From: Lichina pygmaea
Lineage: Eukaryota; Ascomycota; Lichinomycetes; Lichinales; Lichinaceae
Length of the DNA stretch: 64,000 nt
Direction: 5' to 3'
NCBI GenBank assembly: GCA_963422465.1
Contig: OY730173.1
Location: 1,736,001-1,800,000 of the forward strand
Part shown: piece by piece, positions 1-64,000 of the stretch
How positions within the stretch are numbered: position 1 is the first letter of the stretch
How the letters are laid out: every line of letters begins with the position of its first letter
The notes under the pieces: model-generated
Told to the model about the DNA's origin: nothing
Database searches by the model: none
Seen by the model: the letters and a program-made list of their open reading frames with translations, nothing else
Program-made: the position numbers and the translations under genes

Positions 1-929
1 TCTGGAGTCTGGTGCCCAGGGTGTACCAGAACCTCTTTGAGAATTCTGGAAGCTAGTGGAATTTGAGCAGAGGAAGTTTTTGCAGCTGCCTGTGCATAAG
101 ATGGGTTTGCCTCTTGTCTATCTAGATGTTTGTTGAGGTTTTCAAGTTCCTGGATAATCTTGTTGGTAATGCCAGAGGGTAGAGGCTGGACAGTGCTAGT
201 CTGCAGCTCTGCAGAGAGTTTTTGCTTGAGGTTCTCCCAGCTTTTTCTGACTGGTTCTGGAACTGTTTGGGTTTTTAGCCAGGAGTTAAGAAGTTCCCAG
301 TCTTTCTGTATAGTACTTTCAGTGGTGGGAGAACTAGCTTGAGTGTTAGAGAGACTGGAAGCTGGTGTGGCTAGTGGTGCTCTGGGATTGGTTTCTAAAA
401 AAGTGGGTTTTTTCTTTTTTAGTGCCATGGTGGAGCTTGCTTGGCACAGGTCAACTGTTTCCAGTCTGTGAAGTAGTGCCAGAGAGAGAGGAGTCACCTG
501 GTTTCCCAGCAGTAATAATCTAGTCCTGGGACCAGACCCCAAGACTAGACTTTCCTGGGCAGCTTATTCCAACTAAGCTCTGGGTAAAGCTAGAAGTATT
601 TGCCTAGACTAGGGACCAGACCCCCTATCTAGACTTTCCTTGAGTCAAGGACTCTGCTAGCTCCAGAGTCAGTCAGACTCTAACTATTCCTCTTATCCTG
701 AGACTCTCTCTCTCTGGTTATGGCTGGATTGCTGGTTGTTGAAGAAACAGATCGTGGATCCCAAGACCACAACGTTTGACAATCAGGTGTGATTCTCAAA
801 GGTGATGGGTTTTCACCTTAAGGTTTGGGTGGGTCGGGACAGGATGTCAGCTGTTTTCCAGAACATATGACAAAATGCCGTCTTTGCCAAGAGTGATGGT
901 CCTTGAACAGCGTGGTTCTGGGAAGAGTT
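1..929 (-). mobile_element. LINE L-a, 5' part (5'UTR and start of ORF1), minus strand
   Basis: This is the 5' end of a non-LTR retrotransposon read on the minus strand: a leader of about 500 bp, then the ORF1 start codon at 428-426 followed by a lysine-rich N terminus (MALKKKKPTF). ORF1 runs open off the left window edge. The segment is the near-perfect reverse complement of 2,882-3,810 (pairs sum to 3,811), so L-a and L-b belong to the same recent subfamily. Its 5' end at 929 touches a plus-strand LINE 3' end that starts at 930. That arrangement (inverted 5' part followed by forward 3' part and tail) is what twin priming produces in LINEs, although the left end is outside the window and cannot be checked. 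Confidence 0.85.
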
Positions 930-1181
930 GTTGTACTGGTTTATGTCTTTGAAAAGACTAAACCAGTTTAATCTAGCTTTCAAACTCCACTATTCCCAAC
1001 CCAATACCTAGATTCTCTTCTCTTACCAGAAACTTCAAGATTCCTTTTGTTACATTCCCTAGTCACACTCTGCCTTCAGTTTTTATCTCTTCAAAGATTT
1101 TCTGAAGAAGTTCACTATTAGCTAGAAGATCTGCATGGCTGTAAAGCTACTACCAGTGTAAGAATCAAACAAACAAACAAA
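930..1181 (+). mobile_element. LINE 3' end with (CAAA)n tail, plus strand
   Basis: About 235 bp matching the 3' end of the same LINE family (compare 43,680-43,920 on plus and the reverse complement of 31,430-31,670), covering the last codons of ORF2 and the 3'UTR. It ends in a tail of CAAA repeats at about 1,165-1,181. The other copies in the window end in AAAAT-type tails. It joins directly to the inverted 5' segment at 929/930 and is followed by Gypsy-C sequence, the presumed target. Confidence 0.85.
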
Positions 1182-1365
1182 CGAAAGACCTACCCAACCA
1201 TAACACACTTCACCAAGCCACGTTCACGTCCTTGTCATGTCTCAACAACCAGACCAAGCCATGCCAGTTGCTGGAAATAACAAGTTCCTTCGCAACATGT
1301 TTGCAGAGTTCATGCGAATTCAAGCTACTAACACTACTCCCAACTCCAAGTCCGAACACACTGCT
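1182..1365 (+). pseudogene. Gypsy-C fragment: leader and start of gag
   Basis: A fragment of a short-LTR Ty3/Gypsy element, matching 2,720-2,880. The gag start is at 1,237 (MSQQPDQAMPVAG). It is bounded on the left by the LINE tail and on the right by an LTR of the same family in the opposite orientation. A broken fossil, useful only as a record of the order of insertions. Confidence 0.75.
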
Positions 1366-1632
1366 TGTGACGAGACAATGGCAGAGCAGAACTTGAGCCT
1401 AACTGATTCAGTAACCTTGACCTGACTTGGCTTGAGACTTGAGACTTGGATTGATGTACAAGACAAAAGACAAGGAAGGAAAAGAGAAAAGAAGAAGAGA
1501 AGAAGCTGGGGGAGCAGGAGAAGTTCTTATAGGCAGGGGATACAGTGGAGCAAGCAGGCAACAGTGCAGATGGAACTTCCCGGTAAGGTGTGTGACTTGT
1601 GCCAGATATGCAACTGGGCCAGAACTGTGACA
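1366..1632 (-). repeat. Gypsy-C LTR (3' LTR of a minus-strand copy)
   Basis: About 267 bp with TG...CA ends (TGTGACGAG... to ...CTGTGACA on plus), the reverse complement of the LTR at 2,404-2,716 but lacking one copy of an internal 48-bp duplication. The integrase end of a minus-strand element follows at once on the high-coordinate side, so this is that element's 3' LTR. I found no matching 5-bp target duplication. Confidence 0.8.
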
Positions 1633-2403
1633 TTACCCCTCTCCTTCAAATAGCGAACTTCTGTGAGCCTCAGGCCGCTCGTGGGCGTAGTTCCGTGACT
1701 GTGGTTTCCTTGGGTATTTCTCATGGAAGTTGTAGATGGCGTCTTTGGTGTTGTCAAGATGCTCAATAGACTCTTCAGTGGCATCTTCAATTGGCCATCC
1801 GGACTATTTGACTACGTACTTGAACTTCTGTCAAGACATTGCTGGCTTGGAGTCAAGGATTTCTTCAACCTGGAACTCTTTATCTGTGTCTTGACCAATA
1901 ACAGAGCCAGAGTGTTCATTTGATTGGCCAGAGATAGGATTAGCAGGTGTCAGACGTAGAAGGGAAACGTGAAAGACAGGGTGGATCTTGAGAGTGTGTG
2001 GAAGCTCCAGATAGCAGGCACAGCTTCTGACTGTCTTCAACACCTTGAATAGTCCAATCCACTTGTTGTCAAGCTTTTTGCATGGGCGGTGTGTCCTGAT
2101 GTTCTTGGTATTCAGCCAAAGAAGATCTCCAGTTTGATAGGACAGTGACAGGACTTGATGCAAATTGGTGGTGTGAGCTTGAGCTTCCTGGGATAGTTGG
2201 AGTTCAGCTTGCAACTGTTCCAGAATCTGCGTCATTTCTCCAGAGATTTCTATAGCATCTTGGTTGCAGGCTTCACTCGTGGGTGTGATGCTGAGCTGTG
2301 GATGGAACCCTTTGTTGGCAAAGAACAGTGACATGCCAGAGGAATCAGACTGGGAGTTGTTCTGCATGAACTCTGCCAGAGGAAGCTATTGGACCCAGTC
2401 ATC
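1633..2403 (-). pseudogene. Gypsy-C minus copy: integrase C-terminal part and chromodomain region
   Basis: Minus-strand reading gives the end of a Ty3/Gypsy integrase: the conserved TGMSPFFAN-like block, the 'HPVFHVSLL' block typical of chromovirus integrases, then a chromodomain start (EFQVEEILDSK). The fragment is cut at about 2,403 by insertion of a plus-strand Gypsy-C copy. A broken fossil with several breaks. Confidence 0.8.
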
Positions 2404-2716
2404 TGTCACAGTTCTGGCCCAGTTGCATATCTGGCACAAGTCACACACCTTGCCGGGAAGTTCCATCTGCACTGTTGCCTGTTTGCTAGTCACACACCTT
2501 GCCGGGAAGTTCCATCTGCACTGTTGCCTGTTTGCTCCGCCGTATCCCCTGCCTATAAGAACTTCTCCTGCTCCCCCAGCTTCTCTTCTTCTTTTCTTTT
2601 TTCCTTCCTTGTCTTTCGTCTTGTACATCAATCCAAGTCTCAAGTCTCAAGCCAAGTCAGGTCAAGGTTACTGAATCAGTTAGGCTCGAGTTTTGCTCTG
2701 CTATTGCCTCGTCACA
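2404..2716 (+). repeat. Gypsy-C 5' LTR, plus strand
   Basis: 313 bp with TGTCACAG...CGTCACA ends and a TATA-like TATAAG at 2,554-2,559. It contains a tandem duplication of about 48 bp (2,440-2,535). It is followed by the leader and gag start of the same element. It was inserted into the integrase region of the minus-strand Gypsy-C copy. Confidence 0.8.
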
Positions 2717-2880
2717 CTACGAAAGACCTACCCAACCATAACACACTTCACCAAGACACGTTCATGTCCTTGTCATGTCTCAACAACCAGACCAAGCTAT
2801 GCCAGTTGCTGGAAATGACAAGTTCCTTCACAACATGTTTGCAGAGTTCATGCGAATTCAAGCTACTAACAGTACTCCCA
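2717..2880 (+). pseudogene. Gypsy-C plus copy: leader and gag start, cut by LINE L-b
   Basis: The gag start at 2,775 (MSQQPDQAMPVAG) matches 1,237 onward. The reading is cut at about 2,880, where the L-b LINE begins. The rest of this Gypsy copy is not found on the other side of L-b in this window. Confidence 0.75.
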
Positions 2881-3382
2881 GAACTCTTCCCAGAACCACG
2901 CTGTTCAAGGACCATCACTTTTGGCAAAGACGGCATTTTGTCATATGTTCTGGAAAACAGCTGACATCCTGTCCCGACCCACCCAAACCTTAAGGTGAAA
3001 ACCCATCACCTTTGAGAATCACACCTGATTGTCAAACGTTGTGGTCTTGGGATCCACGATCTGTTTCTTCAACAACCAGCAATCCAGCCATAACCAGAGA
3101 GAGAGAGTCTCAGGATAAGAGGAATAGTTAGAGTCTGACTGACTCTGGAGCTAGCAGAGTCCTTGACTCAAGGAAAGTCTAGATAGGGGGTCTGGTCCCT
3201 AGTCTAGGCAAATACTTCTAGCTTTACCCAGAGCTTAGTTGGAATAAGCTGCCCAGGAAAGTCTAGTCTTGGGGTCTGGTCCCAGGACTAGATTATTACT
3301 GCTGGGAAACCAGGTGACTCCTCTCTCTCTGGCACTACTTCACAGACTGGAAACAGTTGACCTGTGCCAAGCAAGCTCCACC

Positions 3383-4777
3383 ATGGCACTAAAAAAGAAA
3401 AAACCCACTTTTTTAGAAACCAATCCCAGAGCACCACTAGCCACACCAGCTTCCAGTCTCTCTAACACTCAAGCTAGTTCTCCCACCACTGAAAGTACTA
3501 TACAGAAAGACTGGGAACTTCTTAACTCCTGGCTAAAAACCCAAACAGTTCCAGAACCAGTCAGAAAAAGCTGGGAGAACCTCAAGCAAAAACTCTCTGC
3601 AGAGCTGCAGACTAGCACTGTCCAGCCTCTACCCTCTGGCATTACCAACAAGATTATCCAGGAACTTGAAAACCTCAACAAACATCTAGATAGACAAGAG
3701 GCAAACCCATCTTATGCACAGGCAGCTGCAAAAACTTCCTCTGCTCAAATTCCACTAGCTTCCAGAATTCTCAAAGAGGTTCTGGTACACCCTGGGCACC
3801 AGACTCCAGACATGGCCAACAGAACCCATGTCCAGCTCTTCCAAGCCCTCCAAGACAGACTCCCAAGCTCTTATAACAAACAGATCAGGGCAGTGAGAAA
3901 ACTCCCATCAGGGGATATTCTTATTCACACAGAGAGCCAGAAAACTAAGCTTTTTCTGGAAAAGAATTCCTCCTGGACTGCAACTATCTTCAACACAAAG
4001 GCAATAGTCCAGCCCAAGAGATTCCCAGTTCTGGTTCATGGAGTCAGAACAGCAGATATCCAGCCAGAGAATCTGGAGGACACCTGTAAAAAAATCCAGA
4101 CTAGCAACCCTTCTCTTGGCAAACAGATCACTATTCTGAGAGTATATTAGTCCAAGAAATCCATAGCTCAAAAGAAACAGGTCACCTCTCTCCAACTGGA
4201 TCTCTCTACTCCCCAACAGGCCAATCTTCTTATTGAGAATGGACTAGTGCTGGGACACAGACTACATGAAGTGGAACCCTTCCTGGCAAATACAGTTATT
4301 GCACAATGCTTCAAGTGCTTTGGCTATAGCCACCAAGCTTATGCCTGCAGGAACAGAACTGCCTGTGGAGTATGTGGTGGACAACATGAGAGGAGAGCAT
4401 GCTCAATTCCTGAAAACTTGCTGAAACCAAAATGCTGCAATTGCCAGGGATCTCACCCAGCCTGGGCTAGCACATGCCCAGTACGCCAGGAAGCAGCCAA
4501 GAAAGCCAGGGAAGCTTGGATTTCATGCCCAGGGAAGTATGAGATCCCAATCTCTACATCTCTGACACCAGTACCCCAATCTCCAGCTACATCTTTCTCT
4601 TTCTCCCAGCCACTCCCAGGGGGGAAAAAACATAAAACAGCTGAGCCAACCAGAAGCTCAGAGAGAATCAGGGGAAGCTGTCCAGAAGTTCAAATTCTTG
4701 GGGCAAGATCAACAAATAATAAGGGAAAAGTATCAGCCAACCCTTTCAAGATCTTTGAAGATGAGATGTCTACATGA
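3383..4777 (+). pseudogene. LINE L-b ORF1 (nucleic-acid-binding protein), one internal stop
   Basis: ORF1 begins at the ATG at 3,383 (the ORF continues upstream in frame but L-a and L-c conserve this Met). It encodes about 464 codons with a Lys-rich N terminus, a Pro/Ser/Thr-rich linker and a basic middle region. Three CCHC-type zinc knuckles lie between about 4,300 and 4,500 (CFKCFGYSHQAYAC, CGVCGGQHERRAC, CCNCQGSHPAWASTC), as in R1/I/Tad-group ORF1 proteins that coat the element RNA. One in-frame TAG at 4,148-4,150 replaces the Trp codon still present in L-c (TGG to TAG, a CpA-to-TpA change on the other strand). The stop codon of ORF1 overlaps the ORF2 start as ATGA (4,774-4,777). Confidence 0.85.
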
Positions 4778-6459
4778 AAGACTCAAAGCTCACACTTCTC
4801 CAGTATAATGTGTAAAAAAGCCAATCAGTCCAAGAGCTACTTCTAGCAACCTCAGCTCTTCAAGAGGTGGATATTATTGCACTTCAAGAACTCTGGAAAA
4901 ACCCTCACCTGGAGACAAGCACCTCTACTGTTTTCTCTTCTTTTCTTCCTCTTTACTGTTCAGAGATTAGTAGAACACTTTTTCTTATTAACAAAAACCT
5001 GAAACTCTCTTCTCTTTATCCTACTTTCTGGAGTAAAGACTTTATTTCTCTTGAAATCTACTTAGAAAACTCTTCTACTTCTCTTTAGGTGTATAATCTT
5101 TACTTTACCCCATCAAGTCAAGAAAACTATACAGAGGCAACAGAAGCTCTTCTCTGTTTACTTCAAAATGCTTTACAAGTACAAGGACAACATATTCTTC
5201 TCACAGATTCAAACCTCCACCACCCAGACTGGTCAAAGAAAAGAAGACTGTACTCTGACACTGCAAACAAGTTCCAAGGTCTAATGAAAGATTTAAATCT
5301 GGATTTAGCTATTGCACCTTTTACTCCCACCAGAGCAAGATCTCTTTCAGAAAAACCATGTTCTGCAATTGATCTGTCTTTTATTTCTTCTTCTCTTTCT
5401 AACTCCCTGATTTTCTCTAAAGTGGCTCTCCAGTTCTTTCATGGGTCTGACCACAGACCTATACTAACTAGCCTGGACCTGGATCCTCCAAGGAAAACCT
5501 GGAAGCCAGAAAGGAACTGGAAGACACTGGACTCAAACCTTGCAAGAGTAGAGTGTGAGAAGCTACAGCTACCTTCCTGCTTTCAAGACAAAAATGAAGT
5601 GGATAAGTACTTGGAGTACCTGAACAACTTTCTCCAAGAAGTGGCAAGCAAATGTACACAGCTCCAGAAGCAATCTGGTCACTCAGTTCCCTGGTGGAAC
5701 CAAGACATCCAAAATAAGGTTAGAGAGGAAAGAAGAGTAAGAAGACAAGTTCTCAGAGGACAGGCATCCCAAGAAGACCTTGAGCAAGCAACTAAGAACA
5801 AGAAAAAAGCAGTCAGAGAGGGAAAGCAGACCACCTTCAGATAACAAGTCTATAAGCTAGCCAGTTTTTTAAAATTCTGGAAGCTTGCAAAGTGGGGAAA
5901 AACAAAAGCCAACAGGACTCCTGATCTTCCCCTGGTCCCAGACTTGGAAACTCAAGAAGGACTAGCTAAAACCTTTGAGGAGAAGACAAAAGCATTCTCA
6001 GCCCAGTTCTTCCCCAAAGCACTTGTTCCAGAACCAAGTACAGAGAGTTCCCAGAGTACTCCAGAGATCCAGCTTTCTCAGGAAGTTACTGCTGAAGAAG
6101 TGGAACAAATCCTGAACAAAAAGAAACCTTTCACAGCAGGGGGAAAAGATAAGCTGCCAAATGGATTTCTGAAAGCTCTGGGTTCCAAGTTCTGCCAAGC
6201 TATAGCTGTTCTCACATCAACATGCTAGAGACTGGAATACTTTCCAGAGAGGTTCAAGAATGCAAAGACAGTCTGTCTAAGAAAACCTGGTAAAGGATGC
6301 TATAACCAAGCTAAAGCCTGGCGCTCTATAGCTTTGCTAAACACAACTGGCAAGCTGATGGAAGCTATTACAGCAACCAGGCTAAGCAAGGTAGCAGAAG
6401 AAGCTAGACTTTTGCCAGAAATCTAGATGGGCTTCAGGAAAGGAAGATCAACTGAATCA
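4774..6459 (+). pseudogene. LINE L-b ORF2, first part: AP endonuclease and start of reverse transcriptase
   Basis: ORF2 starts with ATG 4,774 overlapping the ORF1 stop (ATGA), which suggests termination-reinitiation. The N terminus is an apurinic-like endonuclease: LTLLQYNVQ, then DIIALQE, the TDSNLHHPDW block and SDHRP near 5,440-5,460. The RT domain starts around 6,100 (KKKPFTAGGKDKLPNG; FRKGRSTE at the break). Compared with L-c, in-frame stops lie at 4,813-4,815, 5,086-5,088, 5,842-5,844, 6,226-6,228 and 6,424-6,426, with no frameshift. Four of the five are single CAA/CAG-to-TAA/TAG or TGG-to-TAG changes, as expected from RIP. Confidence 0.85.
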
Positions 6460-6933
6460 TGTTAAAGGCCAGTCCACGTTCACACAGAATGTGGGTGGTC
6501 CTGTCTTCGACCGAGGAGGGCAGGGACTCAATAGATGAATAGCAAGTGGGGTAACTCTCTTGCTATTGTCGCTCGTAATGTGCGTTCAGCCTGGAGAGCT
6601 AATCCCTCCGGGCTCTTTGGGGGTCTTTATACAGATGCCCCAAGGGGGGGGGTCTCCTCGAGGGGTATCATCCTTTTGCGTGGACGAGCTCCTCGCTTAG
6701 CTCCTGCTCGTCCACCGGACGAGCTCCTCGCTTAGCTCCTGCTCGTCCACCGGACGAGCTCCTCGCTTAGCTCCTGCTTGTCCACCGGACGAGCTCCTCG
6801 CTTAGCTCCTGCTCGTCCACCGGACGAGCTCCTCGCTTAGCTCTTGCTCGTCCACCGGATCGGTCGGATGTTGTTCCGCATGACTCACACCTCTCCCTCG
6901 CTTACCTGGGCTGTTCCGGCCTAGGCCTTAACA
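6460..6933 (-). repeat. Gypsy-A copy 1, 3' LTR
   Basis: 474 bp with TGTTAAAGG...CCTTAACA ends. On the minus strand a TATA box (TATAAAG) is at 6,631-6,625. The region 6,688-6,855 holds nearly five tandem 35-bp units, each with 8-bp inverted arms (GGACGAGC/GCTCGTCC). A run of nine G lies near 6,645. Confidence 0.93.
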
Positions 6934-6953
6934 CTATCCCCTCCCTCCAAGGG
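6934..6953 (-). other. Polypurine tract of Gypsy-A copy 1
   Basis: Directly inside the 3' LTR, the minus strand reads as a nearly pure purine run (core GGAGGGAGGGGA). It is the expected plus-strand-synthesis primer site. The same tract is found at 17,494 and 24,531 in the other copies, which fixes the orientation of all three. Confidence 0.8.
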
Positions 6954-6994
6954 TTCTGTCCCCAGATCCTTTTTGTTCCTGCTCCTCTTTTGCC

Positions 6995-7567
6995 ATGAAC
7001 CAAAGCCAGACAACTCGAACTTGTTGTCGCGGTTTTCTCTCTTGTCGTGTTGGCAAAATGGGCAAGGAATCAAAAATCGCATGCGGTGCTTGTCGTCGCG
7101 ACCACGCCAAGTGTGTCGTGAGTTCTGCATCGTCTTTTTGTTGTCGGTGCATCGAGAAGGGTTGTCGCTGCAACCTTCATCTCTCGGAATCAGAATGGAA
7201 GAAGATGGAGCTTGAGCGTGAGCAGCTCAAGGCTCAGCTGCGGGAGACCGATGACCAACTGTCAAAACTGCTTCCCCGGCAGATCCGCCTCCGCCGGCAG
7301 CTGGGTCGTCTCTCACAGAAGGAGGCCGATGCCATCCGTCGTGAGCTGTCAGCCATCGAGGATCAAGAGTCCCTCGATGCTCAGGAACAAGAGGCCCTCC
7401 GCATTATCCGCGAACAGGAGGCCTGTCAAGCTGCTGCTCCACCGTCCTTTGAGGACGTCTTCTCTTCGGAGGCTTTGGCTTCTCTCGAGCTGTTATCTCC
7501 GTCGGACCTGGTCGCTGCGGATTTGCTCGGTGGTAATCCACCAGTTTCCGGTTCATCGCAGAGCTGA
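6995..7567 (+). CDS. Antisense ORF of Gypsy-A copy 1: Zn(II)2Cys6-like domain plus coiled coil, 190 aa
   Basis: An open frame of 190 codons on the strand opposite to gag-pol, lying between the polypurine tract and the end of pol and overlapping the chromodomain tail by about 160 bp. Residues 30-59 have cysteines 30, 33, 40, 49, 52 and 59, which is C-x2-C-x6-C-x8-C-x2-C-x6-C, the exact consensus of the fungal Gal4-type binuclear zinc cluster. Basic residues follow the second cysteine (CRRDHAKC). Residues about 65-150 are Glu/Gln/Arg/Leu-rich and should form a coiled coil; the C terminus is acidic and Leu/Ser-rich. What is seen: the frame, the Cys pattern, and its presence in three copies. Inferred: a DNA-binding or regulatory protein made from an antisense transcript. 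It might instead be a zinc-binding structural protein. I know no named family for it. Confidence 0.72.
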   Translation: MNQSQTTRTCCRGFLSCRVGKMGKESKIACGACRRDHAKCVVSSASSFCCRCIEKGCRCNLHLSESEWKKMELEREQLKAQLRETDDQLSKLLPRQIRLRRQLGRLSQKEADAIRRELSAIEDQESLDAQEQEALRIIREQEACQAAAPPSFEDVFSSEALASLELLSPSDLVAADLLGGNPPVSGSSQS

Positions 7568-10500
7568 AGTTCTCGGTTGGTTCCCACGAATTCTCCTCTT
7601 CGTCAAATCCTAACCACTTCACCAGGTACTTGATTTTCCGTCCGTTTCTCCGACTGTCTAGGATCCTTTCGACATCGTACTCTTCTTCATCGTCCTCGAA
7701 GTGCCATTCTGTTTCGATTGCTGCGTCGCTGGGTGCTGGCTCGAGCAGCGAGACATGGAATACTCGGTGTATCCGTGCCTTTTTTGGCAGTCTCAGTCGG
7801 TAGTTGACTTCTCCAGTGCGCTTCTCAATCTCAAACAGTCCGATTCGTACATGATCCAGCTTTTTGCTCGGTCGCTTCGAGCGCAGGTTTTTTGTTGACA
7901 AATAGACCTTATCCCCCCTCTCCAGGGTTGGTCCCTTCAACCTTTTGCTGTTTAGGCGGTGGCTTGTTGTCTTTTGTGCAGATTCAATTGCAGTCTTCAT
8001 TTCCTCATGCATAGCAGTGAGTTTTTCGACGTTCGTTGAAGTGCCACTTCCAGCCACCATCGCTTCCCAGCGGGGGTTTCTGCCGTAGTTCGCAAAGAAC
8101 GGCGTCATGCCCGTCACGCTGTGTTGCTGATCATTGTACGCAAACTGAGCCATTGGTAGCAGTTCTACCCAATCGTCCTGTCGGTGGTTGACGTAGTGGC
8201 GTAGGTACTGTTCCATCGTCTGGTTTGTTCTCTCAGTTTGTCCGTCTGTTTGTGGATGGTAGGCAGTAGACATCCTCGTGTCTATCCCTAGCTGTCTTGT
8301 CCACGTGTTCCAGAATTTCGAGGTGAAGAGTTTGTCTCGATCCGAGATAATCTTCGTGGGTAGCCCTCGCTGGCTAACCAATTCTTTGAGCAGGACATTG
8401 GCGAGTTCGCTCGCTGTTCCTGTCTCTCGCCACGGGATCAGGTGAGCGTATTTGGTGAGTTTGTCAACAACCACCAAGATACTGTCATATTTCACCTTTG
8501 TTACCGGGTCCTCTGACCTCGGCAGCTTCACCACAAAATCCATTGTGATAGTATCCCAAGCCGCTTCTGGGAGGTCCATTTGTTGACTCTCTCCATAGGG
8601 TTTGTGGCGTGACGGTTTGTTTTTCGCACACTCTTCGCAGTTGCGAATAAATTCCGTCACTTTCCGCTTCATTCCGTTGAAGTGGTAACATCTCCGGATC
8701 TTTTCCAGGGTCTTGTCTCGCCCAGGATGTCCGTGTAGAGGTCCATCGTGATGTTGTCGAATCACGTCCTCTTGTGCACTCTCTGGCACTTCTTCCTTGT
8801 TCGTGGCCGCAACGTTGTGGCCTAGGGTCAGGAGTGCACCCATTTCTTCAGTTTTCGCTAACTGAGGTTGAGCATAGACCAGAGTTTGTCCTTTTGTCAC
8901 TAGGATTGGGCGCTCTTCTGTCGTGTCGTCTGTCGTCATATCAGGCCGTCTGCTAAGCGTGTCCGCTCGTGCGTTTTCTGATCCTTTTCGATAGAAGATC
9001 TGGAAGTCGTATGAAGCTAAAAGCTCCGCCCATCGGACTTGTCGTCTGTTTAGCTTCTTTGTCGTCGTGAAGTAAGCCAAATTCTTGTGGTCTGAGTACA
9101 CGTCCACTGTGTACTTTGCTCCTTCCAGGTAAGGTCTCCACTCCTGGAATGCGTCGACAATCGCTAACAACTCCTTGTCATGAACATCGTACCTGAGTTC
9201 TGGGCCAGAGAACTTTCTCGATCAGTATGCGACAGGGTGTAGGCGGTTTTCGGCGTCTGGTTGACACAAGCAAGATCCAAGTGCTTGGTCCGAGGCATCT
9301 GTCTCCATGATGATCTGCTGTCCGGGATCAAATGATGCCAGTATGGGTGCGGAGGTGAACTTCTCTTTCAGCTCCTGGAACGCTCTCTCTTGGCTGTTCC
9401 CCCATGTGAAGGTTTCTTCCTTCTTTGTTAGTTCAGTCAAGGGTGCTGCTGTCCTCAAGTACTCCTTGATGAATCGTCGGTAGAAGTTCGCAAATCCCAG
9501 GAAGGATTGGACTTCTTTGAGGTTTTTGGGTGTTGGCCAGTCTCGTACTGCCGTGATCTTTGTATCGTCCATACGGATTCCTTCCGTCGTCAGGATCGAT
9601 CCCAAATATTCCACTTCTTTCACGTGGAAGACGCTCTTATCAAGGCGTAACCTTATTCCTGCTTCTTGGAGCGCATGTAGGATCTTCTTGACATGCTGTT
9701 TGTGCTCCTCCAGGGTTCCATTGGTGTAAACCAAGACATCGTCGATATAAGCGGTAACAAATATATCCAGGTATTGTCGGAGGATGGCGTTAATAAGTGA
9801 TTGGAACATCGCCGGTGCATTCGTAAGGCCGAATGGCATAACAGTATACTCGTAATGCCCGTACCTCGTACGAAAGGCTGTCTTCCATTCTTCGCCATCT
9901 TTCATCCTAACCAGGTTGAAAGCGCCTCGGATGTCGAATTTGGTAAACCACTTGGCTCCTTGGATTCGGTCCTGGATTTCCGATATTAACGGTAGCGGGT
10001 AGCGATTCTTAATCGTGATCGCATTGAGCTGCCGGTAGTCAACACACAGTCGTAATTTGCTGTCTTTCTTTGGCACAAACAATATCGGGTATCCGGCCGG
10101 TGATGTTGAAGGTCTTATGAACCCTTTCGCTAGGTTCTCGTCCAGGTAATCTCTTAGGGCCTCAAGCTCCTTTGCTGATAGAGCGTAAATAGGGCCATGT
10201 GTGGGTTTCTTTCCGTCTTCCAGCGGAATTTCGTGATCCCACTCTTGGTGTTCTGGTAGCGTCGCGACCGCTTCCTCACCAAACATCTCCTGGTAGTCTT
10301 TATACTCACTTGGCAGCTGCGGTGCCTGAGTCTCGCCCACGGCGTCATGCGTGGTGCAAAGTTGATGGTTTCGGGGCTTCATCCAAGCCACATAGGCTCG
10401 CCCTCGCCGGTGGTGCTTCTTCCACCCTGCATATAAGATCTCTTTGATTCTCACTTTCTCTGGCTCTGCTCGAGTTGCCAGACTCCTCTTCGGAAAGACT

Positions 10501-11037
10501 AGGTGCCTTCTTTTCCAGTCGATCCTTGGGTTTTGACTTTCCAACCACGGAAGACCCAATATAACTTCATGTGGTATCTGGACCAAGTCGAATTCTTCTG
10601 ATCCGATTGTCGTACCGTCGACACACAGTCGTAGGTTCTTGGTCTCCTTCGTCACTCGTCCTTGGTTGTTGGAGAGTGGTGTCCCGTCCACTACCGTTAG
10701 TTGGTATGGATTCCTCTTTTCCTGAGTCGGGATCTTGTGCTTCCTGGCGAAACTTTCTGACATGAAGTTGCCAGTAGCTCCAGAGTTGATCATGGCATTT
10801 GTCAGATGCCCGTTGACTCTCATCTTGATGCGAAAATGCGGACTGCAGGCTGTCGTGTCGAGGCTCTGCTCGACCCCTTCTCTCCGGAGTGTTGTCTTGC
10901 CTGCTCTTCCGACTCCGGATTTGAAGAGCACTGCTAGTTTTTTGAACAACCAAGGCCCTGAGCCTGGCGTTCTGCCGCGTGTCTTTCGCATTTTTCAGTG
11001 AAGCATAGCTCCCATGCGTCTTCTCCGCAATCATCAT
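7404..11037 (-). pseudogene. Gypsy-A copy 1 pol region (protease, RT, RNase H, integrase, chromodomain)
   Basis: Long minus-strand reading frames cover the whole pol. Protease is near 10,800-10,900. RT has the YIDD box near 9,740-9,760 and the 'FDIRGAFN' block. RNase H follows, then an HHCC integrase zinc domain near 8,600-8,750 and the integrase core. A GPY/F-like module (RIGLFEI...) and a chromodomain near 7,600-7,700 (VKWLG...SWEP) end it. This order and the chromodomain place the family among Ty3/Gypsy chromoviruses. About one or two breaks interrupt the frame, so it is treated as a fossil, though a young one. Confidence 0.9.
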
Positions 11038-11314
11038 GTTCTTTCCCTTGCTGGCTTAGCTGGTGCTTGATGCTCCAGGCTTTCTTGTGGTATTCTGGGC
11101 CAGGGAAGTGGTGCCTTCTCCTTTTCTCTAGGAGATGTTCCTTGCAGTGGTGGTCCTCACATCCTTTCCAATAAGGATGTCTGCAGGCTGGTGTCGTAGC
11201 CTGGTGATAGTCCACTTGCGCTGCGATGTCTCGGGGCTGTGAGATGCTGATGGTGTTGTCCACCCATCGCGTCACTCTTGCTTCGCCGTCCTCCGACAAG
11301 GTCGCATCCTGTCG

Positions 11315-12478
11315 TCAGAGTAGTGGTGTCTCGGGAACTGGTGGCATGCCGGTTATGTCAATCTCGTAGTCTGTTGTGTTGAATTCGGAGATCAGGTCAT
11401 CCTCCCAATGAACCTTATCGATCTGGTCTTGGATTGTGTGCAGGTCCTCCAGTGACCTCTGCAGATCATTCTCCAGTCTTTCGATGTGCTGTCTGAGATT
11501 GTCCTCCTGTCCGAGGAGTGTTGCTTCTGACCGGTTCATGGGTAGCGTGCCTCTGGGAGCCCTCGGTGGCTCCTGAATGCCCTTGCCTTTCCAGGCACCG
11601 GTGGCATTCAACTGCTTACCCTTGCCTTCTTTCTTCTTCTTGCTTTGGCAGTTGGCTGCGAGGTGTCCTACCTTCTGGCAATTGTAACACTTCCGTGTTT
11701 CTTTCTTCTTTGTTGCCTGTGGTGTTGTTGCATCGATCTCCATGGGTGTCAAGCCGTACTTGTCTTGTGCTGGCGCTGTCTTTTTGCCCCATGGCCTTGC
11801 ATGCTTGCCTCGCTTCTCGAGTTCTCGTTCAAACTGTCGGTCGTCGATGTGTACCGCTGTGTCAATCATATCCTCGAGGTCGGTGGGTCGATCTCCTCGT
11901 GCGATGTCATCCTTGACTCGTTCCTTGAGAGCTTGGTAGAATAGTGCCGTCAAGGCACTGTCTCCCCATTGCGTCCTCACTGACAACTGTTGGAACTTCG
12001 CCGCGAAGTCTGATGCTGACCCTGTCTGCCGTAGTGCTTGGAGCTTTCGTTCCGCATCTTGTTCTTCATCAATGACCCCAAAGGTCTTCTTCATCTGGGT
12101 CTTGAAGGTAGAGAATCTCCCAATGATCTGCCGTGTCGTGGTCTCCATGCTAGAGGGATCTTCCTTGTTGTCGAGGAAGTCTCGTAGGTAGACATTAAAC
12201 CAGGCAAATGTCGGTCCGTCCAGGTAGGAAGCTGCGAACAGCACCTTCTCCTGTTCCGTAGGGAATTGTGCGGCGTTGAATCCGTAGTAAAGCTCAAGCT
12301 GAGAGAAGAATAATTCCAATCCCCCTCGTGATCCATCGTACCTCTTCGGCGTACCTACCTTCAACGGCTTTGGAGGTAAGGTGAGGGTGGTAGGGACAGG
12401 TGGTTCCTGGGCTTGCGCCTGAGGCGCAGCCCGAGGTTGGCCTGCCTGCGAAGGGGTAGGGCTGCGTGGATCTGCCAT
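11315..12478 (-). CDS. Gypsy-A copy 1 gag, 387 aa
   Basis: An open minus-strand frame beginning 38 bp inside the 5' LTR. It has a Pro/Ala-rich N terminus, a capsid-like region with the 'LELFFSQLELYYGF' and 'FKTQMKKTFG' blocks of fungal Gypsy Gag, and one CCHC zinc knuckle (CYNCQKVGHLAANC). The C-terminal part is Lys-rich followed by a heptad-like segment. A separate Cys/His-rich block typical of fungal Gypsy polyproteins follows at about 10,950-11,290, before protease. Confidence 0.88.
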   Translation of the reverse strand: MADPRSPTPSQAGQPRAAPQAQAQEPPVPTTLTLPPKPLKVGTPKRYDGSRGGLELFFSQLELYYGFNAAQFPTEQEKVLFAASYLDGPTFAWFNVYLRDFLDNKEDPSSMETTTRQIIGRFSTFKTQMKKTFGVIDEEQDAERKLQALRQTGSASDFAAKFQQLSVRTQWGDSALTALFYQALKERVKDDIARGDRPTDLEDMIDTAVHIDDRQFERELEKRGKHARPWGKKTAPAQDKYGLTPMEIDATTPQATKKKETRKCYNCQKVGHLAANCQSKKKKEGKGKQLNATGAWKGKGIQEPPRAPRGTLPMNRSEATLLGQEDNLRQHIERLENDLQRSLEDLHTIQDQIDKVHWEDDLISEFNTTDYEIDITGMPPVPETPLL

Positions 12479-12516
12479 CGTATTGAGCCGGTGTCCTATG
12501 TGTTAGAGGCTGAAAC

Positions 12517-12990
12517 TGTTAAAGGCCAGTCCACGTTCACACAGAATGTGGGTGGTCCTGTCTTCGACCGAGGAGGGCAGGGACTCAATAGATGAATAGC
12601 AAGTGGGGTAACTCTCTTGCTATTGTCGCTCGTAATGTGTGTTCAGCCTGGAGAGCTAATCCCTCCGGGCTCTTTGGGGGTCTTTATACAGATGCCCCAA
12701 GGGGGGGGGTCTCCTCGAGGGGTATCATCCTTTTGCGTGGACGAGCTCCTCGCTTAGCTCCTGCTCGTCCACCGGACGAGCTCCTTGCTTAGCTCCTGCT
12801 CGTCCACCGGACGAGCTCCTCGCTTAGCTCCTGCTCGTCCACCGGACGAGCTCCTCGCTTAGCTCCTGCTCGTCCACCGGACGAGCTCCTCGCTTAGCTC
12901 TTGCTCGTCCACCGGATCGGTCGGATGTTGTTCCGCATGACTCACACCTCTCCCTCGCTTACCTGGGCTGTTCCGGCCTAGGCCTTAACA
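12517..12990 (-). repeat. Gypsy-A copy 1, 5' LTR
   Basis: 474 bp, nearly identical to the LTR at 6,460-6,933, including the tandem 35-bp hairpin units. I could not recognise a tRNA primer-binding site in the 38 bp between this LTR and gag. Confidence 0.93.
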
Positions 12991-13886
12991 AATCAGCACT
13001 CTTCCTACTAACTTCCCAAGTGGAAAAAGTCTGGAAGGAAGGCATGGTTGTATCTCTACTTTCTCTGGATATCTCAGAAGCCTATGACAGAGTTCTACCT
13101 AAGATCCTCCAACAAATCCTAGAGAGAAAAGGAATTCCTCTCTGGCTATCTTCCTGGATTCTCTCTTTCTGCACCAGTTGTTCTACCACTCTTGTGTTTG
13201 ATGACTCTGAGTCTTCTGCTATTCCTATTCACTGTGGAGTTCCCCAAGGTTCCCCTTTATCTCCTATTCTATTTCTATTTTACATTTCTGAACTTCATGA
13301 AACTGTACACTCTCCTTCCACTGGTGTTTCTGCTCTGGGATTTGCAGATGATACAAATCTGCTTGCATTTGGACACTCTCTAAAAAGCAACCTTCTGAAG
13401 TTAAAGAACACACACCTCAAATATCTATCATGGGCTGCAAGACATGGAATGGTCTTCTCTTCTGAGAAATATGAAATACTTTATTTTTCCAGAAGAAGAT
13501 CAGACAATCTTCAGCTTAAGCTCAGACTGGGGAATGTGATTCTAAGACCAAAAGAAGAAGTGCGAGTATTAGGAGTGTACCTAGATGCAAAACTCCACTG
13601 GCATAAGCACCAGAGAATTATTCTTCAAAAAGCCCAGAAAGCACTTTCCTCTCTTTCTAGAACTTTATATTCTACTTGGGGTTTCCCAGTCCTCACATCA
13701 CGTCTTGTGTACACTGCAATACTCAGATCTTTACTGAGTTATGCTGTGGGGATCTGGTTCAATCCTCTAAGAAAATCTTCTAATATCTCTTCTTTTAGCA
13801 CATTCCAGAACAAATGCCTGAGACTTATTGGAGGTGCCTTCAAAGCCACTCCGTCTTTCTTATTAGAGAGTGAGCTTTTTCTTTTA
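12991..13886 (+). pseudogene. LINE L-b ORF2, middle part: reverse transcriptase
   Basis: This resumes the L-b reading after the AATCA duplication. RT blocks are LLSLDIS.AYDRV, IPIHCGVPQGSPLSP and GFADDTNLLAFGH, with the catalytic FADD intact here. The 'LGVYLDAKLHWHKH' thumb region follows, ending in 'GGAFKATPSFLLESELFLL', a block typical of Tad/I-group LINEs. The reading is cut at 13,886 by the Gypsy-B LTR. This part has no internal stop. Confidence 0.88.
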
Positions 13887-14494
13887 TGTTATGACCCAGG
13901 GGATGGGAGCCACTCATTTATAGGCAATCAGGCCACGGGCCAGGCAAGAGGACACCATGGAAGTCAAGTGACCAACCAACAAGGGGTCACGTGACTGTCA
14001 AGACACACACAGAAGTCTTGACACAGCATGCATGAAGCATCAAGACAATCTCACCAGTCTTGACACAGGATGCATGAAGCATCAAGACAATCTCACCAGT
14101 CTTGACGCAGGATGCATGAAGCATCAAGACAATCTCACCAGTCTCAACACAGGATGCATGAAGCATCAAGACAATCTCACCAGTCTCAACGCAGGGTGTA
14201 TAACATGGTGGGACTGTCAAGACAATCTCACCTGTCTTGACAGGCCAGCACTATATAGTCTGGCGATAGTTCCTTTATGGAACAATTGTCTTCAACTCAT
14301 GTTGTGATCCAGACAACTAGATCTACTTCAATACAATCCTTTTGTACAAAGCTATTGATCAGGTGTCACCACCACCATGTTCCACCAAACCCCTTCGCAC
14401 TTCTTGACACTCCTCTCCTGTGAGAACCAACCCACCTTCCACCTCTCACCCTAATCCTATACTCGGATAGGACAGTACAGTACAGACTGCAACA
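13887..14494 (+). repeat. Gypsy-B copy 1, 5' LTR
   Basis: 608 bp with TGTTATGACCC...TGCAACA ends. Positions 14,020-14,190 contain four tandem units of 42 bp, each holding the inverted arms TCAAGAC/GTCTTGA and a GATGCAT.ATGCATC-like palindrome. A TATATAG TATA box lies near 14,251. It is inserted in L-b ORF2. Confidence 0.9.
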
Positions 14495-14512
14495 CTTTGA
14501 AGACCCTCAAGG

Positions 14513-15340
14513 ATGAGTACCTCAGGAGCAACCAACCCCAACTTCCCAGATGGAAAAATTAGCGTTGCCAAGCCAGACCTGTTCTACAGTGAAAGGAACA
14601 AGGTCAACAACTGGCTCATGCAACTCCAAGTCTACTTTCAATTCCAACCAGAGACAAAGCTGCCTAAGGAAAAGTGGCCCCTCTTCGCAACCACTTACAT
14701 GAGAGGTAATGCTTATTGATAGATCAAGCCCTACGTCAACAAACATCTCTCAGGAAACAGAGACCACGACAGCACAACAGAATAGATGACAAAATGGACA
14801 TAATTCAAGGACAAGATCAAAAGGATCCTTGGACTATCTAACAAAGACAAAGTGGCTATACGAATGATCTAGCACATCAAGCAACAACACTCAGCCGCAG
14901 AGTACACCACACAGTTCAAACAATACTCAGTACTGACTGACTGGGACAATAATGCTCTGATAGTCATGTACTGACATAGACTCAAGGAAAACGTGAAGGA
15001 TGAAATCACCTTCAACAGACAAGTGGTCAACACACTGGATGAACTCATCGCACAAGCAATCAACATTGATAACAAACTATTTGAGTGAGTGATGGAGAAA
15101 CACCATGACGGAGGATACAGCCACCCCGCATGGCATGTGAGCAACCACTACAAGCCACCTAACAAGGCACCGCCACATGACCCATATAGCTATACACTCA
15201 TGGAACTGGATGCAGTCCACCACAAGGGAAGGTTCACAAAGGGAAGGAACAACAAAAAGGGGAAAGCACTGAAGTGCTATGCCTGTGGCAAGCTAGGCCA
15301 CATGGTGAAAGACTGTTGTTCAAAGAACAAGTTGCACTGA
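14513..15340 (+). pseudogene. Gypsy-B copy 1 gag
   Basis: Gag reading starting MSTSGATNPNFPDGK, with a capsid-like part and a CCHC knuckle (CYACGKLGHMVKDC) near 15,270-15,320. Broken; the copy at 36,121 is the better-preserved relative. Confidence 0.8.
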
Positions 15341-17102
15341 CAGCAACTTAATACACTCAACAGAGACTGGAATGTCATCAAGCCAGAGGACCCACCAGGA
15401 GAGGCTCAGCTATCCCTTGAACAATAGGACAACTACAATCAGACATTGGAAGCAGCCCACCAACTGGCAACATCAGGAGGTAAGGACCTACCAGAACCAA
15501 CAGGTCAGGACAAGGGACAGGAGCTCTTAACCACCTCTGATGGGGACTGAGACAAACCTGTGTCTATCAAAGAAGAAATACCACAAGGAAGCTATGCTTA
15601 CAGCATGGACCCACAAAATCTACGGCACAGCGAACTACAGTGGAGGTTTTGCACGAAGCACTACTACACCTACCACGAACAACTACAAAGGTACAGAGGA
15701 CATTCACCCTACCACGCCACCTGCCACAAGCATTGGGTCAATTGCGAGAAGGATGCGTGTGAGATCTATCTTTGGGACAAACATCAACACACCGCATTCC
15801 CCGGGCACACACATGATTGGCATGAACACCTCATGTTCCTACAGCAAGGCAACAACCACAACTGCTATGTCAACAATTGGCAGTACTGCCTCAAGCCTGG
15901 ATGTGACAAGCATCAGCAAGACAAATTCATGAACAGATTCCTCAGGACTGATGGGAATGGCTGGACCTATTGCCCAGTCAGTGGAAAGACACTTCAATCA
16001 GGAAAAGACTGAACTCCCTTGTCAAGGGGTGACATTGGGAGCTCAACAACATGACCCCTAGCAACGCAAAGCACCTGTGATTGCCTGTGTCACTACACAC
16101 CAACACGCCAGTACAGACATACGCACTTGTTGACTCTGGAGCCAGTGGAAACTACATCTCAAGACAACTTTACAACACCCTCGGCACTGGAAGGAGACGC
16201 AAGCAGCAGCCCTATCAGCTCATGATGGCAAATGGACAGACAGAGCTAGTCTGCCATGAGACACAGCCAATGGAAATAGTTACTGGACACTATGCTGAAA
16301 GGATCCACCTTGATATTTGTTAAAGGCCAGTCCATGTTCACACAGAATGTGGGTGGTCCTGTCTTCGACCGAGGAGGGCAGGGACTCAATAGATGAATAG
16401 CAAGTGGGGTAACTCTCTTGCTATTGTCGCTTGTAATGTGTGTTCAGCCTGGAGAGCTAATCCCTCCGGGCTCTTTGGGGGTCTTTATACAGATGCCCCA
16501 GGGGGGGGGTCTCCTTGAGGGGTATCATCCTTTTGCGTGGACGAGCTCCTCGCTTAGCTCCTGCTCGTCCACCGGACAAGCTCCTCGCTTAGCTCTTGCT
16601 CGTCCACCGGACGAGCTCCTCGCTTAGCTCTTGCTTGTCCACCGGATCGGTCGGATGTTGTTCTGCATGACTAACACCTCTCCCTCACTTACCTGGGCTG
16701 TTCCGGCCTAGGCCTTAACAATATTGTCGAGTTGGCCACTCAGGATATCTATTTGGGGATGCCTTGGCTAAAGAAGCACAACCCAGTTGTTAACTGGAAG
16801 ACAGGAGTACTCATGTTTAGGAACTGCACTAACAACACAGCTCAGACCTGTTACCAGCCGCAGAAGGCATGGACAGATGAGGGAAGAAGTCCTCAGTGGA
16901 ACCTCACTGACAGAAAGGACAACTCTCAAGAGAAGAGGTCTGCCTTGACAGGCACACCCTAGAACCAGGTGGCCAAACAGTCAGAGATGAAGAGAGAGGA
17001 AGTTGTTAACCCTCTGGAGATCCCTGAAGAGTACTGACCTGGGTATAATAACCTCTTTCAGGAAGAGACAACGACAGCAGTGTTACCTAAGCACCAACCT
17101 TG
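15341..17102 (+). pseudogene. Gypsy-B copy 1: Cys/His block and protease region
   Basis: After gag comes a His/Cys-rich block (about 15,560-16,010, FCTKHYYT.../CHKHWVNCEKD) that fungal Gypsy polyproteins carry before protease. The protease follows, with the active-site block [13 protein letters not shown] at about 16,115-16,150. The solo Gypsy-A LTR (16,318-16,720) sits inside protease and Gypsy-A copy 2 begins at 17,103. Confidence 0.78.
16318..16720 (-). repeat. Solo Gypsy-A LTR
   Basis: 403 bp with TGTTAAAGG...CCTTAACA ends, flanked by a perfect target duplication ATATT (16,313-16,317 and 16,721-16,725). It has about three 35-bp hairpin units. An LTR alone with matching duplications is the product of LTR-LTR recombination that removed the internal part of a former full insertion. 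Confidence 0.93.
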
Positions 17103-17493
17103 TGTTAAAGGCCAGTCCACGTTCACACAGAATGTGGGTGGTCCTGTCTTTGACTGAGGAGAGCAGGGACTCAATAGATGAATAGCAAGTGGGGTAACTC
17201 TCTTGCTATTGTCGCTCGTAATGTGTGTTCAGCCTGGAGAGCTATTCTCTCCGGCTATCTGGGTTCTTATATACAGGAGTCTGAGGGGGGGGGGTCCTCC
17301 CAAGGGGTATCAGCTTTCCGCGTGGACAAGCTGGACAAGCTGGTTACACGTCGTCCACCTCGTCCACCGTGGACGAGCTGGACAAGCTGGTTACACATCA
17401 TCCACCTTGTCCACCAGGTCGGGTGAACGTTGTTCCGTGTACCTCTGTACACTCGCTTCGGTCAGCTCAGCTGTTCCGGCCTGGGCCTTAACA
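17103..17493 (-). repeat. Gypsy-A copy 2, 3' LTR (subtype 2)
   Basis: 391 bp. Its central repeat differs from copies 1 and 3: units built on GTGGAC...GTCCAC arms with AAGCTGGACAAGCTGG between, at about 17,320-17,420. The ends and the outer 150 bp match the other Gypsy-A LTRs. Confidence 0.92.
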
Positions 17494-17545
17494 CCATCCC
17501 CTCCCTCCAAAGGTTCTGTCCCCAGATCCTCTCACTTCTCTTACC

Positions 17546-18076
17546 ATGACCCGGACATCTCGTGTTAATCATCGTGGAGTCCTCAGTTCTTGTGTTGGCA
17601 AGATGGGCAAGGTATCCAAAGTTTCATGCAGCGCATGTCGTCGTGACTGTGCCAAGTGTGTCGTCAGTTCAGAGTCCACATTTTGTGGTCGGTGCCTTGA
17701 GAAGAGTCGCTGTTGCGATCTCCATCTTGCGGAGTCAGAGTGGGAGAAGATGGAGCTTGAGCGCACTCAGCTCAAGGCTCAACTGAAGGAGATCGAGGAG
17801 CAGGAGTCTGTTCTCCTTCCTCGCAAACTTTGTCTCCGTCGTCAGTTGGGTGTGTTGTCCAAGAAGGAGGGTGAGGCCATCAAGTGTGAGCTTGCTGTGA
17901 TCAAGGATCAGGAGGATCTCGAGCAGGAGGCTACACGTGTGGAGTCCCCACCGCCTTTGGAGGACTTCTTCTCTTCGGAGGCTTTGGCTTCTCTCAAGTC
18001 TTTGTCTCCATCGATCCTGGCTTCTGCGGGTTTTGTCAGTGGAAACTCCGCAGTTTCTTGTTTGTCACAGGGCTGA
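17546..18076 (+). CDS. Antisense ORF of Gypsy-A copy 2: Zn(II)2Cys6-like domain plus coiled coil, 176 aa
   Basis: An open frame of 176 codons at the same place and orientation as 6,995-7,567. Cysteines 28, 31, 38, 47, 50 and 57 keep the spacing C-x2-C-x6-C-x8-C-x2-C-x6-C exactly, though the protein differs at many residues. It is open while the pol on the other strand of the same element is broken many times. A hand alignment of about 70 codons with copy 1 shows roughly 26 third-, 14 first- and 6 second-position differences. That pattern indicates selection on this antisense frame. The C-terminal block (SSEALASL...LSPS) is also conserved. Confidence 0.72.
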   Translation: MTRTSRVNHRGVLSSCVGKMGKVSKVSCSACRRDCAKCVVSSESTFCGRCLEKSRCCDLHLAESEWEKMELERTQLKAQLKEIEEQESVLLPRKLCLRRQLGVLSKKEGEAIKCELAVIKDQEDLEQEATRVESPPPLEDFFSSEALASLKSLSPSILASAGFVSGNSAVSCLSQG

Positions 18077-21000
18077 AGTTCTTGGTGGGTTCCCACGAGT
18101 TCTCCCCATTGTCATACCCTAACCACTTGACCAGGTATTCGATTTTCCGTCCACTTCTCCAGCTGTCTAGGATCCTTTCAACATCATACTCTTCTTTGTT
18201 GTCCTCGAAGTGCCATTCTGTTTTGATTGCTGTGTCGCTGGGTGCTGGCTCAAGCAGTGAGACATGGAATACTCGGTGTATCCGTGCCTTTTTTGGCAGT
18301 CTCAGTCGGTAGTTGACTTCTCCAGTGCGCTTCTCAATCTCAAACAGTCCGATTCGTACATGATCCAGCTTTTTGCTTGGTCGCTTTGAGCGCAGGTTTT
18401 TTGTTGACAAATAGACCTTATCCCCCCTCTCCAGGGTTGGTCCCTTCAACCTTTTGCTGTTTAGGCAGTGGCTTGTTGTTTTTTGTGCAGATTCAATTGC
18501 AGTCTTCATTTCCTCATGCATAGCAGTGAGTTTTTCGACGTTTGTTGAAGTGCCACTTCCAGCCGCCATCGCTTCCCAGCGGGGGTTTCTGCCGTAGTTC
18601 GCAAAGAACGGTGTCATGCCTGTCACGCTGTGTTGCTGATCGTTGTACGCAAACTGAGCCATTGGTAGCAGTTCTACCCAATCGTCCTGTCGGTGGTTGA
18701 CGTAGTGGCGTAGGTACTGTTCCATCGTCTGGTTTGTTCTCTCAGTTTGTCTGTCTGTTTGTGGATGGTAGGCAGTAGACATCCTTGTGTCTATCCCTAG
18801 CTGTCTTGTCCACGTGTTCCAGAATTTTGAGGTGAAGAGTTTGTCTTGATCTGAGATAATCTTCGTGGGTAGCCCTCACTGGCTAACCAATTCTTTGAGC
18901 AGGACATTGGCGAGTTCGCTCGCTGTTCCTGTCTCTCGCCACAGGATCAGGTGAGTGTATTTGGTGAGTTTGTCAACAACCACCAAGATACTGTCATATT
19001 TCACCTTTGTTACTGGGTCCTCTGACCTTGGCAGCTTCACCACAAAATCCATTGTGATGGTATCCCAAGCCACTTTTGGGAGGTCTATTTGTTGACTCTC
19101 TCCATAGGGTTTGTGGCGTGACAGTTTGTTTTTCGCACACTCTTCGCAGTTGCGAATAAATTCTGTCACTTTCCACTTCATTCCGTTGAAGTGGTAACAT
19201 CTCCGGATCTTTTCCAGAGTCTTGTCTTGCCCAGGATGTCTGTGTAGAGGTCCATCATGATGTTGTCGAATCACGTCCTCTTGTGCGCTCTCTGGCACTT
19301 CTTCCTTGTTTGTGGCCGCAACGTTGTGGCCTAGGGTCAGGAGTGCACCTATTTCTTCAGTTTTCACTAACTGAGGTTGAGCATAGACCAGAGTTTGTCC
19401 TTTTGTCATCAGGATTGGGCACTCTTCTGTCATGTCGTCTGTCGTCATATCAGGCCGCCTGCTAAGCGTGTCCGCTCGTGCGTTTTCTGATCCTTTTCGA
19501 TAGAAGATCTGGAAGTCGTATGAAGCTAAAAGCTCTGCCCATCAGACTTGTCGTCTGTTTAGCTTCTTTGTCGTCGTGAAGTAAGCCAAATTCTTGTGGT
19601 CTGAGTACACGTCCACTGTGTACTTTACTCCTTCCAGGTAAGGTCTCCACTCCTGGAATGTGTCGACAATCGCTAACAACTCCTTGTCGTGAACATTGTA
19701 CCTGAGTTCTGGGCCAGAGAACTTTCTTGATCAGTATGCGACAGGGTGTAGGCAGTTTTCGGTGTCTGGTTGACACAAGCAAGATCCAAGTGCTTGGTCT
19801 GAGGCATCTGTCTCCATGATGATCTGCCGTCTGGGATCAAACAATGCCAGTATGGGTGCGGAGGTGAACTTCTCTTTCAGCTCCTGGAACGCTCTCTCTT
19901 GGCTGTTCCCCCATGTGAAGGTTTCTTCCTTCTTTGTTAGTTCAGTCAAGGGTGCTGCTGTCCTTGAGTACTTCTTGATGAATCGTCAGTAGAAGTTCGC
20001 AAATCCCAGGAAGGATTGGACTTCTTTGAGGTTTTTGGGTGTTGGCCAGTCTTGTACTACCGTGATCTTTGTATCGTCCATACGGATTCCTTCTGTCGTC
20101 AGGATCAACCCTAAATATTCCACTTCTTTCACGTGGAAGACGCTCTTATCAAGGCGTAACCTTATTCCTGCTTCTTGGAGTGCATGTAGGATCTTCTTGA
20201 CATGCTGTCTGTGCTCCTCCAGGGTTCCATTGGTGTAAACCAAGACATCGTCGATATAAGCAGTAACAAATATATCCAGGTATTGTCGGAGGATGGCGTT
20301 AATGAGTGATTGGAACATCACCGGTGTATTCGTAAGGCTGAATGGCATAACAGTATACTTGTAATGCCCGTACCTTGTACGAAAGGCTGTCTTCCATTCT
20401 TCGCCATCTTTCATCCTAACCAGGTTGAAAGCGCCTCGGATGTCAAACTTGGTAAACCACTTGGCTCCTTGGATTCAGTCCTGGATTTCCGATATTAACA
20501 GTAGCGGGTAGTGATTCTTAATCGTGATTGTATTAAGCTGCCGGTAGTCGACACACAGTCGTAATTTGCTGTCCTTCTTTGGCACAAACAATATCAGGTA
20601 TCCGGCTGGTGATGTTGAAAGTCTTATGAACCCTTTCGCTAGGTTCTCGTCCAGGTAATCTCTTAAGGCCTCAAGCTCCTTTGCTGATAGAGTGTAAATA
20701 GGGCTGTGTGTGGGTTTCTTTCTGTCTTCCAGCGGAATTTCGTGATCCCACTCTTGGTGTTCTGGTAGCGTCGCGACCACTTCCTCACCAAACATCTCCT
20801 GGTAGTCTTTATACTCACTTGGCAGCTGTGGTGCCTGAGTCTCACCCACGGCGTCATGCGTGGTGCAAAGTTGATGGTTTCAGGGCTTCATCCAAGCCAC
20901 ATAGGCTCGCCCTCGCCGGTGGTGCTTCTTCCACCCTGCATATAAGATCTCTTTGATTCTCACTTTCTCTGGCTCTGCTCAAGTTGCCAGACTCCTCTTC

Positions 21001-23025
21001 AGAAAGACTAGGTGCCTTCTTTTCCAGTCGATCCTTGGGTTTTGACTTTCCAACCACGGAAGACCCAATATAACTTTGTGTGGTATCTGGACTAAGTTGA
21101 ATTCTTCTGATCTGATTGTCGTACTGTCGACACACAGTCGTAGGTTCTTAGTCTCCTTTGTCACTTGTCCTTGGTTGTTGGAGAGTGGTGTCCCGTCCAC
21201 TACTGTTAGTTGGTATGGATTCCTCTTTTCCTGAGTCGGGATCTTGTGCTTCCTGGCAAAACTTTCTGACATGAAGTTGCCAATAGCTCCAGAGTCAATC
21301 ATGGCATTCATCAGATGCCTGTTGACTCTCATCCTGATGTGAAAATGTGGACTGCAGGCTGTCACGTCAAGGCTCTGCTCAACCCCTTCTCTCCGGAGTG
21401 TTGTCTTGCCTGCTCTTCTGACTCCAGATTTGAAGAGCACTGCTAGTTTTTTGAACAACCAAGGCCCTGAGCCTGGTGTTCTGCCACGTGTCTTTCGCAT
21501 TTTTCGGTGAAGCATAGCTCCCATGCGTCTTCTCTGCAGTCATCGTGTTCTTTCCCTTGCTGGCTTAGCTGGTGCTTGATGCTCCAGGCTTTCTTGTGGT
21601 ATTCTGGGCCAGGGAAGTGGTGCCTTCTCCTTTTCTCTAGGAGATGTTCCTTGCAGTGGTGGCCCTCACATCCTTTCCAATAAGGATGTCCGCAGGCTGG
21701 TGTCGTAGCCTGGTGAAGGTCCACTTGCACTGCGATGTCTCGGGGCTGTGAGATGCTGATGGTGTCATCCACCCATCGTGTCACTCTTGCTTCGCTGTCC
21801 TCCGACAAGGTCGCATCCTGTTGTCAGAGTAGTGGTGTCTCGGGAACTGGTGGCATGCCGGTTATATCAATCTTGTAGTCTGTTGTGTTGAATTCGGAGA
21901 TCAGGTCATCCTCTCAATAAACCTTATCGATCTGGTCTTGGGTTGTGTGCAGGTCCTCCAGTGACCTCTGCAGATCATTCTCCAGTTTTTTGATGTGCTG
22001 TCTGAGATTGTCCTCCTGTCTGAGGAGTGTTGCTTCTGACCGGTTCATGGGTAGTGTGCCTCTGGGAGCCCTCGGTGGCTCCTGAATGCCCTTGCCTTTC
22101 CAGGCACCAGTGGCATTCAACTGCTTACCCTTGCCTTCCTTCTTCTTCTTGCTTTGGCAGTTGGCTGCGAGGTGTCCTACCTTCTGGCAATTGTAACACT
22201 TCCATGTTTCTTTCTTCTTTGTTGCCTGTGGTGTTGTTGCATCAATCTCCATGGGTGTCAAGCCGTACTTGTCTTGTGCTGGCGCTGTCTTTTTGCCCTA
22301 TGGCCTTGCATGCTTGCCTCACTTCTCAAGTTCTTGTTCGAACTGTCGGTTGTCGATGTGTACTGCTGTGTCAATCATATCCTTGAGGTCGGTAGGTCAG
22401 TCTCCTCGTGCGATGTCATCCTTGACTTGTTCCTTGAGAGCTTGGTAGAATAGTGCTGTCAAGGCACTGTCTCCCCATTGTGTCCTCACTGACAACTGTT
22501 GGAACTTCGCCGCAAAGTCTGATGCTGACCCTGTCTGCTGTAGTGCTTGGAGCTTTTGTTCCGCATCTTGTTCTTCATCAATGACCCCGAAGGTCTTCTT
22601 CATCTGGGTCTTGAAGGTAGAGAATCTCCCAATGATCTGCTGTGTTGTGGTCTCCATGCTAGAGGGATCTTCCTTGTTGTCGAGGAAGTCTTGTAGGTAG
22701 ACATTGAACCAGGCAAATGTCAGTCCGTCCAGGTAGGAAGCTGCGAACAGCACCTTCTCCTGTTCTGTAGGGAATTGTGCAGTGTTGAATCTGTAGTAAA
22801 GCTCAAGCTGAGAGAAGAATAATTCCAATCCCCCTTGTGATCCATTGTACCTCTTCGGCGTACCTACCTTCAACGGCTTTGGAGGTAAGGTGAGGGTGGT
22901 AGGGACAGGTGGTTCCTGGGCTTGTGCCTGAGGCGCAGCCCAAGCTTGGCCTGCCTGCGAAGAGGTAGGGCTGCGTGGATCTGCCATCGTATTGAGCTGG
23001 TGTCCTATGTGTTAGAGGCTGAAAC

Positions 23026-23416
23026 TGTTAAAGGCCAGTCCACGTTCACACAGAATGTGGGTGGTCCTGTCTTCGACCGAGAAGGGCAGGGACTCAATAG
23101 ATGAATAGCAAGTGGGGTAACTCTCTTGCTATTGTCGCTCGTAATGTGCGTTCAGCCTGGAGAGCTATTCTCTCCGGCTATCTGGGTTCTTATATACAGG
23201 AGCCTGAGGGGGGGGGGTCCTCCCGAGGGGTATCAGCTTTCCACGTGGACAAGCTGGACAAGCTGGTTACACGTCGTCCACCTTGTCCACCGTGGACGAG
23301 CTGGACAAGCTGGTTACACATCGTCCACCTTGTCCACCAGGTCAGGTGAACGTTGTTCCGTGTACCTCTGTACACTCACTTCGGTCGGCTCAGCCATTCC
23401 GGCCTGGGCCTTAACA
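23026..23416 (-). repeat. Gypsy-A copy 2, 5' LTR (subtype 2)
   Basis: 391 bp, same subtype as 17,103-17,493. The pair differs at about 13 positions, mostly C/T and G/A. Confidence 0.92.
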
Positions 23417-24127
23417 CCTTGGGATCATGAGATCAAGTTGCAACCAGAGACAGAGCCAGGATTTGGACTAATTTACTAGTTATCAGAGAAAAAGCTCCAA
23501 GTACTTCGCGAGTACCTGGAGGAAAACCTGAAAAAGAGTTTCATTTGAGAATCTCAATCACCAGCAGAATACCCGATACTATTTGCACTAAAGAAAGACA
23601 GAAGTCTTCAACTTTGTGTGGATTACAGGAAACTCAATGACATTACCATCAAGAACTGATATCTGTTGCCAAATGTGAACAAATTGCGAGACAGGATCAG
23701 CCAAGCTACAATCTTTACCAAGCTGGACTTGAAAGGAGCATACAACCTGATACACATGAAAGAAGGAGAAGAATGGAAGACAGCCTTCAGAACCTGATAC
23801 AGACACTACAAGTATCTGGTTATGCTATTCAGACTCACGAACACACCAGCAACATGTCAAGCATTGATCAACAACATCATCAGAGCACACCTGGACCAAA
23901 CAGCTATCACCTACCTGGACAACATTCTTGTCTACTCAAACACGCAACAGGAACATACCAAACATGTGAAGGATGTTCTACAATGCCTACAACAGGCAGG
24001 GCTCAAGCTCAACCCAAAGAAATGTGAGTTCAACAAACTGGAAGTTGAATTCCTTGGATATGTTATAGAGATCAAAGAGATCAAGATTGACCCTGAGAAA
24101 ATCAAAGTGATTCAGCAATGGCCAACA
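23417..24127 (+). pseudogene. Gypsy-B copy 1: reverse transcriptase region
   Basis: Between Gypsy-A copies 2 and 3 the Gypsy-B RT resumes: the PWDHEI start, LCVDYRKLN-like block, the TYLDNILVYSN box near 23,905-23,945, and the LNPKKCEF block near 24,010. The reading is cut at 24,127 by Gypsy-A copy 3 and continues at 30,552. Broken. Confidence 0.82.
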
Positions 24128-24530
24128 TGTTAAAGGCCAGTCCACGTTCACACAGAATGTGGGTGGTCCTGTCTTCGACCGAGGAGGGCAGGGACTCAAT
24201 AGATGAATAGCAAGTGGGGTAACTCTCTTGCTATTGTCGCTCGTAATGTGCGTTCAGCCTGGAGAGCTAATCTCTCCGGGCTCTTTGGGGGTCTTTATAC
24301 AGATGCCCCAGGGGGGGGGTCTCCTTGAGGGGTATCATCCTTTTGCGTGGACAAGCTCCTCGCTTAGCTCCTGCTCATCCACCGGACAAGCTCCTCACTT
24401 AGCTCCTGCTCGTCCACCGGACAAGCTCCTCGCTTAGCTCTTGCTCGTCCACCAGATCAGTCGGATGTTGTTCCGCATGACTAACACCTCTCCCTCACTT
24501 ACCTGGGCTGTTCCGGCCTAGGCCTTAACA
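24128..24530 (-). repeat. Gypsy-A copy 3, 3' LTR
   Basis: 403 bp, subtype 1, with about three 35-bp hairpin units. A polypurine tract follows at 24,531-24,550 on the minus strand. Confidence 0.92.
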
Positions 24531-24591
24531 CTATCCCCTCCCTCCAAGGGTTCTGTCCCCAGATCCTTTTTGTTCCTGCTCCTCTTTTGCC

Positions 24592-25164
24592 ATGAACCAA
24601 AGCCAGACAACTCGAACTTGTCACCGTGGTTTTCTCTCTTGTCGTGTTGGCAAAATGGGCAAGGAGTCAAAGATCGCATGCGGTGCTTGTTGTCGCGACC
24701 ACGCCAAGTGTGTCGTGAGTTCCGCATCGTCTTTTTGTCGTCGGTGCATCGAGAAGGGTCGTCACTGTGACCTTCATCTCTCGGAATCGGAATAGAAGAA
24801 GATGGAGCTTGAGCGCGAGCAGCTCGAGGCTCAGCTGCGGGAGACTGATGACCAACTGTCAAAGCTGCTTCCCTGGCAGATCTGCCTCCGCCGGCAGCTG
24901 GGTCGTCTCTCACAGAAGGAGGCTGATGCCATCCGTCATGAGCTGTCATCCATCAAGGATCAAGAGTCCCTCGATGCTCAGGAACAAGAGGCCCTCCACG
25001 TTATCCGTGAACGGGAGGCCCGTCAAGCTGCTGCTCCACCGTCCTTTGAGGACATCTTCTCTTCGGAGGCTTTGGCTTCTCTCAAGCCGTTGTCTCCGTC
25101 GGACCTGGTCACTGCGGATTTGCTCAGTGGTAATCCACCAGTTTCTGGTTCATCGCAGAGCTGA
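24592..25164 (+). pseudogene. Antisense ORF region of Gypsy-A copy 3 (Zn2Cys6-like, broken)
   Basis: Counterpart of 6,995-7,567, same length and orientation. The six-cysteine spacing C-x2-C-x6-C-x8-C-x2-C-x6-C is still present. The frame is broken in this copy, in line with the general decay of the element. Confidence 0.7.
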
Positions 25165-28100
25165 AGTTCTCGGTTGGTTCTCACGAATTCTCCTCTTTGT
25201 CAAATCCTAACCACTTCACCAGGTACTCAGTTTTCTGTCTGTTTCTCCGGCTGTCTAGGATCCTTTCGACATCGTACTCTTCTTCGTCGTCCTCGAAGTG
25301 CCATTCTGTTTTGATTGCTGCATCGCTGGGTGCTGGCTCGAGCAGCGAGACATAGAATACTCGGTGTATCCGTGCCTTTTTTGGCAGTCTCAGTCGGTAG
25401 TTGACTTCTCCAGTGCGCTTCTCAATCTCAAACAGTCTGATTCATACATGATCCAGCTTTTTGCTCGGTCGCTTCGAGCGCAGGTTTTTTGTTGACAAAT
25501 AGACCTTATCCCCCCTCTCCAGGGTTGGTCCCTTCAACCTTTTGCTGTTTAGGCGGTGGCTTGTTGTCTTTTGTGCGGATTCAATTGCAGTCTTCATTTC
25601 CTCATGCATAGCAGTGAGTTTTTCGACGTTCGTTGAAGTGCCACTTCCAGCCGCCATCACTTCCCAGCGGGGGTTTCTGCTGTAGTTCGCAAAGAACGGC
25701 GTCATGCCCGTCACACTGTGTTGCTGATCGTTGTACGCAAACTGAGCCATTGGTAGCAGTTCTACCCAATTGTCCTGTCGGTGGTTGACGTAGTGGCGTA
25801 GGTACTGTTCCATCGTCTGGTTTGTTCTCTCAGTTTGTCTGTCTGTTTGTGGATGGTAGGCAGTAGACATCCTTGTGTCTATCCCTAGCTGTCTTGTCCA
25901 CGTGTTCCAGAATTTCAAGGTGAAGAGTTTGTCTTGATCTGAGATAATCTTCGTGGGTAGCCCTTGCTGGCTAACCAATTCTTTGAGCAGGACATTGGCG
26001 AGTTCGCTCGCTGTTCCTGTCTCTCGCCACAGGATCAGGTGAGCGTATTTGGTGAGTTTGTCAACAACCACCAAGATACTATCATATTTCACCTTTGTTA
26101 CTGGGTCCTCTGACCTCGGCAGCTTCACCACAAAATCCATTGTGATGGTATCCCAAGCCACTTCTGGGAGGTCCATTTGTTGACTCTCTCCATAGGGTTT
26201 GTGGTGTGACAGTTTGTTTTTCGCACACTCTTCACAGTTGCGAATAAATTCTGTCACTTTCCGCTTCATTCCGTTGAAGTGGTAACATCTCCAGATCTTT
26301 TCCAGGGTCTTGTCTTGCCCAGGATGTCCGTGTAGAGGTCCATCGTGATGTTGTCAAATCACGTCCTCTTGTGCGCTCTCTGGCACTTCTTCCTTGTTTG
26401 TGGCCGCAACGTTGTGGCCTAGGGTCAGGAGTGCACCCATTTCTTCAGTTTTCGCTAACTGAGGTTGAGCATAGACCAGAGTTTGTCCTTTTGTCACAAG
26501 GATTGGGCGCTCTTCTGTCGTGTCGTCTGTCATCATATCAGGCCGTCTGCTAAGCACGTCCGCTCGTGCGTTTTCTGATCCTTTTCGATAGAAGATCTGG
26601 AAGTCGTATGAAGCTAAAAGCTCCACCCATCAGACTTGTCGTCTGTTTAGCTTCTTCGTTGTCGTGAAGTAAGCTAAATTCTTGTGGTCTGAGTACATGT
26701 CCACTGTGTACTTTGCTCCTTCCAGGTAAGGTCTCCACTCCTGGAATGCGTTGACAATCGCTAACAACTCCTTGTTGTGAACATCGTACCTGAGTTCTGG
26801 GCCAGAGAACTTTCTTGATCAGTATGCGACAGGGTGTAGGCAGTTTTCGGCGTCTGGTTGACACAAGCAAGATCCAAGTGCTTGGTCTGAGGCATCTGTC
26901 TCCATGATGATCTGCTGTCCGGGATCAAATGATGCCAGTATGGGTGCGGAGGTGAACTTCTCTTTCAGCTCCTGGAACACTCTTTCTTGGCTGTTCCCCT
27001 ATGTGAAGGTTTCTTCCTTCTTTGTTAGTTCAGTCAAGGGTGCTGCTGTCCTTGAGTACTCCTTGATGAATCGTCGGTAGAAGTTCGCAAATCCCAGGAA
27101 GAATTGGACTTCTTTGAGGTTTTTGGGTGTTGGCCAGTCTTGTACTGCCGTGATCTTTGTATCATCCATACAGATTCCTTCTGTTGTCAGGATCAATCCC
27201 AAATATTCCACTTCTTTCACGTGGAAGACACTCTTATCAAGGCGTAACCTTATTCCTGCTTCTTGGAGCGCATGTAGGATCTTCTTGATATGCTGTCTGT
27301 GCTCCTCCAGGGTTCCATTGGTGTAAACCAAGACATCGTCGATATAAGCGGTAACAAATATATCCAGGTATTGTCGGAGGATGGTGTTAATAAGCGATTG
27401 GAACATCGCCGGTGCATTCGTAAGGCCGAATGGCATAACAGTATACTCGTAATGCCCGTACCTCGTACGAAAGGCTGTCTTCCATTCTTCGCCATCTTTC
27501 ATCCTAACCAGGTTGAAAGCGCCTCGGATGTCGAACTTGGTAAACCACTTGGCTCCTTGGATTCAGTCCTGGATTTCCGATATTAACAGTAGTGGGTAGC
27601 GATTCTTAATCGTGATTGCATTAAGCTGCTGGTAGTCAACACACAGTCGTAATTTGCTGTCCTTCTTTGGCACAAACAATATCGGGTATCCGGCCGGTGA
27701 TGTTGAAGGTCTTATGAACCCTTTCGCTAGGTTCTCGTCCAGGTAATCTCTTAAGGCCTCAAGCTCCTTTGCTGATAGAGCGTAAATAGGGCCATGTGTG
27801 GGTTTCTTTCTGTCTTCCAGCAGAATTTCGTGATCCCACTCTTGGTGTTCTGGTAGCGTCACGACCGCTTCCTCACCAAACATCTCCTGGTAGTCTTTAT
27901 ACTCACTTGGCAGCTGCGGTGCCTGAGTCTCGCCCACGGCGTCATGCGTGGTGCAAAGTTGATGGTTTCGGGGCTTCATCCAAGCCACATAGGCTCGCCC
28001 TCGCCGGTGGTGCTTCTTCCACCCTGCATATAAGATCTTTTTGATTCTCACTTTCTCTGGCTCTGCTCAAGTTGCCAGACTCCTCTTCAGAAAGACTAGG

Positions 28101-30113
28101 TGCCTTCTTTTCCAGTCGATCCTTGGGTTTTGACTTTCCAACCACGGAAGACCCAATATAACTTCATGTGGTATCTGGACCAAGTTGAATTCTTCTGATC
28201 CGATTGTCGTACTGTCAACACACAGTCGTAGGTTCTTGGTCTCCTTCGTCACTTGTCCTTGGTTGTTGGAGAGTGGTGTCCTGTCCACTACTGTTAGTTG
28301 GTATGGATTCCTCTTTTCCTGAGTCGGGATCTTGTGCTTCCTGGCAAAACTTTCTGACATGAAGTTGCCAGTAGCTCCAGAGTCGATCATGGCGTTTGTC
28401 AGATGCCTGTTGACTCTCATCCTGATGCGAAAATGCGGACTGCAGGCTGTCGTGTCGAGGCTCTGCTCGACCCCTTCTCTCCAGAGTGTTGTCTTGCCTG
28501 CTCTTCCGACTCCGGATTTGAAGAGCACTGCTAGTTTTTTGAACAACCAAGGCCCTGAGCCTGGTGTTCTGCTGCGTGTCTTTCGCATTTTTCGGTGAAG
28601 CATAGCTCCCATGCGTCTTCTCCGCAATCATCGTGTTCTTTCCCTTGCTGGCTTAGCTGGTGCTTGATGCTCCAGGCTTTCTTGTGGTATTCTGGGCCAG
28701 GGAAGTAGTGCCTTCTCCTTTTCTCTAGGAGATGTTCCTTGCAGTGGTGGTCCTCACATCCTTTCCAATAAGGATGTCCGCAGGCTGGTGTCGTAGCCTG
28801 GTGAAGGTCCACTTGCACTGCGATGTCTCGGGGCTGTGAGATGCTGATGGTGTCATCCACCCATCATGTCACTCTCGCTTCGCTGTCCTCCGACAAGGTC
28901 ACATCCTGTTGTCAGAGTAGTGGTGTCTCAGGAACTGGTGGCATGCCGGTTATATCAATCTCGTAGTCTGTTGTGTCGAATTCGGAGATCAGGTCATCCT
29001 CCCAATGAACCTTATCGATCTGGTCTTGGATTGCGTGCAGGTCCTCCAGTGACCTCTGCAGATTGTTCTCCAGTCTTTCGATGTGCTGTCTGAGATTGTC
29101 CTCCTGTCTGAGGAGTGTTGCTTCTGACCGGTTCATGGGTAGTGTGCCTCTGGGAGCCCTCGGTGGCTCCTGAATGCCCTTGCCTTTCCAGGCACCGGTG
29201 GCATTCAACTGCTTACCCTTGCCTTCCTTCTTCTTCTTGCTTTGGCAGTTGGCTGCGAGGTGTCCTACCTTCTGGCAATTGTAACACTTCTGTGTTTCTT
29301 TCTTCTTTGTTACCTGTGGTGTTGTTGCATCAATCTCCATGGGTGTCAAGCCGTACTTGTCTTGTGCTGGCGCTGTCTTTTTGCCCCATGGTCTTGCATG
29401 CTTGCCTCGCTTCTCGAGTTCTTGTTCGAATTGTCGGTCGTCGATGTGTACCGCTGTGTCAATCATATCCTCAAGGTCGGTGGGTCAGTCTCCTCGTGCG
29501 ATGTCATCCTTGACTTGTTCCTTGAGAGCTTGGTAGAATAGTGCTGTCAAGGCACTGTCTCCCCATTGCGTCCTCACTGACAACTGTTGGAACTTTGCCG
29601 CAAAGTCTGATGCTGACCCTGTCTGCCGTAGTGCTTGGAGCTTTTGTTCCGCATCTTGTTCTTCATCAATGACCCCAAAGGTCTTCTTCATCTGGGTCTT
29701 GAAGGTAGAGAATCTCCCAATGATCTGCCGTGTCATGGTCTCTATGCTAGAGGGATCTTCCTTGTTGTCAAGGAAGTCTTGTAGGTAGACATTAAACCAG
29801 GCAAATGTCAGTCCGTCCAGGTAGGAAGCTGCGAACAGCACCTTCTCCTGTTCTGTAGGGAATTGTGCAGTGTTGAATCCGTAGTAAAGCTCAAGCTGAG
29901 AGAAGAATAATTCCAATCCCCCTTGTGATCCATCGTACCTCTTCGGCGTACCTACCTTCAACGGCTTTGGAGGTAAGGTGAGGGTGGTAGGGACAGGTGG
30001 TTCCTGGGCTTGCGCCTGAGGCGCAGCCCAAACTTGGCCTGCCTGTGAAGGGGTAGGGCTGTGTGGATCTGCCATCGTATTGAGCTGGTGTCCTATGTGT
30101 TAGAGGCTGAAAC

Positions 30114-30551
30114 TGTTAAAGGCCAGTCCACGTTCACACAGAATGTGGGTGGTCCTGTCTTCGACCGAGGAGGGCAGGGACTCAATAGATGAATAGCAAG
30201 TGGGGTAACTCTCTTGCTATTGTCACTCGTAATGTGCGTTCAGCCTGGAGAGCTAATCCCTCCGGGCTCTTTGGGGGTCTTTATACAGATGCCCCAGGGG
30301 GGGGGTCTCCTTGAGGGGTATCATCCTTTTGCGTGGACGAGCTCCTCGCTTAGCTCCTGCTTGTCCACCGGACGAGCTCCTCGCTTAGCTCCTGCTCGTC
30401 CACCAGACGAGCTCCTCGCTTAGCTCTTGCTCGTCCACCGGACAAGCTCCTCGCTTAGCTCTTGCTCGTCCACCGGATCGGTTGGATGTTGTTCTGCATG
30501 ACTAACACCTCTCCCTCACTTACCTGGGCTGTTCCGGCCTAGGCCTTAACA
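30114..30551 (-). repeat. Gypsy-A copy 3, 5' LTR
   Basis: 438 bp, subtype 1, one 35-bp unit longer than its partner. Confidence 0.92.
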
Positions 30552-31411
30552 CAACACCGATGTCAGTTAAGGAAGTACAAGTCTTCCTAGGATTTGCCAG
30601 CTTCAACTGACAGTTCATAAAGAACTACTCACAGATGGCAACACCACTGACAGAACTCACAAAGAAGAACGTGGAGTACTAGTGGACAGAGAGACAACAA
30701 AAAGTATTCCAACAGCTCAAGAACACTTGCACCAAGAAACCAGTTCTTCTCAACTTCAAGACAGGCCAACCAACACGAATCAAGACGGACGCTTCAGATC
30801 AGGCAGTGGGAGCATGTCTATGCCAACAGGCAGATGGCAAGTGGCACCCAGTTGCCTACTACTCACAAAAAATAACACAAGCGGAACAAAACTATAATAT
30901 CCACAACAAAGAGCTACTGGCAGTTGTCAACGCACTCAAACACTGGAGAGTGTACACAGAAAGCAGTTCTGAACTCACTGTTCTCACAGACCACAAGAAT
31001 CTGACAATGTTCACGATAACCAAGAAGCTGAACAGACAGCAAGTCAGATGGGCTGAACTCCTAGGGCAACACAGGTTCAAGATCTTGTACACCCCTGGAC
31101 AAGATAATGGGAGAGCAGACACACTAAGCTGACAAAAAGACCACATGGAAGATGATGAACACCAAGGAACAATCTTACAGCAGGACCAGCAAGGAAACCT
31201 GGTACCTCAACCACAGATCAACAAGCTCACAGCAGAAGACACTGAAGAACTAATAAGGAACTACTACGATAATCCAGCACATAGTCACCCAGGAATCTCC
31301 AAGACCACAGACCTTATCCAACAGGCAGGGAACAATGTTATTAACCTCTAACAACATGTCACAAACTACATCAGCAAGTGTCTACTATGCCAGAAAAACA
31401 AACATGGAAGA
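30552..31411 (+). pseudogene. Gypsy-B copy 1: end of RT, RNase H and start of integrase
   Basis: Plus-strand reading with the 'VFLGFASFN' end of RT, RNase H blocks (KTDASDQAVGACL; HNKELLAVVNALKHWR), and the integrase zinc region (HSHPGISKTTDLI...CLLCQKNKHG). Matches Gypsy-B copy 2 at 39,000-39,866. It ends abruptly at 31,411 at the tail of LINE L-c. Confidence 0.85.
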
Positions 31412-31593
31412 CATATTTTATTTTTTTATTTTTTATTTGATTCTTACACTGGTAGTAGCTTTACAGCCATGCAGATCTTCTAGCTAATAGTGAACTCCTT
31501 CAGAAAACCTTTGAAGGGATAAAAACTGAAGGCAGGGTGTGACTAGGGAATGTAACAAAAGGAATCTTGAAGTTTCTGGTAAGAGAAGAGAAT

Positions 31594-34500
31594 CTAGGTA
31601 TTGGATTGGGAATAGTGGAGTTTGAAAGCTAGATTAAACTGGTTTAGTCTTTTCAAAGACATAAACCAGTACAAGAACTTCTGTAGTAGCTCTGGGTTTG
31701 AAATAATAGTGGTGAAGTCTTGGGGATTAAAAGAGACTTGTTGTCTTTGTCTTGAATAAAGAGAGCATGAAGAGGTGATATGTTTTGCAGTTTCTTCTGC
31801 TTGGCCACACACACATAGTGGGGTAGGGAAGTCAGGAGCTCCAGCTCTGAAAAGAAAACTTGCCAGACCAATTCTTCCAGTCCTGATTTGCAGTAGCAGA
31901 CTTGCCTCAGCTTTCCGTAACTTTTTGTAGAGCTTCAGATTGTTTTTGTGTGGCTTTTGACAGAAAGTCTGCCAGCCTGGATAGCTTCTTCTTTTCTTCT
32001 CTTCCCATTGGTCTTCCCACTCTTTAGTAAAAAGCTTTTGTAGTTCTTTCTTTGAACTAGCCTGGTTAGTAGTTATTTGACTTAACCAAGTGAATTTCCA
32101 CTTAGGAGAGATAGTTGAGGATTCCTTTAAAGGTTTCTTCAAGAGAGAGGCATAGCTGGAAATAGTGGAAAAGATACTGTCAAGAAAGTATTTGAGAGGG
32201 GAGTTTTGAATAGAAGAAAGAAAACAGGCAGTGCGAAATTTAAAGTATAGGTCTAGAGGTAGAAGAAAAAGCTCACTCTCTAATAGAAAAGAAGGAGTGG
32301 CTTTGAAGGCACCCCCAATAAGTCTTAGGCATCTGTTTTGAAATAAAACAAGAGAAGAGATATTGGAGGATTTTCTTAGAGGGTTAAACCAGATCCCCAC
32401 TGCATAGCTCAGTAGAGATCTCAGTATAGCAGTGTACACCAGACATGATGTGTGAACTGGAAAGCCCCAAGTAGAATAGGAAGTTCTAGAAAGAGAAGAG
32501 AGTGCTTTCTGTACTTTTTGAAGAATATTTCTCTGGTGTTTGTGCCAGTGGAGCTTTGCATCTAGGTACACTCCAAGTACTCACACTTCTTCTTTTGGTT
32601 TGAGAATCACATTCCCCAGTCTGAGCTTGAGCTGAAGATTGTCTGATCTTCTTCTGGAAAAATGAAGTATTTCATATTTCTCAGGTGAGAAGACCATTCC
32701 ATGTCTTGCAGTCCAGGATAGACATTTGTGGTGTGTGTTCTTTAACTTCAGAAGGTTACTTTTCAAGGAGTGACCAAAAGCAAGCAGATTTGTATTATCT
32801 GCAAACCCCAGGGCAGATACACCAGAAGAGGGAGTATGCACAGTCTCATGCAATTCAGAAATGTAGAATAGAAAAAGAATAGGGGATAATGGAGAACCTT
32901 GAGGAACTCCACAATGAATAGGAATAGAATAAGACTCAGAATCATCAAAGACAAGAGTGGTAGAGTGCTTATCACAGAAGGAGTAGATCCAGGAAGCTAG
33001 CCAGGCAGGTATTCCTTTTCTTTTCAGAATTTGCTGTAGTATCTTGGGGAGAACTCTGTCATAGGCTCCTGAGATATCCAGTGAGAGTAGGGATGCAACC
33101 ATGCCTTCCTTCCAGACTTTTTCCACTTGGGAGGTTAGAAGGAAAAGTGCTGCTTCTGTGGATCTTCCTTTCCTAAAGTCCATCTGGATATCTGGCAATA
33201 GTCCAGCTTCTTCTGCTATCTTGCTTAGTCTGGCTGCAGCAATAGCTTCCATCAGCTTGCCTGTTGTGTTTAGCAGAGCTATAGGGTGCCAGGCTTTAGC
33301 TTGATTGTAGGTTCCCTTGCCAGGTTTCCTCAAGCAGACTGTTTTTGCACTCTTAAATCTTTCAGGGAAGTACTCCAGTTTCCAGCATGTTGAAGTCAGA
33401 ATAGCTAGAGCTTGGCAGAACCTAGGCCCCAGAGCTCTCAGAAATCCATTTGGCAGCTTATCTCTCCCTCCTGCTGTGAAAGGTTTCTTCTTGGCCAGAA
33501 TTTGCTCCACTTCTTCACATGTTACCTCCTGGGAGAGCTGTATCTCAGAGATAGTCTGGGAGCTTTCTGAGCCTGGTTCTGGAACTAGAGCTTTTGGAAA
33601 GAACTGTTGTGAGAAGGCTTTAGTCTTTTCCTCAAAGGTTTTGGCTATTCCTTCTTGTGTTTCCAGGTCAGGAACCAGAGGAAGATCAGGAGTCTTGTTG
33701 GCTTTGGACTTTCCCCACTTTGCAAGCTTCCAGAACTTTGAAGAGCTGGCCAGCTCATGGATTTGGTGTCTGAAAGTGTTCTGTTTTCTATCTCTGACTG
33801 CCTTTTTCTTGAGCTTAGTTGCTTGCTCAAGTTCCTCTTGACTTGCTTGCCTTTTTTGCACTTTTCTTCTTACTCTTCTTTCCTCTTTAACCTTGTTTTG
33901 GATCTCTTGATTCCACCAGGGAACTGAGTGGCCAGATTGCTTCTGGAGCTGTGTGGATTTGCTTGCTATTTCTTGGAGAAAGTTGTCAAGATACTCCAAG
34001 TACTCATCCACTTCATATTTGTCTTGGAAGTGGAAGGGCAGGTGTAGCTTCTCACACTCTACTCTTGCAAGGTTTGAGTCCAGTGTTCTCCAGTTTCTTT
34101 CTGGTTTCCAGATTTTCCTTGGAGGATCCAGGTCCAGGCAGGTTAGTACAGGTCTGTGGTCAGACCCATGAAAGAACTGAAGAGCCACTTTAGAGAAAAT
34201 CAGAGAGTTAGAAAGAGAAGAAGAAATAAAAGACAGATCAATAGAAGAACATGGTTTTTCAGAAAGAGATCTTGCTCTGGTAGGGGTGAAAGGTGCAATA
34301 GCTAAATCCAGATTTAAATCTTTCATTAGGTCTTGAAACTTGTTTGCAGTCTCAGAGTACAGTCTTCTTTTCTTTGACCAGTCTGGGTGGTGAAGATTTG
34401 AGTCTGTGAGAAGAATATGTTGTCCTTGTTCTTGTAAAGCATTTTGGAGTAAACAGAGAAGAGCTTCTGATGCCTCTGTGTAGTTTTCTTGACTTGATGG

Positions 34501-34836
34501 GGTGAAGTAGAGATTATGTACCCAAAGAGAAGTAGAAGAGTTTTCCAAGTAGATTTCAAGAGAAATAAAGTCTTTATTCCAGAAGGTAGGATGAAGAGAA
34601 GAGAGTTTCAGATTTTTATTAATAAGAAAAAGTGTTCTGCCAATCTCTGAACAGTAGAGAGGAAGAAAGGAAGAGAAAACAGTTGAAGTGCTTGTTTCTA
34701 GGTGAGAGTTTTTCCAGGGCTCTTGAAGTGCAATAATGTCCACCTCTTGGAAAGCTGAGGTTGCTAGCAGTAGCTCTTGGACTGATTGGCTTTTTTGCAC
34801 ATTATACTAGAGAAGTGTCAGCTTTGTGTCTTTCAT
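31594..34836 (-). pseudogene. LINE L-c ORF2: endonuclease, reverse transcriptase, C-terminal zinc finger
   Basis: ORF2 of about 1,080 codons, starting at ATG 34,836-34,834, which overlaps the ORF1 stop as ATGA. Domains: AP endonuclease (DIIALQEPW, TDSNLHHPDW, GSDHRPVL) in the first 230 residues; RT (AGGRDKLPNG, SLDISGAYDRV, IHCGVPQGSPLSP) at about 430-700; a C-terminal C-x-C-x8-H-x4-C finger near 31,790-31,840 and no RNase H that I can see. Stops are TAG at 34,809-34,807 (codon 10, CAG in L-b) and TGA at 32,583-32,581 (CGA in L-b). The RT active-site box reads FADN where L-b has FADD (codon 32,796-32,794). This element is therefore dead, although it is otherwise long and open. Confidence 0.88.
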
Positions 34837-35502
34837 GCAGACATCTCAGCATCAAAGATCTTGAAGGAGTTAGCTGGTAGCTTTCCTCCAGAGTTGGCTG
34901 ATCTTGAAGAAAGAATTTGCACTTCTGGGAGTGCACCTCTGAGTCTCTCTGAGCTTCTGCTTGGCTCAGCTGTTTTACGTTTTTTCCCCCCTGGTAGAGA
35001 CTGAGAGAGAGGGAAAGACATAACTGGGGGAGGTTGTAGAGCTGGAACAGAGGTAGCTGTTGGGATCTCATATTTTCCTGGGCGTGTGTTCCATACTTCT
35101 CTTGCCTTCTTGGCTGCTTCCTGGCGTACTGGACAGACACTGGCCCAGGCTGGGTGAGCTCCTCTGCAGTTGCAGCATTTTGGCTTGAGAAGCTGTTCAG
35201 GAACTTGGCAGGCTCTCCTTTCATGCTGGCCTCCACAGGCACCACACACAGCTTTGTTCTTGCAGAAGCGTGCTTGGTGCCCATAGCCAAAGCACTTGAA
35301 ACATTGTGCAATAACTGTGTCTGCCAGAAAAGGTTCTGCTTCATGCATCCTGTGCCCCAGCACTAGCCCACTCTCAATCAAAAGATTGGCTTGTTCAGGG
35401 GTAGCCAGATCCAGGTGGAGAGAGGTAACTGGCTTCTTTTGAGCTATAGCCTTCTTAGACCAGTAGGCTCTCAGGATGGTGATTTGCTTGCTCAGAGATG
35501 GG
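34833..35502 (-). pseudogene. LINE L-c ORF1, C-terminal part with three zinc knuckles
   Basis: Minus-strand continuation of ORF1 from 42,043 across the Gypsy-B insertion. It carries three CCHC-type knuckles (CFKCFGYGHQARFC, CGACGGQHERRAC, CCNCRGAHPAWASVC) and ends with TGA at 34,835-34,833. The Trp codon lost in L-b is intact here. No stop is seen in this part. Confidence 0.85.
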
Positions 35503-36102
35503 TGTTACGACCCAGGGGATAGGAGCCACTTATTTATAGGCAATCCGGCCACAGGCCAGGCAAGAGGACACCATGGAAGTCAAGTGACCAACCAACAAGG
35601 GGTCACGTGACTGTCGAGACACACACGGGAGTCTCAACGCAGGATGCATGAAGCATCAAGACAATCTCACCAGTCTTGACACAGGATGCATGAAGCATCA
35701 AGACAATCTCACCAGTCTCGACGCAGGATGCATGAAGCATCAAGACAATCTCACCAGTCTTGACGCAGGGTGCATAACATAGTGGGACTGTTGAGACAAT
35801 CTCACCTGTCTTGACGTCAAGACTGTCAAGACAATCTTGACTATCTTGACAGGCCAGCACTATATAGTCCAGTGATAGTTCCCTTATGGAACAATCGTCT
35901 TCAACTTATGTTGTGATCCAGACAACTAGATCTACTTCAATACAATCCTTTGTACAAAGCTGTTGATCAGGTGTCATCACCACCACGTTCCACCAAACCC
36001 CTTCGCACTCCTTGACACTCCTCTCCTGCGAGAACCAACCCGCCTTCCACCTCTCGCCCTAATCCTATACTTGGATAGGACAGTACAGTACAGACTGCAA
36101 CA
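35503..36102 (+). repeat. Gypsy-B copy 2, 5' LTR
   Basis: 600 bp, TGTTACGACCC...TGCAACA. Contains the 42-bp tandem hairpin units (35,635-35,770) and a TATA box TATATAG at 35,861-35,867. Confidence 0.92.
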
Positions 36103-36120
36103 CTTTGAAGACTCTCAAGG

Positions 36121-36948
36121 ATGAGTACCTCAGGAGCAACCAACCCTAACTTCCCAGATGGAAAGATTAGTGTCGCCAAGCCAGACCTGTTCTACGGTGA
36201 AAGAAACAAGGTCAACGACTGGCTTATGCAACTCCAAGTCTACTTTCAATTCCAACCAGAGACAAAGCTGCCTAAGGAAAAGTGGCCCCTCTTTGTAACC
36301 ACTTACATGAGAGGCAATGCTTATCGATGGATCAAGCCCTACGTCAACAAACATCTCTCAGGAAACAGAGACCACGACAGCACAACAGAATAGATGACAA
36401 AATACACGTGATTCAAGGACAAGATCAAAAAGATCCTTGGACTATCTAACAAAGACAAAGTGGCTATACGAATGATCCAGCACATCAAACAACAACGCTC
36501 AGCCGCAGAGTACACCACGCAGTTCAAACAATACTCAGTACTGACTGACTGGGACAACAACACCCTGATGGTCATGTACTGACGTGGACTTAAGGAAAAC
36601 ATGAAGGATGAAATCACCTTCAACGGATGAGTGGTCAACACACTGGATGAACTCATCATACAAGCAATCAACATCAATAACAAACTATTTGAGTGAGTGA
36701 TGGAGAAACACCACGACAGAGGATACAGCCACCCTGCATGGCATGTGAGCAACCACTACAAGCTGCCTAACAAGGCACCACCACATGATCCATATGGCTA
36801 TGCACCCATGGAACTGGATGCAGTCCACTACAAGGGAAGGTTCACGAAGGGAAGGAACAACAAAAAGGGGAAAGTACTGAAGTGCTATGCCTGTGGCAAG
36901 CTAGGCCACATGGTGAAAGACTGTTGTTCAAAGAACAAGGTGCACTGA
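36121..36948 (+). pseudogene. Gypsy-B copy 2 gag
   Basis: Starts MSTSGATNPNFPDGK 18 bp after the LTR. The capsid-like part contains 'WLMQLQVYFQFQPE' and a CCHC knuckle (CYACGKLGHMVKDC) lies near 36,880-36,925. Broken fossil. Confidence 0.85.
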
Positions 36949-37053
36949 CAGCAACTTAATACACTCAACAGAGACTGGAATGTCATCAAGCCAGAGGACC
37001 CACCAGGAGAGACTCAGCTATCCCTTGAACAATAGGGCAACTACAATCAGATA

Positions 37054-40000
37054 TTGGAAGCAGCCCACCAACTGGCAACATCAGGAGGCAAGGACCTACC
37101 AGAACTGATAGGTCAGGACAAGGGACACAAGCCCTTAACCACCTCTGATAGGGACCAAGACAAACCCACGTCTATCAAAGAAGAAATACCACAAGGAAGC
37201 TATGCTTACAGCATGGACCCACGAAATCTACGGCACGGTGAACTACAGTGGAGGTTTTGCACAAAGCACTACTGCACCCACCACGAACAACTACAAAGGT
37301 ACAGAGGACATTCACCCTACCACGCCACCTGCCACAAGCATTGGGTCAATTGCGAGAAGGATGTGTGTGAGATCTATCTTTGGGACAAACACCAACACAC
37401 TGCATTCCCTGGGCACACACATGATTGGCACAAACACCTCATGTTCCTACAGCAAGGCAACAACCACAACTGCTACGTCAACAATTGGCAGTACTGCCTC
37501 AAGCCTGGATGTGACAAGCATCAGCAAGACAAATTCATGAACAGATTCCTCAGGACTGATGGGAATGGCTGGACCTATTGCCCAGTCAGTGGAAAGACAC
37601 TTCGATCAGGAAAAGACTGAACTCCCTTGTCAAGGGGTGACATCAGGAGCTCAACAACATGACCCCTAGCAACACAAAGCACCTGTGATTGCCTGTGTCA
37701 CTACACGCCAACACGCCAGTACAGACATACGCACTTGTTGACTCTGGAGCCAGTGGGAACTACATTTCAAGACAACTTTACAACACCCTCAGCACTGGAA
37801 GGAGACACAAGCAGCAGCTCTATCAACTCACGATGGCAAATGGACAGACAGAGCTAGTCTGCCATGAGACACAGCCAATGGAAATAGTTACCAGACACCA
37901 TACTGAAAGGATCCACCTTGATATTGTCAAGTTGGCCACTCAGGATATCTATTTGGGGATGCCTTGGCTAAAGAAGCACAACCCAGTTGTTAACTGGAAG
38001 ACAGGAGTACTCACGTTTAGGAACTGCACTAACAACACAGCTCAGACCTATTACCAGCCACAGAAGGCGTGGACAGATGAGGGAAGGAGTCCTCAGTGGA
38101 ACCTCACTGACAGAAAGGACAACTCTCAAGAGAAGAGGTCCACCTTGACAGGCACACCCTGGAACCAGGTGGCCAAACAGTCAGAGATGAAGAGAGAGGA
38201 AGTTGTTAACCCTCTGGAGATCTCTGAAGAGTACCGACCTGGGTATAATAACCTCTTTCAGGAAGAGACAACAACAGCAGTGTTGTCTAAGCACCAACCT
38301 TGGGATCATGAGATCAAGTTGCAACCAGGGACGGAGCCAGGATTTGGACCAATTTACCAGTTATCAGAGAAAGAGCTCCAAGTACTTCGCGAGTACCTGG
38401 AGGAAAACCTGAAAAAGAGTTTCATTCAAGAATCTCAATCGCCAGCAGGATACCCGATACTATTTGCACCAAAGAAAGATGGAAGTCTTCGACTTTGTGT
38501 GGATTACAGGAAACTCAACAACATTACCATCAAGAACTGATATCTGTTGCCAAACACAAACGAATTGTGAGACAGGATCAGCCAAGCTACAATCTTTACC
38601 AAGCTGGACTTGAAAAGAGCATACCACCTGATACGCATGAAAGAAGGAGAAGAATGGAAGACAGCCTTCAGAACCTGATACAGACACTACAAGTATCTGG
38701 TTATGCTATTCAGACTCACAAATGCACCAGCAACATGTCAAGCATTGATCAACAACGTCATCAGAGCACACCTGGACCAAACAGCTATCACCTACCTGGA
38801 CAACATTCTTGTCTACTCGAACACACAACAAGAACATACCAAACATGTGAAGGATGTTCTACGATGCCTACAAGAGGCAGAGCTCAAGCTCAACCCAAAG
38901 AAATGTGAGTTCAACAAACCAGAAGTTGAATTCCTCAGATATATCATAGGGATTGAAGGGATCAAGATTGACTCTGAGAAAATCAAAGTGATTCAGCAAT
39001 AGCCAACACTGACATCAGTTAAGAAAGTACAAGCCTTCCTAGGATTTGCCAACTTCAACTGACAGTTCATCAAGAACTACTCACAGATGGCAACACCACT
39101 GACAGAACTCACAAAGAAGGACGTGGAGTACTGGTGGACGGAGAGACAACAAAAAGTATTCCAACAGCTCAAGGACACTTGCGCCAAGGAACCAGTTCTC
39201 CTCAACTTCAAGACAGGCCAACCAACACGAATCAAGACAGATGCTTCAGATCAGGCAGTGGAAGCATGTCTATACCAACAGGCAGACAGCAAGTGGCACC
39301 CAGTTGCCTACTACTCGCAAAAAATAACACAAGCAGAACAAAACTATGATATCCACGATAAAGAGCTACTGGCAGTTGTCAACGCACTCAAACACTGGAG
39401 AGTGTACGCAGAAAGCAGTTCTGAACTCACCATTCTCACAGACCACAAGAATCTGACAACATTCACAACAACCAAGAAGCTGAACAGATGGCAAGTCAGA
39501 TAGGCTGAACTCCTAGGGCAACACAAGTTCAAGATCTTGTACATCCCTGGACAAGACAATAGGAGAGCAGACACACTAAGCTGACGAAAAGACTACATGG
39601 AAGATGATGAACACCAAGGAATGATCTTACAGCAGGACCAGCAAGGAAACCTGGTGCCTCAACCACAGATCAACAAGCTCACGGCAGACAACACTGAAGA
39701 ACTAATAAGGAACTACCATGATAATCCAGCACATAGTCACCCAGGAATCTCCAAGACCACAGACCTTATCCAACAGGCAGGGAACAATGTCATTAACCTC
39801 TGACAACATGTCACAAACTACATCAGCAAGTGTCTACTATGCCAGAAAAACAAACATGGAAGACATAAGCTATACGGAGAAGGACACCCGAACATGATAC
39901 TGAGAGGCCTGTGGGAAGATGTGTCAATGGACTTCATCATAAAGCTACCCAAGTCCAAAGACCCAGTCACAGGAATCACCTACGACTTGATTATGGTGAT

Positions 40001-40950
40001 AGTGGACAGATTCACAAAATATCTAATAGTGGTACCATTCAAGGAGACCCACACAGCAGAACAGTTGGGACACCTCTTACTGGACAGATTGGTCAGAGAC
40101 CACGGAGTTCCAATCATGATCATTACAGACAGAGATAAACTCTTCACATCCAACTACTGGAAGACAATCAGTGCAGCCATGGGAACAAAACCCAAAATGT
40201 CTACAGCCTATCACCCACAAACTGATGGCCAGACAGAGTGAGCGAACCAAGTCCTGGAGACTTACTTACAGCATTACATCAACAAGACCCACAGCAATTG
40301 GGTACAGTTATTACCGGTGGCACAGCTGGCAATCAACCAGCACAGATCAGACTCAACAAAGGAATTGCCATTTTTTGCCAATTTTGGATGACATGCGAAC
40401 ATCAGGATGCCAAGCAGAGCTTCACCAAACACAGAGAAAGCACTCCGACACGACAAGCTCCTACGACAAACACACACGATGATGAGGCACTACCTTCAAG
40501 ATACCTCAGAAAGAATGCAATGTCAAATAGACAAGAAATCAAAAATGGCACCTCAGCTAAAGAAGGGGGATAAAGTCTACCTCCTCACAAGAAATTGGAG
40601 AACAAAGAAACCAAGAACAAAGAAACTGGACCATGTTAAGGTCAGACCATTTTCAGTCAAAGAAAAAACTGGACCAGTCAACGTCAGACTGCGACTACCA
40701 AGAGATGCTCAGGTACACCCAAACTTTCACATCTCAATGATCAAATTAGCTGACCAGAGCACACCCTTGCAGGAAATGTTTCATTACCAACCAGAGGAAG
40801 AACAGGAATTTGAGGCTGAACAGATCCTGAAGAGAAAAGGTCAGTGATACCTTGTCAAGTGGAAAAACTACCCAGACTCGGAAAATACCTGGGAGCCACT
40901 CAGGAACCTCGCGAACTGCCAGCTCCTCCTGCAGCAGTTCCGGCAGAAGC
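37054..40950 (+). pseudogene. Gypsy-B copy 2 pol region
   Basis: A Cys/His-rich block, then protease ([13 protein letters not shown] near 37,730), RT ([26 protein letters not shown]), RNase H (KTDASDQAV; DKELLAVVNALKHWR), and integrase with the HHCC region near 39,730-39,850. The core follows (MDFIIKLPKSKD; ITDRDKLFTS; STAYHPQTDGQTE) and a chromodomain lies near 40,800-40,920 ([12 protein letters not shown]). Broken in many places. Confidence 0.88.
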
Positions 40951-41085
40951 AGGACTGAACAGCTCGGCCTGCAGCGCGGACATGTCAATGACTGTCGCCG
41001 ACAAGTCTTCACTATCTACCTCTATTTCAGCAACAAGGCACTGGAGCTTCTTCTTTGCTCAACCCTCAGCACCCTCAAGAACCTT

Positions 41086-41277
41086 TCACTTTCGGGACAC
41101 ACAAGCCTGCAGCTCGGCAAGCTGCTCAACAAGAGTATCCTGCTTGGCCTCATCAACAGCCAAATCCTCGCAAAGGTTATCCTGAGTCATGTTCAGCGAC
41201 TCCCAAGAAAGTGACACACAGGACTTCCCACGACAAGTGCATTCAGCGCACTTCAACTTATCGTTGTTGTCAGACAT
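41086..41277 (-). other. Short antisense Cys-rich/coiled-coil ORF in Gypsy-B copy 2
   Basis: On the strand opposite to gag-pol, between the chromodomain and the 3' LTR, an ORF of 63 codons begins MSDNNDKLKC. It has a cysteine cluster (C-x2-C-x-C-x4-C) followed by a Leu/Glu-rich stretch (LVEQLAELQA) that looks like a short coiled coil. Its position and make-up mirror the antisense ORF of Gypsy-A, but there is no sequence similarity I can see and it lacks the six-Cys pattern. The matching part of Gypsy-B copy 1 is deleted, so conservation cannot be tested here. Confidence 0.4.
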
Positions 41278-41423
41278 TCAGAAGCAGGGCTTGTGGTTCA
41301 AAACACAGAAGTCACACAGAGCAAGCAACACAAAGTTATGATCACAGATCTGGGCTGCCAGTTGGTTTCAGTAAGCAGAGGCACGTGATTTTGCAGACAT
41401 ACTCAAGAATTCATCAGGACGAT

Positions 41424-41444
41424 GAATGAAGGAGAGGAGGGTAG
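41424..41444 (+). other. Polypurine tract of Gypsy-B copy 2
   Basis: A purine run (core GAAGGAGAGGAGGG) directly before the 3' LTR, in the position expected for the plus-strand primer. Confidence 0.8.
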
Positions 41445-42042
41445 TGTTACAACCCAGGGGATGGGAGCCACTCATTTATAGGCAATCCAGCCGCGGGCCA
41501 GGCAAGAGGACACCATGGAAGTCAAGTGACCAACCAACAAGGGGTCACGTGACTGTCAAGACACACAGGAGTCTTGATGCAGGATGCATGAAGCATCGAG
41601 ACAATCTCACCAGTCTTGACGCAGCATGCATGAAGCATCAAGACAATCTCACCAGTCTCAACGCAGGATGCATGAAGCATCAAGACAATCTCACCAGTCT
41701 TGACGCAGGGTGCATAACATGGTGGGACTGTCAAGACAATCTCACCTGTCTTGACGTCGAGACTGTCAAGACAATCTCAACCATCTTGACAGGCCAGCAC
41801 TATATAGTCCGGCGATAGTTCCCTTATGGAACAATCATCTTCAACTCATGTTGTGATCCAGACAACTAGATCTACTTCAATACAATCCTTTGTACGAAGC
41901 CGTTGATCAGGTGTCATCACCACCACGTTCCACCAAACCCCTTCGCGCTCCTTGACACTCCTCTCCTGCGAGAACCAACCCGCCTTCCACCTCTCGCCCT
42001 AATCCTATACTCGGATAGGACAGTACGGTACGGACCGCAACA
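41445..42042 (+). repeat. Gypsy-B copy 2, 3' LTR
   Basis: 598 bp, TGTTACAACCC...CGCAACA, with the same 42-bp hairpin units (about 41,575-41,710). Confidence 0.92.
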
Positions 42043-42769
42043 ATGGGTTACTGTTCTGGATTATCTGGCGGGTTTTCTCCAGGTCTTCAGGTTGGATATC
42101 TTCTGTTCTGACTCCATGGATCAGAACTGGAAATCTCTTGGGCTGGATGGTTGCTTCCTTTGTGAAGATAGCTGATACCCAGGCAGGGTTTTTCTCTAGG
42201 AAGACTTTAGTCTCTTGGCTTTCTGTGTTAATAAGGATATCCCCTGAAGGAAGTTTCCTTACTGCTCTGACCTGCTTGTTGTAGGGGCTGGGTAGTCTGT
42301 CTTGAAGAGTCTGGAAAAGCTGGATGTGAGTTCTATTAGCCATGTCAGGTGGCTGGATACCAGGATGTACAAGAACTTCTTTGAGAATTCTTGCAGTTAG
42401 AGGGATTTGTGCTGGAATAGATTTTTGGACAGCCTGGGCATATGATGGCTTGGCTTCTTGTTTGTCCAGCCGCTTGTTGATATTCTCCAGCTCCTGGAAG
42501 ATTCTGTTGGTGAGGCCAGTGGAGCTAGACTGGGCTTCTGTAGGGAAGAAGTTCTTTTTGATATTTTCCCAGCTTTTCAGAATAGATTCTGGGACTGGTT
42601 GAGTTTTGATCCAGGAGTCTACTAGTTTGTAGTCACTCTGGGGAGCTGGTTGGGGGGTAGGAGAGCTGGACTGGGTGCTAGCCAGACTGGGAGCTGGTTG
42701 GGAGAGTATAGCTGGTGTAGCTCTGGTGTTACTTTCTGAAAAGGTGGGTTTTTTCTTCTTGGGAGCCAT
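42043..42769 (-). pseudogene. LINE L-c ORF1, N-terminal part
   Basis: Starts at ATG 42,769 (MAPKKKKPTFSES), with a Ser/Pro/Thr-rich linker, a short coiled segment (LENINKRLDKQEAKPSYAQ) and a basic region (AVRKLPSGDILINTES) conserved with L-a, L-b and L-d. The frame is open up to the Gypsy-B insertion and continues at 35,502. About 500 bp of 5'UTR lie upstream, to about 43,265. Confidence 0.85.
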
Positions 42770-43265
42770 GTTAGAGATTGTTTGGCACTGGTTGGGTGTT
42801 TCCTGTCTGCAGAGTACTGCCAGAAAGAAGAGTCACCTGGTTTCCCAGCAGTAATAATCTAGTCCTGGGACCAATCCCCAAGACTAGACTTTCCTGGGCA
42901 GCTTTTTCCAACTAAGCTCTGGGCAAAGCTAGAAGTATTAACCTAGACTAGGGACCAGACCCCCTATCTAGACTTTCCTTGAGCCAAAGACTCTGCTAGC
43001 TCCAGAGTCAGTCAGACTCTAACCATTCCTCTTATCCTGAGACTCTCTCTCTGGTTGTGGGTAGATTGCTGGTTGTTGAAGAAGAAGATCGTGGATTCAA
43101 GATCACAACTTTTGACAAACAGGTGTGATTCTCAAAGGTGATGGGTTTTCACCTTAAGGTTTGGGTGGTTTCAGAGAGGAACTCGGCTGTTTTCCAGAAC
43201 ATATGACAAATTGTGGTGTTTGTCAAAAATGATGGTCCTTGAAGAACGTGGTTCTGGGAAGAGTT

Positions 43266-43940
43266 TTTGTTGAGGTCAAATAACTACTAACCAGGCTAGT
43301 TCAAAGAAAGAACTACAAAAGCTCTTTACTAAAGAGTGGGAAGGCCAATGGGAAGAGAAGAAGAGAAGAAGCTATCCAGGCTCGCAGACTTTCTGTCAAA
43401 AGCCACACAAAAACAATCTGAAGCTCTACAAAGAGTTACAGAAAGCTGAGGCAAGTCTGTTACTGCAAATCAGGACTGGAAGAATTGGTCTGGCAAGTTT
43501 TCTTTTCAGAGCTGGAGTTCCTGACTTCCCTACCCCACTATGTGTGTGTGGCCAAGCAGAAGAAACTGCAAAACATATCACCTCTTCATGCTCTCTTTAT
43601 TCAAGACAAAGACAACAAGTCTCTTTTAATCCCCAAGACTTCACCACTATTATTTCAAACCCAGAGCTACTACAGAAGTTCTTGTACTGGTTTATGTCTT
43701 TGAAAAGACTAAACCAGTTTAATCTAGCTTTCAAACTCCACTATTCCCAATCCAATACCTAGATTCTCTTCTCTTACCAGAAACTTCAAGATTTCTTTTG
43801 TTACATTCCCTAGTCACACCCTGCCTTCAGTTTTTATCCCTTCAAAGGTTTTCTGAAGGAGTTCACTATTAGCTAGAAGATCTGCATGGCTGTAAAGCTA
43901 CTACCAGTGTAAGAATCAAATAAAATAAAATAAAAATAAT
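43266..43940 (+). mobile_element. LINE 3' end, probably the far end of L-b
   Basis: Plus-strand sequence matching the last 0.67 kb of the LINE (reverse complement of about 31,430-32,081). It covers the last ORF2 part with the C-x-C-x8-H-x4-C finger (near 43,540-43,600), the ORF2 stop and a 3'UTR, and ends in an AAAAT-type tail at about 43,915-43,940. Orientation, family and length fit as the missing end of L-b, which breaks off at 13,886 about 0.18 kb upstream of where this segment starts. An independent 5'-truncated insertion is the alternative. Confidence 0.75.
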
Positions 43941-44480
43941 ATCTCCTGAGGGTAGTTTTCTGGCTGCTCTTATTTCTTTTTGGCAGAAGAGTGGTGTTTT
44001 CTTCTTGAGAGCTTCCATAAGCTGGGCTGGTTTTCTGTTTGGTAGCTGGCCAGTCTGAGTTCCAGGTCTGATAGTGATTTCACTGTGGATTCTGGTTGGA
44101 ACAGGGATTTCCTGTCCTACTGTTTTCTGGGCTGCCTGGGCATATGTTGGCTTGGTGTTTTGTTTTTGGACTTGTTTCTCAATGCTGTCCAGTCTCTCAA
44201 GTATCTTCTGGAGACTCTGGGAGTTAGGTGAGTGAGTAGAGACATCTTTGTCCAGAGCTTCTGCCACTTTGGACAGAATACTATCCCATGCTTTTTTGAT
44301 GTGTTGGGGAGCTTTTGTGTGGATAAGCCATTCTTCCACTAGCTGGGGAGGTGTCAGCCCCTTCTCTTCTTCTTTTTCTTGAGTCTGGGATTGGTCTGTC
44401 AGGGAGTTAGCTACTGGGGGTTGCTGGGAGCTTGGAGAAGGCTGGTTTTCTTTCTTTTTCTCTGGTTTTTTCTTTGACAT
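43941..44480 (-). pseudogene. LINE L-d ORF1, N-terminal fragment
   Basis: About 180 codons starting MSKKKPEKKKENQ. Contains a Ser/Gln/Pro-rich linker, a coiled segment (LERLDSIEKQVQKQ) followed by NTKPTYAQAAQK, and ends in AARKLPSGDI. It aligns with L-c ORF1 in overall plan but with well under half identical residues. Truncated before the zinc knuckles. Confidence 0.78.
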
Positions 44481-45160
44481 TATGTGATTTTGGGTGTCTT
44501 CCAGCAGTTCTTTTTGGCTGGGATTGGTGAGGCTCTTTTGGAGGCTTCTTCCAGTTGTTCGCAAAGGGTCACCTGGTTCCTAGCAGTAGTTGCACAATCC
44601 TGGGACCACTCCCCAAGACTGTACTTTCCTGGGCAGTCTTTTCCAACTAGACTCTAGGGAAATCTGGTTGTATTAACTCAAGCTAGGGACCACACCCCCT
44701 GCCTGAGCTTTCCTAGAGTTTTTCAACTCTACCAGCACTAGAGGCAAGCTCTAAACTATTCCTCTTATCCTGGGAGCCCTGATCTCCTTGTTGGTGGGTG
44801 TTTCTCACTTTTAGAAGAGGTTTCGTGTTTTATCTCTGATAGACTGGGAGTGCTGGCTCAATCCTGAGTTTTAGTCTCAGGGCTGATTGTTCCAAGGTAG
44901 GTAGGGCTTTGCCCAGTCCTTCAGAATACCTCTGGTCCCTCTCACTCTTGTTGTGGCTGGGTGGTTGGTAGTTGAAGCAAGAAGACGTGAGTTCTGGGAT
45001 CACAACTTTTGACCAATAGGCCTGATTCGGAAAAGTGATGGGTTTTCACTCTTGGGAAGTGGGTGGTTTCAGCAAGCTTCGCGACTGGTTTCCAGGACTT
45101 ATGACCAAATGATTGTCAAAAGTGATGGTCCTTTGACGATGTGGTACTGGGAAGGGTTTT
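43941..45160 (-). mobile_element. LINE L-d: 5' part of a related LINE subfamily, minus strand
   Basis: A different subfamily: 5' end near 45,160 (AACCCTTCCCAGTACCAC, close to the L-b 5' end), a leader of about 680 bp, then ORF1 from ATG 44,480. The element is cut after the 'ARKLPSGDI' block at 43,941, where the tail of the plus-strand LINE arrives. Its remaining 3' part is not found in the window. Confidence 0.8.
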
Positions 45161-45169
45161 TTGCTACCC

Positions 45170-45494
45170 CAGAACTCGAGCCTAACTGATTCGGTAACCT
45201 TGACCTGACTTGGCTTGAGACTTGAGACTTGGATTGATGTACAAGACGAAAGACAAGAAAGGAAAAGAGAAAAGAAGAAGAGAAGAAGCTGGGGGAGCAG
45301 GAGAAGTTCTTATAGGCAGGGGATACGGCGGAGCAAACAGGCAACAGTGCAGATGGAACTTCCCGGCAAGGTGCGTGACTCGTGCCAGATATGCAACGAG
45401 GCAATGGCAGAGCAAACAGGCAACAGTGCAGATGGAACTTCCCGGCAAGGTGCGTGACTTGTGCCAGATATGCAACTGGGCCAGAACCGTGACA
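45170..45494 (-). repeat. Gypsy-C LTR, minus strand, truncated at one end
   Basis: Matches the LTRs at 1,366-1,632 and 2,404-2,716 in reverse orientation, ending CCGTGACA at 45,494. The other end is cut by L-d. It holds a tandem duplication of about 65 bp (45,340-45,470). It marks the right edge of the retroelement island. Confidence 0.8.
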
Positions 45495-46506
45495 GTCACT
45501 TCCCTCTAGAAGATCCTTGATATATTAGCTGCTGGGGACTCTGCTAGAAGAGGGGTGTATGATAAGAACTTCTCTCAACTACTCCAGAAGTGCTCTGTCA
45601 GATATCTAGACTTTATATCCACCAGCTACAGAGCTGGCTTCAGACTGTAGTGTACACAGTAGACATCTGTCAGGTGGTTTTCATCTCCCAGGTTTGGTCG
45701 CAGTTCTTTGTTCTGCTGACATTACTTCACAGAGGTGTTTGGGTGTCTGTGTGACACCTCCAGTGGCCTGTCACTCCGCTAGTGCCAGCAGCTTGACTGG
45801 TGACTTAATTAGCTCTCAGTGCAGTGATAGCAAGTAGCTTGGGAGACTGCCTACAATCACTACCTCGATGTTCCCAGCCCACACCACGTGGAGGTTTGAG
45901 TTGTCACAGGCCAGGCATGGGAGATACTCCTATAGACTGATTGATTGAAGTCTTCCGCTATTCTAAAGCTAGCTAACTAGATTATACTAGGAGTAGCAAT
46001 AGTAATTTGAAAGGATAAAACTGTACTGCTATAGACAGACCTTTGATGAGTGATTAGATACTGCCTCTGTAGCTGTCGCTGGCGTTGATATCGACATTGA
46101 TGCTGATGCTGAAGCTGATGCTGACACTGATGCTGACATTGACATTGACATTGACACTGATGTTGAAGCTCATGACAAAGATGTCGCTGACACTGATGTC
46201 CATGAAGAAAGGGCTGGAACCGACAGTCGAGCTTTGGTTGGAGGAGCTTGAGAGACGTTGTCAGAGGGCTGCGGAAGGAGTTGCGGTAGCTAAGCACACT
46301 GCCATACTCTACTGTAGGTACACACACGCAGTCGTGATCAAGACGCCGATGACGAGTTGACTCCGGCAAAAAGGGTCTCGCTTGTTGTCTGCTAGTTCCA
46401 CGAGATAAAGGGTGGATGGCTGTGAGGATAGTGGCCCAAAAGGCCTTTTGACATGGGATGGGATGGAGTGAGACGACATGAGATGAGAGGAGTTGGAAGA
46501 ATTGCC
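45495..46506. other. Border region without a recognised gene
   Basis: About 1 kb between the retroelement island and the 3' end of LOS1. I see no convincing ORF or RNA gene. It contains the GATGCT/GACATT repeat at 46,083-46,178 and AT-rich DNA around 45,960-46,030. Some of 45,500-45,660 might be an eroded repeat, but I could not assign it. Confidence 0.6.
46083..46178. repeat. Imperfect hexamer microsatellite (GATGCT/GACATT)
   Basis: About 16 imperfect units of the form GATGCT, GAAGCT, GACACT, GACATT. Open frames across it are low-complexity and not believable as proteins. Confidence 0.8.
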
Positions 46507-49500
46507 TCAGCCGCTGTCGCGCTGGATGAATCGCTGGGCACGATGAGAAGAACAAAGATTAGTCAGTGTGCTCGAGAGACGAGGATGTGTGTGGATGTCG
46601 CAAAGGACCGACTTACCAGAAAAAACTGCCTAAAAGCCTTCAGGTCGTTGTTCTGCAGCGCCCGCAGGTACTCGTCCGCGGCGTCGTTGCCGAGCTGCAT
46701 GCCGGGAAAGTACATGTCGCGCAGGTACGCGACGTAGTCCTGGCCCGTCTTGTCGAAGATGGTCTTCTGCACCGTCGCGATCTCGAGCACGACCTGCCTC
46801 GTCTGTGCGTCGCGCGGGTTGAAGGCCGGGTTCGTCGGAAGCGCCCACGACACCGCCGTGAACCGCTCGATCATGAAGCGGTTGAAGCCTGGGATGACGG
46901 CCGACACCGACGTAGCATCGGCGCCGCCGCCGCCGACCGCGACGGGAAAGGTCACCTGCACGGGAGAAGTAGCTGGCTCCGCCCGAGATCCGCCCCATCG
47001 ATTGACCATCTCGTTGAGGGCGCCAAAAGCCATCCGAGCCGTTGGCATGTCCGAGGCGTCCTTCGCCAAGACCTCGATCGACGCGATGAGCGACTCGAGG
47101 TTACCCCGGTTTGCTGAGATCGCCTTAGCCCGGGTCCACGAAACATCTCGACGGCAAATGCTCCTCACCTTCGCTCAAGAAAACAGAAGCTGTATCGTTC
47201 TGGAAGATGACGAGGATGAGATTGAGATACTCGCGCCGCAGCTCGGCGAGCTCGATCGCGTCGTCGGTGCCGCCGGTGGGCTCGGACATGTGCGAGAAGA
47301 TGCGCTGGAGCAGCGGCGTCAGCAACACATCCAGAATGCTGGCCATCTCTAGCTTGAAGCGGAAGATGATCTGCTCGAGCAGCCGAATGAACGTCGTCAT
47401 CTCGTCTCTGCTCGAGCTCTCGGACAGGAGCCCTTCGATCAGGCGGGGTAGCTGAGGCAAGATGCGAGCACCGACAAGCTCCAGCATCCGAGAGAAGGAG
47501 AACCGGGATGCTGTTCTGATGACGGCCGAGGCGCGAAGGGTCTCGAGCGTAGACAGGATTGCCTCGGCGATCCTCTCAAACTCGTCCCCGATCTCCTTGG
47601 CCGCGACGGCGGTAGTCGTGTTGGGGTCGGGTCTGCTATCCGAGTAGCCCTTGGCCAACGTCCCAAGGGCCATCATGCAATGATGGATCTGGAGCTCGGC
47701 CCTCTCGGTCCCGTCGGACGGCGGCAGTTGGTTCTCAATGCTCACCAAGAGCGGGTCGGCCACGGCCCTGGCGACCAGGGCCTGCATCTCGACGGGCACG
47801 GACGTGGTCGAGGCAACGCAGCCGATAGCTTCGAACAAGTAGAGTTGGCTGTTGAAAGTGGTGTCCGAAGACTTCTCGCTGTCGCTGGTTGTCACGATGT
47901 CGTCGTCCACGTCGCGCTTGGGCGTTTCGACCTTGACCTCCAGCAAATCACCCACTGCTTGGATCACCGTCTCGGCGACGTTGCCCAACTGGCCTCGAAG
48001 ATGCTTCACGAGTTTGAAGAACAGGTACCATGACCTTGTTCGAACCCGAGGATGCTCGTGATGGACGAGCCGCACAAAGTGATCCAGGGTCGGCCCAGTG
48101 AAGTTGGGATGCAGATCGAAGAAGGCGCAGTATCTGACGCATATCTCCATGTACTGTAGCTGCACTGCCGGGTGCGGGAAGGCGGCGACCCCTGACCATG
48201 GTGAGTGGGCGGCAAAGGTCCAGAGAGACGCGGCAGGGGCATACCAGACTGGACCAGCTTTCCCATCAGCTGGGTCAGGGTCTCGGCGGCAGGGCTTGTA
48301 GGCAGACCCTTGGAATACAGACCCCCGTTCTTGACTGCCAACTCTCCGAAGAGATACATTTCGTGGAGTGCTAGGTCGAGGCTTCTCCAATTCGTTTGGC
48401 CCCCGCTCTCTCGGTACGCGTCAAAGATGGACGACACGGCGTCTTCGATGATCGTCACGTATAGTTTCTCATCCACAGCCGCGACAGCTTGTTGCAGGAC
48501 TTGAAGTCGTTTCCGCAGCTCCTGGAATTCCGCTTCGTCGGTCTGTTCGTCTTCGGTGACCCACAAAGCCGTGTCGTCGTACTTCATCTTGCCAACAATG
48601 GCCACGAGGATGACGGGCAGCATGGCCGAGTGTTTTGCGGGCAGTTCACCCTTGACTCTGAGCTCTTTGCGGAAGAAGGCCAGAAGATCACCAACACAAG
48701 GCAGGACGGTCGAGCACACCTCGTCGTATTCATCAGAGAAGAGCCTCAGAACCCAAGGAACAAACGATTGAAGCAGCTCTTCCGCTTGCGCTCGCTTGTC
48801 GTCCTTGAGGGAATCGGAATCCAGTGCCCTGACGATCTCGGACGCAGCCACGTTGACCAGCTTCGCTACCACTTCGGCCCAATCAGTATCATAGTTCTTG
48901 ACGGGTTGAGACTTCTGCAAAGAAGGGCTAGCGATGAGCTGAGCAACGATACTCCCGAGATTGATAAACATCACCATCTCGATCTTGTCTGGTGGTTTCA
49001 TCTTCTTGGCGACGATCTCCGTGAGGGTTTCGACTGCCGCTCTCGGCATCGTGTCTCCACCGTCAGCACGCCCAGTCTCTGGTCGCCCCAGCAGTTCGAA
49101 CAGAGGACCCAGGAGCTGTTCGTTCACGACCAGCGAGATGTCGATCCAGCTGACCCAGCGCGAAATGACCATTAGGCAGAGGTCGGTACACTCTCTATCC
49201 AGCGCTCGCCATTGCGACAGCACCTCTTGCCAAGAAACCGCAATCTCCTGCGCATCTCTCTGCCTGACGATGTCTTTCAGCTCGTTGCTCTTCTTCTGCT
49301 GCTCGTTCGTCCGCGGAACCATCATGTCTGCAATCTCGTCGTGCACCGAGCCCAGAATGCGCAAGTAAAACACCAATCCAGGAGCGTTGCCTCCTACGGG
49401 CATCCCTTGTCCGGACCTAGCCAGTTCTCGGAAGTCGTTGAAGTATCCTTCCCAGGCCTGGGCGTACATTGAAACGAACAGAATCGTTATGGTCTGGATC

Positions 49501-49919
49501 AGCTTGTTTCGTATGCCCGGTGCCTCGGCATCACTGCTGTCACGTTCAGGGCCGTAGACCCGACGAACGTAAGCAAGTAGAGCGTCCTTGAGGAAAACCA
49601 TGCTTTGCGAGTCCAGCAGTTGGCCTTGGATCGCATGGTTGATGACCTCGAGGGCCACATGTCGAACCACTTCGGAAGCCCTGGGTGACCTGCTGAACAG
49701 CTCGAGGCATACCTGCCAGGCCCTCGGATCGAGACGGAGTTGCTCCAGAAACTGGAACGCCTGGCCTTTGAGAGCGGCGTCCGAGCCCGGGTCCCAAGCG
49801 ATATCGACTGCATTCTCGATCTGTCCGGCTCCTGCGGTCAGCTCCGAGTCGGTGCCAAGGCCACGTCTGTCGAAGTTATACAACTCAAGATCAGCGATGG
49901 CACATACCTGAGCCTCCAT
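46507..49919 (-). CDS. LOS1: Exportin-T (tRNA exportin), five exons, about 1,044 aa
   Basis: Karyopherin of the importin-beta superfamily that exports mature tRNA with Ran-GTP through nuclear pores. Gene model: exons 49,919-49,908, 49,820-48,245, 48,191-47,169, 47,113-46,617 and 46,533-46,507. All four introns (87, 53, 55 and 83 bp) have GT...AG ends and keep frame. The splices restore conserved joins: MEAQ+IENAVDIAW at the N terminus, VQSG+VAAFPHPAVQLQYMEICVRY, SEANRGNLESLIASIE, and the C terminus FRQFFLRFIQR. The first coding exon is only 12 nt and intron 1 is 87 nt (a multiple of three), so an uncorrected prediction would add 29 false residues. The protein is made of HEAT-like helical repeats; the exportin-1-like region lies in the first quarter. 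The length of about 1,044 residues is usual for fungal Los1. Read from family knowledge; certainty is high. Confidence 0.93.
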
Positions 49920-50641
49920 ACCAGCAGACGATGATACTAGACTACCGGACGGTCTACGCTGGTGCTGAGACTTGGCACGGTAGGAAACACGTACTATCGG
50001 CTGTACATGGGGGGAAGATGTGTGGCCGAGGTCGTGTTGCAGTTGTTTATTTTTTGCTCCACAATGATTTTATTTGTCTATTTCACAGGTCACTGGTACT
50101 TGGCTGGAATGTGCCAAAGGTGTGCAGCGTAGTTCAACTCATATGACGACTTGCTCTAACATGTCCAGAGCCCCTCTAAGTTGATTGATGACTCCGGTTG
50201 AAGGGAGTGATGTCACGTGCCAAGCCAAGACCCCTATCATAGCGCCAATGCGTAGCCTCTGCTAGGCGTTGTTCCTAGTGTAAGAACACTGACATGCAGG
50301 CACGGCAGGGTACTGACTGGCCTGACTTGTAGTGGACATGGCGGTTCTGTCTGGGCCTAATCGCCAGACTCAACTATCTAGTGTCACGACGAGGAATGAG
50401 GCGCTGAAAATGACTCCAAATGTCCGTGCGGAGATACCACTGTTCGAAAATGCCCGCTTGAACAGTAATCGATCTGCTGCCTACCACCACCAGCCACTGC
50501 GTCCACGCATCTGCGCCGGTCGTATCCGTGACCGGAAACAGATTTCACTGGGTATCGTACAAGCCAAGAGTGTTCGCCTCGGAGATGGTATCACATTCCT
50601 GTCCATAATTTCTGTGGTCTTGAGACCGACCGCCGAACTGC
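49920..50641. other. Upstream region of LOS1 and 3' region of the transporter gene
   Basis: 722 bp with no convincing ORF. It should hold the LOS1 promoter and 5'UTR (minus strand) and the terminator of the transporter gene. Pyrimidine- and T-rich DNA lies around 50,040-50,080. No motif stood out. Confidence 0.6.
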
Positions 50642-51987
50642 TTAGGGAGGGGGACTGCTTCTCCGTGATCTGTCCGGGTCGATGAACTCGTCGGAAAAGT
50701 GACTCGGTTGACGATCCTGGGGCACAAATCGAACCTTGACGCGCCTGACGCCACGGACTGCGGCACCCACTTCGTCTCGGACGGCCTGCTCCAGGGAAAA
50801 GGCTTTGTCGAGCGAGCAGTCGCTGGGGATGGCGATGGCAACATCCATCAGGTAATTCTGGCCAGACTTGGTCCCCTGAACGTCCGTGAGGGATATTTGG
50901 CCGTCAGCGGTGTTCGCGCCTTCGGTCGATTGAATCGCCTTTGCTGTAGCGATCCGAACCGCTGAACTGGTCTCCTCGTCTACCGTGCTGTCCGCTAGCT
51001 CAAGGAGAGCGGCGGCCGTGTTGGACCAGCCGGCCTTGATCACCATCATCGACACGATGAGGCTACCGACAGGATCCAACCAAGTTGCCCCGTCGAAGAC
51101 ATGGGCGCCACCAACGGCGACGAAGGCGACAAGTCCAGTCAAAGAGTCGACCCGATGATGGACCGCATTGGAGGCGAGCACGGACGATTTTTGGAGACGA
51201 GCGACCTTCATAGCTTGAGCACGAGTGCACGTCAGCAGACCGCTGACTTTCTGGCCGGAAGTGAAAGGCGGACGGTCTCACTTGCTCGATATAGCCACTC
51301 CTTCACGACGATCGTGCCTGCAGCCAACCAAGCGGCCTTGATGTCTGGTATCAGCTGTGCGGCAGCATGGCTATGACCGTGGCCGTGCGCATGAAGCGCA
51401 TGCTCGGCTGCCACGGCGGCGTCCAAGAAGAGCTGGGCGTAGAGGGTGTTGCAAGAGTTCATTGCCATCAACACACCCCCGCTGAGCAACAAGCCACTGA
51501 CTCCTAGTGATCCGAGGCCTTCAACCTTACCAAAACCTTGTGGGAATCGTGTCGTTGGCGGCTTGAGACTCCACGAGATGGTCGCCAGCGTCATGATATC
51601 CGAGACGAGATCCGTCAGGGCATGGAAAGCGTCCGCGACGAGCGCTTGCGAGTTGAAGACGTATCCACCGAAGCCTTTGACAACCGCCATCGCAATGTTC
51701 GTCATGAGACCAATCCGAGTTATCCGCACTCCAGGATCTCTACGGTCCTTGGAGGTGAGATAAGTCGAGTCATGGTGATGGTGCGAGTGGCCGGCGTGGG
51801 CCCGGCGCTGCGCTGCGATAGCCAGGATGGGCAGGGTCTTCGAAAAGCTGCCAAGCGGAGTGGTACGTAGACGATGGTGACGGATGTTGGGTGCAGAGGC
51901 AAAGACCGCGAGGAACGGGCGGCTGTTGATCGTCGCGCAAGTCACTCCAAAACAAATGCCAGCTTTTCCACTTGGGCCCAGCGGCAT
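50642..51987 (-). CDS. Cation diffusion facilitator, mitochondrial Mmt1/2-like, about 425 aa
   Basis: CDF-family metal transporter like yeast Mmt1/Mmt2, which move iron across the inner mitochondrial membrane. Exons 51,987-51,282 and 51,213-50,642, with a 68-bp GT-AG intron (51,214-51,281) that joins EWLYRA to TMKVARLQKSSVLASNA, a join conserved in this family. The N terminus is rich in Arg/Ser/Ala and has few acidic residues, as expected for mitochondrial import. It is followed by a His-rich stretch (HAGHSHHHH). Metal-site motifs are seen: DAFHALTDLVSD in helix 2 and HHRVDS in helix 5. A second His-rich loop (HAHGHGHSHA) precedes helix 4. I chose ATG 51,987 as the first Met in frame; a donor-like GTGAGC just upstream leaves room for an upstream exon. 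Confidence 0.88.
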
Positions 51988-52543
51988 GGCGCTCACCTGC
52001 AGGGGTTTCGGCTGACAGCTTGAGCCGCACGTATTTACGCCTGATTTGGCGCCGTTGGCGACCTTGAGATCCCGACAAAGTGAATACTGAGGCAGAAGAC
52101 TGTGGGCTGACGTTCATACTCCAGAAGTTGAAGTGGAGCTAATCTTCGACCAGAGGCGAATGAAAATCTTTTTACATTTCCATGGAATCTTTTTGTCGTG
52201 ACTCAGGGGCTGTCGACCCAGTAAAGCTAGACCTCGCTTAACGCGTGTATCGCGGATCTTGAGCGGATGTATCAATCGAGCGTTGTCACGTGGGATCTCA
52301 CGTGACTCCTCAGCAGCTATATAGATCGCCCTCTAGGAGCTGTAGTCTTAGTAGTCAATCCACATGTCCCAACCCCTTCGCGCCTAATAGCTGTTCAGCG
52401 TGCCGAGGTGCGACGGGATTTGTGTGGCAGCTCTTGCCGAGAGCAGAGTCACCTGCATTGCGGTACCTCGTCGGTACCTGTAAAATCACTCCACCACCTT
52501 CGACCGAGGGACGTCTTAAGTCTCGTCCGCTGGTGGCCATGTC
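51988..52543. promoter_or_regulatory. Divergent promoter region between the transporter and the sirtuin
   Basis: 556 bp between two divergently transcribed genes, both with likely mitochondrial products. It has no convincing ORF. A perfect CACGTG E-box-type hexamer occurs at about 52,288-52,293 and a second one at about 52,299-52,304, followed by a TATATAG-like stretch near 52,318. These are candidate sites only. Confidence 0.5.
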
Positions 52544-53791
52544 ATGCCAAAGACTCTGATGCGAATTCCCTACACGGGCCTTCTACCAAAACCTCGGATC
52601 ATCCCTCCAGATTGTACGGCGCTCCCGAACGCCGTCGCTGCTCTTGCGAGGTTTCTCGTTGGTGAAACCTCTGGCCGTGCCGCCGCCGCTTCCAGTCATG
52701 CGCGTTCTACCACAGTCGTCCTATCCGGAGCTGGCATCTCGGTGGCTTCTGGGCTAGCGGACTACAGAGGGGCAAACGGGACATATAGACAGAACCAGAG
52801 CTATCGTCCCATCTACTACACCGAGTTCGTGCACGGTCACGAAGCTAGAAAGAGATATTGGGCCAGGAGCTTCCTCGGCTGGACGATTCTGAACAATGCA
52901 CGGCCTAACGCTGCTCATCTGGCCATCGGCAGCTTGGGCAATATGGGCCTTGTCAATGATGTGGTCACGCAAAGTAAGCCTAGGCATCTCAGCCGTTGCA
53001 CTAAATCGCAGCTCTGATGATATGCTGCAGATGTAGATTCTTTCCATGCCATGGCGCACCCGAGTCTCAACACAATCGAACTACATGGATTTCTTCGATC
53101 CTTGGTGTGCTTGACCTGTGGCAATCATTTGGACCGCTCAATATTTCAAGAGTCTCTCTCCAAGCTGAATCCTGCGTGGTCCGCATTTCTTGCCAAGATT
53201 CTGGTCTCTGGGGCGTTGGACACCGAGAATCCCGCCGAGAGACGTGCAAGGGGGATGACGACCAATCCTGATGGCGACGTGGACGTTCCGGGCGCGCCGT
53301 ACTCGACTTTCCGCTATCCAGCCTGCCCCAGCTGCCTCAACAAGCCTCCTGTTCTCGCTGATGGAGCCCAGACGCGTGTGGAGGTGGACGACGAAGGTGC
53401 ATGGCTGGAAGGTAGCACGGCGGGAATCCTGAAACCTGCCGTGATCATGTTTGGAGAGAGCATCTCAGAGGAAGTCAAGGTGGCCGCCGAGAATGCTATC
53501 GATGAAGCCAGCCGTATCTTGGTCGTAGGTAGTTCATTGGCTACCTATTCGGCGTGGAGATTGGTCCGGCGTGCAAAGGAGAGGAGGATGCCCATCGGCA
53601 TTCTGAACCTGGGTGGGGTGCGGGGCGAGGAGGAATTCTTCAAGGATCTGGAGGGACACGAAGCGGTTCGGTTGGAGCTATCCGTTGAAGAGCTTCTTCC
53701 TGCTGTCGTTGAGCACCTCCGAGATGAAGGCCGTCAGGAAGCAGACCTTGGTATGTTTTACAGCTCAGCTGAAAGCTGGCGTAAATTATAG
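52544..53791 (+). CDS. Sirtuin, SIRT4-like (class II) NAD-dependent deacylase, about 396 aa
   Basis: A Sir2-family NAD-dependent protein deacylase or ADP-ribosyltransferase, closest in motif style to the mitochondrial SIRT4 group. Exons 52,544-52,973 and 53,031-53,791; the 57-bp GT-AG intron restores the invariant TQNVDSFH motif. Seen in order: GAGISVASGLADYRG (NAD site, about residue 60), the NVDSFH block (about 144-149), catalytic His in ELHG (about 162), zinc cysteines CLTCG and CPSC, the FGESI block, and VVGSSLATYSAW (NAD pocket). An in-frame ATG at 52,559 (MRIPYT) may be the true start. A GTATGT near 53,748 could be an unused or real donor, so the last 15 residues are less sure. It is divergent to the mitochondrial transporter. 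Confidence 0.9.
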
Positions 53792-53944
53792 TATCACATG
53801 ACAAATCTTCTTGTGGCATTCGGTGTTGGTAAATGAAATACGGTTTTCCTGCAGCTTGTAGGACCACATGAGATGGCTTAGTCATGACAACTTGGGCATC
53901 CAAAGACCCGAAGATTCGTCAAACAGGGAAAGTAACCGCTACTC

Positions 53945-56296
53945 ATGAGCATCAAGGACTGGCTCGTGGAGCGTCAACGTCTCACGGAGCTTTTGAGTCA
54001 ACGGCCTTACGACTTGATCTTATATCTCGAGCGAGCTGATGCGTACACGCAGCTAGAGTATCATGATCTGGCGGCGGGTGACGCCCATAAGGCTTTGCTG
54101 TTGACGGATGAAGTCCGCAACGAGGCAGAAGAGTATCACAACGAGGCAGAAAGTCAATTGACTGAGCATCTCGCTCATTACCGAGAAAGGATTCATGTCG
54201 ATGGCTTTGCTGAGAGATGTGCATGCGTGCATGAAGCGCCCAGGCCAAGATACGTTCCAAGAGGAGCACTTGTCAGCACCGCGGCAGAGGGAGCAATGGG
54301 TCTGGATCGCGGTCAAGATGGCAAAGACAGTGCTGCTGGCTGCACCTTTCGGAGCCACGAGAAACGAACAACGCACACTCTAGAAGGTCTGCTAGAGCAC
54401 AAGACTGTGCGGTGCTATGTCATCCTCGCAAGATCACTTTGGGAGTGTGGGTGTGTGAGCAGTGCACTTGATTTCTGTGAGCGTGGATTGGCGACTGCTC
54501 CGACATCTGTCGCGCTGAGGGCAATTCGAAGCCTAATAGCGCCCAACAGAGCGGCAGATCCTGGCCTTGACGAACACAACCCAGCTAAACTTGAAGACAC
54601 CAAAAGTGGTTATGATGGTGCCCAGCCTACAGCTGAGGAAAGAAATCTGCCAGAGCAAGGCTTTGCTAGACGAGAAGTCTACCCTTGGAACGACCATGAG
54701 CCGGATCGGTATTCCTCAGAGACTTTGAAAATGCTAAATGAAGAACTGATGAAGGTGGCACCGAAGTGCGAGGTCAGAGCTACTTCCCTGCCACTTCTCG
54801 CCGGGTCGGTGCTGTCGAGGCCAGATCAAAACTCGGGGACACTTGGTACTTCGACTACACGTCCCATCACAGTGGGTAACGCTACTCAGACATCTACCCA
54901 ACTGGGACTCTTTGCCAAAGAAGACATTTCTCCTGGCGAGCTCTTTCTGCGTGAGAGAAGCGCTCTGACGGCGACCACCGAGCTATACGAGTTGCTTTGC
55001 GACGCGTGTGGTAAGCCAATGGAGCCGGCTCGGACGTCGTCAAATGGTGCGCGGTCAGCATCGCATCAACTCTTCTCGAGGCTAGCCTTGGATGGTGACG
55101 AGGAGAAAGACGACGAGCCCGATTCGTCAGTTCTTGCTTCGGGGACGGTTCTTGGGAGCGGACCGGTGCGGTGCCCGGAATGCATCGATACCCTGTTCTG
55201 CAGCGATGGCTGTCTGGAGCTAGCGCAGAACACATATCATGCTGCTGTATGCGGCAAAGAAGGGTCACAGGCCAATCTGGAGGCCATAATAGCCATGGAC
55301 ATTCCTGCCGCGCAAGTGACAGACACCCTGTACACGCTTTTACTAGGCCGAGCTTTGGCAATGGCCCTTGCGCAGGATACTCATCCGCTTGAGCTTTGGG
55401 AGGTGAAGTATATCTGGGGTGACTTTTCAGCACCGTCTCAATCAAGACCTTCGAGCAATGCGGGCAGTGAAGACTCTTCTCACCGGTATCTGCCTTTCTC
55501 CTTCAACAGCAACATTGCGTTGCCGCTACACATTCTGCAGGCGCTGGACGTCGATATATTCGACTCACTCTCAACGCTGTCGGATACGTGGATCTTCAAC
55601 ACCGTCTTCGCCAAGCTTCGAGGCACGGCTTCAGCAAAGATTTCTGCGGCAAATTCATCTACGAGGCCGACAATCCCAGCAGTGTCCGGGGTATCTTCAG
55701 CCGGTCATGACTCATGTTCTGTCGGCCGGGAAACGGCAGTAGGACAATTCTTGGACAGCACCTATCAGGACAGCGTGAGCAGGAATGTCGACAACACTCT
55801 CGAGGATCCCGACAACTTCCACATCAGACTCCTTGCGCCACGTGAGGGCCTGCCGAATGTTGCAGCCGTTCATCCGCTATGGTGCTTGGCGAATCACGAT
55901 TGCAGCCCCAACGTGGAATGGGAGTGGGACGACGGAGAGATGCGATTCTGGGCGCGGGACGCTCAAACCGATGGCGGAAAGGACGGTGTTGCAAGCAAAG
56001 CGACCAGAACTCCAGGCAACGATCACGATGCATCTGCTCCCCATCATCAACGGCAACAGCGCGGAGCTGAAGTGAAAGCGGAAGACGACGATGCGGGCAG
56101 CAACAACGCGGTGGCCATCGGACGAGGCCAAGAGATCCTGAGCCATTACTGCGACATCAGCCTTCCGTACCGCGAACGTCGCGAGTGGATGATGGGCTGT
56201 CTCGGAGGTGCGTGTCGGTGCGAGCGCTGCGAGCGGGAAGAACAGCACGAGCTAGGTCGGCGTCCAGAAAGTACAAGGCAACAACCAAGCAACTAG
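53945..56296 (+). CDS. TPR, MYND-like and split SET domain protein, 783 aa
   Basis: Single-exon gene, starting at ATG 53,945, 153 bp after the sirtuin on the same strand. Residues 1-90 look like a TPR-type helical repeat (LYLERADAYTQLEYHDLAAGDAHKAL). A SET domain begins at about residue 318 (LGLFAKEDISPGELFL), is split by a MYND-like zinc segment at about 351-440 (CDACGK ... CPECIDTLFCSDGC ... H-x3-C), and ends at about 645-762 with NHDCSPNVEW, GQEILSHYCD and a post-SET CRCERC. This layout is that of SMYD/SET5-like lysine methyltransferases; fungal relatives often have the TPR in front. The catalytic NHxCxPN and the Tyr-containing block are intact, so activity is plausible; the substrate is unknown. 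Long acidic and Ser-rich inserts separate the blocks. Confidence 0.88.
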   Translation: MSIKDWLVERQRLTELLSQRPYDLILYLERADAYTQLEYHDLAAGDAHKALLLTDEVRNEAEEYHNEAESQLTEHLAHYRERIHVDGFAERCACVHEAPRPRYVPRGALVSTAAEGAMGLDRGQDGKDSAAGCTFRSHEKRTTHTLEGLLEHKTVRCYVILARSLWECGCVSSALDFCERGLATAPTSVALRAIRSLIAPNRAADPGLDEHNPAKLEDTKSGYDGAQPTAEERNLPEQGFARREVYPWNDHEPDRYSSETLKMLNEELMKVAPKCEVRATSLPLLAGSVLSRPDQNSGTLGTSTTRPITVGNATQTSTQLGLFAKEDISPGELFLRERSALTATTELYELLCDACGKPMEPARTSSNGARSASHQLFSRLALDGDEEKDDEPDSSVLASGTVLGSGPVRCPECIDTLFCSDGCLELAQNTYHAAVCGKEGSQANLEAIIAMDIPAAQVTDTLYTLLLGRALAMALAQDTHPLELWEVKYIWGDFSAPSQSRPSSNAGSEDSSHRYLPFSFNSNIALPLHILQALDVDIFDSLSTLSDTWIFNTVFAKLRGTASAKISAANSSTRPTIPAVSGVSSAGHDSCSVGRETAVGQFLDSTYQDSVSRNVDNTLEDPDNFHIRLLAPREGLPNVAAVHPLWCLANHDCSPNVEWEWDDGEMRFWARDAQTDGGKDGVASKATRTPGNDHDASAPHHQRQQRGAEVKAEDDDAGSNNAVAIGRGQEILSHYCDISLPYRERREWMMGCLGGACRCERCEREEQHELGRRPESTRQQPSN

Positions 56297-56968
56297 TCAC
56301 TGCACTCACAGGCCATGCCACCGTCGACTGAGTTCTACGTCCTCTCTTCTCATACACTCTTATCGTAGAAGTCGTACCATCACACAGGGTCTGATGGCAT
56401 TGTAGAGAGTTTAAGCTACGCATGAGCAGTACATGAACGGTACATGAACAGAACAACAATCTGTCGATCAATGTCAAATTCACATGACTGGGCGTCACTC
56501 GAGATTCGAGGTCAGAGACAGAAACAATGGGAGGGATACAGTGATCTCCCGAGTCTCGAGATCATGCTGCAAAGAATATACCATGATGCCATGTACAGTA
56601 CTCGTGAAGCTGACTAGACTGATGACAAAGTCTTTTTCCCAACTTAGATCATTTGAATATTGATCATTTGAACATCAACTGCGTATTCAGTTCACCGAGG
56701 GAGCCAGTAGAAGTCCAGGGGAGCAGTGAAAGTCCAAGGGAGCCAGTAAGAGCTCAAGGAAGCAGTATAATCAAGATTAACCATCCACTTCTTCCCATCT
56801 TCCCTATCTTACCCCCCTTCAAACCCCCTCCCCCCCTAAGAAAGAAAAACAGAAAAAGAACAGCGACTATATGTTGGATATTGGACGTTGTCATGTTTGC
56901 TCTAAGCACCGTTATGTTTGCTCTTCCCCTATGAATTTAGAGCAGTCACCGAAACCCTAGCTAGTTCT

Positions 56969-56969
56969 C

Positions 56970-57001
<32 letters not shown>
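56969..57001. repeat. (CAA)11 microsatellite
   Basis: Eleven CAA units without interruption. Confidence 0.95.
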
Positions 57002-57002
<1 letters not shown>

Positions 57003-57308
57003 CATTATCGTCTTCTTCTGCTGTGCCTCCAGAATCGATCAGATAGTACCCTCTAACCCCTACCCAGCAGGCATAGCCTGTATATACCAAAGAATCGATA
57101 GATCTAGAAACATCTTCTGGTGTGACAGAACGAGAGACTTGGTTGCAGGTCGTCCCTCGACCGGACGGTAGTGTGTTTGATGAGCTTATTGCTCCCGATG
57201 CTCCCGATGCTCCCGCACCCGGAGCTCCCAGAGCTCCTAGAGCTCCACCTTACCCGCGACGTTCCTGTACATGGAGCTCCCGACGGAGGCTGCTTCGCTC
57301 CAGAAGCG

Positions 57309-57335
57309 CCCCCCCCCCCCCCCCCCCCCCCCCCC
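57309..57335. repeat. Poly-C tract (27 C)
   Basis: Uninterrupted run of C; the exact length may be affected by sequencing error. Confidence 0.95.
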
Positions 57336-57640
57336 GCGTCTTCCCCGGGCGGTTCTGATCTTCCCTTGTCCGGCCCACAGCTTCCACTTCAGAGTCCCCG
57401 ACCGACTGACGATCATGTATACGAGTATGCTTGCTTTGTTTTGGATCGGGGGGGTTGAACGTACGAGGGAATTCTTTGATTGTCTGACAGGATAGTAGTG
57501 AAAGAGAGGGTCGGAAGATACTGAGCGGTGGAATAGCAGCAGGTGTGCTGTTCAGGGTCTTGGGTATGGGAGAGGTGAAGAGAGAGAGGTGCTGCTGATG
57601 GAGCTACTTGATGAGTGGCATATAACGTGGGAGTGTATTG

Positions 57641-57642
<2 letters not shown>

Positions 57643-57699
<57 letters not shown>
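57643..57699. repeat. (GA)n microsatellite
   Basis: About 28 uninterrupted GA units. Confidence 0.95.
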
Positions 57700-57701
<2 letters not shown>

Positions 57702-58163
57702 CTGGGTATCATGTTGCTTGTTGCCTTGAGGATGACAGATCTTCGTGAAAAGTCTCTTAAGATGAAGAGGGGGAGAAGGGGGTTGGAGATGGGAAGATGA
57801 GCTAGATTTAAATTACTAAGAGTTTATGGCAGGATATGATGGCGTTAGATATGATGGAGGATGGAGGAGAGAGAGCATGGTCGGAGCCCAGCACACGGAA
57901 TTTGAACAAGGCTGGATTTATTCTGTGCAGAAGGTATCAATTGAACAGGATAAGGTGTTCTGTCACGGCCTTTTTGAGTGTTATATGAGAGGCACAAAGA
58001 GAGCCTGCAGATGGAGCTAAACGATGGCGAACGACATCAGAGTAGATTGAACTTAACAGAGCTACGTGATGGCAAACAACGTTGGATAAGATTGAACCCA
58101 GAGAGATAAAGCCTGGGTATCATGTTGCTCGTTGCCTCGAGAGTGATCTTTGCGAGAATTCAC

Positions 58164-59776
58164 TCAAGGTGGAGGTGGAGATGGAGGTGGAGATGGACGT
58201 GGAGAAAGTCTAGGCGAACGACGGCCGTCGGTCAAAACCTGGCGGGAACCGACACCGTGCACAGACTCGTGAACGACGACACCGGCGTCGCTGGAAGGCG
58301 ATCCGAGAAGACGGCAGGCTTGTTCGGCTTTGCTGGCCACGCGACGGCCAATGTTCCCAAACTTCTGCATCACCTGTTCGACGCGCTGGCCGTCGTTCCT
58401 GAGATCCTGCAGCGCACCCTCGACGGCTCGACATCCCTTGCGCAGACGCACGACCTCGGCCCGGAGCTCATCCGTCGAGTCCGAATGCAGAACGGCGTCG
58501 TCGTCGTCGTCGTCGACGACACGACGGCCCGGCTCCGGTTCTCGCAGCGGCTTCACTCCGCCGGCCGAGGCGTCGTACGCGGCCGAGGAAGGATGCCCCG
58601 CGCTGGGCTCGTCGATGGCGAGGTCGTCGATGGTCTGGATCGACCGTTCCAGGCGGCTTCTTTCGCGCTCGGACCGCTTGATCCGGCCCTCGAGCTCGGC
58701 CTTGGTCCGGGCCCACTCGTCGCGTTCTGCGGCCCATCGCTTCTTGTCCGAGCTGGTCTGGGCCTCGAGCGCCGATGCCATGGACATGATCTTGAGGTAC
58801 TGACTGCCGTTCGTGACGCTCTGCTCGCGCGCCTCGTCTCGCGAGCGGGTCAGCGCCTCGGCCTCGGTCTCGAGCGCCTCGATCTGGGCGTGCAGCGTCA
58901 TGCGCTCCTCCGCGAGCTTGTTGATCTCGGCGTCCGAGACCTTGAACTTCCTCTCGAGCGCGCCGCATCGGGTCTGCGAGCGCGAGTACGCCGACAGGAG
59001 CTTCTCCTGCTCCTTCTGTAGCGTCTGCAGCGCGAGCGTCTTCGTGCTGACCTGGTGCTGAAGCTCTTGCGAGTGGGCGGTCTGAGCGGACGGGAACGAC
59101 CGTGACGACGGCGAAGTGGGCGCCGGGGCGTTCCGCGAAGACGACAAGAAGCCGACGGGGCTGGGCGGCCCGAGCGACCATGAAGGGTTCGGACCGGTCG
59201 ACGTCGCCGTCGGCGCAGGCGTCGAGTCGTCGAAGGACGACCAGCGGCCCCGCTCCTCTTCGCTGCGACGGCGTGCCGGCACGTCCGGCGGCCGGGCCGC
59301 AGCCGCCGGTAGAGGTCCGATCGAGTGGGGCGTGCCGGGCAAGCTGCAGCGCCGGTCAGGCTGACCGGAAACGCCAGAAGGAGTCTCCCACGCCTTCCTG
59401 ACGAGGCGCCGTGCCATCTGCAGGTCGTTCCGGATGCTTCCGAGCGTCCATTCCAGCGCCTGCCCGACCCCGACCCGCATGATGTCGGGAGCCGGCGACG
59501 TCATCGAGCTCGTGCAGACGCTCTCCGCGAGGCCGATCCGGCGGTCTCCATGCGCTGCACCGTGGAGCGCTGGAGGCAAGGTTGCAACAGGCCCGTCCAG
59601 GCCGCGCCGCAACTCCCCGTCGAGCTGCGACACGGCCCATACCAGCTCGTGAAGCCGAAGACGGACGTCGTCGGCTTCGCCAGGCGGCTCCAGCCTGAAG
59701 GATCCAGGCGCACGGATCGCGCCAGCAGGCCCGGCCGCAGCCCCGCCAAACGCTTCATCGTGGGGCCGCAACGTCG
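58164..59776 (-). CDS. Coiled-coil protein of unknown function, at least 535 aa
   Basis: A long GC-rich frame with no ATG near its upstream end; the acceptor GTCAG at 59,779-59,777 fits a preceding intron (59,777-59,886) with donor GTGAGT. The coding exon would then be 59,776-58,164. The N-terminal third is Pro/Ser/Arg-rich and likely disordered. Residues about 235-390 are a long coiled coil (for example LQHQVSTKTLALQTLQKEQE, and later ALETEAEALTRSRDEAREQ). A short acidic run (DDDDDD) and a second coiled segment (about 430-480) follow, and the tail is a Ser/Pro repeat. I do not recognise the family. Cytoskeletal or septum-related scaffolds have this look, but that is only a guess. Confidence 0.65.
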
Positions 59777-59886
59777 CTGACGGAAGCGCGTTCGGCAGGC
59801 ACGACGAAGATGAGGACCCTACGACCCTCGGCCATCAGTCGCCCAAAGTCTCTAGAATCCCTCGCGATCGGACGTACCCAACTCAC

Positions 59887-60238
59887 CGATCCTGCGCTCG
59901 TGCGTCGGCGCCGGGACCGGCTCTGAAGCACCGTACGGTCGCGCGTCGTGGAAGCCACCGTGAGATTCCAGACGTTGATGTTTCCACGGCGGCGGCGCAA
60001 AGTGGCAAGCCTCGTTCTCGCTAGGGTGCGCGCACGATTGGCGATGTTGGCGTCGCCTCGGGGTCAGCGGCGAGCCAGCGGCGGTCCGCGGGGATTGATC
60101 GTCCCGAGCAGAGCCGCGTCTGTCTGGATGCATGCACCGGTTCCGAGGTTCTTCATCGCCACGTCCTTCTGGTGCGGGACCACAGCCGTGGTCGGCGACA
60201 TCCTCCCACGGCCGTTTCCAGTTTGGGCGAGCCGTCAT
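59887..60238 (-). CDS. Candidate 5' exon of the coiled-coil gene
   Basis: A minus-strand frame starting at ATG 60,238 and ending at the donor GTGAGT (59,886 downward) is in phase with the main exon across intron 59,777-59,886. It encodes an Arg/Pro/His-rich stretch without motifs. The phase fit supports it; the low-complexity content does not. Another start further inside is possible. Confidence 0.35.
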
Positions 60239-63200
60239 AACAGCCAGGCCGGACCCTCAGGCAGGCCGAGGAGGGAGGAGAGGAAGAGGAAGGAGAGGAG
60301 GGAGGGGAGGACGAGATGGAGGAGAAGAAGGCACGCCCGTCCCAGCGAGCGCCTGCCATCGATGACGATACGGCCGGCGAAAACGCCCTTTTGCCCCTTT
60401 GACCTTTCGATGTCGCGACGGTGCTCGGTCAGGAACGAACGCGCCACCGGATCAACGCGGCAAGCTGACCCCACGTACTACACCGGCGGCAGTCAGATGC
60501 TGCAGGGGCCGACCGCCAAGGCTGTTCTGGTCGTCGTAGCACTTAAGGCTGAAGCAGAGTTTCATTCCGCGAGCACCGGGTCAGACCTGTCGTCGAACGT
60601 CGCTGGGCATTGACACCTGAGCCCCCGCCCCGGCGGAAGCCGAGAAGGTTGCAGCTGGCGCTGCGTCGCGGGCCCCGGCGGGACCGTAACGATGGTGGCT
60701 AGCGTCTGCTGCAGCGGAAAACCATCGTGGCCCTGCGAGCTGACGGCTCTGGCCGGAAGAGAGCAGGGCCACGGCCGTCCGCCATGTTTTCTTTTTCCCA
60801 GCATTTGTCGACCGCGTCAGCGAAGCCAGGGTCGTCGAGAGAAATCTCGAGGCGGCCGGTGGCGACGCCTCTGTGACCGCCTTTGCTCTTCTGGTTGGCC
60901 GAGGAAGAGCTGGACAGGTACGTGCGTACTGAACGCACGTACATATGTAGAGGTTTCGGATCTCGAGAAGACCACGAGTAGAAGGGCCAGCTGGAGGAAT
61001 TGGCACAGTACCAGCAGTTGGTGAGTCGGACGGAGGAGTACCTCAGCGAACGTACGTACTGTACGTAATACGCAAGGCCGGGTTTGATATATATCCAGAC
61101 CGCGAGAGATGCTGGCCGATGGAGTCTAGACCTAGAATGCGCAACTGGCCCCGTGTCCCGGCCCGTCTCTGCCTGGGCCTGCCATATTCTTTCTGTTCAT
61201 CTGCGGCCGAGAGAGAAAGCGAGAGAATGATGCAAGTGGGCACGGCGGCCTTCCTCCGCCGATGAGAGCTCACACGATGCCATACCGACGAAGACGGCGG
61301 TCGGGCTGGCTCCCGGTAGCAGTCGGACCGCTGCTTGGACAATCCATACGGCCAATCATGAGGCCCTATCTGGATTCGCTTACGTAAGATGACGCATGGT
61401 GATATGTGCCAGCTTACAAGGTGTATAGCGGAAATGACGTTACATGTATACACTTAGTAAGCGGGATAGCTCGCAAAGTACTTTGGTCAGATCACTTCCC
61501 AGGCACGCCAGCCATCATGGATCTACGAGTAGTCCCTGAGTTCCTTGATGCACCAGCAACCCCAAAGTGACAGCAATTGACTCGGGACGAGTGTCCTGTT
61601 GCCAGGCAGTCATTGATACCAACCGGGGGCACACAGAATTCTGAACTGGACGATCGCAAACATCTAGACGTCTCAAGAGTTTTGACAATGCGGCTCTGAA
61701 ATTCCTCTCGGCTTCTAAACTACGTACAGGTACATACCGCTGTACACCTCTTACGTCACGACGCCGGCTCCGGCAGTGTTTCGGCTGGTCGCGTGGCAAT
61801 CCACCGGCCTGGAGGCTGTGTCGCGGAAATGACGCTGGCGGAAGACTGTCTGTCAGTAGCTGAGTCATCAATGCTTCATGACCACCAAGGCCTTCGAGCT
61901 GGTCACGTGACGCTGTATGGGTCCAGATATCCTGATAATGCGGCTCTGCAGGGACCCCTACATGTACGTAACGTACCGCGCTAGCTCTACTTCCGCTCCG
62001 TCCGGACGCCTTGTACGTACCCGTAATTAAACGGAACGTGGGTGGAAACTGGACTACGTCCCGTACTCGTAAACACTTTACGAGGTGGGTAACGGATACA
62101 ATGTTGCAGGAGTACAGGCGAGATTTGGTTGCAGAGCCGTACTGTAGTATCAGAATTCTCGAGATATCTAGGGTGAGTCGGTGGCTCAAACTGATTTCTG
62201 AGCTTACTAATAGTACGTACTGTACGTACGGAAGATACTTACGTAAAAATTACTGCTGCAACGTTATTGTGGCCACATCCCACACCACACACCAGAGGTG
62301 AGTGCTAAAGTACGTATGTACTCAGTACACATCGCGAGATGAGGTCATGTGATTCGATTACCTCATCAAGAAGCACTGCTTAGTACATACGTAAATGCTC
62401 CGATGCTACTTCCGTACGTATGTACGTACATACGTACGTACGTGCGGTACGGAAGTACCCCATACTCCGTACCTCGAAACTTACCTCGTCCTCCCGAAAG
62501 TGTGATCGGACAATTACTGTACCTCGGTACCCCCCACTATGCACGTATATCACTTCCGTGCCCCCTCTTACAGTACTTCAATGTCCCCCCGCATAAATCA
62601 GTACATGCACTTTGCCAAGCCACACCATATAAAGCTAGGTATTTCTTCGAGTCCAGCACAGTTTGAGCTTCATAAGTCCTGGAGGTATCACACAGCATAC
62701 ATTCTTCAGTCGCAAATTTTTTTTTTAGTCGCATCTAATACCTCACTCTCTGTCTGTAAAGCCAAATTTCATTTTTGACTTCATATAGGGCATTTTCGGT
62801 GGTGTGGGGACTTCGTCAGCAGTGTGGAGTTGGCCGGTCGGTGGGTTGATGCTCCAAAAGTTAAGTAGTACATACGTACTTAGTTCTTCTACGCAGTAAT
62901 ACGTAAGTTTTACTACCAAACTAGAAGTATCTGTGCTAAGCGAGGGGGGCATGGAAGTAAGAGGGGGCCACCGAAGTAAGATACGTGCATAGAGGGGGTA
63001 CCGGAGCAATTGTCCGAAGTTTGATTGACCTCCTGAACCGTGCATCGCTGCTGCTCATACCGGTAGCTCTGACGTAGCTCTCACTTCCACTACCGGTGGT
63101 CTCGTCAAGAGGCAGTGACGGCTACAGCTCTTCGAAGAAGACCTCCAAGACCCATGAACGAACGTCTTTCGTCACCGTCGCCTCATATTGAAGTTGGCCA

Positions 63201-63293
63201 GAGGCTTCTCTCCAACCCCGCCAAGGACGGAGTTGTCAGCCAGCATAGGAGGGATAACCGCCAGCATCGGGACGCATCGTCGTTCTCGGCAGG
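60239..63293. other. Long intergenic region rich in GTACGTA palindromes
   Basis: About 3 kb with no ORF I believe. The part 60,240-60,900 is GC-rich with purine-rich stretches (GGAGGAGAGG-type, 60,265-60,330). From about 60,900 to 63,000 the sequence contains many TACGTA, GTACGTAC and TACATAC motifs, with the densest run at 62,410-62,460. It should also contain the promoter of the WD40 gene. No tRNA or other RNA gene was recognised. Confidence 0.6.
62410..62462. repeat. Dense TACGTA/ACGT palindrome cluster
   Basis: About 50 bp made almost entirely of overlapping CGTAC/GTACG/TACAT units and nearly self-complementary (CCGTACG... to ...CGGTACGG), so it could fold into a hairpin or cruciform. 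Confidence 0.8.
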
Positions 63294-64000
63294 ATGCAGA
63301 CTACCATACCATACCGCCTGCTGCGGCGCCAGCAGGGATATCACTCGGGCCGTGCCTCGGTGTCTGGCGTCTACGGTGTCCAATCGTGGGTCGAAGATCT
63401 GGACATCGTCAACGAGCTTCCTGGACACACTGGCTGCGTCAATGCACTGTCGTGAGTGGACCCTTCGACGTACGATGACCATTGTGCCGCTGCGTTCGGA
63501 TTCATGCGAGCTCTCCCTCCAAGATCTACAGCCAGCTGATGATGTCGCAGTTGGTCGCGCTCAGGAAGGCTGCTCGCCTCCGGCTCGGACGATCTCCACG
63601 TCAACATCCACTCGTACCAGCCAGACGAGTCGACGGCACCGTTCAAGCTAGCCACGTCCGTCTCCACCGGCCACACGTCCAACATCTTCTCCGTCAAGTT
63701 CATGCCCCACTCGAACGACCGTACCGTGGTCAGCTGCGCCGGCGACGGCGACGTGCGCGTCTTCGACGTCGAAAGCCCCGGAAGCTCCACCATCCCCTCG
63801 GCCCAGGCCGGCTCGGACCACCGTCGCCTCGGCCTGAACACGCTTTACGACGGCGTCCGCCACCTGGGCGAGGCCGATACCAACTGCCGCGTGTATCGCT
63901 CCCACCTCGACCGGGTCAAGCGCATCGTCACCGAGGCGTCACCGCACCTGTTCCTGACCTGCTCCGAGGACGGCGAGGTGCGGCAGTGGGACCTCAGACA
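63294..64000 (+). CDS. WD40-repeat protein, DCAF8/WDTC1-like (N-terminal part, runs off the window)
   Basis: Exons 63,294-63,451 and 63,551-64,000+, with a 99-bp GT-AG intron (63,452-63,550) that joins GHTGCVNAL to SWSRSGRLLASGSDDLHVNI, one WD repeat split by the intron. Seen: an N-terminal helix (YRLLRRQQGYHSG), then WD repeats with GH...WD spacing: LPGHTGCVNALSW, TGHTSNIFSVKFMP...DGDVRVFDVE, and SHLDRVKRIV...SEDGEVRQWDLR at the edge. This set and the DLDIVNEL-GH start resemble DDB1-CUL4-associated factors such as DCAF8, DCAF6 and WDTC1, which act as substrate receptors of CUL4 ubiquitin ligases. The start ATG at 63,294 is the nearest in frame; an upstream exon cannot be ruled out. Confidence 0.85.

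Follow-up and report, generated by a model that had tools for sequence, protein, structure and literature searches.

The 64,000-nt window of the Lichina pygmaea genome analysed here (contig OY730173.1, positions 1,736,001 to 1,800,000) contains three full-length retrotransposons of one family, Gypsy-A, and all three carry an additional ORF between pol and the 3' LTR, on the strand opposite to gag-pol. This antisense ORF is a real gene under purifying selection at the amino-acid level. The best explanation of its function, to which we give a probability of roughly 0.55, is that it encodes a dimeric, element-borne DNA-binding regulator of Zn2Cys6 type, the likely target of which is the U3 region of the LTRs of its own element.

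Gypsy-A elements and the place of the antisense ORF

Copy 1 of Gypsy-A (6460-12990, minus strand) is full length, with LTRs of 474 bp each, and is flanked on both sides by the 5-bp target duplication TGATT. Its 3' LTR (6460-6933, minus strand) has a U3 region with five 35-bp units, which bear the sequence CGGTGGACRAG, as well as inverted arms such as GGACGAGC/GCTCGTCC; the 5' LTR occupies positions 12517-12990 of the same strand. The gag and pol frames of this copy (7404-12502, minus strand) comprise gag (11315-12502), a protease-RT ORF (9222-10994), and an RNase H-integrase-chromodomain ORF (7404-9221). The two pol ORFs share one frame and are separated by a single TGA (9222-9224), while gag is in a different frame, about 320 nt away from pol. 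Copy 2 (17103-23416, minus strand; LTRs 17103-17493 and 23026-23416; target duplication CAAGG) and copy 3 (24128-30551, minus strand; LTRs 24128-24530 and 30114-30551; target duplication TGTTG) are also full length, and the U3 repeat unit of copy 2 differs from that of copy 1. The pol domains identified with the use of Pfam are RVT_1, RT_RNaseH, Integrase_H2C2, rve, and Chromo. Gypsy-A is thus a Ty3/Gypsy chromovirus, as defined by its reverse transcriptase, RNase H, integrase, chromodomain, LTRs, and 5-bp target site duplications. The LTRs of copy 3 are of unequal length (403 vs. 438 bp), and the difference corresponds to one 35-bp U3 unit, which indicates that the array of repeats is altered in the course of insertion or later.

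The antisense ORF of copy 1 (6995-7567, plus strand) begins 61 nt away from the 3' LTR (inner edge at 6933), and, as the minus-strand pol ends at 7404, its final 164 nt overlap the pol tail. The counterpart in copy 2 (17546-18076, plus strand) has 58-63% amino acid identity with it, depending on how gaps are counted. An earlier reading of this DNA, made from the sequence only, had described the ORF as open in copies 1 and 2, and this is the case; in copy 3 (24592-25164, plus strand) it is interrupted by one stop, a TAG at codon 68 (24793-24795), with the six cysteines retained. The same reading had assumed a protein of 190 aa. There are indeed 190 codons from the first ATG of copy 1, but this ATG is missing from copy 2, whereas the methionine at residue 22 (position 7058) is conserved in all three copies, in a context with A at position -3 and G at position +4. 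As residues 1-22 appear unconstrained and Met22 is kept in each copy, a start at 7058 is suggested, and the protein probably has 169 aa.

Purifying selection on the antisense frame

In the comparison of copies 1 and 2 over the 127 codons that do not overlap pol, dN was 0.256 and dS 1.064 (dN/dS 0.24). The ratio varied along the protein: it was 0.93 for residues 1-22, 0.13 for residues 23-62, which comprise the cysteine-rich stretch, 0.19 for residues 63-136, which belong to the coil region, and 0.44 for the pol-overlapping tail. Each of the five other frames contains stops in both copies, while that of the antisense ORF has none in either. In 5000 trials of neutral simulation, the 113 observed substitutions were assigned to random positions of copy 1. 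None of these trials gave a dN/dS as low as that observed; the ORF stayed open in 20 of them, the six cysteines were retained in 55, and both occurred in one, which excludes a chance ORF as far as such simulations reach. The comparison of copies 1 and 3 gave no frame-specific signal (0.35-0.47 for the antisense frame and 0.29-0.55 for three other frames), as can be expected of copies that are recent and partly decaying.

The six-cysteine head and the layout of the protein

The six-cysteine stretch of copy 1 (7082-7171, plus strand) has the spacing C-x2-C-x6-C-x8-C-x2-C-x6-C, and this spacing, reported previously from the sequence, is exact in all three copies, in which it starts at 7082, 17627, and 24679. 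These are the only stop-free matches in the six frames of the window, and a loosening of the loop to 5-16 residues adds none. The pattern was absent from 60 random 64-kb sequences with matched dinucleotide composition and from 20,000 random 636-nt sequences of local composition. The basic motif CRRDxAKC, which had been ascribed to all three copies, is present in copies 1 and 2, but copy 3 reads CCRDHAKC. The cysteine pattern of the Zn(II)2Cys6 family (PF00172) is C-x2-C-x6-C-x5-12-C-x2-C-x6-8-C. In this form, it is present in all three copies of the antisense protein, while a stricter, PROSITE-like pattern is matched by two of the three, copy 2 being the exception. The antisense protein is also devoid of the loop proline, which we take to be usual for this family.

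The order of parts in the antisense protein is a six-cysteine head (residues 23-62, net charge +5), a long helix, and an acidic tail. The coil postulated earlier to follow the cysteines (7187-7435, plus strand) was predicted by AlphaFold as a single long helix of residues 65-147 with pLDDT of 75-98; we regard it as a putative dimerising coil, the heptad periodicity of which is weak (P 0.047). The C-terminal tail (7436-7567, plus strand) is acidic and hydrophobic, with a net charge of -6 (-3 in copy 2), and overlaps the end of pol on the opposite strand. Fungal Zn(II)2Cys6 factors, such as Gal4, Ppr1, Put3, Leu3, and Hap1, have a cluster, a coil behind it, and an acidic tail. The antisense protein resembles this general family layout in the cysteine spacing, the basic residues around the second and third cysteine, the coil, and the acidic tail; in the alignment, basic residues lie between the second and third cysteine, as in Gal4-type heads. 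It differs from these factors in being encoded by a retroelement in antisense, in the lack of a Pfam match, and in its size of 169-190 aa, which leaves no room for a middle regulatory domain.

Searches with sequence profiles gave marginal results. The proposed check against Pfam Zn_clus yielded no match at E up to 10 for any of the copies 1-3, although five of five known zinc-cluster domains used as positive controls matched. Of the proposed Gal4-type layout, a coding gene with a Gal4-like order of parts is well supported, whereas the match to the Pfam profile is missing. In a phmmer search of the PDB, the best sequence match was the coiled coil of BAP29 (E 0.007), and Leu3 and Put3 appeared at E of about 1 over the right residues. 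With a profile of the copies as a query, Leu3 and Put3 were lost, and Pho7 (E 6.6) was the sole zinc-cluster match left. In hhalign comparisons with five known DNA-binding domains, the six cysteines were aligned (P 4.9e-4, probability 32%). A profile of known domains gave copies 1, 2, and 3 scores of 13.4, 7.9, and 11.4 bits, which were matched by 5, 25, and 19 per 1000 shuffles, respectively, with the cysteines held fixed.

Structure prediction, likewise proposed as a check, gave a mixed answer. The AlphaFold models of the zinc part are of low confidence (pLDDT of about 45 in the first model and about 57 in a model of residues 22-75). However, when the latter was compared by Foldseek with a library of 350,542 PDB chains, all 14 matches at E up to 10 were Zn2Cys6 domains, from nine entries and six proteins (Pho7, Leu3, Gal4, Put3, Hap1, and Ppr1). 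With the best E of 0.21, TM-scores over the query of 0.40-0.48, and a scoring scheme that also uses sequence, this result is an agreement of weak matches, none of which is individually strong. Taken as a prediction, the assignment of the six-cysteine head to the Zn2Cys6 binuclear clusters seems to us highly probable.

An antisense reading at the same place in Gypsy-B

When stops were allowed, one further six-cysteine match was found in the window, at 41316 on the minus strand (C-x2-C-x6-C-x11-C-x2-C-x6-C), while the pattern, with stops allowed, had no match in 150 random 64-kb sequences. This match begins a decayed antisense reading (40900-41316, minus strand; stop at 40900-40902) located between the end of the pol chromodomain and the 3' LTR of an element of a second family, Gypsy-B. 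The element is on the plus strand, with pol at about 37.7-41.0 kb and the 3' LTR from 41445; three stops interrupt its antisense reading, one within the loop and the others within the coil. The chromodomain end of Gypsy-B pol (40848-40958, plus strand; Pfam Chromo, E 3.4e-15) overlaps the end of the antisense reading, and the antisense stop codon lies past the W-E-P codons of the chromodomain by 1 nt in Gypsy-B and by about 10 nt in Gypsy-A copy 1.

Beyond the cysteines, no significant likeness of the Gypsy-B reading to the Gypsy-A antisense protein was detected by hhalign (E 0.038, probability 1.4%). The score of this comparison was reached by 7 of 200 full shuffles and by 51 of 200 shuffles with the cysteines fixed, and the profile of known domains gave at most 0.6 bits per stretch of Gypsy-B. 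As the sequences are unlike beyond the cysteines, the homology of the two antisense genes is argued from their place, strand, cysteine spacing, and chromodomain overlap. The reading is present in the one Gypsy-B copy that extends this far; the other copy ends before the region in question.

The Gypsy-B copy with the antisense reading (35502-42000) has LTRs that are about 94.6% identical, and its 3' LTR contains a 42-nt tandem repeat of 3.5 units (41570-41715). The other copy (13887-31415) is split by nested Gypsy-A sequences, namely a solo LTR (16318-16720) and copies 2 and 3; blast identified its pieces at 14212-16317, 16721-17102, 23416-24127, and 30552-31415.

Joint divergence of U3 and the antisense gene

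Across the antisense gene, about 30% of the positions distinguish copy 2 from copies 1 and 3, while from 7818 to the 5' LTR its identity with them is 94-98% in 200-nt blocks. A similar pattern concerns the LTR: between copies 2 and 1, with gaps left out, identity is 68-71% in U3, between the LTR start and the TATA box, and 92-94% from the TATA box through R and U5. The block of low identity extends from U3 through the antisense gene to the pol tail near 7650-7690, with an interruption of about 40 nt next to the LTR, which contains the polypurine tract (36 of 39 nt identical). Synonymous divergence is 1.06 for the antisense gene, but only 0.075-0.094 for gag-pol. We rejected fast positive selection as the source of this island of divergence, because dS is also about 1 there, which points instead to a block exchanged with a distant subfamily.

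The U3 units, of 35 bp in copy 1 and about 47 bp in copy 2, have a common core, GGTGGACRAG, with an inverted CTYGTCC. With at most one mismatch allowed, CGGTGGACRAG occurs 27 times in the window, vs. 2.1 expected, and 26 of these matches fall in Gypsy-A LTRs, but the matches are not independent events, as tandem units and related LTRs inflate the count. Enrichment of CGG half-sites in U3 was considered and rejected: the CGG triplets number 15, 7, and 8 in copies 1, 2, and 3, respectively, which in each case is below the expectation (17.7, 11.4, and 10.6). A bacterial promoter scan of the region 6400-7700 is uninformative for a eukaryote.

We infer from these comparisons that U3 and the antisense gene were exchanged as one module. 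In the retroviral replication cycle, as known, strand transfer takes place at R, and it is this cycle on which our proposal is based: a strand transfer at R together with a switch in the end of pol, while two co-packaged RNAs are reverse transcribed, would produce exactly such a block. The joint divergence is a single contrast (copy 2 vs. copies 1 and 3) and, after one exchange, would follow simply from the adjacency of U3 and the gene. That U3 and the gene diverged jointly makes the action of the antisense protein on the LTR repeats, suggested in the sequence-only reading, more plausible, but the lack of an excess of CGG triplets in U3 does not favour it.

Proposed function and alternative explanations

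The antisense ORF would be an accessory gene of the retrotransposon, transcribed in antisense to gag-pol from the 3' LTR side. Its product would consist of an N-terminal, zinc-binding binuclear head of Zn2Cys6 type, followed by a long helix for dimerisation and by a tail that is acidic and hydrophobic, and the dimer would most likely bind to sites in U3 of the LTRs of its own element. U3 immediately precedes the antisense gene and, in the LTR at the opposite end, drives gag-pol, so that an action on both U3 and the gene itself is the simplest arrangement. By binding to U3, the protein, probably an activator, would set how strongly the family is transcribed and would also control its own gene. 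Activation is favoured over repression (in our judgement by about 60 to 40) because of the acidic tail. A further, rather speculative and on the whole unlikely possibility is that fungal Gypsy elements carry a module similar to phage immunity modules, in which an antisense regulator of Zn2Cys6 type is matched to the U3 repeats that it binds, that the two are exchanged as a pair between subfamilies by strand switching in reverse transcription, and that this pair sets which relatives in one genome are switched on or off.

The same DNA-binding protein might act on host genes or chromatin, and not on its own U3, as a nuclear accessory factor of Zn2Cys6 type involved in integration-site choice, stress response, or counter-silencing. 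Selection on the coding sequence and the structural matches are compatible with any DNA target, U3 shows no excess of CGG triplets, and a review of antisense ORFs suggests nuclear roles and a part in retrotransposition (PMC7264820). The location of the gene beside U3, its joint divergence with U3, and the conservation of the U3 core motif in both subfamilies argue for a target within the element, and we consider a host target somewhat unlikely. That the head is a zinc-binding domain of another fold, for instance that of a nucleocapsid-like factor which binds RNA or proteins and merely resembles Zn2Cys6, would agree with the lack of a Pfam Zn_clus match, the weak model of the zinc part, and the marginal similarity beyond the cysteines. 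Such a fold appears improbable in view of the uniform Zn2Cys6 identity of the Foldseek matches, the order of zinc stretch, helix, and acidic tail, and the basic residues between the second and third cysteine.

Two other explanations dispense with a function of the protein as a regulator encoded by a long-standing gene of the element. Antisense RNA could be the functional product, acting by dsRNA or siRNA control of the element, with the protein as a by-product; roles of this kind are discussed for LTR elements in the same review (PMC7264820). A function of RNA alone does not predict selection on amino acids, and the excess of dS (1.06) over dN (0.26), which is most pronounced in the zinc stretch, makes this explanation quite improbable. 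The ORF could also have arisen by chance or be the remnant of a host gene for a transcription factor, captured by a single element in the recent past, as transduction of host genes by retroelements is described as possible (PMC7264820). The presence of the ORF in all three copies, the decayed reading at the same place in a second family, and the divergence of the subfamilies there to dS of about 1 under constraint render a recent capture or a chance origin very improbable. The regulator of Zn2Cys6 type acting on its own U3 is, in our opinion, the reading that best accommodates these observations.

Relation to known antisense genes and search for relatives

ORFs in antisense orientation at this place of LTR elements have been known for years in plants and fungi, and a Gal4-type head would make the function of the Gypsy-A gene directly testable. 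In fungi, the antisense gene brtn of Boty-like Gypsy elements of Botrytis cinerea (Zhao et al. 2011, as cited in PMC8365987, PMC7264820, PMC4227169, and PMC5987419) is also located between pol and the 3' LTR of a Gypsy element with a chromodomain in pol; the excerpts of these papers on brtn do not mention a zinc-cluster domain. Plant antisense ORFs designated aORF-3R, described in Grande (gene23), RIRE2, Retand, and PvRetro13, have the identical place and strand, and the product of the Grande gene is localised in the nucleus, with Grande having its own antisense promoter; a zinc cluster is not mentioned in the pertinent excerpts (PMC7264820). In the case of HTLV-1, the minus-strand gene HBZ encodes a regulator of LTR transcription of DNA-binding type, which is a bZIP protein of a retrovirus with no zinc cluster, and hence is analogous at most (PMC6950816, PMC3391691, PMC4776189).

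The claim of the sequence-only reading that the ORF represents a new kind of element-borne regulator needs to be narrowed accordingly: antisense genes at this place are already known (brtn and aORF-3R; PMC7264820), while the assignment of a Zn2Cys6 domain is apparently undescribed. The gene of Gypsy-A thus belongs to a known positional kind of antisense genes, and its domain assignment is apparently new to the literature. No Zn2Cys6 antisense gene of a Gypsy element was found in the titles and abstract beginnings among the matches listed in our search, which covered little of the subscription literature. In the excerpts of one further paper (PMC7014384), the relevant terms occur in unrelated places.

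A search of viral contigs for relatives returned nothing with any of five queries (P0001, pol, the two-copy alignment A2, A4, and the integrase alignment A6), and alignment A2 found none in genome contigs. The integrase alignment A6 identified three loci in genome contigs (L001-L003), in records labelled as bacteria, and the six-cysteine pattern was found in none of the three, even with loosened spacing and stops allowed. Two of the loci, L001 and L002, are Gypsy integrase contigs in records labelled as Acidobacteriota and Bradyrhizobium and, judged by eye, probably represent eukaryotic contamination; from their integrase and chromodomain ends we presume that the contaminant is a plant. As the contigs are short and L001 and L002 plant-like, this search outside the window neither supports nor refutes the presence of the gene in other elements.

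If the antisense protein binds and switches its own LTR, fungal retroelements would encode a regulator of their own, in analogy to HBZ of HTLV-1. Many small proteins with a zinc cluster and a coil are annotated in fungal genomes. Were the proposed function true, many unplaced small zinc-cluster proteins among these annotations may be products of element genes and not of host genes.

Other features of the window

The Gypsy elements are flanked by LINE-like elements (3248-6228 and 31594-35504), in which a CCHC-containing ORF1 and an endonuclease/RT-like ORF2 were recognized by eye. A Gypsy fragment at 1-2400 appears by eye to belong to a third family; the translation of its plus strand contains no six-cysteine match, which is not a test of absence, as the 3' end of the fragment is short. 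The region 46563-56296 is a gene-bearing flank of higher GC content, which encodes exportin-T and a product of the Sir2 family and contains a weak SET match, below the cut-off. A cation transporter gene at 50642-52113 was assigned by eye only.
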